Positions 1-64,000 of a stretch of 64,000 nt of DNA are shown here, in pieces (within the stretch, counting starts at the first letter, position 1; every line of letters starts with the position of its first letter). The translations under genes were made by a program, and so were the position numbers. The notes beneath the pieces are model-generated. The model worked only from the letters and a program-made list of their open reading frames with translations, was not told the origin of the DNA and did no database searches. This DNA comes from Ophiura sarsii (Eukaryota > Echinodermata > Ophiuroidea > Amphilepidida > Ophiuridae). The stretch covers positions 50,634,639 through 50,698,638 of the forward strand of contig CM069455.1 in the NCBI GenBank assembly GCA_035610835.1, written 5' to 3'.

Positions 1-741
1 ATAATTGTCAAGGCTTACTGCGTCGGTAAGATAATATATACAAGCTAGAGAATATCTCCAATTTTAATTTTATATATATTTAGATTTTTTAAAAAGATGT
101 AGCCGTACCCTTCCCTGATTCAATCTACATTTCTGAATTCCTCTAGTGACAAGCTTTTCAAAAATAACTGTTGCCATCATAGATTGGGAACTTTTCCTGT
201 TATAGTCATTTTTATAAATCCGGTAAATTGGGCCTGATTATTCAGGTTTATACGTTGTAGTGTATGGAAGAAAGCTGAGGATCATGGCCTTATCCACATT
301 TATTTAATTGTTACAAATATACAAGTCTGTTTTACCTCAAAAAGCTGCTTCTCCACCTTTGTATGAGCTATACCAATGCCACTTTGCAGGCAGATAGCAT
401 GTTAACAGGGCTTTAAAATGATACGAAATGTGTTGAGAAAGCTTTTGTGGTTTGAAAGAAAACAAATCAGGATTATGGCAGCATGAAACCTGAAGTGTAA
501 CAGCACAGCCCTTTTGGGTGGCGAGCTTAAAATGCATGACCATTGGAAACAACATATTTTCATTTACCATTAAGTAAAAGCCAGCGGAGTAGGCTCTTTG
601 GCGCTGGCCGTATTCTCGTACCAAAACTTAGCTTAAGACCGTGTCTATCCCCTGTCTAAATTTAACTCGAATTTATCTTTTAAATGAAATGTTTAGCCTA
701 ACCCGATTTTAAACTACGCAAATCTCGTTGTGACCCACATA
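1..741. other. No supported gene
   Basis: AT-rich sequence without splice-bounded coding motifs. Short open frames here show no recognisable domain. A first exon of the receptor gene could not be found. Confidence 0.5.
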
Positions 742-1153
742 GAGCGTGTTTCTACTGGGGCTCTGCAAATAGTTAGCGCTATAAACGCTAAGATTTAATC
801 GGTAAGTTTTTAATCCCCCTGTTTCTACTCGCGAAAAGTTTATCGATCCTAGTCGATGGGCCACGACATTTGAACTTTTGTAACTATACCAAACAATGCC
901 ACCGCACCTGAAAAAGATTGCTTCACAAATCACAATGTGTATTACCCAGCGTGACACGGTTCACGGCACAAACCGCTAAGATTAATCGCCTTTCTGTTTC
1001 TATTGGGTTTATTGCCGATTCTTACCGGTTCCAAACCTGGTTTGTGAAGGTTTTTGGGAATACTAAAAATACCGAATCTTAGCGGGTTCTGCCTGTTTCT
1101 ACTGGGAAAACTTACCGTTCATTAGCGGTTTCTTCTCCAGTAGAAACACGCTC
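742..1153. mobile_element. TIR element (MITE), 412 bp
   Basis: Perfect 17-bp inverted ends GAGCGTGTTTCTACTGG at 742-758 and 1137-1153, with ATA on both sides. The interior has further short inverted motifs (CGCTAAGATT-like). No coding capacity. Family not identified. Confidence 0.75.
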
Positions 1154-1732
1154 ATAGGTTACAATTATATCTGAGAATTCCTCAAATGCACGTGTATTTT
1201 TAAGACTACACGAGCATGGTTGAGTAGCACGGCTGTTCCGATTTATAATTCAAATTACGGGATAATACAAGATTACATAGTGGCCCATTTATGGTTTGAC
1301 CTGATTTAGGTAGCGCTAATGAATACGAATATACGGTGAAAATTTCAAGAAAACTGTTCGCGCCCTTTTTAAATTATCGGCATTTTCTACTTGACACACA
1401 TTTTACATGTAACTATATGGGAAATCTTTCTACGGCCTCTGGCACGTTGTCGCTGATGTTTTCGACGGTTTTTCATTACCAGCCACTGTTGCATGTTGTT
1501 TATACCCGCCATGATGAGCAAACTAGGTCATAGGTCATTGATGCAATAAACCCATTTGCCAATGCGGATACAACTTCAACACATACATAGCGCTAATGTG
1601 AACAGAAAATGAAATATCGATCAATCCGGGTTCGACCGGGTCCGACCCGGGTTGAGGAAAAAGCTATAGTGTGAACACGCCCTTACTATAATTTGCGTAA
1701 TGTTGAATGGGGGTGTGTATGTTGGTGTGTGT

Positions 1733-1788
1733 GGGGGGGGGGGGGGGGGGGGGGGGGGGGTGTATCGTGTATGTATGTATGTATGTAT
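1733..1788. repeat. Poly-G tract (28 G) followed by (GTAT)n
   Basis: An uninterrupted run of G at 1733-1760, then GTAT repeats. Between 1154 and 1732 nothing gene-like was seen. Confidence 0.9.
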
Positions 1789-2456
1789 GAGGATACATAA
1801 ATAAACGGACAGAGACTGAACGGATAAACTGAAAAGATCTAGAATCACAGGGAAGACATGCTGATCTTAAGAAAATAGTTCCGAAACAATTACACATCGA
1901 GACATATCCTTCAAAAGGAAATCACAAAACATAACAATTCGTGTGTGGTCTACTGTGAAAAACAATTTCGGGTGCCCTAATCACGAACGACGACGATGAA
2001 ATTGAATTTGCTAACATATTTGAGAACATTCAGGCAAGGAAACCAGTCCTATTCCTCAATGATTATGAGATCATAAAGTGTTTCATTTTGGAAGTTTCAT
2101 GCACATTTGATGATTTCATTGAGGAATGTTACAACACCAAGTTCCAGAAGTACATGCGATATGCTAACCATTTGCGGGTTTGATTGTAACATCCTCGATT
2201 TCGTGATTGGGTCACTCAGACATGTTCACTACCGCTACTGCAGTGGGTTAAGGTAACTTGGTTTCCCCATCAGAGTTGCTAAGGCCGTTGCAAATATACC
2301 TCAATTAGAGCTATGATTGGCTTTAATATCATGATTTATGATGCTTTGGTGGCTCATATATTGTTTATGGTCATTTTTGAATTAAAAAATCGTATATGTA
2401 TGTATGTATCCTGAAAAGGATCTCTCATTTTTCATCTAATAGCCGTGAACTCGAAT

Positions 2457-2480
2457 TAAGTAAGTAAGTAAGTAAGTAAT
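2457..2480. repeat. (TAAG)n microsatellite
   Basis: Five to six copies of TAAG/AAGT. A short (TATG)n run lies just upstream near 2391-2410. Confidence 0.85.
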
Positions 2481-2518
2481 AGCCGTGAACGTTGCACTGA
2501 TAATAGATGATGAATTGA

Positions 2519-2762
2519 GACCGGTTATAAGCGATAAATGGCCGAAACCCATACAGAATTGACCAAGATATGAGGAAAATCATGCCAAATCCAGGGTTTT
2601 TTCAGATTATTGCTATGGGCGTGTTTGTTTATCTCTATGCGTACTGTAACCATGCATTCGGTGAGGGTAACGCATAACGCGTCGTAGTGTGCAGTAAAGA
2701 AGGCGCGAACACACGCGGGTTGGTAAGTAAAGAAGTAAAACGCTGTGCTACGGGAGATTGTT
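2519..2762. repeat. Interspersed repeat, copy 1 (second copy near 10957-11180)
   Basis: Shares GGTTATAAGC, ATAAATGGCCGAAA, GCCAAATCCAGGG and TATCTCTATGCGTACTG, in the same order and strand, with 10957-11180. Both copies lie outside exons. Family unknown. Confidence 0.8.
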
Positions 2763-2767
2763 AACAC

Positions 2768-2930
2768 CTTTCTCGCGGCTATTGGATTTGCCATACTATA
2801 CAAAACAGATTTTTTTCGAAACCTTTCCCAATTTTCAGCGTCTACCTCAAGCATAACTGAACCAAGGCTCGGCATGTTTGTACTTCTTTCAATGCATTTC
2901 TCATAGTGATTCCAAATAGGGTATCGAATT
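2768..2930. mobile_element. CCACGCGGC-type MITE, degraded copy
   Basis: Begins CTTTCTCGCGGCTATTGG and continues with CATACTATACAAAACAG and TCAATGCATTTCTCATAGTG. It matches 56890-57040 and, in reverse, 48790-48990. The right inverted end is lost. Confidence 0.65.
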
Positions 2931-3199
2931 TCAATACAATATTACATTTTTTAAAAACCATTTGTGAAATTTGCGACAAATATTCGTTAAGTGGGACGAT
3001 ACTAATTTGTATGTGGATATTTTTCTAGTCAGTAACTATTATCTAACTCTGCAGTGTTTGATCTCAGAATTAAATCGCTAATAATATACGTTGCAGTTAA
3101 GTCGTAAGTACTATCGATGTAACTTACTTATAATTATAATAAGTTATGCCAATTGATGCACTTGACCGAATGTGTTGTACTCCTTGTTACTATCTACAG

Positions 3200-3391
3200 A
3201 TGCCCCTAATGCACTGCGGTTAGTTGGAGGGACTGTAGCGTCTGAAGGCCGTCTAGAAATATTTCATGACGGGGAATGGGGTACAATTTGTGACGATGAT
3301 TTTGAAATTGTTGACGCAAACGTAGCCTGTGCTCAACTGGGTTGGGGATCAGTGGCACGTATTGTAGTCTTCGATGATCGTTTCGGAAGCG
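3200..3391 (+). CDS. Exon: SRCR domain, first half
   Basis: The 192-nt phase 1-1 exon follows a TATCTACAG acceptor and ends before GTAAGATT. It encodes the N-terminal half of a scavenger receptor cysteine-rich domain: LRLVGG, then GRLEIFHDGEWGTICDDDF, then ANVACAQLGWG. Two conserved cysteines are present. The second half lies in the next exon. SRCR domains split over two exons with six cysteines are the group A type. They usually bind proteins or microbial polyanions; the ligand here is unknown. Confidence 0.93.
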
Positions 3392-6300
3392 GTAAGATTG
3401 TATTTGTGGGCAATAATTATAAACTTTAATTTTTAATATATTCGAAAATTGGGAGGCGACATCATAATCAAATAAAGGTCTCCCTCGTACATATCGGACA
3501 ATGAACTATGTTGTTTTATTTAATTTAATAATGTACCTAAAGTTTTTACGATAAATATTTCTTCATGAATAACTCCTTTTCTACAGGGACGGGTACTATA
3601 TGGCTGGATGATTTGGGATGCCTAGGTAATGAAAGTTCTTTTGACGAATGTCCTCATGCCGGATGGGGTGTTAACAACTGCGATCATAGGGAGGATGTTC
3701 GCCTCATATGCAACCTTCGAACTGGTAAAAAAAACCTAATGCTTATAATTATGATTTACAACTTTATTACGAGAAGAGTTTTACTTGTAATAGCAAAAAC
3801 AATTTTGACTTTGGTATACCCTTCACAGGGGTATTCTAAATGAATGATGTTGGTTATTTTATTCTCAATTTGCTATGGTTAAGGTATGTGTGGAGGGTGA
3901 TGTTTTGGCCAGTAATTTCGGTATATACAGGGTGAGTCAATAAAACTGCAATAGTGGAAAGAAGCCATCTTGTTTTCAAAACCAAGTTCAAGTCTGAAAC
4001 TTTTTAAACATTGCAAGAATGATATGTTTGTTGCTAACTTTATGTGAAAAACTAAAGTCAATCGCATTTTTCGTATCTCTTTGGTGAACCTTTTTGCTGC
4101 ACAACCCAATTTACTTGTTTGTTCACGAGCATAGTGATTTTTCAATTGAAATTGCACACATTTCATGTTCACATTTAAATATCCCGCCAACAAAAATATT
4201 GAATAATTTCATTTTACTCATATTTAGAATATTATAAGCAATTCGTAGCATGAGTTATGTAAATTGATTATCTTATCACCCTTGTAAACAAGAAAGGATG
4301 CATTAAATTCCAATTACGTCACAAATTTACTCAAATTCTAATGAGAGACGCATTTTGCAATCTTATGCCTGTTTTGAGTGTATCGTGGACAAGCATGTGA
4401 AATTGGTGCATGGGATTTTATATCTTAGAATCTGTGCAAAAGTTTCACAGATATTTTATTGAGGCAGACGGGTTATCTTATTAGCTTTCTAAAATGTTTT
4501 AGTTGGTTGAAATTGGTTGTAGTAAAAATATTTTATGCTCATTTGCGTAAAAGTGGACATTTTTTAAACCGAACAAGATTTGCGATATTTTCTCTTATAA
4601 GATCTATTGAATTCCACAATTGAAAACGAGTCCACACTCTAGTACGAGCTGAGTTCAACTATCACAAAAGCTACATTTGTTATTGTTGTTGCTAAATTCG
4701 TGTAAAAATGACATTGTTTTGTCATTATTTCGCATTCAATGTTTGAAAAAATAACTAAGAATATTTTATTTGTATTGTGTACCATGCATGAATCCACTTG
4801 TTCATTGATATCAAGCAGTATTGAATAAAATATTCAATAGTGTGTTCGGTTTCAAAATACAGTAACGTTACCAAAATAGTAATATCTGGTAAACGGTATC
4901 CTGGAATGTCATGATACTTTTTTCTGATGATAGTGAATAAATTTATCTATTGCCACATACATTGGTTGCCTTTATATTCTGATAACAAATATTTTTAGTA
5001 ATTATTTTACTTTGAGTACACTTTTTTTTTACTCACCCTGTACATCGGTATCTACACTGCAATCGATCGCCGGATTTTAAAAACATTAGGTCTTGTCACA
5101 TCTCTTCACACACATTCTGCTCGGATTTAATCAACATGAGATTCTCTATCAGCTACCCAGTTCTTGGATTTGTTTGTTAATTCGCATCTTTAGTATAGGT
5201 CAACAAACTGAAAGTACTGTACACTTAGGGACCACCACTGCATCAGTATTACCAAGCTGTCACCATGTCGAATTCGAATATCTACGTTTCTACTGTGCTT
5301 CTGTTTCACCTCGATTTCTTTTCTTTAAACACTACGCAATTCCCGAGCTTTATCTCTCCCCACATCATCATTATTGGTCTTGAGAATGACATTAACCGTA
5401 ACCCAGGCCCCCCCATCTTCGAGCACCTCCTCAGCCATGGACGACTCGTCTGCCCCTTGTGCAATATGTACCAAAGACGTAGGATATCCGATAGGGGTAT
5501 CATGTGTAAAGAATGCGAGAAATGGAACCATGCTGCATCAACATGTGCAGCCGGGCTATCATCTTCTCGCTAACACCAGCATATCATGGATCTGTGCTGA
5601 CTGTGGCCATTCAAACTACTCTTCATCATTACTCCGTGATATATCTGGGTTTGAATCTGTTAATTCATTTAGTATTCTTGACTGTGATCTATCATTGGAC
5701 CCAAAAGACGCCATACCCCTAGCCGCATCGACACCTACATCTGCAAACAATACCAGTTGGAGAAATTCTGACAGCCTACCAAAAACTCTTGAACCCAATA
5801 CCAAAAAATATATCGAGCTCACCATCCTGAACATTTATTTCCAGAGCCTGAAAAACAAAGTGTCCGAATTCCAAGCGTTACTCTTTGAACAGAAACCTGA
5901 CATTGTGATCGGCACAGGGACCTGGTTAAACAGCTCAATACAGGATTTTGAGTTATTTCCTCTAGAATTTGCCGTGTTCAGAAAAGACCGTCCAGATAGT
6001 TACGGAGGGGTCCTAATAGCCATTAAAAACCTCTCATTTCATAATGATGGATGACCTCAACACCGACTCCTAATGCATCTGGGTAAAGGTAGAGCTAAAT
6101 TACAAAAAGAGAGTCTACATTGGTGCATTCTACAATCCACACTCTTCACACGGACCAATATTGATCTTCTAAATTCATCCCTCAATAAACTCCACCAACA
6201 AATAAAGGGGAATTGTGACATCTGGCTAGTTGGTGATTTTAACCTCAATGCCATCATTTGGGAAGACCGATCCGTAATGCCTGGAAGTAGTGTTGCTCCC

Positions 6301-9300
6301 CAATGCAGGAAACTTGTCGAAATATTTAATTCCTTCAACCTTGACCAACTCGTCACATAGCCAACCCGCAAGAAAAGTATCCTGGATTTATTCCTAGTAT
6401 TTAGTGCCTCAACAGTTGAATCTGTGATCAACCTTCCAGGCATAAGTGATCACAGCATAGTGAGCGCCCTCATCAACGTCGGTTGCAAAGCCTGCCCGCC
6501 GTAAATACTACCTGTACAGGGTAGGAAAATATGACAATATACGCAGGGAATTGAAGACATTAGGAGACCTTTTCTTGTATGATCTCAAATATTACTCAGT
6601 AGAAGAAAGTGGACGTTGCTGAAGACCATTCTCAACTTGCTGACTGACAAATACATTCCATCCAATTTCTTATCAACAAGGTTTAACTTGCCTTGGTACT
6701 CTCCCACTCTCCGGCGGCAGAACAAAAAGCTTCAGCGCCTATACAACCGACAAAAGAAACGTGGCAGTGTTACTGATTTTCAACGGTTCAAGTTAGCCAG
6801 GAAAGCCTACAAAAGTAATCTCAAAAAGGCCCACAACCGTATATCGCTAACATGCTGGAAGAGGATCTTAAAAACAACCCCAAAACGTTCTGGAAGTATG
6901 TCAAGTCAAAACGCACTGACAATGTTGAAGTCCCTCCCCTGAAGGATGGATCAAACACAGTATCCAGTCAAAAAGGGAAAGTTATTATCCTGAACTCTTA
7001 TTTCAAGTCAGTCTTCACAAATGAATCAAGGAAAGACATTCCATGTCTCAGCCAAACTTATCCTGACATCGAACCGCTTGAGATTGTCACCGAAGGTATC
7101 CTTAAATTACTTCAGGACCTCAACACGAACAAAGCATCTGTACCAGATGAGATCCCTAATCGCATACTCAAAGAGTGTGGTGCTAAAATGGCCCCTGTCC
7201 TTTCAGCCCTTTTCAACCAATCCATCCGCACTGGTGAGCTCCCAGATGACTGGACCACAGCCAACGTGACACCCGGCTTTAAGAAGGGTAACCGAAGCGA
7301 TCCTAGTAATTACCGGCCAATATCCTTGACTTCAGTTGTATGTAAACTTCTTGTGAGCACGTTATTCATCGTCACATCATGTATCATCTTGAGCGCCACC
7401 AAATACTATCACTATCAGACAGCCAACATGGACTTAGGAAGAAAAGAGGATGCGACACTCAACTCCTTATCACGGTCAATGATATCGCCAAATCCATCGA
7501 GAAAGGGAAACAAATTGATGGCGTATTTTTAGACTTCTCCAAGGCCTTTGACAGAGTACCGCAAACTGAAACTCAAGCACTACGGCATCACTGGTAGCAT
7601 CCTTGACTGGATTTCAAATTTTCTAACCACACGCTCTCAGAGAGTCGTCCTTGAAGGTGTGAGCTCTACATCAGCTAATGTCATATCTGGGGTTCCACAA
7701 GGGACGGTCCTGGGGCCCTTTACCCTTTCTTCTGTATGTCAATGATATACCGTCTTATGTTTCATCCAAGACGAGGCTTTTCGCAGACGATCGATTATTA
7801 TATCGTGAAATAAATCCACCCTCCGATGCTGCCGCTATCCAACAAGATCTCGACTCCTTATGCAGATGGGAGAAAGAATGGAAAATGAAATTCAACGCAG
7901 GTAAATACTTCATTATGCACATGTCAACCAAAATGTCACCAATAATTCATAGCTACAACAAAAATGGGAAAGCTCTACTGGCAAACCCCAACCACCCATA
8001 TCTCGGCCTCATATTCAGTAGTGACTGCAGATGGTCCTCGCATATAAACAAAGTCACAACCAGTGCCAAGCAGGCCATCGGCGTCATCCGACGTAACTTC
8101 AAGTCGTGTAGCAGCGAGGTAAAATCACATCTCTACCGATCACCAGTAAGCCCAAGCTAGAATAAGGTGTATAAGGATGGGCACCTTACACAGCCGCAGA
8201 GTCAACACAACTGGAGACCATCTAGAGATACGCCGCCAGGATGTGTTGCAATAACTACACAAGACAGGAAAGCGTCAGTAATATGCTCAAAAATCTCGAC
8301 TGGCCACCACTTGAAACCAGAAGGACTCATTTTCGCCTCAACATGATGTACAGAATAACTCACGACCTAGTCGACATCGACGCAAACGCAAACCTGATCC
8401 CAAAAAAAGACAGCACCGCAGTTCTCACAATTTTTCATACCAACGTGTCCACGCTAAAAGCAAGATGTTCACCAAAGTTTTTTTTCCCAGCCACAAACAC
8501 ACTGGAACAGTCTTCCATCTACTATCGTCAGCAAGCCGACGCTTAACAGTTCAAAAATGCTAAGCAACAAAACTCCAGCCGGTATCTAAACAAAATCTAG
8601 CTCCGCGTTTCGTCAACTCAGCGGGATGCTGTTTTTACCGTTTTGCTGGAGTATAAGCCTCACAGATACAGATACAGAAGTATATGCAAAATAGTTAGTG
8701 TGGAGGGTGTTCTTTTCTTTGTGTTTTTGATATGCCAAAATGTCAAGTACTAGGTTTTAGAAAGGGCGCGATCGCGGTACACGCGGTGAAAATTCGCGAG
8801 GTTTAAGAAAAAGACGTTGACGCGGTGAGAATTCTCCTGGTTTATGAAAAAGACGTGGACGCGGTGGCCACGCGGAGGCATCTATAGTTTGAAGCCCGCC
8901 ATCTATAGTTTGTTGTGTAATTCTACCGCCCTCTATCAGTCTATAGTGATATGCAGGCCCGTAAGAAGGGGGGGGGGGGGGGGGGGGCGATGGTGGCGAT
9001 CGCCCCCCCCTTTGAAAATCTTCCCCGGAAAATTTGTACACAGATGAAAAAATCTTCCCAAAATGCAATATTCTTTGCTACAAGCTTGTTTAGAGCCAAA
9101 ATGTACCTCGATCGTGCAAAAAAATAGGTGCAAATTCGAAAATCTTCGCGCGCTACGCGCGCATATTTGACTCACATATTTGACTCAAACGCCCCCTTTG
9201 AAAAAAGTGTCTTACGGCCCTCACATGTGTAATTCTTTCCATATTCATGCACGACAATCCATACACGACAAGAGGAGTCGCTATAACGATGAATAGTGTG

Positions 9301-12300
9301 TAGGGAATTAAAGAATTATGCCTAACCAATGAAATAATGTGGTTTCTGATAAGAACAAAATGTGGTATGCTGAATCTAAATCGCGTAACATGGTGTCAGG
9401 TGTGGGATTTGACACCGTATGTGGTAGCTTCCACTACAGTCTGGATTATTTACGAGATTTAAGGGAAGTGTCAACCCTAAATATATGACTATGACAAAAA
9501 TGTGATTTTTTAGATAATTTTTTTTTTGGCACTTTTTGGTCAATATTTTCAAAACTAAAAATGTTTAAGCCAAAAAAAAAAGGTGCTTTCTAGATAATTG
9601 ACTTTAGATGATTTTGGTAAAATTTTGAAATTTTGAATCAAAAACTTATTTTGTTAGGTTGTCTGAAAAATGTTGGCGCCAAAAAAGTGATTTTTGGGCA
9701 AAAATGTAGAAATCACTATTTGTGTGGAAATTTAATACCAAAAATGGATTCTCCGACTCATTTCATTTGAAAAAATTGCATACTTTTATGTGCATTACAT
9801 TATTAGTTTAAAAGTTACAGTGCTTGATAAATTTCATATATTTAGGGTTGACACTTCCCTTAAATGATACAAAATTGCGTAAGGGCGGGCCACGGGTTGT
9901 AAATAAACCATGGTTATAGCTTGGGGCAATGACGGGAAGAACTCAATTTCATGTCAGAAAATAGGCCTATGCGTTATATTTTAACTCAAAATGTATTATT
10001 TAAAAAAAAAAAATACAAATTTTGTGATAAATCTTGTGTGCATGTTTATGTGCTGTTTCATTTTATAGGTGTTCTATTTGGTAGGCCCTACGTTCTAGCG
10101 GGAGCCTCGAGTGCCGCTAGTCTTACTATAATTCACGCAATGTTGTATGTCAGTGGCGTAGCTGGGATTTTTTCGGGGGTGGGGTGGGGGGGGGGGGGGG
10201 CGGTTTGCAAGATTTCCAAAATATTCGTAAAAGGGTGCCCCAATTTTTTGTAGTAAGCTCAGAAAACTTGAGAGCGGGGTGGGGGGGGGGGGGGGGCGGT
10301 AGGATAGGGCATGTTTTACAACAAACGCGCTCGAGAAAAAAAATGGTCCTTGTAAGTAAGTTGTCATATCGACTATACACACTACATCCTGAGAATGGGG
10401 CGGGGCACTAATATTAAGCTTGGGGGCGGGGGCACAAAGGGCTTTTTACTGTCCCCCTGCGCACTTTTAAGGTTCTTGTTTGAAATCGGTGACTTTGTTT
10501 TGGTACCTTGGGATTGCCCCTCGGGGTAGCTACGCCACGGTGTGTGTGCGTATGCGTCTCTAATCACCTGCAAACGAGGAAGCACACCAACTTTTTACAT
10601 TCCAACTGCGGACGCACTGCCAAGTGCGGATGTCCTTTTACCTGATACGTGCAAAGTATTGCAAACAACATAAAAACGCTATCTAAACGAGGTCCTCTTT
10701 GGTGATACTCTCCCCCATACACCCATTAGGCCTCTGTTAAATAGCACACATTATAGTTGGCGGTTTGACGCCCAACTACAACCGCCATTTTGGGCCTCGG
10801 TGTGACGGTGTGTGTCCAGGTTGGTGGGTCCTTATTTGGATAGTACCACGTTTGGTCCTCGTAGGGGTGTATGTTTGTATGAATCCATAAAAGGTCCCTT
10901 ATTTTTTTCTTCTAAAAGCCGTGTACGCTATACTGAAAATAGACGATAATCTGGGACGGGTTATAAGCTATAAATGGCCGAAAACCAAGATATCAGGAAA
11001 ACAGGCCAAATCCAGGGCTTTCAGACTATTGCTACGGGTTTCTTTATCTCTATGCGTACTGCAACCATGCAGTCGGCACGCGTAACACATAACTCGCCAC
11101 AGTGCGCCGTAAAGGTAGACACGCACACACCCCCACACGGGCAAATAATGGAGACATACGCTGTGTTACAGGAGGCGATTATTTTTTTCGTCCATGAGTC
11201 TAGTGAAATCAGTTGATTTGTGTAAAAATCAGTTGATTCAGTGAATTTAGCTTTATTCCGTATTAAAACGGAATAAAAGTGAATTTCGCTAGGATCATGT
11301 ACGAACAAAATAATCGCCTACGGGAGATGGTTAAGGTTAGGCATGGGTAGGGGGTGGGGGTAAGCGATAATTGAAAAAGAAAAAAGAAAATAAGGAACAT
11401 TTTCGTTGAATGGATAGTCTCAATATCTGACTCGAAACTGGATATTCATGTACACTGTCTTTCTTTAAAGGTATATTATGTGATCTTTCCTGGGAACGGC
11501 CTTAACATCGAAAAAAAAAATAGAAAGCAAATTTTCTTGCAGATTTACATTTCTGATCATAAATTGTACAAACATTCCAAGTTACAGGGCGATACGATTC
11601 TTAATTACTTCAAAATCATGGTTTTAGAGTGAAAATAAACTGTCGTGATAACACGAAAGTTTATATTTTCACTCTAAATTCACTCTAAAACCATGATTTT
11701 GAGGTAATTAGGAATCGTACCGCTCTGTAACTTGGAATGTATGTACGATTTATGATCAGAAATGTAAATCTGCAAGAAAATCTACTTTCTAAAAAAAATC
11801 ATGAATAGAGGGTGCTCTCTGGAAAAGATCACATAATATGCCTAATTGTTTATGGTGCTTTTAACACGGGCCGACCTTATGTAGGCGCAATGAGTCGCTA
11901 TGACGACTGATGGTGTGTGGATCCAATGACCGATGATCGATCAAATTCCATGCACGATTTTAAAACGGCTTAATTAGTTTCTACTTGTAGGAATCCCTTT
12001 AGTTACGCCCCTGGTGTGAAAATGCTTCACCTATATAAATCCTTTCTTTTTCTTTTATATCAGGCCCTTGCAAAGACGGTGGGTTAGCTTTTGGTGACTA
12101 TTGCTACATTCAGAACGTTGAAGGTCAAAATTATGCAGAGGCACGTAATTGGTGCATTGAACATGATTCGAACCTGACCAGCATCCATAGTCAAGAAGAA
12201 CAAGATTTTCACATACGAATTAGTAAGATTGTCTTATTGTTATACACTTGCTTTAACCAGTGGTACTCACGTATATAAGGTATACAGTCATCAAAAAAAG

Positions 12301-15300
12301 TAACTATACAAGTAACTATACAGGCTTCTAACTCTTAAAATATATATCCTACCTAAAAATATTAAATTATAAAGTTATTGAAAAATTTGTCTTCCTTAAT
12401 ATGAGATATTGCACGCTAGGATCGGGTGATTATTGAGGAAGTAGCACTCAAAAATGTAAGGAGAAGTAGGATTTTCATTTTCACATTTTTATTTTCTACA
12501 CGCGGGCCAAATCTACGGGTACCTTATCGATTACCGGTAGTGCAATTGGGCGATGCATGCGCATGTTGGACAGTCGGCCGCATTGTTCCGATTGATCAAT
12601 ACGCCACACACACGCTACCTGTCATTCTCTCCCCCGTGTTGAAATGTAAAATGTGAATTTGAAATTGTGACTTTACATTACATTTTGGATTGTCGCTTCT
12701 TAAATATTCAACCGATCCTAGCGTGCAATATCTCATATTGAAGAAGAAAAATTTCTCAACAACTTTATGATTTAATATTTCTAGGTAGGATATATATTTT
12801 TAGTGTTAAAAGTACATTTATTACCTGTATAGTTACTTTTTTTGATGACTGTAGGTTACGGGTATGTGCTGCTCTAAGATATTCGATTTTTGTTTGCGAA
12901 CAATCCCGAAACATGGGGTATGATTTGTGCTGGAAAACCCTAACATGGGTCCCAAATCAAATGAAAAGCCAAACATGGTTCCAAAAACACCCACAGTCAC
13001 ATCATTCATATTTGGAGGTAAAACACCCCTGCATGTCGGTCAGGATTGCCAATTTCTAGTTGCACACCCCTATTAAAGAATAATTTGAGTACCCCCCTCT
13101 CCGGGCAAATGAAGCAATTATCAATAACACATCAGTGATTGCTATTAAAATGTAAACTGCTCTCAAAAAGTATCGAAACACTTATAAATGATCCAATATA
13201 TAACGGCTCGAAAGGGTATGCATTAATCGAAGCAAATATCTAAGTGCATAATTTTGTTCTGCGTATTTTGACACCTCGATCGATGAGATACGATGTTGCG
13301 GAGCGGAGTTATTGTCATTTCAATGGTCGTGGGTCCAGTTTCGAAAGTGACACTCATCCCTATTGAAAAGCACGAATCTGATCATTCTAAACAGTAATGC
13401 AAACCTCTCTCTATAGGATGATTGTCACTTTTGAAACTGGACCCACGACCATTAAAATGACAATAACTCCGCTCTGCAACAAGGTATCTCATCGATCGAG
13501 GTGTCAAAATACGCAGAACAAAATTATGCATTTGGTTATTTGCTTCGATTAATGCATACCCCTTCGAGCCGTTATATATTGGGATCATTTATAAGTGTTT
13601 CGATACTTTTTGTGAGCAGTTTATATACAATCATTAAAATTATATAGTTATGTTAAAATATGTTCAAAATATCTATTTCCCTTTTGCGTCTGTTTTAGGT
13701 TTCGCCGGTGTTGTCGTTGTTTGGATCGGTTTGGATGATATTGCTGAGGAAAACACGTTCAGATGGGTGGACGGTACACCGGTAAGATACCATACTAGAG
13801 CATGAAGCTAGTAATATAAGGAGAAAGTTCTTGTTACGCAACCCTAATCATGCCATTGTACCATCAATTGCGCATACCTCTTGAGACGATGATAATCACC
13901 GCTAAAGTTGCCAGCCAATTTAATTGGATTTTCAATCCAGTAAATTCGTAATATATAATATATTGTGTGGCCTATTTTAAACATTATCATAATACTTTGT
14001 TCATTTTGAGAACGGAATGTACCAACAAACCTTGGTTTCTCTCCCCTAAACGCACACTCCGGTGCTTGGTTTTACACATTTTCAATATTAAAAACATGTA
14101 GTTATTTATCAAAATTAGTAGTGCTTTGAGATAAATAATATTTTCAATACAAGAAATGAGGTAAACACGCTAGCGTCGGACCATCAAGAGTGGGACTACT
14201 GCTTTGTCAATCTAGATTGATATTTCCGCGGTATCTTTGATTGGCAATTTAATACACGTTGTATCAATCATATGGTTCTAGCCTCTTTTGTCTAGTACCA
14301 CGGCGACTATTATCGTCCCATTGATGCTGGCAAGAAGTAACTCCTTTTGTATAGCTTCATGACTAAAGGTTCCCGGGGTGGGCACTTAGCACGAAAGCTA
14401 TACGGGGATATGCCGCAAACATGGATTGCATTTTCGGTTCTCCAGTAGTAGGGGAGAGCGGGGAGTGTACGCCCTATGGGCAGGTTCGCCAACCACGTGA
14501 TTCTCATCTTTGCGGCCACTGGTTGAATTTGGCGAACACACAATTGATACAGTAGTATGTTGCAAGCTTCCCACATTAATGTGACCGTAACATGTTTGTC
14601 AACTTATCATCCAAAAACCAGTTTTGCCTCGCAAAAGTGAATTTTCTTCCATTTTCCATATTGTTTTTTTTCCCCCAAAGATATTCGCAGAGAAGGTTTT
14701 AATGTAAATTATCATTAGGTAGGTATGGGATTGATTATGGATTTGATGCAGTTAACAACCCATCAATGTATGTGGGACATCTGTGGTATAGGTCAATGCA
14801 CTTATTGCGCTATATCATGGGGCACATACGCCCTATGATGATGGGGCAGGTTCGCCAATAGGGATTTATATAGTTATGATTTTGCATAATTAATTGTAAT
14901 TTTCCTCTAACAGGATAATTGTAATTATAAAAAAATAGTTATCAGGAATGGAGTAACACTAATTAGAGGAGAATACTTCAAAATGTGGTATTTCTTATTA
15001 CTTTTATATTCTGAACGATCCCTACATTTTATTTTGGAATAAAATAATGAAAAATAACAAATATATATTTATTGGATATTATGGTAATTTGTGTAGCCTA
15101 ATTCTGAGCCTAGGACGAACTTGCCCCGGCCTATGGGCAAACCTACCCCGGCGTCGGGCAAGTTCGCCTTTTTGAGACACCTGTATTTATCATTTACTCT
15201 TGCCTTTACAGTAAGGCCTAGAGTACTGAGATCAAGGTCGTATGTAGCCAAGATATCAATCTTTCACATAATATCAATAGGTCCATTCAATCTTTAAAAT

Positions 15301-18300
15301 TGGCGTCGCTAGACCTCTTCAAATGAAAATGGGGCGAACACTCTCCCCTATATCAATACACCGAGACGGAAGTGCACTTGGATATCTCCTCATCAGCAGT
15401 AGGTGGAAGTCTTCTATCAAGATAACTAAAACCCTGCGAGGTTAGATGTATAGATGGATATTAGTGAGCTCCTGAAGCAAGCTGATTCTGTAGCAGGGAT
15501 TATGCAAAAGCTGTGCAATACTGTGTGGGAGTCAAGAGTATGGCCAGAGGATTGGAAGAGATCAGTTTTCCTAACACTTCCAAAGAAAGGGGATGCTAGC
15601 GAATGTAAACATCATCGTACTATCTCTCTGATACCACATGCAAGCAAAATCCTGCTGCACATCATCAACGAACGTCTCAAACCTCATCTTGAACGTGAAC
15701 TTCCTGCTGAGCAAGCCGGTTTCCGGAAAGGCCGCGGCACAAGAGATCAGACAGCCAATGTACGTCACAATGGAAAAATGTTTTGAATTCCAGAGGGAGC
15801 TCTTAATGTGCTTTACAGACTACGCTAATGACTTTGATTGTGTGAGATATTCGGCATTATGGACAGCACTGCAAGAAATGGGAATCCCTTACCACCTCGT
15901 CCACCTAATTCGTAATCTGTATGATGGTCAAGCTGCTTGTGTTCGCACTGAGAAAGGAAATAGTGACTGGTTTGCTCTAGGTCAGGGAGTCCGTCAAGGG
16001 TGCATACTATAGGGAGCTTGCGATTTGGACGACGGACGCTTAATATGACACCTCGAGTCGTGTGCGCATGCGTCGACTTAGCAATCCGTCGGTCGTCCAA
16101 TTTCTGTGACCTGTCTTCGGCTGATTACTAGGGAGCTTTCGATTTGCACGACGGATGAATCTAGGACGGTTGGATGACACTTTGAGTCATGTGCGAATGC
16201 GTCAATGTTGTCAACCGTTGGTCCTCTAAATGCTACAACGCGTAAAGGGACTAACAACCGACGTGGCGACGACGGTAAAGTGTTGTGTTTTACCGTCGTA
16301 CAAGCGTCTGTCGCGCAAATCGAAAGCTTAAGATCACAGGTCCCAGAAATTGGACGACCGACGGATTGCTATGTCGACGCATGCGCACATGACTTGATGT
16401 GTCATCTTGTCATAGAATCGTCCGTCGTCCAAATCGAAAGCTCCCTAATGACCAGCACTCTTCAACCTTTATGCAGAGTCTATAATGAGACGTGCATTGG
16501 ATGATTGGCCAGGGGGGCTGTCAGTAGGTAGATACCAAATACACAATCTACGTTATGCAGATGACACCACCCTGTTTGCAACAAATATGGAAGAGATAGC
16601 GGAACTCCTGAAGAAATTCAAGGCGGAGAGTGAGCAACTTGGCCTACGTCTAAACGTCAGCAAGACAAAAACCATGTCCATAGGCACAGAAGGTGTTGGA
16701 GAGCCTCTCATAATTGATGATAATGAGGTGGAATCGGTCTCGAAATTCAACTTTCTTGGATCCCTGATTACCAAAGAGGGTGGTTGCAGCCAAGAGATTA
16801 GACACCGTTTAGCATTTTAGCAATGGTTAGATCAGCAATGATCAACCTAAGCAAGATCTAGGCTGACAGAGGAATAACCAGAGCAACAAAAATCAGGCTT
16901 GTCCAAGCCCTTGTATTTCCAATTGCCATGTATACATGTGAGACGTGGACCTTAACAAAAGCTGACAAAAACAGAATAGCTGCTTTCGAGATGTGGTGTT
17001 GGAGGCGTATGCTTCGTATCTTATGGACAATGAGAAGGACCAATGCCAGTATTATTGAAGAAATAGGGGTGTCTAAACGCCTTCCTAATGCCATCAACAC
17101 CATCAATGCTGAGCTACTTCGGCCATATCTCACGTCGCAAGGGTAACAACCTAGAGAAGATAATCATGCAAGGCATGATTGAAGGGAAGCATAAGAAAGG
17201 CAGACCTCGTTCCCGGTGGATTGACCAAATAAAATTGATTACTGGACACCCTCTCCGTGATTGTTACTCCTTTGCTGAAAATCGTTATTTGTGGCTTTGC
17301 ATCTGTAAGGTCACGAGCTGTCAGTCATGACAGGACCAAACCAACCAACCAACCAACCAACCAAGGGTGGTATTCCAACATATTTAAAACATTGTTTTAA
17401 TCAAGTTTGCTGGTTTTTTTTAGTAGAAACAACAATAATGGCAATGTTTAATGTTCATCTTGAATTCTGAAGTAAATTAATTAAAAAAAAAAAAATCGAC
17501 ATGATATTGTGTCCCTGTAAGCATAGTACAACTATAGTACTTGCAAAATAGATTAGAAACAAAATATACAGAAAACTGGTGAAGGGAACAAATAAGTTTT
17601 TAAGAGCTTTTTTAAGCACACTTGTAGATGATGATTGTCTAATACAGATAGGTAGCTTATTCCACTCTTTTGATGCACAAACTGTGAAAGTTCTATCGCC
17701 AGCTAGATAGTCATTAGAAGATTGGAGTGGTCTCTTTGGAACATATAATGAAAAACAATTTGACAAGTAGATTGTCCTTGGTTATGAAGACATTTATAAA
17801 CGCACAGAAGTAATTTAAAGATGATCCTTTGGCATAATTATTGGAATCCAATACAGTGATTTTAAAAGTGGTCCAGGCGAATGTTTTCGTTCGACTTCAA
17901 AAACAACACGTGCTGCTCAGTTTTGCAAACGTTGAAGGCGAATGATGTAAGTAGATGGTAGTAAAGAGAGAAGACCATTACACTAATCGAGACGTGAGAG
18001 TATCAATGAACATACAGCATGTTGACATGTAGGTTGATCGATATATTTTCTGATTCTGCCGATAGTTCGTATATGGAAAGTAACAGTGTTGCTGACATTT
18101 GTGATATGTGATGACATGGTCATTTGTGAATCAAAGAAGGCACCCACACTCCTTACGGTCTTCGCAGGTTGAATGTTTTCATTTCCAAAAGAAAGAGTAA
18201 TATTAGATGGCAGATCGTGTTTGTGACTGTATGTAGATGCGGCAATAAAGAACTCTTCTTTACTATCATTTATCTTTAATTTGCTTGCAGTCATCCAGTT

Positions 18301-21300
18301 CCTAATATCATACACTTTTGGAGTCGGACACATTATGATAATTTGCAATGTCACCAACTGGAAGGGTATGAACAGAATATCCAACAAGTCCGACTACAGA
18401 GCCTTGTGGCAAACCAGACTGCGAAATGATTGGATCTGAGAGTTTACCAGCTATAAACTTGGGTAGACCAATCAATTAGATAGGAACGAAACCAATTAAA
18501 TGCAGTTCCTTTGACACAAATTCGTTTAGAAAGACGTGAAATTAAAATGTGATCAATCGTGTCAAAGGCAGCTTATAGTCCAATAACACAAGAAGAACAG
18601 CTCTATTAGCATGTAGTGAAAACATAATGTCATTTTTTACTTTTATAAGTGCTGATTCAGTACTTTGCAGTGCTCTGTGTTTAGATTGGTCCGCAAGGTT
18701 GTTCAAATCCATATGTTCTGTGAGACGTAAACATGCGATCTTTTCAATTAATTTACAGACAAAAGTTATATTGGCCACAGGTCTGTAGTTCTGAAGCGTA
18801 TTTTGATCAAGAGTTTACTTTTTTAGTTTATCATCGCAGAATGAGCTCCTTTGGGAAAGACTCCGGTAGAAAGAGAGACATTTACAATATCAGCAAGCAC
18901 AGGAAGAAGTTGAGGCAGGTTGTCTTTGAGGTACCATGTTGATATAGAATCCAACCGACTGGTTTTACTTGGTGATGAATTGATGATTTTCAAAAGTTCA
19001 ATTTCATTAGTTGGTCTGAACACTTCAAGAGGAAGAATATTTACATGGGAAGAGTCACAAAAGTGATCAGGAATACTAACATTTTCATTGTCAAGTGCCT
19101 TTCTGATATTCACACTCTCATTGACAAAATATGAAGAGAATTGATTGGCGAGATCTATAGCAGAATCGTAGTATGGTAGATGCTGAATATTTTTGTTGAG
19201 AAGCGAGTTAATAGTGCGGTAGACATCTTTAGTTACTTTGTAACAGTATCGAACGATACTGGGTGTTTCAGTATTGGGCGATACTAGTACAGTCCAGAAT
19301 ATGGGACCTAAAGTACACTTTTCTCGATAAATGTCCCATCATAGGAAAACCTTACCAATGCATTCGCCAGGAATAAATGTAAATTTGCGAGAGGCAAACA
19401 GCTCAAATTATTATATATATAGCATTACAGTGACCATCGACAATTGGACGCTCAGCGGCCCACGCGGGTATGATGAAATAGGCAGCACACATGGATGGTC
19501 TGTAGTAGACATTTGCTAGATATTTGATCTAAATTTATATCGGTGTTTTTAGAACTTGGATTCATAAGATAAAAACGGGGAAAACTGGTGAGTAAAAATG
19601 GGAAAAGCTAGGCTCTGTAGGTCCCACACCACAAAATAAGTTCCCTATTGCTTTGTGTGGTTAAGAGGTCAAGTTCATGTAATTGTTTTACCCTTAGAGC
19701 AAACTGGTTCATTTAAATCATTGGTTTTAATTAAAAAGACGTCTTTTGCTTAAAAACAATCACTTTTGTTAACCTGCATTTTTTTCGCTACGGGCAAATT
19801 CGTACGACAGGCTGCATATTTTCTAAGATTCTAAGAAATCGTGTAAAATAATCCCAATCAAGAAAAAGCTAGAGATTTTGGGCCTAATGTGGAGGAAATA
19901 ACCTACAAATGCCAAATTATGAAACATTTAGGTACATTTACAGCACTTTTTACCCTTTTCTAGGACGTTCAATTTAGACTTATGTGTGTGTGTGGGGGGG
20001 GGGGGGGGGGGGGGGGATCTATCTTAATTTCAAACACTGCCGGGTATTGCCAGAATGCAAAATATAATTTTGTGGTGCGCCGATAGTGGACCATGTAGAC
20101 GTGTGGATCCATTCCGCTCGAGGGCAAGGGTGTTGGGCGCACTTACCACTTGCAAAAAATTAAGTTCCAGAATTTGACTTGACTGAAACATTTACGGTAT
20201 TGTGTCCTCCGATACAGGTGGATTTCACAAACTTCGGTAGACAACATTATGGAAACTGTATTATGTTGTCAAGTGGTGGCAGCTGGCAAGGTCGAGATTG
20301 TGAAATTGTTGGATATCCCATCTGTAAACGACGGAAAAGTAAGTCAATTGTATGGTCAACACCCTTGTTTTGGAACGCCCTCTATTTTTTATTTTGTACC
20401 TCTAAATTGAATGTTGTTGTCAAATCATATTTTTAAACAGCCCGGAAACTAAAATAACATTACAGAGCAATACGCTTGCTAATAACTTCAAAATCAAATA
20501 TGGAAAATAAGTTGTCACGCGGCTAACCCGACAGTTTAATTTCTGAGTACTTTTTCGTTCGTAAATATATAGAAATTCATGGTTTAACACGTATTTCCTG
20601 TTTTAATCGCACAATGTAAATAAGTGAACACATCCATATAGAATGCTTTATGATGAAAATACAAACATTGTAAAAATACCATTTCATAAATGAGCCATCA
20701 AAATTGTAACACGTGTTACCAACACGCGGTGTCCAGGAAATGTTCTAAAACGTCGATAAAGTTGGATTATTTATATTTTTTCTTGGCAAAAATATTATTA
20801 GATGAATCGATTTTCTTGCCATCTCCATATTACAGATATTTCCATAACAGATATTGACGAATGTGCTAAGAATACTGACGATTGCAATGCTGACGCGACA
20901 TGTATAAACACAGTAGGCAATTATACTTGTCAGTGTAATGATGGTTATGTCGGGGATGGTAGAACATGTTTGGGTAAGTGTAAGCATTGCTTACGTACTG
21001 CCTTTAGAAATGTTATTTCCCAAAATAATTTAGTTTCTATTGATGCCAGTCATGCCAGTTATAATTTCCCCCCACTGGTTAGGCCTTTTCATAAAAGAGT
21101 AAACAATATGATACATTCTAGAATTACATTTCACAGGTTGTTCACATTAAAAAAGGGAAGTCGAGTCGAGGGAAAGGACTAAATGGCATGTCTAATTGTT
21201 GCATTCATGTTGATATTTTCTTTAAGCTACTAGTATTTTGTAATAATTCTATTTTTTTGTACATGACTAAATTATCTGACCGGCTATGATGGTGATGATG

Positions 21301-24300
21301 ATGATATTGATGATGGTGATAATGATATTGATGATGACGATGACGACGATGACGATGATCTTCGTGGTCGTCATCGTTATCGTACTGTCGTCATCGTCTT
21401 TTGATTTTCATCGCCTTCTATGGATATATTTTCTTGCAATGTCCCAGAATGCAACGCGTGTTACCGACTTTAAATATTATTTTCCAGTGGTCTCACATTC
21501 ACAACCGTTAATCTTTTATGTTAGTATTATCACGGGGATCTAGTCTAAGTATTTCGTTTCTTTTTACTGAGAGAGTACAAAGAATACAAATGATTTTAAC
21601 CATGACATTGCCCATACATAATTTATAAACAAAGCAAATGTGAGGCTATCAATGGTTTTCGTTCTTTTAACATAATTATTTATATTGCTATGGTCCACTT
21701 CCATAATAGATGTTAATGAATGTTCTAAAAATACGGACAACTGCCATGCTGATGCAACATGTATCAATTCTGGTGGCAATTATACCTGTATTTGTATTGA
21801 TGGGTATAACGGGGATGGCAGGACATGTTTGGGTGAGTTAAGAATTCCTTTGCGTATGTTTTGTTCTAGAAATGCATTTCCTATGTAATTTGGTTTCAAT
21901 TGATGCCACTTTAAATTGTCCTCATACTAGATGACTCATAAAGAGCTTGTTTTAACATGTTTAAACATCAGTTTACCGTTTAAAATAAATGGTAAACACT
22001 CTGACAAATTCCAAAATACTGTTTCATAAATAAGCCATCAAAATTTGTAACGCGTGTTACCAAACGAGCTTTCCAGGAAACGTGCTAAAACGTCGATAAT
22101 AAAGTTTACCCAAGCGAGCGGAAATTGTAATTGTCGGCATTTTGCTGGGAACCCATGGTTACCAGTTAGCCATTCACGTTCCACTTCCGGGTGCCAACGA
22201 AAGCAGCCTTTGTTGGTTTTCTTGCTCATTCCATCTTGGTGCCTCTGCACCTCATTCGCATTTCAGTCTTCATACCAAGAGGATATCATTTAAATAATCC
22301 TACTTCAGTGTATTGTGCGCATCAGTTTCCGATGTCTAAGAGTAAAGTTGGATTATTTATCAATTTTCTTGGCAAAAATGTTAGGTCAATTTATTTTCTG
22401 GCTATCATTGACTTCCATAACAGATATTGACGAATGTGCTAAGAATACTGACGGTTGCAATGCTGACGCGACATGTATGAACACAGTAGGCAATTATACT
22501 TGTCAGTGTAATGATGGTTATGTCGGGGATGGTAGAACATGTTTGGGTAAGTGTAGACATTGCTTACGTATTGCCTTTAGAAATGTTATTTCCAAAATAA
22601 TTTGTTTTTATTGTTGCCAGTTATAATTTCTCCCCCACTAGAAAGGCTTTTCTTAAAATAGTTAACAATATGATACATTCCAAAATTACATTTCACAGGT
22701 TGTTCACATTAGAAAGGGGAGGTCGCGTCGAGGGAAAGGACTACATGTCATGTCTAATTGTTGCATTCATTTTGATATTTTGTCGTCATCGTTATCGTAC
22801 TGTCGTCATCGTCTTTTGATTTTCATCGCCTTCTATGGATATATTTTCTTGCAATGTCCCAGAATGCAACGCGTGTTACAGACTTTAAATATTATTTTCC
22901 AGTGGTCTCACATTCACAACCGTTAATCTTTTATGTTAGTATTATCACGGGGATCTAGTCTAAGTATTTCTTTTCTTTTTACTGAGAGAGTGAGAGAGTT
23001 TTTACTGAGCCTATGTTGGTTTTCTTGCTCATTCCATCTTGGTGCCTCTGCACCTCATTCGCATTTCAGTCTTCATACCAAGAGGATATCATTTAAATAA
23101 TCCTACTTCTGTGTATTGTGCGCATCAATTTCCGATGTCTAAGAGTAAAGTTGGATTATTTATCAATTTTCTTGGCAAAAATATTAGGTCAATTTATTTT
23201 CTGGCTATCATTGACTTCCATAACAGATATTGACGAATGTGCTAAGAATACTGACGGTTGCAATGCTGACGCGACATGTATAAACACAGTAGGCAATTAT
23301 ACTTGTCAGTGTAATGATGGTTATGTCGGGGATGGTAGAACATGTTTGGGTAAGTGTAGACATTGCTTACGTATTGCCTTTAGAAATGTTATTTCCAAAA
23401 TAATTTGTTTTTATTGTTGCCAGTTATAATTTCTCCCCCACTAGAAAGGCTTTTCTTAAAATAGTTAACAATATGATACATTCCAAAATTACATTTCACA
23501 GGTTGTTCACATTAGAAAGGGGAGGTCGCGTCGAGGGAAAGGACTAGATGTCATGTCTAATTGTTGCATTCATTTTGATATTTTGTCGTCATCGTTATCG
23601 TACTGTCGTCATCGTCTTTTGATTTTCATCGTCTTCTATGGATATATTTTCTTGCAATGTCCCAGAATGCAACGCGTGTTACAGACTTTAAATATTATTT
23701 TCCAGTGGTCTCACATTCACAACCGTTAATCTTTTATGTTAGTATTATCACGGGGATCTAGTCTAAGTATTTCGTTTCTTTTTACTGAGAGAGTACAAAG
23801 AATACAAATGATTTTAACCATGACATTGCCCATACATAATTTATAAACAAAGCAAATGTGAGGCTATCAATGGTTTTCGTTCTTTTAACATAATTATTTA
23901 TATTGCTATGGTCCACTTCCATAATAGATGTTAATGAATGTTCTAAAAATACGGACAACTGCCATGCTGATGCAACATGTATCAATTCTGGTGGCAATTA
24001 TACCTGTATTTGTATTGATGGGTATAACGGGGATGGCAGGACATGTTTGGGTGAGTTAAGAATTCCTTTGCGTATGTTTTGTTCTAGAAATGCATTTCCT
24101 ATGTAATTTGGTTTCAATTGATGCCACTTTAAATTGTCCTCATACTAGATGACTCATAAAGAGCATGTTTTAACATGTTTAAACATCAGTTTACCGTTTA
24201 AAATAAATGGTAAACACTCTGACAAATTCCAAAATACTGTTTCATAAATAAGCCATCAAAATTTGTAACGCGTGTTACCAAACGAGCTTTCCAGGAAACG

Positions 24301-27300
24301 TGCTAAAACGTCGATAATAAAGTTTACCCAAGCGAGCGGAAATTGTAATTGTCGGCATTTTGCTGGGAACCCATGGTTACCAGTTAGCCATTCACGTTCC
24401 ACTTCCGGGTGCCAACGAAAGCAGCCTTTGTTGGTTTTCTTGCTCATTCCATCTTGGTGCCTTTGCACCTCATTCGCATTTCAGTCTTCATACCAAGAGG
24501 ATATCATTTAAATAATCCTACTTCAGTGTATTGTGCGCATCAGTTTCCGATGTCTAAGAGTAAAGTTGGATTATTTATCAATTTTCTTGGCAAAAATGTT
24601 AGGTCAATTTATTTTCTGGCTATCATTGACTTCCATAACAGATATTGACGAATGTGCTAAGAATACTGACGGTTGCAATGCTGACGCGACATGTATGAAC
24701 ACAGTAGGCAATTATACTTGTCAGTGTAATGATGGTTATGTCGGGGATGGTAGAACATGTTTGGGTAAGTGTAGACATTGCTTACGTATTGCCTTTAGAA
24801 ATGTTATTTCCAAAATAATTTGTTTTTATTGTTGCCAGTTATAATTTCTCCCCCACTAGAAAGGCTTTTCTTAAAATAGTTAACAATATGATACATTCCA
24901 AAATTACATTTCACAGGTTGTTCACATTAGAAAGGGGAGGTCGCGTCGAGGGAAAGGACTACATGTCATGTCTAATTGTTGCATTCATTTTGATATTTTG
25001 TCGTCATCGTTATCGTACTGTCGTCATCGTCTTTTGATTTTCATCGCCTTCTATGGATATATTTTCTTGCAATGTCCCAGAATGCAACGCGTGTTACAGA
25101 CTTTAAATATTATTTTCCAGTGGTCTCACATTCACAACCGTTAATCTTTTATGTTAGTATTATCACGGGGATCTAGTCTAAGTATTTCTTTTCTTTTTAC
25201 TGAGAGAGTGAGAGAGTTTTTACTGAGCCTATGTTGGTTTTCTTGCTCATTCCATCTTGGTGCCTCTGCACCTCATTCGCATTTCAGTCTTCATACCAAG
25301 AGGATATCATTTAAATAATCCTACTTCTGTGTATTGTGCGCATCAATTTCCGATGTCTAAGAGTAAAGTTGGATTATTTATCAATTTTCTTGGCAAAAAT
25401 ATTAGGTCAATTTATTTTCTGGCTATCATTGACTTCCATAACAGATATTGACGAATGTGCTAAGAATACTGACGGTTGCAATGCTGACGCGACATGTATG
25501 AACACAGTAGGCAATTATACTTGTCAGTGTAATGATGGTTATGTCGGGGATGGTAGAACATGTTTGGGTAAGTGTAGACATTGCTTACGTATTGCCTTTA
25601 GAAATGTTATTTCCAAAATAATTTGTTTTTATTGTTGCCAGTTATAATTTCTCCCCCACTAGAAAGGCTTTTCTTAAAATAGTAAACAATATGATACATT
25701 CCAAAATTACATTTCACAGGTTGTTCACATTAGAAAGGGGAGGTCGCGTCGAGGGAAAGGACTAGATGTCATGTCTAATTGTTGCATTCATTTTGATATT
25801 TTGTCGTCATCGTTATCGTACTGTCGTCATCGTCTTTTGATTTTCATCGTCTTCTATGGATATATTTTCTTGCAATGTCCCAGAATGCAACGCGTGTTAC
25901 AGACTTTAAATATTATTTTCCAGTGGTCTCACATTCACAACCGTTAATCTTTTATGTTAGTATTATCACGGGGATCTAGTCTAAGTATTTCGTTTCTTTT
26001 TACTGAGAGAGTACAAAGAATACAAATGATTTTAACCATGACATTGCCCATACATAATTTATAAACAAAGCAAATGTGAGGCTATCAATGGTTTTCGTTC
26101 TTTTAACATAATTATTTATATTGCTATGGTCCACTTCCATAATAGATGTTAATGAATGTTCTAAAAATACGGACAACTGCCATGCTGATGCAACATGTAT
26201 CAATTCTGGTGGCAATTATACCTGTATTTGTATTGATGGGTATAACGGGGATGGCAGGACATGTTTGGGTGAGTTAAGAATTCCTTTGCGTATGTTTTGT
26301 TCTAGAAATGCATTTCCTATGTAATTTGGTTTCAATTGATGCCACTTTAAATTGTCCTCATACTAGATGACTCATAAAGAGCATGTTTTAACATGTTTAA
26401 ACATCAGTTTACCGTTTAAAATAAATGGTAAACACTCTGACAAATTCCAAAATACTGTTTCATAAATAAGCCATCAAAATTTGTAACGCGTGTTACCAAA
26501 CGAGCTTTCCAGGAAACGTGCTAAAACGTCGATAATAAAGTTTACCCAAGCGAGCGGAAATTGTAATTGTCGGCATTTTGCTGGGAACCCATGGTTACCA
26601 GTTAGCCATTCACGTTCCACTTCCGGGTGCCAACGAAAGCAGCCTTTGTTGGTTTTCTTGCTCATTCCATCTTGGTGCCTTTGCACCTCATTCGCATTTC
26701 AGTCTTCATACCAAGAGGATATCATTTAAATAATCCTACTTCAGTGTATTGTGCGCATCAGTTTCCGATGTCTAAGAGTAAAGTTGGATTATTTATCAAT
26801 TTTCTTGGCAAAAATGTTAGGTCAATTTATTTTCTGGCTATCATTGACTTCCATAACAGATATTGACGAATGTGCTAAGAATACTGACGGTTGCAATGCT
26901 GACGCGACATGTATGAACACAGTAGGCAATTATACTTGTCAGTGTAATGATGGTTATGTCGGGGATGGTAGAACATGTTTGGGTAAGTGTAGACATTGCT
27001 TACGTATTGCCTTTAGAAATGTTATTTCCAAAATAATTTGTTTTTATTGTTGCCAGTTATAATTTCTCCCCCACTAGAAAGGCTTTTCTTAAAATAGTTA
27101 ACAATATGATACATTCCAAAATTACATTTCACAGGTTGTTCACATTAGAAAGGGGAGGTCGCGTCGAGGGAAAGGACTACATGTCATGTCTAATTGTTGC
27201 ATTCATTTTGATATTTTGTCGTCATCGTTATCGTACTGTCGTCATCGTCTTTTGATTTTCATCGCCTTCTATGGATATATTTTCTTGCAATGTCCCAGAA

Positions 27301-30300
27301 TGCAACGCGTGTTACAGACTTTAAATATTATTTTCCAGTGGTCTCACATTCACAACCGTTAATCTTTTATGTTAGTATTATCACGGGGATCTAGTCTAAG
27401 TATTTCTTTTCTTTTTACTGAGAGAGTGAGAGAGTTTTTACTGAGCCTATGTTGGTTTTCTTGCTCATTCCATCTTGGTGCCTCTGCACCTCATTCGCAT
27501 TTCAGTCTTCATACCAAGAGGATATCATTTAAATAATCCTACTTCTGTGTATTGTGCGCATCAATTTCCGATGTCTAAGAGTAAAGTTGGATTATTTATC
27601 AATTTTCTTGGCAAAAATATTAGGTCAATTTATTTTCTGGCTATCATTGACTTCCATAACAGATATTGACGAATGTGCTAAGAATACTGACGGTTGCAAT
27701 GCTGACGCGACATGTATGAACACAGTAGGCAATTATACTTGTCAGTGTAATGATGGTTATGTCGGGGATGGTAGAACATGTTTGGGTAAGTGTAGACATT
27801 GCTTACGTATTGCCTTTAGAAATGTTATTTCCAAAATAATTTGTTTTTATTGTTGCCAGTTATAATTTCTCCCCCACTAGAAAGGCTTTTCTTAAAATAG
27901 TAAACAATATGATACATTCCAAAATTACATTTCACAGGTTGTTCACATTAGAAAGGGGAGGTCGCGTCGAGGGAAAGGACTAGATGTCATGTCTAATTGT
28001 TGCATTCATTTTGATATTTTGTCGTCATCGTTATCGTACTGTCGTCATCGTCTTTTGATTTTCATCGCCTTCTATGGATATATTTTCTTGCAATGTCCCA
28101 GAATGCAACGCGTGTTACAGACTTTAAATATTATTTTCCAGTGGTCTCACATTCACAACCGTTAATCTTTTATGTTAGTATTATCACGGGGATCTAGTCT
28201 AAGTATTTCGTTTCTTTTTACTGAGAGAGTACAAAGAATACAAATGATTTTAACCATGACATTGCCCATACATAATTTATAAACAAAGCAAATGTGAGGC
28301 TATCAATGGTTTTCGTTCTTTTAACATAATTATTTATATTGCTATGGTCCACTTCCATAATAGATGTTAATGAATGTTCTAAAAATACGGACAACTGCCA
28401 TGCTGATGCAACATGTATCAATTCTGGTGGCAATTATACCTGTATTTGTATTGATGGGTATAACGGGGATGGCAGGACATGTTTGGGTGAGTTAAGAATT
28501 CCTTTGCGTATGTTTTGTTCTAGAAATGCATTTCCTATGTAATTTGGTTTCAATTGATGCCACTTTAAATTGTCCTCATACTAGATGACTCATAAAGAGC
28601 ATGTTTTAACATGTTTAAACATCAGTTTACCGTTTAAAATAAATGGTAAACACTCTGACAAATTCCAAAATACTGTTTCATAAATAAGCCATCAAAATTT
28701 GTAACGCGTGTTACCAAACGAGCTTTCCAGGAAACGTGCTAAAACGTCGATAATAAAGTTTACCCAAGCGAGCGGAAATTGTAATTGTCGGCATTTTGCT
28801 GGGAACCCATGGTTACCAGTTAGCCATTCACGTTCCACTTCCGGGTGCCAACGAAAGCAGCCTTTGTTGGTTTTCTTGCTCATTCCATCTTGGTGCCTTT
28901 GCACCTCATTCGCATTTCAGTCTTCATACCAAGAGGATATCATTTAAATAATCCTACTTCAGTGTATTGTGCGCATCAGTTTCCGATGTCTAAGAGTAAA
29001 GTTGGATTATTTATCAATTTTCTTGGCAAAAATGTTAGGTCAATTTATTTTCTGGCTATCATTGACTTCCATAACAGATATTGACGAATGTGCTAAGAAT
29101 ACTGACGGTTGCAATGCTGACGCGACATGTATGAACACAGTAGGCAATTATACTTGTCAGTGTAATGATGGTTATGTCGGGGATGGTAGAACATGTTTGG
29201 GTAAGTGTAGACATTGCTTACGTATTGCCTTTAGAAATGTTATTTCCAAAATAATTTGTTTTTATTGTTGCCAGTTATAATTTCTCCCCCACTAGAAAGG
29301 CTTTTCTTAAAATAGTTAACAATATGATACATTCCAAAATTACATTTCACAGGTTGTTCACATTAGAAAGGGGAGGTCGCGTCGAGGGAAAGGACTACAT
29401 GTCATGTCTAATTGTTGCATTCATTTTGATATTTTGTCGTCATCGTTATCGTACTGTCGTCATCGTCTTTTGATTTTCATCGCCTTCTATGGATATATTT
29501 TCTTGCAATGTCCCAGAATGCAACGCGTGTTACAGACTTTAAATATTATTTTCCAGTGGTCTCACATTCACAACCGTTAATCTTTTATGTTAGTATTATC
29601 ACGGGGATCTAGTCTAAGTATTTCTTTTCTTTTTACTGAGAGAGTGAGAGAGTTTTTACTGAGCCTATGTTGGTTTTCTTGCTCATTCCATCTTGGTGCC
29701 TCTGCACCTCATTCGCATTTCAGTCTTCATACCAAGAGGATATCATTTAAATAATCCTACTTCTGTGTATTGTGCGCATCAATTTCCGATGTCTAAGAGT
29801 AAAGTTGGATTATTTATCAATTTTCTTGGCAAAAATATTAGGTCAATTTATTTTCTGGCTATCATTGACTTCCATAACAGATATTGACGAATGTGCTAAG
29901 AATACTGACGGTTGCAATGCTGACGCGACATGTATGAACACAGTAGGCAATTATACTTGTCAGTGTAATGATGGTTATGTCGGGGATGGTAGAACATGTT
30001 TGGGTAAGTGTAGACATTGCTTACGTATTGCCTTTAGAAATGTTATTTCCAAAATAATTTGTTTTTATTGTTGCCAGTTATAATTTCTCCCCCACTAGAA
30101 AGGCTTTTCTTAAAATAGTAAACAATATGATACATTCCAAAATTACATTTCACAGGTTGTTCACATTAGAAAGGGGAGGTCGCGTCGAGGGAAAGGACTA
30201 GATGTCATGTCTAATTGTTGCATTCATTTTGATATTTTGTCGTCATCGTTATCGTACTGTCGTCATCGTCTTTTGATTTTCATCGTCTTCTATGGATATA

Positions 30301-33300
30301 TTTTCTTGCAATGTCCCAGAATGCAACGCGTGTTACAGACTTTAAATATTATTTTCCAGTGGTCTCACATTCACAACCGTTAATCTTTTATGTTAGTATT
30401 ATCACGGGGATCTAGTCTAAGTATTTCGTTTCTTTTTACTGAGAGAGTACAAAGAATACAAATGATTTTAACCATGACATTGCCCATACATAATTTATAA
30501 ACAAAGCAAATGTGAGGCTATCAATGGTTTTCGTTCTTTTAACATAATTATTTATATTGCTATGGTCCACTTCCATAATAGATGTTAATGAATGTTCTAA
30601 AAATACGGACAACTGCCATGCTGATGCAACATGTATCAATTCTGGTGGCAATTATACCTGTATTTGTATTGATGGGTATAACGGGGATGGCAGGACATGT
30701 TTGGGTGAGTTAAGAATTCCTTTGCGTATGTTTTGTTCTAGAAATGCATTTCCTATGTAATTTGGTTTCAATTGATGCCACTTTAAATTGTCCTCATACT
30801 AGATGACTCATAAAGAGCATGTTTTAACATGTTTAAACATCAGTTTACCGTTTAAAATAAATGGTAAACACTCTGACAAATTCCAAAATACTGTTTCCTA
30901 AATAAGCCATCAAAATTTGTAACGCGTGTTACCAAACGAGCTTTCCAGGAAACGTGCTAAAACGTCGATAATAAAGTTTACCCAAGCGAGCGGAAATTGT
31001 AATTGTCGGCATTTTGCTGGGAACCCATGGTTACCAGTTAGCCATTCACGTTCCACTTCCGGGTGCCAACGAAAGCAGCCTTTGTTGGTTTTCTTGCTCA
31101 TTCCATCTTGGTGCCTTTGCACCTCATTCGCATTTCAGTCTTCATACCAAGAGGATATCATTTAAATAATCCTACTTCAGTGTATTGTGCGCATCAGTTT
31201 CCGATGTCTAAGAGTAAAGTTGGATTATTTATCAATTTTCTTGGCAAAAATGTTAGGTCAATTTATTTTCTGGCTATCATTGACTTCCATAACAGATATT
31301 GACGAATGTGCTAAGAATACTGACGGTTGCAATGCTGACGCGACATGTATGAACACAGTAGGCAATTATACTTGTCAGTGTAATGATGGTTATGTCGGGG
31401 ATGGTAGAACATGTTTGGGTAAGTGTAGACATTGCTTACGTATTGCCTTTAGAAATGTTATTTCCAAAATAATTTGTTTTTATTGTTGCCAGTTATAATT
31501 TCTCCCCCACTAGAAAGGCTTTTCTTAAAATAGTTAACAATATGATACATTCCAAAATTACATTTCACAGGTTGTTCACATTAGAAAGGGGAGGTCGCGT
31601 CGAGGGAAAGGACTACATGTCATGTCTAATTGTTGCATTCATTTTGATATTTTGTCGTCATCGTTATCGTACTGTCGTCATCGTCTTTTGATTTTCATCG
31701 CCTTCTATGGATATATTTTCTTGCAATGTCCCAGAATGCAACGCGTGTTACAGACTTTAAATATTATTTTCCAGTGGTCTCACATTCACAACCGTTAATC
31801 TTTTATGTTAGTATTATCACGGGGATCTAGTCTAAGTATTTCTTTTCTTTTTACTGAGAGAGTGAGAGAGTTTTTACTGAGCCTATGTTGGTTTTCTTGC
31901 TCATTCCATCTTGGTGCCTCTGCACCTCATTCGCATTTCAGTCTTCATACCAAGAGGATATCATTTAAATAATCCTACTTCTGTGTATTGTGCGCATCAA
32001 TTTCCGATGTCTAAGAGTAAAGTTGGATTATTTATCAATTTTCTTGGCAAAAATATTAGGTCAATTTATTTTCTGGCTATCATTGACTTCCATAACAGAT
32101 ATTGACGAATGTGCTAAGAATACTGACGGTTGCAATGCTGACGCGACATGTATGAACACAGTAGGCAATTATACTTGTCAGTGTAATGATGGTTATGTCG
32201 GGGATGGTAGAACATGTTTGGGTAAGTGTAGACATTGCTTACGTATTGCCTTTAGAAATGTTATTTCCAAAATAATTTGTTTTTATTGTTGCCAGTTATA
32301 ATTTCTCCCCCACTAGAAAGGCTTTTCTTAAAATAGTAAACAATATGATACATTCCAAAATTACATTTCACAGGTTGTTCACATTAGAAAGGGGAGGTCG
32401 CGTCGAGGGAAAGGACTAGATGTCATGTCTAATTGTTGCATTCATTTTGATATTTTGTCGTCATCGTTATCGTACTGTCGTCATCGTCTTTTGATTTTCA
32501 TCGTCTTCTATGGATATATTTTCTTGCAATGTCCCAGAATGCAACGCGTGTTACAGACTTTAAATATTATTTTCCAGTGGTCTCACATTCACAACCGTTA
32601 ATCTTTTATGTTAGTATTATCACGGGGATCTAGTCTAAGTATTTCGTTTCTTTTTACTGAGAGAGTACAAAGAATACAAATGATTTTAACCATGACATTG
32701 CCCATACATAATTTATAAACAAAGCAAATGTGAGGCTATCAATGGTTTTCGTTCTTTTAACATAATTATTTATATTGCTATGGTCCACTTCCATAATAGA
32801 TGTTAATGAATGTTCTAAAAATACGGACAACTGCCATGCTGATGCAACATGTATCAATTCTGGTGGCAATTATACCTGTATTTGTATTGATGGGTATAAC
32901 GGGGATGGCAGGACATGTTTGGGTGAGTTAAGAATTCCTTTGCGTATGTTTTGTTCTAGAAATGCATTTCCTATGTAATTTGGTTTCAATTGATGCCACT
33001 TTAAATTGTCCTCATACTAGATGACTCATAAAGAGCATGTTTTAACATGTTTAAACATCAGTTTACCGTTTAAAATAAATGGTAAACACTCTGACAAATT
33101 CCAAAATACTGTTTCATAAATAAGCCATCAAAATTTGTAACGCGTGTTACCAAACGAGCTTTCCAGGAAACGTGCTAAAACGTCGATAATAAAGTTTACC
33201 CAAGCGAGCGGAAATTGTAATTGTCGGCATTTTGCTGGGAACCCATGGTTACCAGTTAGCCATTCACGTTCCACTTCCGGGTGCCAACGAAAGCAGCCTT

Positions 33301-36300
33301 TGTTGGTTTTCTTGCTCATTCCATCTTGGTGCCTTTGCACCTCATTCGCATTTCAGTCTTCATACCAAGAGGATATCATTTAAATAATCCTACTTCAGTG
33401 TATTGTGCGCATCAGTTTCCGATGTCTAAGAGTAAAGTTGGATTATTTATCAATTTTCTTGGCAAAAATGTTAGGTCAATTTATTTTCTGGCTATCATTG
33501 ACTTCCATAACAGATATTGACGAATGTGCTAAGAATACTGACGGTTGCAATGCTGACGCGACATGTATGAACACAGTAGGCAATTATACTTGTCAGTGTA
33601 ATGATGGTTATGTCGGGGATGGTAGAACATGTTTGGGTAAGTGTAGACATTGCTTACGTATTGCCTTTAGAAATGTTATTTCCAAAATAATTTGTTTTTA
33701 TTGTTGCCAGTTATAATTTCTCCCTCACTAGAAAGGCTTTTCTTAAAATAGTTAACAATATGATACATTCCAAAATTACATTTCACAGGTTGTTCACATT
33801 AGAAAGGGGAGGTCGCGTCGAGGGAAAGGACTACATGTCATGTCTAATTGTTGCATTCATTTTGATATTTTGTCGTCATCGTTATCGTACTGTCGTCATC
33901 GTCTTTTGATTTTCATCGCCTTCTATGGATATATTTTCTTGCAATGTCCCAGAATGCAACGCGTGTTACAGACTTTAAATATTATTTTCCAGTGGTCTCA
34001 CATTCACAACCGTTAATCTTTTATGTTAGTATTATCACGGGGATCTAGTCTAAGTATTTCTTTTCTTTTTACTGAGAGAGTGAGAGAGTTTTTACTGAGC
34101 CTATGTTGGTTTTCTTGCTCATTCCATCTTGGTGCCTCTGCACCTCATTCGCATTTCAGTCTTCATACCAAGAGGATATCATTTAAATAATCCTACTTCT
34201 GTGTATTGTGCGCATCAATTTCCGATGTCTAAGAGTAAAGTTGGATTATTTATCAATTTTCTTGGCAAAAATATTAGGTCAATTTATTTTCTGGCTATCA
34301 TTGACTTCCATAACAGATATTGACGAATGTGCAAAGAATACTGACGGTTGCAATGCTGACGCGACATGTATGAACACAGTAGGCAATTGTACTTGTCAGT
34401 GTAATGATGGTTATGTCGGGGATGGTAGAACATGTTTGGGTAAGTGTAGACATTGCTTACGTATTGCCTTTAGAAATGTTATTTCCAAAATAATTTGTTT
34501 TTATTGTTGCCAGTTATAATTTCTCCCCCACTAGAAAGGCTTTTCTTAAAATAGTAAACAATATGATACATTCCAAAATTACATTTCACAGGTTGTTCAC
34601 ATTAGAAAGGGGAGGTCGCGTCGAGGGAAAGGACTAGATGTCATGTCTAATTGTTGCATTCATTTTGATATTTTGTCGTCATCGTTATCGTACTGTCGTC
34701 ATCGTCTTTTGATTTTCATCGTCTTCTATGGATATATTTTCTTGCAATGTCCCAGAATGCAACGCGTGTTACAGACTTTAAATATTATTTTCCAGTGGTC
34801 TCACATTCACAACCGTTGATCTTTTATGTTAGTATTATCACGGGGATCTAGTCTAAGTATTTCGTTTCTTTTTACTGAGAGAGTACAAAGAATACAAATG
34901 ATTTTAACCATGACATTGCCCATACATAATTTATAAACAAAGCAAATGTGAGGCTATCAATGGTTTTCGTTCTTTTAACATAATTATTTATATTGCTATG
35001 GTCCACTTCCATAATAGATGTTAATGAATGTTCGGGTGAGTTAAGAATTCCTTTGCGTATGTTTTGTTCTAGAAATGCATTTCCTATGTAATTTGGTTTC
35101 AATTGATGCCACTTTAAATTGTCCTCATACTAGATGACTCATAAAGAACATGTTTTAACATGTTTAAACATCAGTTTACCGTTTAAAACAAAATGGTAAA
35201 CACTCTGACAAATTCCAAAATACTGTTTCATAAATAAGCCATCAAAATTTGTAACGCGTGTTACCAAACGAGCTGTCCAGGAAACGTGCTAAAACGTCGA
35301 TAATAAAGTTTACCCAAGCGAGCGGAAATTGTAATTGTTGGCATTTTGCTGGGAACCCATGGTTACCAGTTAGCCATTCACGTTCCACTTCCAGGTGCCA
35401 ACGAAAGCAGCCTTTGTTTGTTTTCTTGCTCATTCCATCTTGGTGCCTCTGCACCTCATTCGCATTTCAGTCTTCATACCAAGAGGATATCATTTAAATA
35501 ATCCTACTTCAGTGTATTGTGCGCATCAGTTTCCGATGTCTAAGAGTAAAGTTGGATTATTTATCAATTTTCTTGGCAAAAATGTTAGGTCAATTTATTT
35601 TCTGGCTATCATTGACTTCCATAACAGATATTGACGAATGTGCTAAGAATACTGACGGTTGCAATGCTGACGCGACATGTATGAACACAGTAGGCAATTA
35701 TACTTGTCAGTGTAATGATGGTTATGTCGGGGATGGTAGAACATGTTTGGGTAAGTGTAGACATTGCTTACGTATTGCATTTAGAAATGTTATTTCCAAA
35801 ATAATTTGTTTTTATTGTTGCCAGTTATAATTTCTCCCCCACTAGAAAGGCTTTTCTTAAAATAGTTAACAATATGATACATTCCAAAATTACATTTCAC
35901 AGGTTGTTCACATTAGAAAGGGGAGGTCGCGTCGAGGGAAAGGACTACATGTCATGTCTAATTGTTGCATTCATTTTGATATTTTGTCGTCATCGTTATC
36001 GTACTGTCGTCATCGTCTTTTGATTTTCATCGCCTTCTATGGATATATTTTCTTGCAATGTCCCAGAATGCAACGCGTGTTACAGACTTTAAATATTATT
36101 TTCCAGTGGTCTCACATTCACAACCGTTAATCTTTTATGTTAGTATTATCACGGGGATCTAGTCTAAGTATTTCTTTTCTTTTTACTGAGAGAGTGAGAG
36201 AGTTTTTACTGAGCCTATGTTGGTTTTCTTGCTCATTCCATCTTGGTGCCTCTGCACCTCATTCGCATTTCAGTCTTCATACCAAGAGGATATCATTTAA

Positions 36301-39300
36301 ATAATCCTACTTCTGTGTATTGTGCGCATCAATTTCCGATGTCTAAGAGTAAAGTTGGATTATTTATCAATTTTCTTGGCAAAAATATTAGGTCAATTTA
36401 TTTTCTGGCTATCATTGACTTCCATAACAGATATTGACGAATGTGCTAAGAATACTGACGGTTGCAATGCTGACGCGACATGTATGAACACAGTAGGCAA
36501 TTATACTTGTCAGTGTAATGATGGTTATGTCGGGGATGGTAGAACATGTTTGGGTAAGTGTAGACATTGCTTACGTATTGCCTTTAGAAATGTTATTTCC
36601 AAAATAATTTGTTTTTATTGTTGCCAGTTATAATTTCTCCCCCACTAGAAAGGCTTTTCTTAAAATATTAAACAATATGATACATTCCAAAATTACATTT
36701 CACAGGTTGTTCACATTAGAAAGGGGAGGTCGCGTCGAGGGAAAGGACTAGATGTCATGTCTAATTGTTGCATTCATTTTGATATTTTGTCGTCATCGTT
36801 ATCGTACTGTCGTCATCGTCTTTTGATTTTCATCGTCTTCTATGGATATATTTTCTTGCAATGTCCCAGAATGCAACGCGTGTTACAGACTTTAAATATT
36901 ATTTTCCAGTGGTCTCACATTCACAACCGTTGATCTTTTATGTTAGTATTATCACGGGGATCTAGTCTAAGTATTTCGTTTCTTTTTACTGAGAGAGTAC
37001 AAAGAATACAAATGATTTTAACCATGACATTGCCCATACATAATTTATAAACAAAGCAAATGTGAGGCTATCAATGGTTTTCGTTCTTTTATCATAATTA
37101 TTTATATTGCTATGGTCCACTTCCATAATAGATGTTAATGAATGTTCTAAAAATACGGACAACTGCCATGCTGATGCAACATGTATCAATTCTGGTGGCA
37201 ATTATACCTGTATTTGTATTGATGGGTATAACGGGGATGGCAGGACATGTTTGGGTGAGTTAAGAATTCCTTTGCGTATGTTTTGTTCTAGAAATGCATT
37301 TCCTATGTAATTTGGTTTCAATTGATGCCACTTTAAATTGTCCTCATACTAGATGACTCATAAAGAACATGTTTTAACATGTTTAAACATCAGTTTACCG
37401 TTTAAAACAAAATGGTAAACACTCTGACAAATTCCAAAATACTGTTTCATAAATAAGCCATCAAAATTTGTAACGCGTGTTACCAAACGAGCTGTCCAGG
37501 AAACGTGCTAAAACGTCGATAATAAAGTTTACCCAAGCGAGCGGAAATTGTAATTGTTGGCATTTTGCTGGGAACCCATGGTTACCAGTTAGCCATTCAC
37601 GTTCCACTTCCAGGTGCCAACGAAAGCAGCCTTTGTTTGTTTTCTTGCTCATTCCATCTTGGTGCCTCTGCACCTCATTCGCATTTCAGTCTTCATACCA
37701 AGAGGATATCATTTAAATAATCCTACTTCAGTGTATTGTGCGCATCAGTTTCCGATGTCTAAGAGTAAAGTTGGATTATTTATCAATTTTCTTGGCAAAA
37801 ATATTAGGTCAATTTATTTTCTGGCTATTATTGACTTCCATAACAGATATTGACGAATGTGCTAAGAATGCTGACGATTGCAATGCTGACGCGACATGTA
37901 TAAACACAGTAGGCAATTATACTTGTCAGTGTAATGATGGTTATGTCGGGGATGGTAGAACATGTTTGGGTAAGTGTAGACATTGCTCACGTATTGCCTT
38001 TAGAAATGTTATTTCCAAAATAATTTGGTTTCAATTGTTGCCAGTTATAATTTCTCCCCCGAAATAGTAAACAATATGATACATTCCAAAATTACATTTC
38101 ACAGGTTGTTCACATTTAGTAAAGGGAGGTCGAGTCTAGGGAAAGGACTAAATAATGGCATGTCTACCTTTTGCATTCATTTTTGTACATGACTTTTATC
38201 TGATGACGATGATGATATTGATGATGACGACGATGACGATGATCTTCGTTGTCGTCATCGTTATCGTACTTTCATCATCTTCTTCTGATTTTCATTTCCT
38301 TCTACAGATATTGACGAATGTGAAACGAATGGTGATGATTGCCACGCAGATGCAACATGTACAAATACTGTAGGAAATTATGCATGTGAATGCAAAGCCA
38401 GCATTGGCAGCACTTGTGCAGGTAGGCTTATTAGTTATAGTACTATGGTATGATATCATAATTATACGGGGAGGGTTAACAAATACAACATCCGCGGTTT
38501 GGATGACTTACAGTGACTGGTGGCTATACCTCCCGACGCTCTGCGTCGGGAGGTACTCACTAGTCACTAGCGGACCTCAAGGTATAGCAAAATCACTGTT
38601 CGGACTAGCGGCACTTCGGAGTAGTGGACCGTCGGACTAGCGGCACTTCGGACTAGCGGATCGATACCTATATCAGGGCTTGATGTAATGTGCAATTGTT
38701 GGTCTTGAATTTTTTTTTATTGATTTGCTTGTATTTTTATTATTTTATGTTGTATCCTATCATTGTCTAATCAAAATTAAAAATTGAAAGCTTACGTTGC
38801 TCCCGCGTAGGCTCCTAGTAGGCATACACAGGCCAGGCTACACAGTGTAGTACGCATAGCGAGGAAGCGGCTGACTCATTTCCCCTGGCAGAAGAATAAT
38901 ATCATCGAAACACGTTTCTTATTCGTCACAATAATTGCCGCAGACCTTCACGATGCAGCATCTTAATTAATTAAAAGATTCCTCAAATCTCCGTATGTTT
39001 AGTTCGCGAATTTCGTCGGCAGATACTTAGCAGACGACGCTATGTTTGTGGTTGTCAACCTCGTACTTGGCGTCACCAGTTAATATGTACGTACTATTCA
39101 TAGGCTCTAGAAATGTTTTTGGGACGATGTTGATTAGCAGGACGGTAATCAAAACTTTGTTTGATAATAGTATAAAAAACAAACAAGCATTCGGCAGGCT
39201 TTTTAATTTATCTAGCTCTGTCAGAAATGAACCAATCAAAACAGAGGTTATATTTGAGAGAAGTATTGATTAATTTCTTGTGTGTGCTGTCTGAATCACT

Positions 39301-39622
39301 CAATAAACCTGGATGGAAATGTTATTTGACTACTGTTGCGCAATCACTATTTCTCCATAATTACTGAACCGAATCAATTGCGGTTTTCTTCAAATCATAA
39401 CAAACTAATTCGACTTTGATATATTCCATTAGGATGTTACGATCACCTTAAGTCATATTGTAATTTATTTCCCTGTACAATAATAATAAGAGTATCATTT
39501 GGGGTTGCTCTTAATTATGACTATGTTTCTGTCTCTTTCACGTTCTTTATTGTCACGACGTGTGTGCATGAAGTCAACAAAGCTTTGGACTCTATTGCCA
39601 AGGTAACTCATTTTAATAATAA

Positions 39623-39675
<53 letters not shown>

Positions 39676-42600
39676 ATAATAATAATAATAATGGCAGCTT
39701 ATAATGCGCCAACATTCAACAAAATTGTTGCTCCAGGCGCATCGACACAACATTGCAAAACTAAATTAGTACAAAAATTTGAATGAAGGAAAACCGTCAT
39801 CACTTCAACACATCAACAACAAGAAATGGTAGCGTTGACATGGTTGAACTAATGACAATCCCCACCCACAATGTGAACAACGCCACAAATAATAACATAC
39901 ACATCAAGAACATACAAATTCATAAAAACATCAATCAAAGAAATCACTCTCAGATTTCATAATTAAGGTCTTTAACAATGTTTTGAAAGAATCCACAGAT
40001 TCTGTAGTTTTTACAGACTCCGGAAGCTTACACAAAAATAGTATTGAATCAACAATATGCATTGTTCCAGAATCTTGATTCACCATCAGGGTAACTGTTT
40101 AACATGTCTCATTTTCATCTTTGAAAGCATCATAATTTGGATAGGCTTTTTAGTAAAAGAGGCCCTGCATAAGATGCAGTTTACTGGAATCAGACGGACT
40201 ACTGAACTTTTAACGCTTCTAGATTAGAAGATGTTAGAGGAATATATAGAGAATATGGTTGAACTGAACGCCTATATATTATAATGACATCGCTGTTCTT
40301 CCCCATCTGACTCATTAGCACATTTGGTAGAGCGCTGGTCTAGTAACCCAGAGGTCCCAGGTTTAATTCATGGATGGTCAGTGAATTTTTCACTGACTGT
40401 CATTTATCTTGTTTGGAGAAAACAGACTTAATGTGCACTACTGAACTTTGTTCACCAATCTACAAATAATATGCACAAGTTTCACATCACTTTAGAAAAA
40501 AGAATAAAGCTGCGATTCAGTACACGCGCATTGTCACTGCACAGCACAAACAATGGTATCCCATAGAAAAATGGATGTGCTCCACCTTTTTTCATTATAT
40601 CTGATGGAAATGTGTACTTTAGGTCTCAGATACTGGTATACCAGTATCGTTCAATAATGGAACATAAACGTTGCCAGTATCGCTCGATTTTAATTTTAAG
40701 ATTTGTGTTTTTCTTTAGATACCAGTCACTGAAAATAACGTCGTAAATGTTGTGGCTGACTTAACTCAAGTTATAAATGAAGGTACTGTAATCGATAGTC
40801 AAGGTCTGGAGTCCATTGCCATAATCCTGGATGGTGTTGCTGATGTAGAACTGCCGGATGAAAGCGTAAGAATTAAGCCAAGATCAAAGTCAATCATACA
40901 AAAAACAAAATGTTCCGCGAGCCCGATTGACCCTATATTTTCCGAATTGAGATATTCTGTTTTGGTTTCAAAGCTTTTCTTCTTCAAATTCATGATTTTA
41001 ATTGGAAAGATTTATTTCCTGAAAATAAAGAAAGATAATTAGAGAAAAACCCAACATAATCCCCAAAGTGGTCCGTCCGTATTAAGATAATTATTTCGTA
41101 AGAAATGAATTTAGAACACATGCAACAAACATTTTGATTCTTAACCTCGTTAATCAGTAAGCTTTGCCAATAAAACACTATTTTGAGGCTTGAATAACAT
41201 ATTTCAATTGAATTTAATAGCTCTGCATAACTAGAAAAGTCGGACTATTCCAGTTAAAATTCATACACCCCTATGGAAGACATTAATGCACATAGGTGTA
41301 AATCCCGGGCGGATGGGGTGGGTGGGGGGGGGGGGGGGAGGATATATATCCCCCAATATTTGGCCAGGGGGATGGCCTATGCAATCACCCCCAATGTAAT
41401 ACATGAAACAACTATCACCGTGATAGAAATGTCTAATCAGAATAATTATAGCCACATTTTCCGACCGCATTTCCCCTTCTACTCCCCTGATGCTGGTGCC
41501 GTCACTAGCCTATCACCCACATGACAACAACAAATTTACGCCACTGTCAATGCACAGGGATTATAGTCACCCAGCAGGTAACCCAATTTGAAATACACAG
41601 TTTCCCTGTGGGGAAGATTAAGGTAATGTCTTCCGTAGGGTGTGTATGGATTTCATATGGAACAGTCCATAATATGATACAGCAACATTAATCCTTCATT
41701 CCAAACAGCTAACGAGATCCGTTGTGGCAATCGTAGACGACGTCCTGACCAAGTACGACGAGGATCGTAACGAAGATTCATACACACCAAAGGACGATGA
41801 CGTATCGCCCATCCCTAATCAGATTCAAAGAGCACTTGAAAGACAGATATCATCGTTACAGTCGGACCCAGATGGCAGTAACAATACTGTCATCGAAGGG
41901 GAAAACGTGGTCATCCGTGCCGTGAAAATTCCAAGAGAGTCTCTCATTAATAACAACCTGGTATTTGAAAGCATTCCATCGGGTGATGTGAACACTGCCA
42001 ATGGTAGCTCAACTACACGTGTATATATACACACGGGAGACGCCCCTGACAAAAGGCCTGAAGCCGCCATTTATTTGCCAAGTGATGTGTTTCTTTCCTC
42101 TACAGGTATTGTTTCACGTGTTACAGTTCGAATCACGATCTCTTTATCATTTTTATGACGTACAGTAAGCACTCCGCCAAAACAACTGATTAGTGCGCGG
42201 TGTGTATCAAACGAGTGTGTGTTATCTGCACCTCTGTTGAAATCTTTCCATTGGCCGGCTATCTGTTGAACAGAGGATCACTTTTAAATTGCTGTTGTTG
42301 TTTATAATACACTAAACAGTCTTGCACCGATATACCTATTAACTGATTCAAATGATATGTTCCAAACAAACACTTACTGCATAACTATTTTGTTTATGTC
42401 AGATACTCCTTTTTGCGAGTCACCACTCTCTGCCTTACAATAAGCAGTTCAGACGGAAGCATACGACCTTGCACGCTCTGACGTCATATTTTCCCATGAT
42501 TCACGTCACAGGCCCGTAACTAGGGGGGGGGGGGGGGGGGGGGCGGTCGCCTCCCAAATCTGAAAAAAATAAATCCTTTTTTTGTACCAATGTACCTTTT

Positions 42601-45600
42601 TTGGTACCAGTGTACCTTTTTCTGTACCAATGTACCTTTTTTGTACCAATGTACCTTTTTTGTACCAGTGTACCTTTTTTGTACCAATGTACTTTTTTTG
42701 GTACCAATGTACCTTTTTTGTACCAATGTACTTGTTTTTGTACCAATGTACCTTTTTTGGTACTAATGTACCTTTTTTCACCCTAATTTTCCGGAAAACG
42801 CCCCATTTCCCATTGTGTAAAGCGGTTTTTTCGGGCCGTTTTGAACTAAAACATGTCCTAACCCCCCCCCCCCCCCCCCCCGCTCTCAAAATTATCTGAG
42901 ATGACTTAAAATAAATTGGGGGCAACCTTTTACGATTTTTTGTACCAATGTACCTTTTCCAGAAATACGCCCGCCCCCTCACGACAACATTTATAAAGAA
43001 AATCAATATGATTTTATACGGAATCAGTGTTTCTATTTATTTGTCGGAATTAAGTTTAATATCATGTGTCCGATTGAAGAAAATCACAATGATGACAACG
43101 TAACTTATTACTCAAATTTGCCGCCTCACAGGTAACAGTTCTGCAGTAGTGCCAGTTAGCTTCTTTGTTTACCAGAACAACAAGTTGTTTCCATCCCAGC
43201 GACTGATCAACGACTCCGATAATCCAAACCAGATTCGCGTTGCGGTAGCAAGTCGTATTATCACAGCTAACGTGGAAAGAGCCGAAGACATCGTCGATTT
43301 ACTAGAGGACCGCCAAGTTGAAACTATCTTTGCTCTAGTTCTGGTAAGGCTAAAAACAAAAATGTTCAGAAATGATTCAAAAAATGATAGAGTGGTTTTT
43401 TTTAAATTGGGAAATTTTTGACAACTTTTTTAAAGTTAGAAAAAATTGGACATATTCTGAAAATGTTGACAATTTACCGACGAAAATAACGTTCTGTACT
43501 CCAATATTGTTCTGGAAATGTCAACTGATTATGATATATATGATGCATAAGGCGACTTTTTTCATTTACCATTATTAATTGCTTTTCAAATATTCCTCAT
43601 TTGACAATATCGCTTTTTATCAACATCTGGTTTACCAATTACAAAACAAGAATTTGGAGTAAAATAGTACATTACTGATTCAAAATTATGTTCAAATAAT
43701 TAAAATCTGCACATATGAAATATTATATTTTTTAAATCATGAATTAACAATAAATGTTATTTCTACCCCATTTATTTACGTGTGTATAATTTAGGAACAA
43801 GACCCGAATTCTAGAGTAGGTCGTCCTCAATGTGTATTCTGGGATGTCAATGCAAATGACGGAGTCGGTGATTGGTCGAATGACGGGTGTCAAGTCAAAC
43901 GACCTTTCAAAGATAGCAATGTGGTGTGCCAATGTAATCATCTCACTAGCTTTGCCGTTTTAGTGGTAAGAATTAACGATATCTTTAAGATGAATTTACA
44001 AATTAATATGATGATGTATAGTTATTTTAAATCGTGAAGGAAAAACGAGTTAGGGATCACGTCAAAACTCGACCGCCAGGCAACCGCCGGTTACGGCCGG
44101 TTCCGCCCGGTTCTCACAAAACGTGTCGTCTGTTATAATATACACACATAATGAGGTCAAATAGTTACACTCTGGTGAACACGACCGGTTGATAGTGCCT
44201 CGCCACACGCGTGAGCAATAAAATCTTGAAGTAATGGGCTCAGTTGACAACCAGTACAATACAGCTATTGATTTTCGCTGGGGTTGGCTTTTTCAATCTG
44301 TTTATAGCTCAATTAACTTTTTAAAATCAACACCGAAAGTCTATGGGGGGGGGGGGGGGGGGTGACTTTTAGGGTGACTTTTCTCCGTTGGAAAAAAGTG
44401 GCCCGCCAGAGTTAGGGTTAAGACGCGCAGCCTCGGTAAACCATAGGCAGACGATTGGTTTGCTGGTAGCAACAACTCGCTATTCGACAATGGGATGTGG
44501 ATTGATCAGTGCGTCATATACGCATACCTTTGTCACGCTATACCCAGCGTGTTGAAAAAGCATCTTTGAAAATAAAAATGCACTTACTTTTATTTTGATT
44601 TGGACAGTAAGCTCTCTTAATGTTCAGGCAAACTTCTACACTACATTTCTACACTAAATTTATTAAATTATCACCCTTTTGTTTTTCTTTTTTTCTTTTT
44701 TAGGATATATATGATCAAAATGCTTCGGTGTTGGATTACTTTAGCAAAATTGGCTGCGGTATTTCTATTACATGTTTATTGGTAATGCTTGTAACGTACT
44801 TATCGAACAGGTAAGTGACTTTGAAACTCCAAGTTTTTTTCAAGATCCCGTGTATTTCTTTTGAAAACGTTACGGACATACAACTATGAGAGTCATTAAC
44901 TTGGTATTTCCATTAATGTGTGTGTGTTTTGAGCCGCCTATGCAGTAAAATATTCCATCCGGTTTCCGAACTGATTATGGTTATGTTCACTTATTAATTT
45001 GATATGCCTCATTGTGACATACTTATGTGACATCAAATGGGAGAGGGGCGGGTGTGGATTAGAGTGGAGTGGATTTGGTACTGTAATAGTCAATAATGTA
45101 CTAGGCCTATAATTGAATATTCCAAGCTTTTAAGCTTTTAGAATACTGTTAGTGGAACTAGTTATGTAATTTGTAATTTTTTCTTCTTCTTTCAGACAGT
45201 TGCGTGAGAGACGCCCTCAGAAGATTATGATCCATTTCTGTTTTTCTTTGTTATGTCTTTACTTGGTATTTGTCATTGGGATTGACCAGACTACACCACG
45301 GTGGGGATGCACCATTGTGTCCGTATTGATTCATTACTTTACACTAACCTCGATATCATGGATGGGCGTCGAAGCTACCAATATGTACATACTCTTTGTG
45401 AAAGTCATTGGTTGTCATATTTCCAAATTTATGTTGAAATCGTCTATAGTAGCGTGGGGTGAGTTATTAAAATAAATATTAGATGAAGATGGTTTTGTAA
45501 AAATATTTATTTAACGAATATATATTATGTCACTGAACTTGGCAGAGGTGCAGATAATGCTTATAGGTCAATAAATGCGTATGTGTTGTTTCGAGAGAAA

Positions 45601-48184
45601 TTAGACAAATCAATGCACGCGCGCTGATGTTGATGTGTGAATAATGGCACGACCCCGAAGGGGGAGTGCTATTGTGAGCATATCAACATTTGCGCAAGTG
45701 CATTGATTTTTCTAATTTTTCGAGAAACAAAACATACGCATGCATTGACCTAATTCATACACGACACTATACAAATAAAAATTCACAATTTAAGCATAAT
45801 GTTGATCTATGTAAAAACACTTTAACAAGTTTGCTAACACCACCCGTAGTGAAAATCGGCGAACCAGCGAATCTTGAACAACGAATCAAAAGAAAACGCG
45901 CACTGCGTGATTTGAACGGCGCACACGCGGAGTGCAGTGGACACTTTCAATGCACTCCGCGTATTTGTAATTCTTGCTTCCTGATTGGTTCAACACTACA
46001 TAGAGTGTATGAATAAGTCTTACCATGTTGATTGCATCCTGAGACTAATAATAAATATAACTAAAGAGATAAGAAGCGCCTATTTATACCTGCTATGTGC
46101 AGCGATCTAGGTCCGTCGCGGCATTGTTATAAACTGATAAAGAGCTCAACAAAAAGAAAGTCATACACTTTTATTGTGTCCTATAGAGTGACTTCCATTT
46201 AAAGGGCATTGAGAGATACGTATGGGAGTGCGCCCTCAATTATCCTGGAAATCATTTTTTTTGCATCAAAGTAATACTTAGGCACCATCTGAAACAGTTT
46301 ACCAACATTCGCCGTTAATCATATAAAATGTCATGATTTTCTTAGTTTCGATATGATCATATCGAAACTCAGGTGCTGAATTCGGAAGTTATGCTTCGTT
46401 TTACTCACAGACTTTCGCGGCAAATCTCAACCCGGAAGTGCCGTTATTTGCTTATTTTGGCATGAAGGCGATGTCGGAATTGTATGACATTTTGGATTTG
46501 GGTTATGTTGATGATTATCTTTACGTTATTTGCTCATTTCGTATATCGATACATCTCTCAATGCCCCTTTAAAGTTTGACCATACAGGCTAGATAACCAA
46601 TTGGGTGAATCTTTTTGGCACAATTTGGTACCACATTTGCCACAAAACAACAAAGATAAGCCATGATTAGCACCATTTAAAGAAAATCTGTGATGTTTCC
46701 AAATTCGCATTGTCAACATCCTTCGTGGAGTAAGGTTTTGATAGATGCGTCCTATTTTGGCCTTTGAACATGTTTAGAGCAAATTGCCCAAAGGTTTACA
46801 TAGGAAGTATTACTTTATGGTAAGATGGGCGGATATGTTTTGACAGGACAACGAAGTTATGTGATACTTTTCTTGGTTTATTTTTCAGGATTACCTGCCG
46901 TTATTGTTATTATTGCACTGAGTGTGGACCATACGCAATATGTAAATCAACAACAGTGAGTTGTATGAACGTTTTCTTCTCTCCAAGCAATGGCTTTATT
47001 GACAATTATCGCATGCTTCTCTATACAACATAATGTAAACATTCTCATATGGGTATACATATGCTATTATACAGGATGTCCCTAAAAAGGTGCACGTGTT
47101 TCACGTCGTTGCCCTCATTGAATACTCAGTATTTGGCTATAATAGTCTTTATATAATTTAAAAGATAATTTAGTTGGCTTTCAAATGTGGTTTATTTGAT
47201 TTAATTCTGTGACATTGTACCGTACTGATTATCCCTACGAGTGGTTGGTGTCAAAAACACGCGGCCTAGCTATCAACATCAGCATAAGTTCATTGATAAT
47301 ATTGCAATAATATTGAAATAAATATCTAGGAATATTGAAATAAATATCTAGGAATCCAGTATCTAGGAATACACTGATTACAAAAGGGGCGAGGCCCCGA
47401 GGGAAAAGGGCGAACGGCGGTCATGGTGCACTACCTTATAAGCGTTATAACTTTTCCATCAATGTGGCCCCATACTGCCCACGCTATAAATACGTGTTTT
47501 AAACATATTTAGTTAATGTATACTTCCTTTTTTAGTATTTATTATTAATTGGTTTTCTTGCGGTTTTTTTCTTCTTCTGACAGCTGCTTCCTGGAAATTG
47601 GGAACACGTTTTATTTTGCCCAGTTACTCATCATGGCACTCGTCATCTCTTACAATATAGTGATCTTTGTGTTAGTAATGCACCGCCTGTTATTTGGCAG
47701 AGTAGCTAGCAGCAGGAGCCGTGATGCAGATATGCAGAGAGCGGATAATATTAAGCGGGTCCAGAATGCAGTCTCCATTACAGCTCTACTTGGATTGACC
47801 TGGGTGTTTGGATTGTTATCTCTTATCCATGAGCGATCCAGTCTTGTCTTCCAAGTGTTATTCTGCCTCTTCAACTCCATGCAAGGATTCCTGGTTTTCG
47901 TTATGTTCTGTGTTCGTCAGAAGAAGGTTGTGCAAGTTTGGAAAGGGTGGTTTTTATATGTTAAAGATTGTAGGAGCAGAAGAGGTGATACGACGTGGAC
48001 AGCATCTGCAGCTTCCGCATCAACGCTTGACCGACAAGTGAAGAAACAACCTCGAGGAAACCTTGCGGATAACGGAGGGAATAACATCGATATGGATCAG
48101 TTCCAGTGCACCTATACCGCCGACCATAAAGATGCGCCGAAAAACACACAATCTAATGTCGATGTGTTTGTTGATAACAACTAA
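3200..48184 (+). CDS. Adhesion GPCR: SRCR - CTLD - 24 cbEGF - GAIN/GPS - 7TM (39 exons; 5' end missing)
   Basis: Gene-level entry; exons are listed separately. The predicted product is a cell-surface receptor with a long modular ectodomain, a self-cleaving GAIN domain and a seven-helix membrane domain. Proposed exons total 5648 nt. The first exon needs one base from an upstream exon, and 5649 nt equals 1883 codons including the stop, so every junction stays in frame. All boundaries follow AG/GT. SRCR, CTLD N-terminal and EGF exons are phase 1-1, typical of shuffled extracellular modules, while GAIN exons are mostly phase 0. No signal peptide or start codon was found in 1-3199, so the N-terminus probably lies further left. 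EGF-bearing adhesion GPCRs of the ADGRE/CD97 type are the nearest known architecture. The added SRCR and lectin domains and the EGF number are unusual. Domain identity is clear; the exact transcript is inferred. Confidence 0.9.
3587..3724 (+). CDS. Exon: SRCR domain, second half
   Basis: The 138-nt exon follows a TTTTCTACAG acceptor and ends before GTAAAA. It encodes TGTIWLDDLGCLGNESSF, then DECPHAGWGVNNC and DVRLIC. These are the IWLDD, C.G.E, C.H..WG..NC and IC landmarks of SRCR domains. With the first half it makes one complete domain of six cysteines (group A pattern). An 8.3-kb intron filled with transposons separates it from the lectin exons. Confidence 0.93.
3928..5040. mobile_element. 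Tc1/mariner-like non-autonomous element, 1113 bp
   Basis: Inverted ends CAGGGTGAGT (3928-3937) and ACTCACCCTG (5031-5040), each bordered by TA. The interior is AT-rich with no transposase motif. The TA target and CAGGG end fit the Tc1/mariner superfamily. It sits in the intron after the SRCR exons. Confidence 0.65.
5265..5573 (+). pseudogene. LINE N-terminal ORF fragment: 2A-like motif plus first half of a PHD-like finger
   Basis: Met at 5265. Residues 42-49 are DINRNPGP (nt 5388-5411), close to the 2A consensus D(V/I)ExNPGP but with Asn for Glu. Then CPLC and MCKECEKWNH...C supply zinc ligands. The frame ends at 5573; the rest of the finger (WICADCG) continues in the frame of 5374-6054, so a frameshift near 5570 breaks it. 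Confidence 0.8.
5576..6054 (+). pseudogene. LINE AP-endonuclease fragment, N-terminal part
   Basis: Read in the frame that stops at 6054: WICADCG, then ILNIYFQSLKNKVSEFQALL, KPDIVIGTGTWL and GGVLIAI, the first blocks of an exonuclease-endonuclease-phosphatase fold. The catalytic E of GTETWL is G here, a damaging change. The next blocks (YIGAFYNPH, then GDFNLN) lie in other frames at about 6090-6360. Confidence 0.85.
6616..8160 (+). pseudogene. LINE reverse transcriptase, frameshifted
   Basis: Blocks in three frames: WYSPTLRRQNKKLQRLY and NPKTFWKYVKSKR (linker), NKASVPDEIPNRIL, WTTANVTPGFKKG, NYRPISLTSVVCKLL (RT 1-2), QHGLRKKRGCDTQLL, GVFLDFSKAFDRVP (RT A), GVPQGTVLGP (RT B), LFADD (RT C) and SLCRWEKEWKMKFN (RT D). 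This order is standard for CR1/L2-like RT. At least three frame jumps interrupt it. Confidence 0.9.
8782..8859. repeat. 39-bp tandem duplication
   Basis: Two copies of a unit starting CGCGGTGA(A/G)AATTC and ending AAAAAGACGT(T/G)GA. Confidence 0.7.
8953..9226. mobile_element. Poly-G-bearing TIR element
   Basis: Ends GGCCCGTAAGA and, inverted, TCTTACGGCCC enclose a G tract beginning near 8968, then CGATGGTGGCGATCG and a C run. The same GGCCCGTAA start occurs at 42511. Confidence 0.55.
9463..9859. mobile_element. TTAA-flanked MITE with about 26-bp perfect TIRs
   Basis: Ends GGGAAGTGTCAACCCTAAAT (then ATATGA) and its reverse complement, each bordered by TTAA (9459-9462, 9860-9863). TTAA duplication is typical of piggyBac or Kolobok elements. 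The interior is AT-rich and non-coding. Confidence 0.85.
10151..10536. mobile_element. Poly-G element with TGGCGTAGCT inverted ends
   Basis: Starts CAGTGGCGTAGCTGG and ends AGCTACGCCAC. Two G tracts lie inside (around 10187-10200 and 10280-10296). The sequence between them (CCCCAATTTTTTG, AACTTGAGAGCGGGG, GGGCATGTTTTA) recurs inverted at 42780-42920. Confidence 0.7.
10957..11180. repeat. Interspersed repeat, copy 2
   Basis: Homologous to 2519-2762 in the same orientation. A fold-back element (11174-11326) interrupts its right end, after which ACGGGAGATGGTTAA resembles 2751-2764. Confidence 0.75.
11174..11326. mobile_element. Small fold-back element, about 150 bp
   Basis: GGCGATTATTTTTTTCGTCC at the left pairs with the inverted end ACGAACAAAATAATCGCC. 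An inner ATTCCGTATTAAAACGGAAT hairpin sits in the middle. It is nested in the preceding repeat. Confidence 0.65.
11469..11843. mobile_element. Fold-back element, 375 bp, arms about 170 bp
   Basis: Nearly the whole element is a palindrome: GGTATATTATGTGATCTTT...AAACCATGATTTTGAAG and its inverse, with a short AT-rich centre around the GTGATAACACGAAAG stretch. No coding content. Confidence 0.85.
12064..12222 (+). CDS. Exon: C-type lectin domain, N-terminal part
   Basis: The 159-nt phase 1-1 exon follows a TTATATCAG acceptor. It encodes PCKDGG, FGDYCYIQ, YAEARNWCIEHDSNLTSIHS and EEQDFH. These are the long-form CTLD landmarks: an N-terminal PC...YCY hairpin pair, then W-C, L-S/T-x-I and E-E. It joins in frame, through a split Ser codon, to the exon at 13699. 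Confidence 0.92.
12285..12851. mobile_element. Fold-back element with TA target, 567 bp
   Basis: Ends CAGTCATCAAAAAAAGTAAC and its inverse, bordered by TA. The arms stay similar for about 180 bp (ATGAGATATTGCACGCTAGG in both). Lies in the intron between the first two lectin exons. A Tc1/mariner-derived MITE is likely. Confidence 0.85.
13151..13625. mobile_element. Fold-back element, about 475 bp, arms about 210 bp
   Basis: Left arm ACTGCTCTCAAAAAGTATCG...GGACCCACGACC-type sequence and right arm are reverse complements with few changes. The centre is near 13370-13390. It ends about 75 bp before the lectin exon at 13699. Confidence 0.85.
13699..13781 (+). CDS. Exon: C-type lectin domain, WIGL core
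   Basis: The 83-nt exon has a phase 1 start and phase 0 end and follows a GTTTTAG acceptor. It encodes VVVVWIGLDDIAEE and FRWVDGTP. The WIGL motif and W-x-D-G-T-P are the hydrophobic core and loop entry of a C-type lectin fold. Its reading joins directly to VDFTNF in the next exon, the usual WxDGTPVDYTNW order. Confidence 0.9.
14451..15348. mobile_element. TIR element GGGGAGAG..., 898 bp, TA target
   Basis: Ends GGGGAGAG and CTCTCCCC, bordered by TA on both sides. Inside, the motif GGGCAAGTTCGCC and variants (GGGCAGGTTCGCC) recur near 14478, 14845, 15110 and 15155 as subterminal repeats. No transposase motif seen. Confidence 0.7.
15365..17364 (+). mobile_element. RTE-like LINE, 5'-truncated, with (CCAA)n tail
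   Basis: RT and C-terminal domain in several frames: ELLKQADSVAGIMQKLCN, WPEDWKRSVFLTLPKKGD, EQAGFRKGRGTRDQ, LGQGVRQGCIL, then after an insertion YADDTTLFATNMEE, LGLRLNVSKTKTM, FNFLGSLITKEGG. The C-terminus reads TCETWTL, AFEMWCWRRMLRILWT, KKGRPRSRWID. The AFEMWCWRRMLR...RGRPRxRWxD block is characteristic of RTE-type elements. CCAA repeats at about 17338-17363 are the 3' tail. A palindromic element splits it at 16012-16445, and other frameshifts are present. Confidence 0.9.
16012..16445. mobile_element. Palindromic MITE nested in the RTE LINE
   Basis: Outer ends GGGAGCTTGCGATTTGGACG and the inverse (CGTCCAAATCGAAAGCTCCC), bordered by TA. Arms of about 110 bp share GTGCGCATGCGTCGAC and ATCCGTCGGTCGTCC. 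A second, inner start (TAGGGAGCTTTCGATTTGCA) at 16130 shows nesting or internal duplication. It separates GQGVRQGCIL from LFNLYAE in the RT. Confidence 0.88.
17440..19250 (-). mobile_element. Third LINE (CR1/L2-like) on the minus strand, 5'-truncated and decayed
   Basis: On the minus strand, in order: LANQFSSYF, IRKALD, FRPTNEIELLKIINSSPSK, LLPVLADIVNVSLSTGVFPK, FVCKLIEKIACLRLTEHM, QSKHRALQSTESALIKVKND, RNWMTASKLKINDSKEEF and the C-terminus LYVPKRPLQSSNDYLAGDRT...CASKEWNKLPICIRQSSST. These are the linker, RT and C-terminal blocks of CR1-like elements. Stops and frameshifts occur throughout. Opposite orientation to the host gene, in the intron before the last lectin exon. Confidence 0.88.
19995..20017. 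repeat. (GT)n and poly-G tract
   Basis: A TGTGTGTG run leads into about 21 G. The rest of 19251-20217 holds no recognised element or exon. Confidence 0.8.
20218..20338 (+). CDS. Exon: C-type lectin domain, C-terminal part
   Basis: The 121-nt exon (phase 0 to 1) follows a GATACAG acceptor. It encodes VDFTNFGRQHYGNCIMLS, GSWQGRDC and YPICKRR. The remaining cysteines (NC, DC, IC) complete the three disulphides of a long-form CTLD. The EPN or QPD triplet and the WND triplet that hold calcium and sugar are absent; the loop reads FGRQHYGNC. Classical calcium-dependent sugar binding is therefore unlikely. A 6.4-kb intron with two LINEs precedes it. Confidence 0.9.
20851..20973 (+). CDS. EGF exon 1 (type A ancestor-like cbEGF)
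   Basis: The 123-nt phase 1-1 exon between TCCATAACAG and GTAAGTG encodes one cbEGF module: DIDEC, six cysteines, and C-I-N-T-V-G-N-Y-T-C carrying the hydroxylation/calcium site. It differs from array copies by TDDC instead of TDGC. It lies outside the 2218-bp repeat and, like EGF 23 at the far end, looks close to the founder. Confidence 0.95.
21286..21400. repeat. (GAT)n / (ATC)n imperfect palindromic microsatellite
   Basis: GATGATGACGATGACG on the left is followed by GTCGTCATCGTTATCG on the right, so it can fold. The same pair occurs at 38200-38280. The array units keep only the right half, which marks a deletion before the amplification. Confidence 0.75.
21710..21832 (+). CDS. EGF exon 2 (type B, unit 1)
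   Basis: Type B cbEGF: begins DVNECSKNTDNC, continues ATCINSGGNYTC, ends DGRTCL. The donor is GTGAGT, whereas type A exons use GTAAGT. It is the first B exon of the array. Confidence 0.95.
22424..22546 (+). CDS. EGF exon 3 (type A1, unit 1)
   Basis: Type A cbEGF (DIDECAKNTDGC, ATCMNTVGNYTC), phase 1-1, with the same CCATAACAG acceptor and GTAAGTG donor as EGF 1. Confidence 0.95.
23227..23349 (+). CDS. EGF exon 4 (type A2, unit 1)
   Basis: Type A cbEGF lying 803 bp after A1. It reads ATCIN, where all later A2 copies read ATCMN. Confidence 0.95.
23928..24050 (+). CDS. EGF exon 5 (type B, unit 2)
   Basis: Exact protein match to EGF 2, displaced by 2218 bp. Confidence 0.95.
24642..24764 (+). 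CDS. EGF exon 6 (type A1, unit 2)
   Basis: Same protein as EGF 3, displaced by 2218 bp. Confidence 0.95.
25445..25567 (+). CDS. EGF exon 7 (type A2, unit 2)
   Basis: A2 position, Met form (ATCMN), so its protein equals type A1. Confidence 0.95.
26146..26268 (+). CDS. EGF exon 8 (type B, unit 3)
   Basis: B exon of the third unit; protein unchanged from EGF 2. Confidence 0.95.
26860..26982 (+). CDS. EGF exon 9 (type A1, unit 3)
   Basis: A1 exon of the third unit; protein unchanged from EGF 3. Confidence 0.95.
27663..27785 (+). CDS. EGF exon 10 (type A2, unit 3)
   Basis: A2 exon of the third unit, Met form. Confidence 0.95.
28364..28486 (+). CDS. EGF exon 11 (type B, unit 4)
   Basis: B exon of the fourth unit; protein unchanged from EGF 2. 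Confidence 0.95.
29078..29200 (+). CDS. EGF exon 12 (type A1, unit 4)
   Basis: A1 exon of the fourth unit; protein unchanged from EGF 3. Confidence 0.95.
29881..30003 (+). CDS. EGF exon 13 (type A2, unit 4)
   Basis: A2 exon of the fourth unit, Met form. Confidence 0.95.
30582..30704 (+). CDS. EGF exon 14 (type B, unit 5)
   Basis: B exon of the fifth unit; protein unchanged from EGF 2. Confidence 0.95.
31296..31418 (+). CDS. EGF exon 15 (type A1, unit 5)
   Basis: A1 exon of the fifth unit; protein unchanged from EGF 3. Confidence 0.95.
32099..32221 (+). CDS. EGF exon 16 (type A2, unit 5)
   Basis: A2 exon of the fifth unit, Met form. Confidence 0.95.
32800..32922 (+). CDS. EGF exon 17 (type B, unit 6)
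   Basis: B exon of the sixth unit; protein unchanged from EGF 2. Confidence 0.95.
33514..33636 (+). CDS. EGF exon 18 (type A1, unit 6)
   Basis: A1 exon of the sixth unit; protein unchanged from EGF 3. Confidence 0.95.
34317..34439 (+). CDS. EGF exon 19 (type A2, unit 6) with Tyr-to-Cys change
   Basis: This copy reads GNCTCQC where all others read GNYTCQC (TAT to TGT). The change adds a seventh, unpaired cysteine at the conserved aromatic site of the cbEGF consensus. It also has a silent GCT to GCA change at the Ala codon after DIDEC. Confidence 0.94.
35018..35035 (+). CDS. EGF exon remnant (type B, unit 7): 18-nt microexon after an in-frame deletion
   Basis: The acceptor (CATAATAG) and donor (GTGAGT) are intact, but only 18 of 123 exon bases remain, encoding roughly NVNECS. 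The missing 105 bp (35 codons) correspond to exon positions 17-121. They are flanked by a 5-bp ATGTT match, which suggests microhomology-mediated loss. The frame is kept whether the microexon is spliced in or skipped. It can no longer fold as an EGF module. Confidence 0.75.
35628..35750 (+). CDS. EGF exon 20 (type A1, unit 7)
   Basis: A1 exon of the seventh unit; protein unchanged from EGF 3. Spacing from the previous A1 is 2114 bp, because of the 105-bp loss plus 1 inserted base. Confidence 0.95.
36431..36553 (+). CDS. EGF exon 21 (type A2, unit 7)
   Basis: A2 exon of the seventh unit, Met form. Confidence 0.95.
37132..37254 (+). CDS. EGF exon 22 (type B, partial unit 8)
   Basis: A complete B exon. 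Its downstream intron shares private variants with unit 7 (for example GAGCTGTCC and an added A in AAACAAAATGG). Confidence 0.95.
37847..37969 (+). CDS. EGF exon 23 (type A, ancestor-like)
   Basis: Type A cbEGF with NADDC and ATCINTVG. It resembles EGF 1 more than the array A exons. The 2218-bp unit breaks off in the intron after it. Confidence 0.95.
38308..38421 (+). CDS. EGF exon 24 (divergent, last cbEGF)
   Basis: The 114-nt phase 1-1 exon follows a TTCTACAG acceptor. It encodes DIDECETNGDDCHADATC, then TNTVGNYACEC and a short last loop GSTCA. It is clearly diverged from the array and not part of the recent amplification. Confidence 0.93.
38422..39573. other. Intron after the last EGF exon: hairpin and short repeats only
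   Basis: Contains a perfect hairpin ACCTCCCGACGC-TCT-GCGTCGGGAGGT near 38527-38553 and two or three copies of GGACTAGCGGCACTTCGG at 38602-38660. No coding motif was found in the remainder. Confidence 0.6.
39574..39602 (+). CDS. Exon: short linker between EGF stalk and GAIN domain
   Basis: A 29-nt exon (phase 1 to 0) between GCATGAAG and GTAACTC, encoding VNKALDSIAK. It joins the phase 1 end of EGF 24 to the phase 0 start at 40719, giving a continuous frame. Because it is short and its acceptor is modest, this is the least certain exon. A (TAC)n microsatellite begins about 25 bp into the following intron. Confidence 0.6.
39628..39692. repeat. (TAC)n then (AAT)n microsatellite
   Basis: About 16 TAC repeats followed by AAT repeats, starting about 25 bp after the donor of the 29-nt exon. 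Confidence 0.9.
40307..40381 (+). tRNA. tRNA-Thr(AGT)-like sequence, probably a pseudogene or SINE head
   Basis: A 75-nt stretch with A-box-like TTAGCACATTTGGTAGAGCG and anticodon loop CTAGTAA (anticodon AGT at 40342-40344). The T-arm is AGGTCCCAGGTTTAATTC-like, and the acceptor ends CTGAC/GTCAG can pair. The anticodon stem and T-stem each have a mismatch, and the T-loop TTTAATT departs from TTCGAAT. It is intronic and on the same strand as the receptor gene. Confidence 0.5.
40719..40865 (+). CDS. Exon: GAIN domain, subdomain A start
   Basis: The 147-nt phase 0-0 exon follows TTTTCTTTAG and precedes GTAAGAAT. It encodes VVNVVADLTQVINEGTVIDS and IILDGVADVELPDES. The helical L..I...L and V..L pattern fits the N-terminal helical part of GAIN domains. 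It is assigned by position and pattern. Confidence 0.85.
41292..41547. mobile_element. hAT-like MITE with poly-G core, 256 bp
   Basis: Left ATAGGTGTAAATCCC and inverted right end AAATTTACGCCACTGT. Flanks TAATGCAC and CAATGCAC match at 7 of 8 bases, the 8-bp target size of hAT elements. A G tract lies at about 41322-41338. Confidence 0.7.
41709..42105 (+). CDS. Exon: GAIN domain, middle
   Basis: The 397-nt exon (phase 0 to 1) follows CCAAACAG and precedes GTATTG. It encodes VVAIVDDVLTKYDEDR, ALERQISSLQ, VIRAVKIPRESLI and AAIYLPSDVFLSS. The sequence alternates charged surface stretches with the (I/V)xLP...L strand pattern typical of GAIN subdomain B entry. N-x-S/T sites occur at NNT and NGS. 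Confidence 0.9.
42498..42990. mobile_element. Poly-G/poly-C element in reverse orientation, carrying a TGTACC minisatellite
   Basis: Starts with GGCCCGTAACTAGG and a G tract, and has a C tract at about 42862-42881. Sequence around the C tract is the inverse of 10243-10320. Lies in the GAIN-domain intron. Confidence 0.65.
42584..42776. repeat. 19-21-bp minisatellite, 10 copies (TTTTTTGTACCAATGTACC)
   Basis: Ten copies with small differences (CCAGTG or CCAATG, GTACC or GTACT), plus a lone copy near 42940-42955. Each core GGTACC...GTACC is partly self-complementary. Confidence 0.92.
43132..43343 (+). CDS. Exon: GAIN subdomain B
   Basis: The 212-nt exon (phase 1 to 0) lies between CGCCTCACAG and GTAAGGC. 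It encodes VVPVSFFVYQNNKLFP, then VASRIITANV and ETIFALVL. The F-x-x-Y-x-N-x-x-L-F-P run and V-x-S-x-I-(I/V)-x-A are hallmark GAIN strands. Cleavage follows in the next exon. Confidence 0.93.
43795..43965 (+). CDS. Exon: GPCR proteolysis site (GPS) and tethered agonist
   Basis: The 171-nt phase 0-0 exon encodes PQCVFWD, GDWSNDGC and NVVCQCNHLTSFAVLV. All four GPS cysteines, both tryptophans and the H-L/T cleavage tripeptide are present, so self-cleavage between Leu and Thr is expected. The segment starting TSFAVLV would be the tethered (Stachel) agonist. Family knowledge supports this; cleavage itself is inferred. Confidence 0.97.
44345..44363. repeat. Poly-G tract
   Basis: About 18 G followed by a short direct repeat GTGACTTTTAGGGTGACTTTT. 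Intronic. Confidence 0.85.
44704..44810 (+). CDS. Exon: transmembrane helix 1
   Basis: The 107-nt exon (phase 0 to 2) follows TTTTTTAG and precedes GTAAGTG. It encodes DIYDQNASVLDYFSKIGCG and then ISITCLLVMLVTYL, ending in a split Arg codon. S-x-L-x-x-(I/F)-x-x-x-G-x-x-x-S is the usual adhesion GPCR TM1. Confidence 0.95.
45196..45458 (+). CDS. Exon: transmembrane helices 2-3 and start of 4
   Basis: The 263-nt exon (phase 2 to 1) encodes RRPQKIMIHFCFSLLCLYLV (TM2), WGCTIVSVLIHYFTLTSISW followed by MGVEATNMYILFV (TM3), and the start of TM4. The C-x-x-(V/I)-x-x-L-x-H-(Y/F)-F-x-L and W-M-x-x-E-A motifs are diagnostic of adhesion GPCRs. TM3 cysteine WGC can pair with the ECL2 cysteine encoded at 47584. 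Confidence 0.96.
45590..45727. mobile_element. Fold-back element, about 138 bp
   Basis: Arms TCGAGAGAAATTAGACAAAT...CGCTGATGTTGAT and its inverse ATCAACATTTGCGCAAGTGC...CTAATTTTTCGAGA. A second short palindrome (CGCGGAGTGCA / TGCACTCCGCG) follows at 45935-45960. Confidence 0.75.
46203..46568. mobile_element. TTAA-flanked MITE, 366 bp, with central palindrome
   Basis: Ends AGGGCATTGAGAGATACGTA and its near-inverse (ATCTCTCAATGCCCCT), each next to TTAA. A perfect 26-bp palindrome (AGTTTCGATATGA and inverse) sits at 46344-46369. Intron between TM3 and TM4 exons. Confidence 0.78.
46889..46955 (+). CDS. Exon: transmembrane helix 4
   Basis: The 67-nt exon (phase 1 to 2) follows TATTTTTCAG and precedes GTGAGTT. 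It encodes GLPAVIVIIALSVDHTQYVN, matching G-x-P-x-x-(I/V)-V of TM4 and the Y-x-N/Q of ECL2. It joins the last exon through a split His codon. Confidence 0.93.
47584..48184 (+). CDS. Last exon: transmembrane helices 5-7 and cytoplasmic tail
   Basis: The 601-nt exon follows CTTCTGACAG and ends at TAA (48182-48184). It opens with CFLEIGNTFYFAQ (ECL2 cysteine and TM5 entry). Next come LLIMALVISYNIVIFVLVMH (TM5), VQNAVSITALLGLTWVFGLL (TM6) and VFQVLFCLFNSMQGFLVFVM (TM7). G-L-T-W-x-F-G and F-N-S-x-Q-G are class hallmarks. The cytoplasmic tail of roughly 85 residues is polar, with RSRRGD and many Asn, Asp and Ser residues, and no recognisable domain. Confidence 0.97.
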
Positions 48185-48789
48185 CGAAATATTTTGACAA
48201 CTTTTACAAAATAGACAACTGGTGGACTAGTCATGCTTCTAAACACTGACTATTTATTTTTGTATGCTATACAAAAGGTATTATATGAATGTATCTAAAT
48301 AATACATAATAATAATGAAATAATAACAGTGCTTACGTATATAGCGGCAGCGCTGTTCCAAAAATGATCACAGCGCTTAACAAAAATATAACATATAAAC
48401 AATACAATGTACCCCAGGCACCGTAATTAAGTGAATGTAAATAATAAGGAAGTATGTACAGAAAATCAGTTACTATAACAAATGAGTGTTAATATTCCAT
48501 AGTGTTGGGCCAGCACAGTAAAGGAGCCAATGCAATAGCCGGCTGGCACAACACACTACGGGTTTTGTGTGTGGCAGCATGGTGGCAGATCGTAGACCTG
48601 GTCTAGATGGAATGTAGATGGAAACACACTCAGATTTGCATATGGGGGCCGACCGGTAATGGATTTATAGGCATTAAAAAGTGTTTTGAACTTGATTCTT
48701 TTATAATAATAATAATGATATATCAATCAGATTAGTGTTCCCTTATCTCACATGCACCTATAGTCATGGTTGGGATGTTTTATAACGTG
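48185..48789 (+). other. Probable 3' UTR and downstream sequence
   Basis: AT-rich sequence after the receptor stop. No clear AATAAA occurs close to the stop; the first good match is near 49081 (GCAATAAAAAC). The segment 48300-48740 looks like an old interspersed repeat. The transcript end cannot be placed. Confidence 0.4.
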
Positions 48790-48990
48790 TTTCAACACTT
48801 TCCACGCGGCATATTTGGAATCACCATGAGAAATGCATTCAAATAAGTACAAACCTAGTATTAGTTCAGTGATAAGTACATGCCTAGTATTGGTTGAGTG
48901 ATCTTCGAGATAGACTTTGAAATTTGTTACAGGTTTCTGAAAAAGATGTTTTGTACATGGTAAAACTAGTAGCCGCGTGGAAAGGGTTAA
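48790..48990. mobile_element. CCACGCGGC-type MITE, complete copy
   Basis: Ends CTTTCCACGCGGC (48798) and GCCGCGTGGAAAGG (48972). The interior is the inverse of parts of 2768-2930 and 56890-57040. Confidence 0.75.
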
Positions 48991-49138
48991 CTTTGTTTTA
49001 CACATACATGTACATTATATGTCTATATATAAGATAATAGGTATGTAATAGATTAGGCTATTCCTGTACATTCATACAGCAATAAAAACAATAAGCATTA
49101 AGTAATGTGCCATCAATCTAGATGACTATTTCGATGCG

Positions 49139-49391
49139 AAGACTTTTTTCTGCGCGGAGAAAAGTGACCCCAAAAGTCACCGCGACCCCCCCGGGATTTG
49201 AACCACGGACTTCCAGCACCAGCGGCGAAGGATTCACCACTACACCACGGGTGTCAAGGCTACTTACTTGGCCGAGTATACTCGGCCGCGTATATAGCCT
49301 GGGTCCATTTTATCCTCGAAAAACTTGCACACCGGGTGGAATATAGAGATTGGCTCGTGTGATTCTGTTGGATTTGGCAGGGTTAGGGTTA
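49139..49391 (-). mobile_element. tRNA-derived SINE-like unit, copy 1
   Basis: On the minus strand it reads GGTGTAGTGGTGAATCCTTC (A-box) and GTGGTTCAAATCCC (B-box), a tRNA-like promoter. Acceptor-stem halves do not pair, so it is not a functional tRNA. The unit runs from CTGCGCGGAGAAAAGTGAC to GGGTTAGGGTTAAT. Confidence 0.72.
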
Positions 49392-49481
49392 ATCAACCAA
49401 AAATTACAAAATATTGGGGAAAAAAAGCAAAATAAAAAAGATTATTAACCCTTACCCATTCGGACACTTTTTTAGATTTTT

Positions 49482-49733
49482 TTTCTGCGCGGAGAAAAGT
49501 GACACCAAAAGTCACCGTGACCCCCCCCCCCCACCACGGGATTTGAACCACAGACTTCCAGCACCAGCGAAGGATTCACCACTACACCACGGGTGTCAAG
49601 GCTTCTTGGCCGAGTATACTCGGCCGCGTATATAGCGTGGGTCCATTTTATCCTCGACAAACTTGCACGCCGGGTGGAACATAGAGATTGGCTCGTTGGA
49701 TTCTGTTGGAGTTGGCAGGGTTAGGGTTAATAC
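49482..49733 (-). mobile_element. tRNA-derived SINE-like unit, copy 2
   Basis: Direct repeat of copy 1, about 343 bp downstream, with scattered substitutions and small indels (CAGCGAAGG for CAGCGGCGAAGG). Similarity includes the GGCCGAGTATACTCGGCCGC palindrome downstream of the tRNA part. Confidence 0.72.
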
Positions 49734-49744
49734 AATTGAACATA

Positions 49745-50212
49745 CATAATATGTAAAAATGCACGAACATAGTATCAGTTATACACCTTATTAAAATAAG
49801 TAAGTCTTTAAACATAGTATTAGTTTTACAGCCTATTAAATAAGTGAGTCTTATAGTATATTATCAGTTGTACACCTTATTAAATAAGTGGGTTTTTAAC
49901 ATAGTATCAGTTTTACACCTTATTAGAAATGTGAGTCTTTAAACATAGTATCAGTTATACACTTTATTGATTAAGTGAGTCTTATAACATAGCATCAGTT
50001 ATACACTTTATTAATTAAGTGATTCTTATAACATATATAGTATCAGTTATACACCTTATTAAATAAGGTAGTCTTATAACATAGTATCAGTTATACACTT
50101 TATTAAATAAGTGAGTCTTATAACATAGTTTCAGCTATACACCGTATTAAGTAAGTAAGTCTTTAACATAGTATCAGTTATACGCCTTATTAAGAAAGTG
50201 AGTCTTTAAACA
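49745..50212. repeat. About 42-bp minisatellite, roughly 11 copies
   Basis: Unit consensus close to ACATAGTATCAGTTATACAC plus CTTATTAAATAAGTGAGTCTT. Copies differ at several bases and in length. Confidence 0.9.
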
Positions 50213-50400
50213 ATGAGTCAAAAATCAGGCGGTTGTGTTTGCAGCATAAAAACACACGAACTCACGAACACACGATATCCACAAAATCAGGCGGTTGTGT
50301 TTGCAGCATATAAACACACGAACTCACGAACACACGATATCCACAAAATCAGGCGGTTGTGTTTGCAGCATACAAACTCACGAACTGGATATTTCCAGGA
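50213..50400. repeat. About 60-bp tandem repeat, 3 copies
   Basis: Copies start AAAATCAGGCGGTTGTGTTT and contain CACACGAACTCACGAACACA. A related ACGAACTCACGAACTC run recurs near 50522-50545. Confidence 0.85.
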
Positions 50401-50632
50401 AAGAGGCGGTTGGGTTTGTTTGATAAACTAACCAACTCACTACAAGGGAGGAGTTTCATGAGTTCGTGACTTGGAGCCAAAATTTCTTTACTATTTCTTT
50501 ATTTTCAAAGTGTACAAGTCACGAACTCACGAACTCACGAACTCAGTATTGTCGGCACGAGTTCGTGAGTTTGTGCGTTCATACCCTAACCGCCTGGCAC
50601 TAAATCTCTTCCGTAATATTAAAACCTAGTAA

Positions 50633-50979
50633 GGGACGCACCATTAGATACACAGGGGGGTTGGCATGGAAGTTTTAAAAATAAAAAACTTTGCCAACTA
50701 TCCAGGAAAAAAACTCACTTTGCCAGGAAAAAAGAAGAAGAAGATGACCCACTGCCGAGTAAAAAAAAGAAGAAGATGACTCGCCCGACTCACCCAACTC
50801 AATGTACAGAAAAACAGTAAAACCTAAAAAAACAAAACTTTGCCGCCTTTGGCGAAAAACAAACAAACTTGCCGCCAAAAGGCGCCAAAAAAAAAAAGGC
50901 GCCTACTTCGGTGATAAAAAAAAAATTCGCCCGACCCCAACTTCCATGCATGCCCCCTGAAAATCAAATGGTGCGTCCC
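50633..50979. mobile_element. Harbinger-like MITE, 347 bp, TAA target
   Basis: Ends GGGACGCACCATTAGATACA and the inverse of GGGACGCACCATTTGATTTT, bordered by TAA on both sides (50630-50632, 50980-50982). A second inner pair GGCATG.ATGGAAG also inverts. The interior is A-rich. Confidence 0.8.
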
Positions 50980-51141
50980 TAAGTGTTCTTGCCCCTGCAC
51001 ATTGTATAAAGCAACACTTGCTATGCATAACCGTTGGGCAGTTTTTGCTTTGTTCATGTTGAAGGGGGAAAACATACAAGGTTTTAACAGAACAGCCACG
51101 TTAATATTTATATTGGAACAGTTTTTATTTCGATTATAATG

Positions 51142-51190
51142 AAGTTTTAGGTTTCAAACGCCATTTTATGGCGTTTGAAACCTAAAACTT
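51142..51190. repeat. Perfect hairpin, 22-bp arms
   Basis: AAGTTTTAGGTTTCAAACGC-CA and its inverse around a 5-base TTTTA loop. Confidence 0.9.
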
Positions 51191-51555
51191 ATCTCAAGTA
51201 TTTCAGATTGATTGATATCCTGTGACAAATAATGCCCCAAGTGTTGTGAGTGTATATTTGTATATAGTCACTGAAATGCCATAATGCTGAACATGGCATA
51301 ACTTATTTAAATCAAGTTGCCATGGGAATTATATTACCACACAAGTCTGACATAAATGTATACCCTAAACCCTTAAGCTATCATTCTTAATATATATTGG
51401 CGCTATTATTATTACCAGACTGAAAATGTGATTATAAAAAAATGTCAGTATAATATTAAACGGACGAACATATTCTTTTTTATATACGTTATTCATATAT
51501 TCTTGTTCATTGATTGATTAAAAGTGGGTCACATGATCAAAAATAAACTCGCTAT

Positions 51556-51642
51556 TTTGCCAAAAGTACTATTTACGGCTCCCAAAAGTACTATTTACGG
51601 CTCCCAAAAGTACTATTTAAGGCTCCCAAGAAGACTATTTAC
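51556..51642. repeat. 21-bp tandem repeat, 4 copies
   Basis: Unit AAAAGTACTATTTACGGCTCC, the last copies diverged. Confidence 0.9.
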
Positions 51643-51866
51643 GGCGCACTGGTGCGCTGGTAGTGTCACGCGGCATTGTACTCCGCATGACGTGAGAGGT
51701 CGCACAATTTGCATCCCCAGGCGCAGCGTGGCGATTGTTCGATAAACTTTTAAAACTTTTTAACTGATGAAGATTGGAACTTACCGGATGATTTTTGCAT
51801 TTGAACTTTATGGAACTACAAATATATGAATGACGTATATAAAACAAATATATACTGCCTTTATTC

Positions 51867-51996
51867 GAGTCTCTGGATTAAAACTATGGTCCCTCGGTGA
51901 CTGCAATAGTGCTATTTTGCTTCGGGGCTGCGCCCCTCAACAAAATAGCACTATTGCAGTCACCTCGGGCCCATAGTTTTAACCAGAGTCTCTCAT
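51867..51996. mobile_element. Fold-back element, about 130 bp
   Basis: GAGTCTCTGG...AAAACTATGGTCCC and CAATAGTGCTATTTTG are followed by their inverse; the loop holds GGGGCTGCGCCCC. Similar in style to 45590-45727. Confidence 0.75.
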
Positions 51997-52478
51997 GGCA
52001 GTATATATTTGTATATTTTCTTCGATATGCAAAGTGCCTTTGACCTTTGACATGTGTATTATACGATGTATATGGATTGTAATTTGGAGTGTGCATTGGT
52101 GATAAGGCCACTTGAGTCTATACAGTGGTGAATATTAAAACAAGAAAAACTTTAAAATAATTGTGTGCTGTGTTATTATTGAATTAGCGAAACTGTTGCA
52201 GTTTATGAAGAAAAAAAACATTACCATACAACACAGAAGTAAGAAGTGAGACTAGAGAATACTATTTGGTTGCTATATATAGCTTTATTAAAGATTCCTG
52301 TATGCTTTTAGGTCGATGCTTGTCTATATATAGGATTGTGTAAGTGTGTTGTATTGCATGACACAATTCACCAAATATGCCATGCAGAATCGGATTACCC
52401 CCAAAATGAAACTTATAGGTAACCGACCCTGTGACCCGCTTTTACACTAAATTAACTCGTAATAAATATAAGAGGACC

Positions 52479-52513
52479 TGACGTTTCGATTCTAACAGAA
52501 TCTTTATCGAAGG
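52479..52513 (-). ncRNA. Degenerate hammerhead-ribozyme-like motif
   Basis: On the minus strand, TCGATAAAG, a stem-loop ATTC-TGTTA-GAAT, then CGAAACGTC. Penelope-like elements carry hammerheads of the form CUGANGAAG-stem-CGAAACGUC. Here the CUGAUGA box is altered, including the catalytic G, so it is probably inactive. Confidence 0.45.
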
Positions 52514-53322
52514 TAAAATGACAGAATACAACATATACACAACATATATATAGACAGAGGAACAATGAGCAGGAAGTAAAGTGACAGATGGATGAATGGG
52601 GGAAGGAAATTCAAACTTGACAGCTGATTGATGAATTGGATAATGTAACAAAAGGATGATATAGACAAAGGGGAGATTAAAAAGTAAAAGGCAAATAGGA
52701 TATAAAAAAATGGAGAGTAAAATCCATAATGGTGATTGATGACTACAAATAGATAATAACAATGGATGGAAATGAAAAATGACACGGGTTAATAGGCCTA
52801 AGGTAACAAATAATGGAAATGCACTGGAACAAGTAATGAAAATTACTGTGCATAGGAGACAATGTTGAAAATGAAAACAGAGTATCACACATAAAAAGAA
52901 GTAAACAAATTGAAAAAATGGGTGAAAAATACAATTGATAGGTTAATCAGATACAAATGGAGGAGGTGGGGGGGGGGGGGGGGTTGAGTCTAATCGTTCC
53001 CTTCCTGGCAGGGATAGCACTGGATCAAAAATATGAGAGGTCCTATGAAATTTTTCAGGACCCCGTAGGACTTCAAAAAACAAATTTAGGGGTTCCTTAA
53101 GAGATTGAGGGTCCTGAAGTTTGGGTATTTGAAAATTTTACTTTTTTACGGACAGTTTTAATGAATTTATATTGTGAGCAAAGGATGGATATGTAATTTA
53201 CAGAATTTCTTAAGGTTTCCATTTCCATATCGTCAAATTTAAAGGGTCCCTTCAATTTTGATCGGGACCTGCAAGTCTTTCCAATTTGAAATCTGACGCG
53301 TCACTACAAGAAAGTGAGAGGT

Positions 53323-53597
53323 CTAGGATACGACCCCTGCTTTCTGGATGTTTCGGCCATGGGGCTGAATAGTGAGAAGACGTTTCATCCATAGCTTCTC
53401 TCTACTGAGACGTACCACTTCTGAACGGCTACCTAAAGATTCAATGCCCTGTAAGATCATATCAGACATAGTGTGGTTGGGAAGGTTAAAGTGGTGTCCG
53501 ACAGGTGGCTTGTTGGTGTTGACCGTCGATCTGTGTCCATAGAAGCGCTTCTTCAGTGAGATTTTGGTCTCATCAACATACTGGACTCCACACACTC
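53323..53597 (-). pseudogene. GIY-YIG endonuclease, C-terminal part, of a Penelope-like element
   Basis: Reads RVCGVQYVDETKISLKKRFY, GHRSTVN, PVGHHFNLPNH and REKLWMKRLLTIQPHGRN. C-G-x-x-Y-V-x-E-T, L..R...H, V..HF and R...E..W are the usual PLE GIY-YIG landmarks; the first Gly of YVGET is Asp here. It ends about 275 bp from the transposon junction. Confidence 0.88.
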
Positions 53598-53599
53598 TA

Positions 53600-54854
53600 C
53601 ACTCTCAGAACAAAGGTTAAAATCTTTAACCATGTTGGTTACAATTTTAACCAACGGGAGGTTACCAGGTGAACCACACAATTGGTTGGTTAAAACCGTA
53701 ACCAACAGCTGTTGGTTAAACTTTGACCTGTGGTTGGTTACAATTTTTAATCATTTGTCGGTTAATATGTTTTAACCAACAGTGGTTGGTTAAAAAATAT
53801 TGGTTAAACTTTTATTTTGTTTGCTTAACTTTGACATGTGGTTGGTTAAAACTTTTAATCATTTGTTGGTTAATTCTGCTAAATTTAACCAATTGTTGGT
53901 TAATCCTGCTTGATAAATAACTTGGGTTGGTTAAAACCTAACCATTTGTTGGTTAAACCTGCTTAATATTTAACATGGGGTTGGTTAAAACCTAACCATT
54001 TGTTGGTTAAATCTGCTTCATATTTAACATGGGGTTGGTTAAAACTTAACCATTTGTTGGTTAAATCTGCCTCATATTTAAAATGGGGTTGGTTAAAACT
54101 TAACCATTTGTTGGTTAATTCTCATTGACGCACTGGGCAGTAGCTCTGTTATTGTATGGCTATGAAGTATTGCTGCGACATCATGGCAGACGACGGAGTG
54201 TTTCAAGGTACATATACGCTACGGTGAAAATACGATGTAGGAAGTCTATGGTAGGCTTCGTAGCAAGCTTAACCATACATGCATGTTGTAGTAAGTGAAG
54301 GTAAAATAGTGTCCTAAATCTGCCTTTCTTGATAGACAAATACCATGATATTGTACTGTTTAGCTCAGACAGTTACATACTTATTAAATTGCCGTATTAA
54401 GAAATCAATCTTGTACCTTGAAACCCTTCTATATGCGTCTCCAGACCCCACAACCGGAGCGTTGCAATCACTTGGTCGTCCGCCATTTTGGCAAAAAGAG
54501 AGTGAACGGGCCAGCCTCGTTTTGATGTCTCAGCAACACACCACATTTTTAACCAACGTTGTGCAATAGAGATTTTTCACCAACACATGTTGATTAAAAT
54601 GTAACCAACAATTTGATAATATGCGCAAAATATTTTCCCGCCATTGAAATTCTTTGGCGGGAATCTTATTGTTGGTTAACATTATGATGCCTTAACCAAC
54701 GTTGAATAAACCAAAAATTAATCATATTTGTACTCTTTAACCAACGCAATATTAAAAGTAATTTTTAACCAACGCTTCATTTTTAACCAATGTAGTACAC
54801 TTTTTAACCAACATTCTTTTAACCCATGGTTTTTTAATATCTGTTCTGAGGGTG
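53600..54854. mobile_element. DNA transposon rich in TTGGTTAA repeats, 1255 bp, TA target
   Basis: Inverted ends CACTCTCAGAACA and the inverse of CACCCTCAGAACA, bordered by TA. The left half has dozens of GTTGGTTAAA motifs, several in 57-60-bp periods (53930-54120). The right half carries the inverse TTTAACCAAC. No transposase was seen. It disrupts the Penelope ORF. Confidence 0.85.
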
Positions 54855-55020
54855 TACATGATAAGAGGTAAATGACATTAGATGTGGTACAAGTGATGTG
54901 ACCCTTCGTCTTCGTAGGTGGCATGGGTGGTGTGACTGGTGAAGGAATCGCCTTCCTTGATGTGTTCCCGGCAAACGACGCACCTGCTGGTCGACTCGCG
55001 CTAACTTGGGGGAATGCCTG
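54855..55020 (-). pseudogene. GIY-YIG endonuclease, N-terminal part, of the same Penelope-like element
   Basis: Minus-strand reading gives CVVCREHIKEGDSFTSH in one frame, then KTKGHITCTTSNVIYLLSC in another, so there is one frameshift. NVIYLLSC joins in frame to RVCGVQYV at 53597 if one TA copy and the inserted transposon are removed. Confidence 0.82.
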
Positions 55021-55380
55021 CCATTAATATACCAAGATGCCACATGTAAATTGATGTAGGGAAAGGGTAATTAATCTTCCAGACCAGATGTGAAAATCAC
55101 AAAAGAAAATAGCCACCTCCTGTAAAATGGGCTTTAGATGATGCATGTGAAATATCATATATTTCACGGTATGTGGTTTCCCAATTTGAAAGAAGAAAAC
55201 AAATGTTCCCTCCTTCAAGACAATTATTGCACAGATATATTATATGAAAGAAGAAAACAAATGTTCACTCTTTCAACACAATTATTGCACAGATACATTA
55301 TATGATGTTTTTCTTCAACATGCAAATATACAGTGAATTAAAATTATTATACCAAAATAGGATCAGTAAATAGTTTATTT

Positions 55381-55670
55381 CGAGCATAGAGTTTACAAAC
55401 AATAAGAAAGAACATTATCCGAGGGAGTGAATATTCAAATCCTGTTAAAATATATTAATCTTTTTAAATACTGGAGCTCAAACAGTGATACATGGCTTTT
55501 CTGTAGTGATAGACAACGTGTCTGTAGCGCTCTTACCCAGGATCAACAGGTCAACTCTATTGGGAGCGTTTGGTATAGTATATTTCGAGCCTCGAGTTTA
55601 CAAACAATTAGAAAGAACACTATCCGAGGGAGTGAAAATTAAAATCTTGTAAAAATATATTAATCTGTTT
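55381..55670. repeat. About 85-bp direct repeat, two copies 207 bp apart
   Basis: AGTTTACAAACAAT, AGAAAGAAC and TATCCGAGGGAGTGAA occur at 55390-55450 and again at 55597-55657. Another duplication (ATATGAAAGAAGAAAACAAA) lies at about 55241. Nothing gene-like seen in 55040-56140. Confidence 0.75.
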
Positions 55671-56148
55671 AAATCTGGTGGTAACTTCATAAGTGCATTA
55701 TACCCTCCAGCTCTCTTTCAACAAGTGTGCTAATGTACATCATCCATCAAAATCACTGAAACTCAAAATAAACTTTGCCCACGATAGCCAGTTTTTGTAC
55801 ATTAAACGTTGTCTGTCATTGGTCACCAGCTATTTACAATTGGGATACCAGATATAAACTCGCTGTCTATTGGTTCGACCAAGAGTGTGCATTGCATTAG
55901 TGGACCAAATCACTTGCTGTAGATATTAATGCGAGGCCTGTGGAGGTCTGTGATAAAGCATTTTATTTTTTTAGTATACTTTACAACGTGGTTCAAAATC
56001 GTGCTGCCAATAGTCATCAGACCGGACCATTTGATCGAAAAGCCACCTCTTCATTTCCTATCAATATATATTTTTTATCAATGTAAGAAAGTTGAGCATA
56101 TATACTGATATTTTCTTGATTTAAGTAGAGATGGTTTAAAAGCGCAGA

Positions 56149-56149
<1 letters not shown>

Positions 56150-56187
<38 letters not shown>
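56150..56187. repeat. Poly-G tract, about 37 G
   Basis: Longest homopolymer in the window. Confidence 0.9.
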
Positions 56188-56188
<1 letters not shown>

Positions 56189-56889
56189 CTGATGGAGATG
56201 TTCCCCTCCCTCATAATTGGATTTTTTGTCAATTTTCGAACCAATTAGGTGCGATTTGGTATGTTCCTTTGACCGATATTTTATTGAAAAGCAATCACTT
56301 TATTTCCAATAAATACTGGCTTTTTATATAGGCCTATGCCAGAGAGAAGTTGTGCATACTGATATATATATATATATTGATTTAAAATTGTTATATTGAA
56401 AACACTTTAGGTGTAAAAAAGAATATCGATAGTGATACTAGTTACCTCCAAAATATCATACGTACGCGTATATATACACGTCAGGTTCTTATATCCCTCG
56501 CATGCCTCCCCCGCCCGCCTTTTCGTACCCCACCATTTTCTTTTCCCCACGCCCCCACCTGGATCCGCAACTGATTACAATGGTGTAGTTTTTTGTTGTA
56601 TTTTGCAAGGAAACAAAGCTGTAACAAACTTCTCAAACTCCTCTGAAACACCTGAACAAAAGGGCTATGACTGAAATAAAGAAAAAAAAACTAAAATTGA
56701 AGCGGACCCAAATAAAATGAAGCTGGAGGGGACGCTAAACATGTTAATTTTTTACATTTTGCCTCATGTGCTATCCTGCTCTTTAATGACACTGTTCATG
56801 TTATAAAATTTGAATACACAAACAGATACACCTAATCCCGAGTGGGGTGTGTTTCATCACCGTGGAGCCAGGAACAGGTGAGTGTAATC

Positions 56890-57040
56890 AGCACTTTCCA
56901 CGCGGCTATTGGTTTTACCATATACAAAACAGATTTTTCAGAAACCTTTCTCAACTTTCAAAGTTTATCTCAAGAATTACTGAACCAATACTAGGCATGT
57001 GTGTACTTCTTTTAATGCATTTCTCATGGTGATTCTATTA
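56890..57040. mobile_element. CCACGCGGC-type MITE, truncated by the 890-bp array
   Basis: Starts CACTTTCCACGCGGCTATTG and matches 2768-2930. The right end is cut exactly where the tandem array starts (57041). Confidence 0.7.
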
Positions 57041-59424
57041 CCACCAGACGCTAGAATTTAACACACAAAAAGTTGTTTTTGCCGTTGCCTCGTGTCAAGC
57101 GAGATACATGTATATAACATTTCATTTATTTCATTAAGGACTGCCAACCCATGCTCAAATCATACACCACATGTTTTTTCATAAAACACAGTAAATTGGA
57201 AGGCGGAAAGGCAAGAGTCATAGAGCAGGACTCCTCCCTTTTTCCGCCTGTTCCTGGGCAGAGAAACCCAATTAGAACCCCTTGCAAACGCAAACACACT
57301 GAGAACAATACAATAATAATGTCGAACCCGACTGAAATTGAGACTTGAGGCTAGTCCTGAAATTTTCTTTTGTATAGCCGAAACCGGAACACATATTTGC
57401 GATCATTTTTGAACTACTATTTTATCCTCACTTATTATTAGATTGGAATAAATTTTGAATAAGGCCATCAGCCTATTTAGGTTGATTATGGACCTTTTTT
57501 CCCCCGCTCCTCAGACAGGCATCATCTGAAAAATTAGAGCGCACCACACACCTGTAACAAATTTCAACCTTTTTTGAACGTGTCGTTCACTCATTATTTT
57601 GATTTTAATCCATTTTACTTTGACAAACCAAAAAACACTGCCAGACAAACAATCACGCATTCTGCCAGTGGGCAACCCCACACAAGGGAGGGTGGGTGGG
57701 AATTTTTGATAAAGTGAGAAGAACCTCTCGCTTTGTAGACACGAAAGAATATGATTAAAAATATCAGATGAGGCGACCGTGAAAACAACAGGGGAGGGGC
57801 GTCAACAACCGGCGTTGCCACCCGGCGTAGGATTGGTCAACGATCCACCGGAAGTGCGAATCTGGACCCGACCATTCTAGCACAGGTGTTAAATGGAAAT
57901 TCTTTTCGATGCCTCAATAATTTCTAATTACCACCAGACGCTAGAATTTAACACACAAAAAGTTGTTTTTGCCGTTGCCTCGTGTCAAGCGAGATACATG
58001 TATATAACATTTCATTTATTTCATTAAGGACTGCCAACCCATGCTCAAATCATACACCACATGTTTTTTCATAAAACACAGTAAATTGGAAGGCGGAAAG
58101 GCAAGAGTCATAGAGCAGGACTCCTCCCTTTTTCCGCCTGTTCCTGGGCAGAGAAACCCAATTAGAACCCCTTGCAAACGCAAACACACTGAGAACAATA
58201 CAATAATAATGTCGAACCCGACTGAAATTGAGACTTGAGGCTAGTCCTGAAATTTTCTTTTGTATAGCCGAAACCGGAACACATATTTGCGATCATTTTT
58301 GAACTACTATTTTATCCTCACTTATTATTAGATTGGAATAAATTTTGAATAAGGCCATCAGCCTATTTAGGTTGATTATGGACCTTTTTTCCCCCGCTCC
58401 TCAGACAGGCATCATCTGAAAAATTAGAGCGCACCACACACCTGTAACAAATTTCAACCTTTTTTGAACGTGTCGTTCACTCATTATTTTGATTTTAATC
58501 CATTTTACTTTGACAAACCAAAAAACACTGCCAGACAAACAATCACGCATTCTGCCAGTGGGCAACCCCACACAAGGGAGGGTGGGTGGGAATTTTTGAT
58601 AAAGTGAGAAGAACCTCTCGCTTTGTAGACACGAAAGAATATGATTAAAAATATCAGATGAGGCGACCGTGAAAACAACAGGGGAGGGGCGTCAACAACC
58701 GGCGTTGCCACCCGGCGTAGGATTGGTCAACGATCCACCGGAAGTGCGAATCTGGACCCGACCATTCTAGCACAGGTGTTAAATGGAAATTCTTTTCGAT
58801 GCCTCAATAATTTCTAATTACCACCAGACGCTAGAATTTAACACACAAAAAGTTGTTTTTGCCGTTGCCTCGTGTCAAGCGAGATACATGTATATAACAT
58901 TTCATTTATTTCATTAAGGACTGCCAACCCATGCTCAAATCATACACCACATGTTTTTTCATAAAACACAGTAAATTGGAAGGCGGAAAGGCAAGAGTCA
59001 TAGAGCAGGACTCCTCCCTTTTTCCGCCTGTTCCTGGGCAGAGAAACCCAATTAGAACCCCTTGCAAACGCAAACACACTGAGAACAATACAATAATAAT
59101 GTCGAACCCGACTGAAATTGAGACTTGAGGCTAGTCCTGAAATTTTCTTTTGTATAGCCGAAACCGGAACACATATTTGCGATCATTTTTGAACTACTAT
59201 TTTATCCTCACTTATTATTAGATTGGAATAAATTTTGAATAAGGCCATCAGCCTATTTAGGTTGATTATGGACCTTTTTTCCCCCGCTCCTCAGACAGGC
59301 ATCATCTGAAAAATTAGAGCGCACCACACACCTGTAACAAATTTCAACCTTTTTTGAACGTGTCGTTCACTCATTATTTTGATTTTAATCCATTTTACTT
59401 TGACAAACCAAAAAACACTGCCAA
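57041..59424. repeat. 890-bp tandem array, 2 full units and part of a third
   Basis: Units start with CCACCAGACGCTAGAATTTA at 57041, 57931 and 58821 and end with TTTCTAATTA. The copies appear identical. Unit 3 breaks off at about 59424 and its last 230 bp are found at 63767-63996. Short open frames inside repeat with the unit and show no domain. Confidence 0.95.
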
Positions 59425-59524
59425 ACAAGTACTTGGCTTTGACATCTCGTCAACGACAAATACTTGCCTAGCCCCCCCCCCCCCCCCCCCCCCCAGGCAA
59501 AGGGGTAGACTCCCCCTGCCAGGC

Positions 59525-59660
59525 ACAAGGGGTGGATTCAGGAATTCACAAGTGGGGGGGGGGGGCGAAGCGTGGTTCACGGGTGAGGCACGCTTGCGAA
59601 GTAAAGGAGGCAGAGCCCCTAGCGGGGTGCTGCCCCGTTGGCGATTTTAAATTTTGTTAC
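59525..59660. mobile_element. DNA-transposon terminal fragment with G tract
   Basis: GGGGTGGATTCAGGAATT, a G run, GCAGAGCCCCTAGCGGGGTG and GGCGATTTTAAATTTTG resemble hAT-type ends built on GGCGGATCCAGG. A long C tract lies just upstream (59473-59494). Confidence 0.45.
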
Positions 59661-60105
59661 ACCGTATTATTTTACATAATAAAATAATATCAAACCTGAC
59701 CAGCATTTATCAAAGCCCAACATAATGCCGGCCTTCGTCCACTTTGAGGTTAGGAAAACCATTTAAGAATCCCGCCGTGATGGAAGCCAGCTGCGGAAAA
59801 CTCGAAAAAACCCTTTGGGAAAACCGAGAACCATAGTATTTGGCCCTTGAGTTGACTGCTTACCATCCCGTGCCAATCCGGAGGTTGAATTCTTAAATAA
59901 TACCCACCAAAAGTTTCCACTCAATCGTATGAAGTAAAACAACAGAGGCTAGCTAACAGGTAAAACAAAATAGCCATAACCAGTTTAAAATCAAAGCCCA
60001 GTTGTATACGGAAACCCGTCCCCCGTAACCATGAATATATTAGTGATTTCGGAGTCAAAACCCATTTCTTGACAGTAAATCATTGGAAGTTACAACATTG
60101 TCCAC

Positions 60106-60521
60106 ATCACCGTTGAAGGCACATTAAGTGGTGTTGAAATTTTTTAAATTTTTAAAAAATTACATCAGAATTCAAGATGAACATTAAAAATGGCCATTAC
60201 TGTTGTTTCTACTAGCAAAAACACAGCAAAACTTGATTAAAACAATAACATCGCAATTTATTGAAAAACGCCCTCTATGCAAATATGGTTCACGTAATGT
60301 ATCGCGCGTACTGCAGGGGGATACTGTTGGACGTAAAATGCTCGTCCCGTGGGACGAGCATTTTTTAAATCGACGTTTTCTTGTACATAGAGGGCTGATT
60401 TGTCAAAATACTTATAGGTGTAAGTTCATACATGTAATACAATTATAAAAATATATTAAACCCAGATGTTATCATAATTGAGGGCGCATCCTCCAACACA
60501 TCTCTTAGTGCCCCTTTAAAT
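60106..60521. mobile_element. Possible MITE with inner hairpins
   Basis: The right end CATCTCTTAGTGCCCCTTTAA resembles the TTAA element at 46203-46568. Inside, GCCCTCTATG and CATAGAGGGC pair, and AAAATGCTCGTCCC-GT-GGGACGAGCATTTT is a perfect 14-bp-arm hairpin (60337-60366). Confidence 0.5.
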
Positions 60522-63500
60522 GTCCAAGGATGAAAAACATAAATGAAGGGTAATCCAAATAATTAATGAGATGCCGTGCCACAATCTGCAACACTTGTGA
60601 AGCCACTTCCTTCGTACCATACCAGCAGCGGTAATCGTGGTATTCATAGATAAACAATAGCATCTCAGCTCCATACCAAGAATTTTCGCTAAATTACCCA
60701 AATGCATTACGCCATAATAAAATTAATAATACCTTGATAAATTAATATTCACATATTCGGGTTTGGTCGCCCTATTCAACGAGTACGGACAAGGTTAATT
60801 TTCTGTAAATACTTCTCTATTATCCAAACACAACATGAGAAGTCAGAGATTACACATAAGCACTTGACACTATAGAGAGACGCTCATAAAGAGCTCCAAT
60901 GTTTAAAGATGGTTTAGTTTAAATCACGCTGCTCTCTTTCGGAATCAATGTTCAATTTGTAACTGCGAGCATGCCCTTGTTAAGACTCGTCCATGTGACA
61001 CAATTTGCAATGCATACTCAAAATATTGGGTAACCACTTGGTAACAAACATTTTCCATTGTCCTTAATAGTCTTACCTATAAGGCCTGCGGTATGCGAGT
61101 ATACGTCCTGAACTAGAATGCTTTTGCCGAGTCCTTTCGAGTAGGAACATGTTGTCTGATAAATAGTTCTCCCATGTAGTAAACAATTGGTCCATGTGTC
61201 GCCAACATATTTAGACAATGTATTTACCATAAGGTGATGCCAATGAGCTTCATTGAGTCCACTGTTTCGGCTACTGATGCTAACATTTGTTCATTGAGGA
61301 TAGCCGTTTACCCGACCCGACTGACAGCGCCTCAGATGACGTATAATATATAACGGTATCTTTCAAAATTGAGCTGACTGCGGTATATCGAGAACGTAAG
61401 ACATAATACCTCCTCGGGTGTGCTTATTTCACTAGTATGAAACCATTGAATCCATCCTGCTATTGCAATGTATTGTACCGAAGCAAGATTTGCCTCGTGA
61501 AACCAGGAAGGCAATGTATGCCTACTTTGTATGGTGATGCCATCGACACTGATAGGTATACGGGTGATGAGCATTGCCCAAATGTTGTGCCGCAGGTCGG
61601 ATACCCCAAGCCAAAAACCTACAGGAGGAGAAACACGAGTAGGATGCCGAAGTATACATCATTCATGGCAGCCATTTCTTACTTCCAACTCCTGAAAATA
61701 AATAAAAATAGAACAGCAGAAGCAGATCCGGAATGTACATTCATAACCACAATTTTAATCAAAGCATATTAACTAGAAAGTGTCCCACCAAATTACTGAA
61801 TACCATTAGCCAACAAATGAGCCATTAATAATGCAAGTACAATTAAACCATGTATGTAGAAGTAACCCGGCTGGAAAGGCAGATTATCCTCCCGAGCATT
61901 TCCCCGATGATCGACTTAGCAGATTATCCTACCCATAATCATCTAACAATAGCAGTATGGAGATGAACATCCCACAACCAATACACGTCACCGTGATGAT
62001 ACACACACGGGCCGTCATGCAAACGCGCACGGATCAATGAACTATTAATGTATAGGAAGGTGCGGTAAATCAGACAAAGGATGTAAGGAGAGCATGACCC
62101 GAGTAGTCGGAACATTAGTCGAAATTATAAACCCAGTATTTATTATCGTATTAGTATTTAAACAAATGCCACTATAGCCATGCTAGCTGAAGGAACAACA
62201 AAAACCGTACCACCAGATCGTATCCCACTGGCTCGCGCAGATTACGGCAACAAGATATGGCAATGTGACCTGAAATGATGACCTTTGACCCACGATATAG
62301 ACTACGGTTCCAGTCACACCTGAAACCCATTATTGAGAACATAACACCAATTAATTTTAATGTTAATCTCACCCACGCCAGTTTGACCAAGTCCTAATTT
62401 ATTAACAAAATAAATATTTTACAAACGGACAAACAAGTTTAAATCTAGTTCACGCCAGTTGGACCGAACCCTAATTATTACCAATCAATCATTAATTTGA
62501 CATTATGAGCAAACACTTATAAAGATCCACCGTCACTCACCCGTCACTAAAGGCTAGCGCTTTGAACATATACAAAGAGAAAAACACGAAATGCATTTCA
62601 ACCATGGAATTAATGATGGGAAACAGGGCGGGTTTAATGCCACTTGTACTGTGAATAACACTGTGAAAGTACTGTGAAAAACAGTGGAGTCCCACAACAC
62701 GCGTCTGATTTAATGCCTCCATTTACTATGAAGAAAACCTGCACTCACGGCACGCATCGCTAAACAAACCAAGTACGCTAGCTCAATGCAATTGATGCAA
62801 CCGCGCGTAACAAACAGAGGATGAGGGGCGAGCTATCATCTAATTATTATATAATACCAAGCCGGTATAAAAAACCCTACAAAACAAATTATGCAAACAC
62901 ACCCCTGGTCAAAAACTTCAATTGACACATACCGATAATTATCTACCCTGCCACGACGAGCACCATTCAATCACAATGTACTATGATTAACCTATGAATG
63001 AAAGACCAATTGAAGGAATAAAACCGCGAGGGTTCCCACCAATCGAGTAACAAAAGCCCTACACTCAGTTGCAATGACATATTGACGTAACCTAATTTGA
63101 ACTGAATTGACCGCGTTCACGCCCTTTGTCAATGGAATGAGCCACGCCCGTATTAAAAACAGCATTCGTAAAGCAAATAACCTATAAATACATTGCATAA
63201 AATAGCAACAACAACGAAGAGCTTGATACGACGTTGCCATGGTTATTTCAGGTGAATCAATGAAAACATCCAATCAACGTGCTAGGTATTACTATTAGCC
63301 CCGGAATGAACCTGCCCACTAATCACCCCACTTGATAACACGGTGTCTACCCGCCGAAAAGACAAACCAAAAACATAATTTATGTTACCGTATTTAAATA
63401 CGCATTACTAAATAAACGACGCCTACAGATACATAAAAACCAACCACCATTTATATAGCGGCCTAAACCTCAATATAATATTAGTCATGATATAACAATT

Positions 63501-63766
63501 AATAACAATTTAACTATAAACTAAATTCTCACCGTTAATTGAGCCCTGATCTGCTCTGGCCTCCCGTGCCGAGAGTCACGTAAAGATAGACATTCCACCG
63601 CCGCTTGGATCAATTAAATCCCCATGCAAACTCACGGTATGAAACTGGTTGAAAACCCATTTTATGTCCAGGAACATACTGTTTACGATATTATCGGCAG
63701 TACATAGTTGTGAATAGATAGTATAGAAGGCAACAGAAGAAGCCACACACGCAAACGGGAAAATTC

Positions 63767-63996
63767 AATTTTTGATAAAGTGAGAAGAACCTCTCGCTTT
63801 GTAGACACGAAAGAATATGATTAAAAATATCAGATGAGGCGACCGTGAAAACAACAGGGGAGGGGCGTCAACAACCGGCGTTGCCACCCGGCGTAGGATT
63901 GGTCAACGATCCACCGGAAGTGCGAATCTGGACCCGACCATTCTAGCACAGGTGTTAAATGGAAATTCTTTTCGATGCCTCAATAATTTCTAATTA
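63767..63996. repeat. Detached end of an 890-bp unit
   Basis: Matches unit positions about 654-890 (for example 57694-57930), from AATTTTTGATAAAGTGAGAA to TTTCTAATTA, where similarity stops. Confidence 0.95.
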
Positions 63997-64000
63997 TGAT

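What the first reader, a model, noticed from the sequence alone, without database searches (positions are those of the whole stretch)
21367..38060. Near-identical 2218-bp tandem amplification of three cbEGF exons inside an adhesion GPCR
Seven units (six of exactly 2218 bp) plus a partial one each add three symmetric phase 1-1 cbEGF exons. Introns are as conserved as exons, so the array is young or kept uniform by gene conversion. Unequal crossing over, or skipping of whole units, would change stalk length by 123 codons per unit without breaking frame. That would give a receptor whose reach from the membrane could vary between alleles or transcripts.
Basis: partly seen in the sequence, partly recalled or inferred. 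Interest (0 to 1): 0.92.

Follow-up and report, generated by a model that had tools for sequence, protein, structure and literature searches.

The report
Young repeat array lengthens receptor stalk
In what is probably a brittle-star genome, a receptor gene carries a stretch of near-identical, repeatedly copied exons that would lengthen the stalk holding its lectin head away from the cell, while neighbouring copies of the gene have much shorter stalks, so stalk length looks easy to change in evolution.

Summary
Seven 2.2-kb units plus a partial one tile 21367-38183. Six are exactly 2218 bp and differ by 0-9 bases. The seventh is 2114 bp: an in-frame 105-bp deletion leaves its first EGF exon as an 18-nt remnant. 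The array exons are phase 1-1 and open, and join to an SRCR-lectin-cbEGF-GAIN/GPS-7TM adhesion GPCR model of 1870 residues without an internal stop.

Beyond the finding: the same scaffold holds two more copies of the gene with 5 and 2 EGF exons, against 24 here. One of them keeps the older 1.4-kb A-B repeat from which the 2218-bp unit can be derived. Elsewhere in the genome, EGF arrays with other periods (about 302 and 1746 bp) lie 5' of related 7TM exons. The last lectin exon is only 40-58% identical between the three copies, while the 7TM is 97% identical (two copies compared).

Best reading: a multi-exon coding tandem repeat, recently amplified and probably homogenised by unequal exchange, acting as a length-variable calcium-stiffened spacer. 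By 7TM phylogeny it is an echinoderm receptor apart from vertebrate EGF-TM7 receptors. Allelic variation, exon skipping and function are untested. The assembly is uncertain here (scaffold gap 2.5 kb beyond the window); the copies could be paralogues or unmerged haplotypes.

The parts
3200..3391 (+). SRCR domain, exon 1 of 2 (phase 1-1)
   Evidence: Pfam SRCR over both exons, 101.5 bits; splice phases fit. Upstream exons, start codon and signal peptide not identified
3587..3724 (+). SRCR domain, exon 2 of 2
   Evidence: SRCR also upstream of the lectin in both other copies
12064..12222 (+). C-type lectin domain, exon 1 of 3
   Evidence: Pfam Lectin_C
13699..13781 (+). C-type lectin domain, exon 2 of 3
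20218..20338 (+). C-type lectin domain, exon 3 of 3 (very different between gene copies; EPN motif of the other two copies absent here)
20851..20973 (+). cbEGF exon B0, left of the array
21220..21366 (+). intron block (microsatellite plus left hairpin arm) missing from the 14 B-exon junctions inside the array
   Evidence: fold of 21270-21430 z -3.8
21367..23584 (+). Unit 1 (2218 bp): exons A 21710-21832, B 22424-22546, B' 23227-23349
23585..25802 (+). Unit 2 (2218 bp): exons at 23928, 24642, 25445
25803..28020 (+). Unit 3 (2218 bp): exons at 26146, 26860, 27663; identical to unit 2
28021..30238 (+). Unit 4 (2218 bp): exons at 28364, 29078, 29881
30239..32456 (+). Unit 5 (2218 bp): exons at 30582, 31296, 32099
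32457..34674 (+). Unit 6 (2218 bp): exons at 32800, 33514, 34317; the last has a Tyr-to-Cys change
34675..36788 (+). Unit 7 (2114 bp): exon A cut to 18 nt (35018-35035), then B 35628 and B' 36431
36789..38183 (+). Partial unit 8: exon A 37132-37254 and last B 37847-37969
22205..23794 (+). Nested 787-bp repeat pair (22205-22991, 23008-23794; 803-bp period): B' subunit equals the 1415-bp A-B unit minus about 612 bp holding exon A
38184..38307 (+). intron block with the second hairpin, after the last B exon
   Evidence: fold of 38180-38310 z -4.0
38308..38421 (+). cbEGF exon C, divergent, right of the array
   Evidence: Pfam EGF_CA
40726..43343 (+). GAIN region, exons 40726-40865, 41709-42105, 43132-43343
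   Evidence: Pfam GPR128 GAIN subdomain B 20.7 bits, cut-off 21.7
43795..43965 (+). GPS exon, with the sequence CQCNHLTSFAVLV
   Evidence: Pfam GPS 67.8 bits
44704..48184 (+). 7TM region and cytoplasmic tail, exons 44704-44810, 45196-45458, 46889-46955, 47584-48184 (stop)
   Evidence: Pfam 7tm_2 139.1 bits

Best explanation
This is a multi-exon coding tandem repeat inside one adhesion GPCR gene (SRCR, C-type lectin, 24 complete cbEGF exons, GAIN/GPS, 7TM). RECONSTRUCTED FROM SEQUENCE: a 1415-bp A-B repeat, still present with a 1419-bp spacing in a sister copy, lost exon A from one copy by a deletion of about 612 bp. The resulting 2218-bp A-B-B' cassette was then amplified to at least seven units. 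INFERRED: unequal exchange between out-of-register units amplified it and keeps the middle units uniform while the edge units drift. INFERRED: each unit is spliced in and adds 123 residues, so unit number sets the length of a calcium-stiffened rod that holds the SRCR/lectin head away from the membrane. Copies with fewer units then make shorter receptors with an almost unchanged 7TM. INFERRED: stalk and head evolve fast because they meet a changing partner, while the signalling end is conserved.
For: Units. Open spliced frame of 1870 residues with matching phases; of the three readings of 25 stalk exons only the coding one is free of stops in all 25. Identity falls towards the edges: mean differences among units 2-5 are 1.0, units 1 and 6 to them 4.75, unit 7 10.5, partial unit 28.5. 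Mean pairwise difference of units 1-6 is 0.16%, against 37/1466 (2.5%) between this gene and the sister copy over A-B DNA outside exon A, so the array is younger than that split or homogenised since. The sister copy lacks the A-deletion junction that all seven units here carry, but shares the hairpin-arm deletion junction. EGF exons: 24, 5 and 2 complete in the three copies. Other EGF arrays with periods of about 302 and 1746 bp lie 5' of 7TM matches on the same strand; the link is by position, without a gene model. A strict cbEGF pattern fits 21 of 24 complete EGF domains. Nearest solved EGF structure: ADGRE5.
Against: No transcript, read or second individual was available. A 100-N scaffold gap lies at C15:50701131-50701230, about 2.5 kb past the window, and near-identical duplicates crowd the region, so copy order and number could be assembly products. 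Units 2 and 3 are identical, as an assembler's duplicate would be. The edge gradient could also come from simple growth from the middle. Exon A is not more conserved than the rest of the A-B unit between window and sister copy (2/123 against 37/1466, p=0.76). Unit 7's remnant exon would leave an odd cysteine if included. The rod-like spacer role is carried over from other cbEGF proteins (recalled), not measured here.
Confidence: 0.72

Rival explanations
1. Assembly product: one or a few real units were expanded, or the three gene copies are unmerged haplotypes stitched into one scaffold.
For: Gap next to the window and an inverted third copy cut by it. The window's 3' flank up to the gap is 99.24% identical to the sister copy's flank over 2507 columns. 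Another pair on the scaffold, 0.6 Mb apart, has 34 mismatches and 9 gaps in a 6431-column alignment. Units 2 and 3 identical.
Against: Units 1, 5, 6 and 7 carry private variants and unit 7 a private deletion. Units 1-6 differ by substitutions only; units 7 and 8 share one extra A in an A-rich stretch. The order of copies along the scaffold (X, window, inverted third, Y, sister, X') does not look like two simply stitched haplotypes (my judgement). If the copies are haplotypes, they would be alleles of very different length, which supports the variable-stalk idea.
Confidence: 0.2
2. The array is real but neutral or decaying: exon gains and losses drift because symmetric EGF exons cost little, with no selection on length.
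For: No exon constraint inside the array (3 of 10 variable sites exonic) nor for exon A against the sister copy (p=0.76); a Cys gain in unit 6 and a truncated exon in unit 7; weak donor GTTTGT in the last A exon of the sister copy.
Against: The 23 intact 123-nt exons plus the remnant account for all 24 expected A and B exons, without stop or splice-site loss; B0 exon far more conserved than its introns against B' (p=3e-6) and against the sister copy's B0 (0/123 and 17/292, p=0.005); arrays of different period in the family.
Confidence: 0.35
3. The extra exons mostly feed alternative splicing, giving isoforms with different EGF numbers as in ADGRE2 and ADGRE5, rather than one long stalk.
For: All stalk exons symmetric, donors and acceptors nearly identical; EGF-number variants are described for EMR2 and CD97 (passages of PMC6667449).
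Against: No transcript data; splice sites are uniform and conventional, which predicts constitutive inclusion as well as skipping.
Confidence: 0.3

Closest known systems
LPA kringle IV-2 coding repeat (human)
   Same: Tandem units that contain whole exons plus introns inside one gene; each unit adds a domain; highly similar units
   Different: There 5.6 kb units, two exons, 1 to about 40 units per allele, in apolipoprotein(a) (passages of PMC11462820); here 2.2 kb, three exons, a GPCR stalk, polymorphism untested
EGF-TM7 receptors ADGRE2/EMR2 and ADGRE5/CD97
   Same: EGF stalk, GPS and 7TM; EGF number variable (passages); closest solved EGF structure is ADGRE5. Database proteins P0283 (Macrotis lagotis) and P0112 (Hemitrygon akajei, a ray), named ADGRE2-like, also have EGF units up to 98% identical in protein
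   Different: 7TM falls in an echinoderm group, apart from ADGRE; SRCR plus lectin head here
Drosophila dumpy PIGSFEAST repeats
   Different: Those lie in one large exon and are not EGF domains
Amphioxus lectin-EGF-7TM proteins (P0330, P0262)
   Same: Lectin_C, EGF and 7TM families in one protein (precomputed Pfam column)
   Different: P0262's EGF domains are diverged (best pair 68%); P0330 has few; P0262 groups with ADGRE by 7TM

Membership tests
Adhesion GPCR | Seven-transmembrane domain of the secretin/adhesion type | tested here: met
   Pfam 7tm_2 139.1 bits, cut-off 20.6
Adhesion GPCR | GPS motif before TM1 | tested here: met
   Pfam GPS 67.8 bits, cut-off 22.5
Adhesion GPCR | GAIN domain | tested here: inconclusive
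   GPR128_GAIN_subdom_B 20.7 bits, below its 21.7 cut-off; region aligns with Amphiura filiformis proteins that have GPS and 7TM
Adhesion GPCR | Autoproteolysis at the GPS | not testable with these tools
   HLTS present in sequence; cleavage not assayed
EGF-TM7 (ADGRE) | 7TM groups with ADGRE | tested here: not met
   Three ADGRE-named rows group with amphioxus P0262 and the unnamed P0309 (100/99), the window with ten echinoderm rows (99/95) (40 rows; the program warns of long branches, P0309 among them)
EGF-TM7 (ADGRE) | EGF stalk before GPS-7TM | tested here: met
   read as convergence
ADGRG | 7TM groups with vertebrate ADGRG | tested here: inconclusive
   Best hits are named ADGRG2/G6/G7-like, but the tree leaves the fork between echinoderm, ADGRG and ADGRE groups open
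Multi-exon coding tandem repeat (LPA KIV-2 kind) | Units with whole exons and introns, near-identical, frame kept | tested here: met
Multi-exon coding tandem repeat (LPA KIV-2 kind) | Unit number varies between individuals | not testable with these tools
   Only copies within one assembly compared
Multi-exon coding tandem repeat (LPA KIV-2 kind) | Repeat exons present in mRNA and protein | not testable with these tools
   No transcripts available

The most novel reading that the evidence does not exclude
A young family of adhesion GPCRs works as a diversified recognition system: the lectin exon that would face the ligand is hypervariable, the cbEGF stalk is lengthened and shortened independently in different genes by exon-array turnover, and the 7TM signalling part is held nearly constant. 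That would be a receptor family that tunes both specificity and reach by genome rearrangement, for example in immune, allorecognition or gamete recognition.
Probability: 0.22. Interest if true: 0.85.

Novelty: new variant of a known kind. Interest (0 to 1): 0.62.

Why it matters
If the array is real and spliced in, a GPCR's distance from its ligand can change in steps of three domains through ordinary unequal exchange, without touching head or signalling part. Several adhesion GPCRs are described as force-sensitive (passages of PMC8878244), so ectodomain length is a property worth testing, and this locus offers natural short (2, 5) and long (24) versions with a nearly identical 7TM in the two copies where it could be compared. 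It also suggests that an EGF-rich stalk arose apart from the vertebrate EGF-TM7 group, and gives an order of steps for how a multi-exon coding repeat starts.

Tried and rejected
Species: sizes first suggested Amphiura filiformis (1.57 Gb in PMC11310086, passages; 1,573,662,873 bases here). Rejected: A. filiformis protein P0001 matches this genome at only 38-60% identity in the 56 rows listed (56 of 1582 candidates scored). The window groups with A. filiformis rows (97/95), so a brittle star is likely but unproven. That paper's heterozygosity value was therefore not used.

ADGRE membership: rejected by the 7TM tree.

Ancestry of the EGF stalk by protein search: EGF-bearing queries returned mostly fibrillin-like, other EGF and SRCR-rich proteins, with a few 7TM proteins among the 120 shown (of 2947 and 603 hits). 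None of the first seven relatives has an EGF family in the precomputed Pfam column.

Larger EGF clusters at C5:18818642-18843141 (56 of 150 rows) and C14:64.88 Mb: no GAIN or 7TM match in the 9.7 kb and about 15 kb downstream that I read, so not counted as receptor arrays.

One search's column list left out gap columns inside exon A of unit 7 (the 105-bp deletion). Searches were script errors of mine (wrong exon ends; search range), redone. One search printed nothing because of a wrong pattern; redone, whose pattern still misses some EGF exons that one search lists (for example on C15:35.245 Mb). A genome-wide search for lectin exon 3 did not complete.
Full report
WHAT WAS CHECKED. Self-comparison finds a 2218-bp register from 21367. 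Units 1-6 are exactly 2218 bp. Their pairwise differences run from 0 (units 2 and 3) to 9 (units 1 and 6). Unit 7 is 2114 bp, and a partial unit runs from 36789 to 38183. The end lies about 120 bp further on, and unit 7 supplies two whole exons and not three.

THE GENE. A splice-consistent model of 38 exons reads 1870 residues from the SRCR domain to a TAA stop at 48184 with no internal stop. Upstream exons and the start were not identified. Pfam: SRCR 101.5 bits and Lectin_C, EGF families, GPS 67.8 and 7tm_2 139.1 bits. The GAIN model scored 20.7 bits, just below its cut-off of 21.7. The stalk has 25 exons: 23 of 123 nt, one of 114 nt and one of 18 nt, 987 codons in all. In the coding reading none of the 25 has a stop; of the other two readings, one has stops in 17 of 25 and the other in all 25. 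A strict calcium-binding pattern (recalled) fits 21 of the 24 complete domains. The three others are B0, which starts with Asn instead of Asp, exon C, which differs at one site of the pattern, and unit 6's last exon, with Tyr to Cys.

HOW THE UNIT AROSE. Inside each unit, B and B' are copies of one segment. Aligned to the A-B part of unit 1 (1415 bp), the B' part (803 bp) equals it minus about 612 bp that hold exon A. The join made by that loss occurs in all seven units of the window, and neither in the sister copy nor in the inverted third copy. The sister copy instead shows A-B-A with 1419 bp between its two A exons. A second join, between B's 3' intron and the right arm of a hairpin, occurs at 14 sites in the window, once in the sister copy and not in the third, so it is older than the A loss. 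The intact hairpin remains at both ends of the array (single-strand folds z -3.8 and -4.0). So the likely order is: A-B repeat with the hairpin-arm loss, then loss of one A, then amplification of A-B-B', and at some later point a private 105-bp loss in unit 7's exon A.

AGE AND HOMOGENISATION. Units 1-6 differ on average by 3.5 of 2218 bases (0.16%). Units 2-5 differ by 1.0, units 1 and 6 from them by 4.75, unit 7 by 10.5, and the partial unit by 28.5 over its 1389 aligned bases. This middle-uniform, edge-diverged pattern is what unequal exchange gives; recent growth from the middle would give it too. Units 1, 5, 6 and 7 have private variants; unit 4's one difference from units 2 and 3 is shared with unit 1. 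Over the same A-B DNA, window and sister copy differ at 37 of 1466 bases outside exon A and 2 of 123 in it (p=0.76). Ten sites vary among units 1-6, three of them exonic (p=0.22), so no exon constraint is visible inside the array. Exon against intron elsewhere: B0 against B' 1/123 and 45/316 (p=3e-6); B0 against the sister copy's B0 0/123 and 17/292 (p=0.005); last B against B' 2/123 and 19/428 (p=0.19, not significant).

OTHER COPIES ON THE SAME SCAFFOLD. A sister copy at C15:50946343-50994638 is broadly collinear with window 2359 and on to the gap, about 2.5 kb past the window's end. A third, inverted copy starts at the 100-N gap C15:50701131-50701230 and is cut by it after the first GAIN exon. 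Complete EGF exons: window 24, sister 5 (one with a weak donor), third 2. SRCR lies upstream of the lectin in all three. Between window and sister the 7TM has 96.8% amino-acid identity (dS 0.032, dN 0.015), GAIN 83%, SRCR 86%, GPS exon 81%. The last lectin exon has 40% (window-sister), 52.5% (window-third) and 58% (sister-third), with dS 0.48-0.56. All three lectin domains still pass Pfam. Sister and third keep an EPN motif, the window does not (that EPN marks mannose-type binding is recalled). High dS as well as dN means this may be exchange with a diverged copy or old lineages, and not simply selection on amino acids. The 7TM of the third copy is beyond the gap, so head against 7TM was compared in one pair only.

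FAMILY. The last 7TM exon has 42 matches in G000, of which 31 (window included) cover more than 500 of 601 bases at 81-100% identity. I counted EGF exons by pattern in ten other stretches. Two stalks were read in full: third 2 and sister 5. Eight stretches are partial, so lower bounds: 18, 5, 6, 6, 5, 5, 5 and 3. One stretch on C5 (18.686-18.693 Mb) holds 13 similar single-exon repeats, 8 of 12 spacings being 294-308 bp, about 24 kb 5' of a 7TM match on the same strand. Two on C15 (35.24 and 35.28 Mb) hold three near-identical exons spaced 1733-1796 bp, about 14 kb 5' of 7TM matches. These links are by position; continuity from EGF to GAIN was seen only in one further member, L022. So EGF arrays of different unit length probably arose more than once in this family. 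Two larger EGF clusters could not be tied to a 7TM.

KINSHIP. The seven best protein relatives are A. filiformis proteins named adhesion GPCR G2/G6/G7-like at 39-46% identity; P0001 and P0007 among them have a lectin domain. In a tree of 40 rows the window is sister to three A. filiformis proteins (97/95) within a set of echinoderms (99/95), apart from three vertebrate ADGRE rows. The deeper forks are open and the program warns of long branches, so 'ADGRG-like' rests on database names, not on the tree. Similar EGF repetition in vertebrate ADGRE2-like proteins (P0283 and P0112, units up to 98% identical in protein) is therefore probably convergent.

MECHANISM. Seen in sequence: copy number differs between gene copies, frame is kept, and the junctions give the cassette history above. 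Inferred: splicing of all units, a stiff extended stalk, and unit number setting reach. Octopus octovafibrin, with 29 EGF repeats between lectin domains (abstract and passages of PMC10336842), is a physical analogue, though its EGF domains are described as not calcium-binding. CD97 binds CD55 through EGF domains (passages of PMC13197933), and its down-regulation on contact with CD55 needs shear stress (passages of PMC8878244).

LITERATURE. Passages, not whole papers, were seen: LPA KIV-2 (PMC11462820), the aGPCR review (PMC13197933), EMR2/CD97 EGF-number variants (PMC6667449), dumpy repeats (PMC2930355), vertebrate aGPCR evolution (PMC8584163). In the capped listings of my searches I saw no report of a near-identical multi-exon EGF array in an adhesion GPCR; that is a statement about those listings only.

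LIMITS. One assembly, no reads, no transcripts. The gap, the inverted cut copy, a 99.24% identical 2507-column flank and a 98.7% pair 0.6 Mb apart mean the region may be part collapsed, expanded or diploid.

Noticed in passing
window 20218-20338 against C15:50963.5 kb and C15:50706.0 kb: Last lectin exon only 40-58% identical between three gene copies, while the 7TM of two of them is 97% identical.
   Followed up: partly
G000 C5:18818642-18843141: 56 of the 150 listed EGF matches lie in this 24.5-kb stretch on the minus strand; no GAIN or 7TM match in the 9.7 kb read downstream.
   Followed up: partly
G000 C14:64880992-64893765: EGF exons repeat with spacings of 2213, 2518 and 3360 bp: another array, not tied to a receptor.
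   Followed up: partly
G000 C5:18.90 and 19.19 Mb (L021, L020): Gene copies 282 kb apart are 99.8% identical over 7.4 kb: recent duplication or unmerged haplotype.
   Followed up: partly
window 57033-59428: 889-bp tandem repeat, about 2.7 copies, 99.7-99.9% identical.
   Followed up: no
window 5229-8546, 15454-16820, 17983-19338: Reverse-transcriptase-like open frames of retroelements in the gene's introns (recognised by eye); the 5.2-8.5 kb and 15-17 kb stretches are also present in the sister copy.
   Followed up: no
L014, about position 5324 (C15:50970324): Last A exon of the sister copy ends in the weak donor GTTTGT, so it may be skipped.
   Followed up: no
window 35018-35035: 18-nt in-frame remnant exon encoding DVNECS, with an unpaired cysteine if included.
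   Followed up: partly
window about 28068 (base 48 of unit 4): Unit 4 shares a base with unit 1 that units 2, 3 and 5-8 lack, a possible trace of exchange between units.
   Followed up: no
protein P0283 (Macrotis lagotis, ADGRE2-like): Three-EGF cassette repeated several times in a marsupial protein named ADGRE2-like, a likely convergent case.
   Followed up: partly
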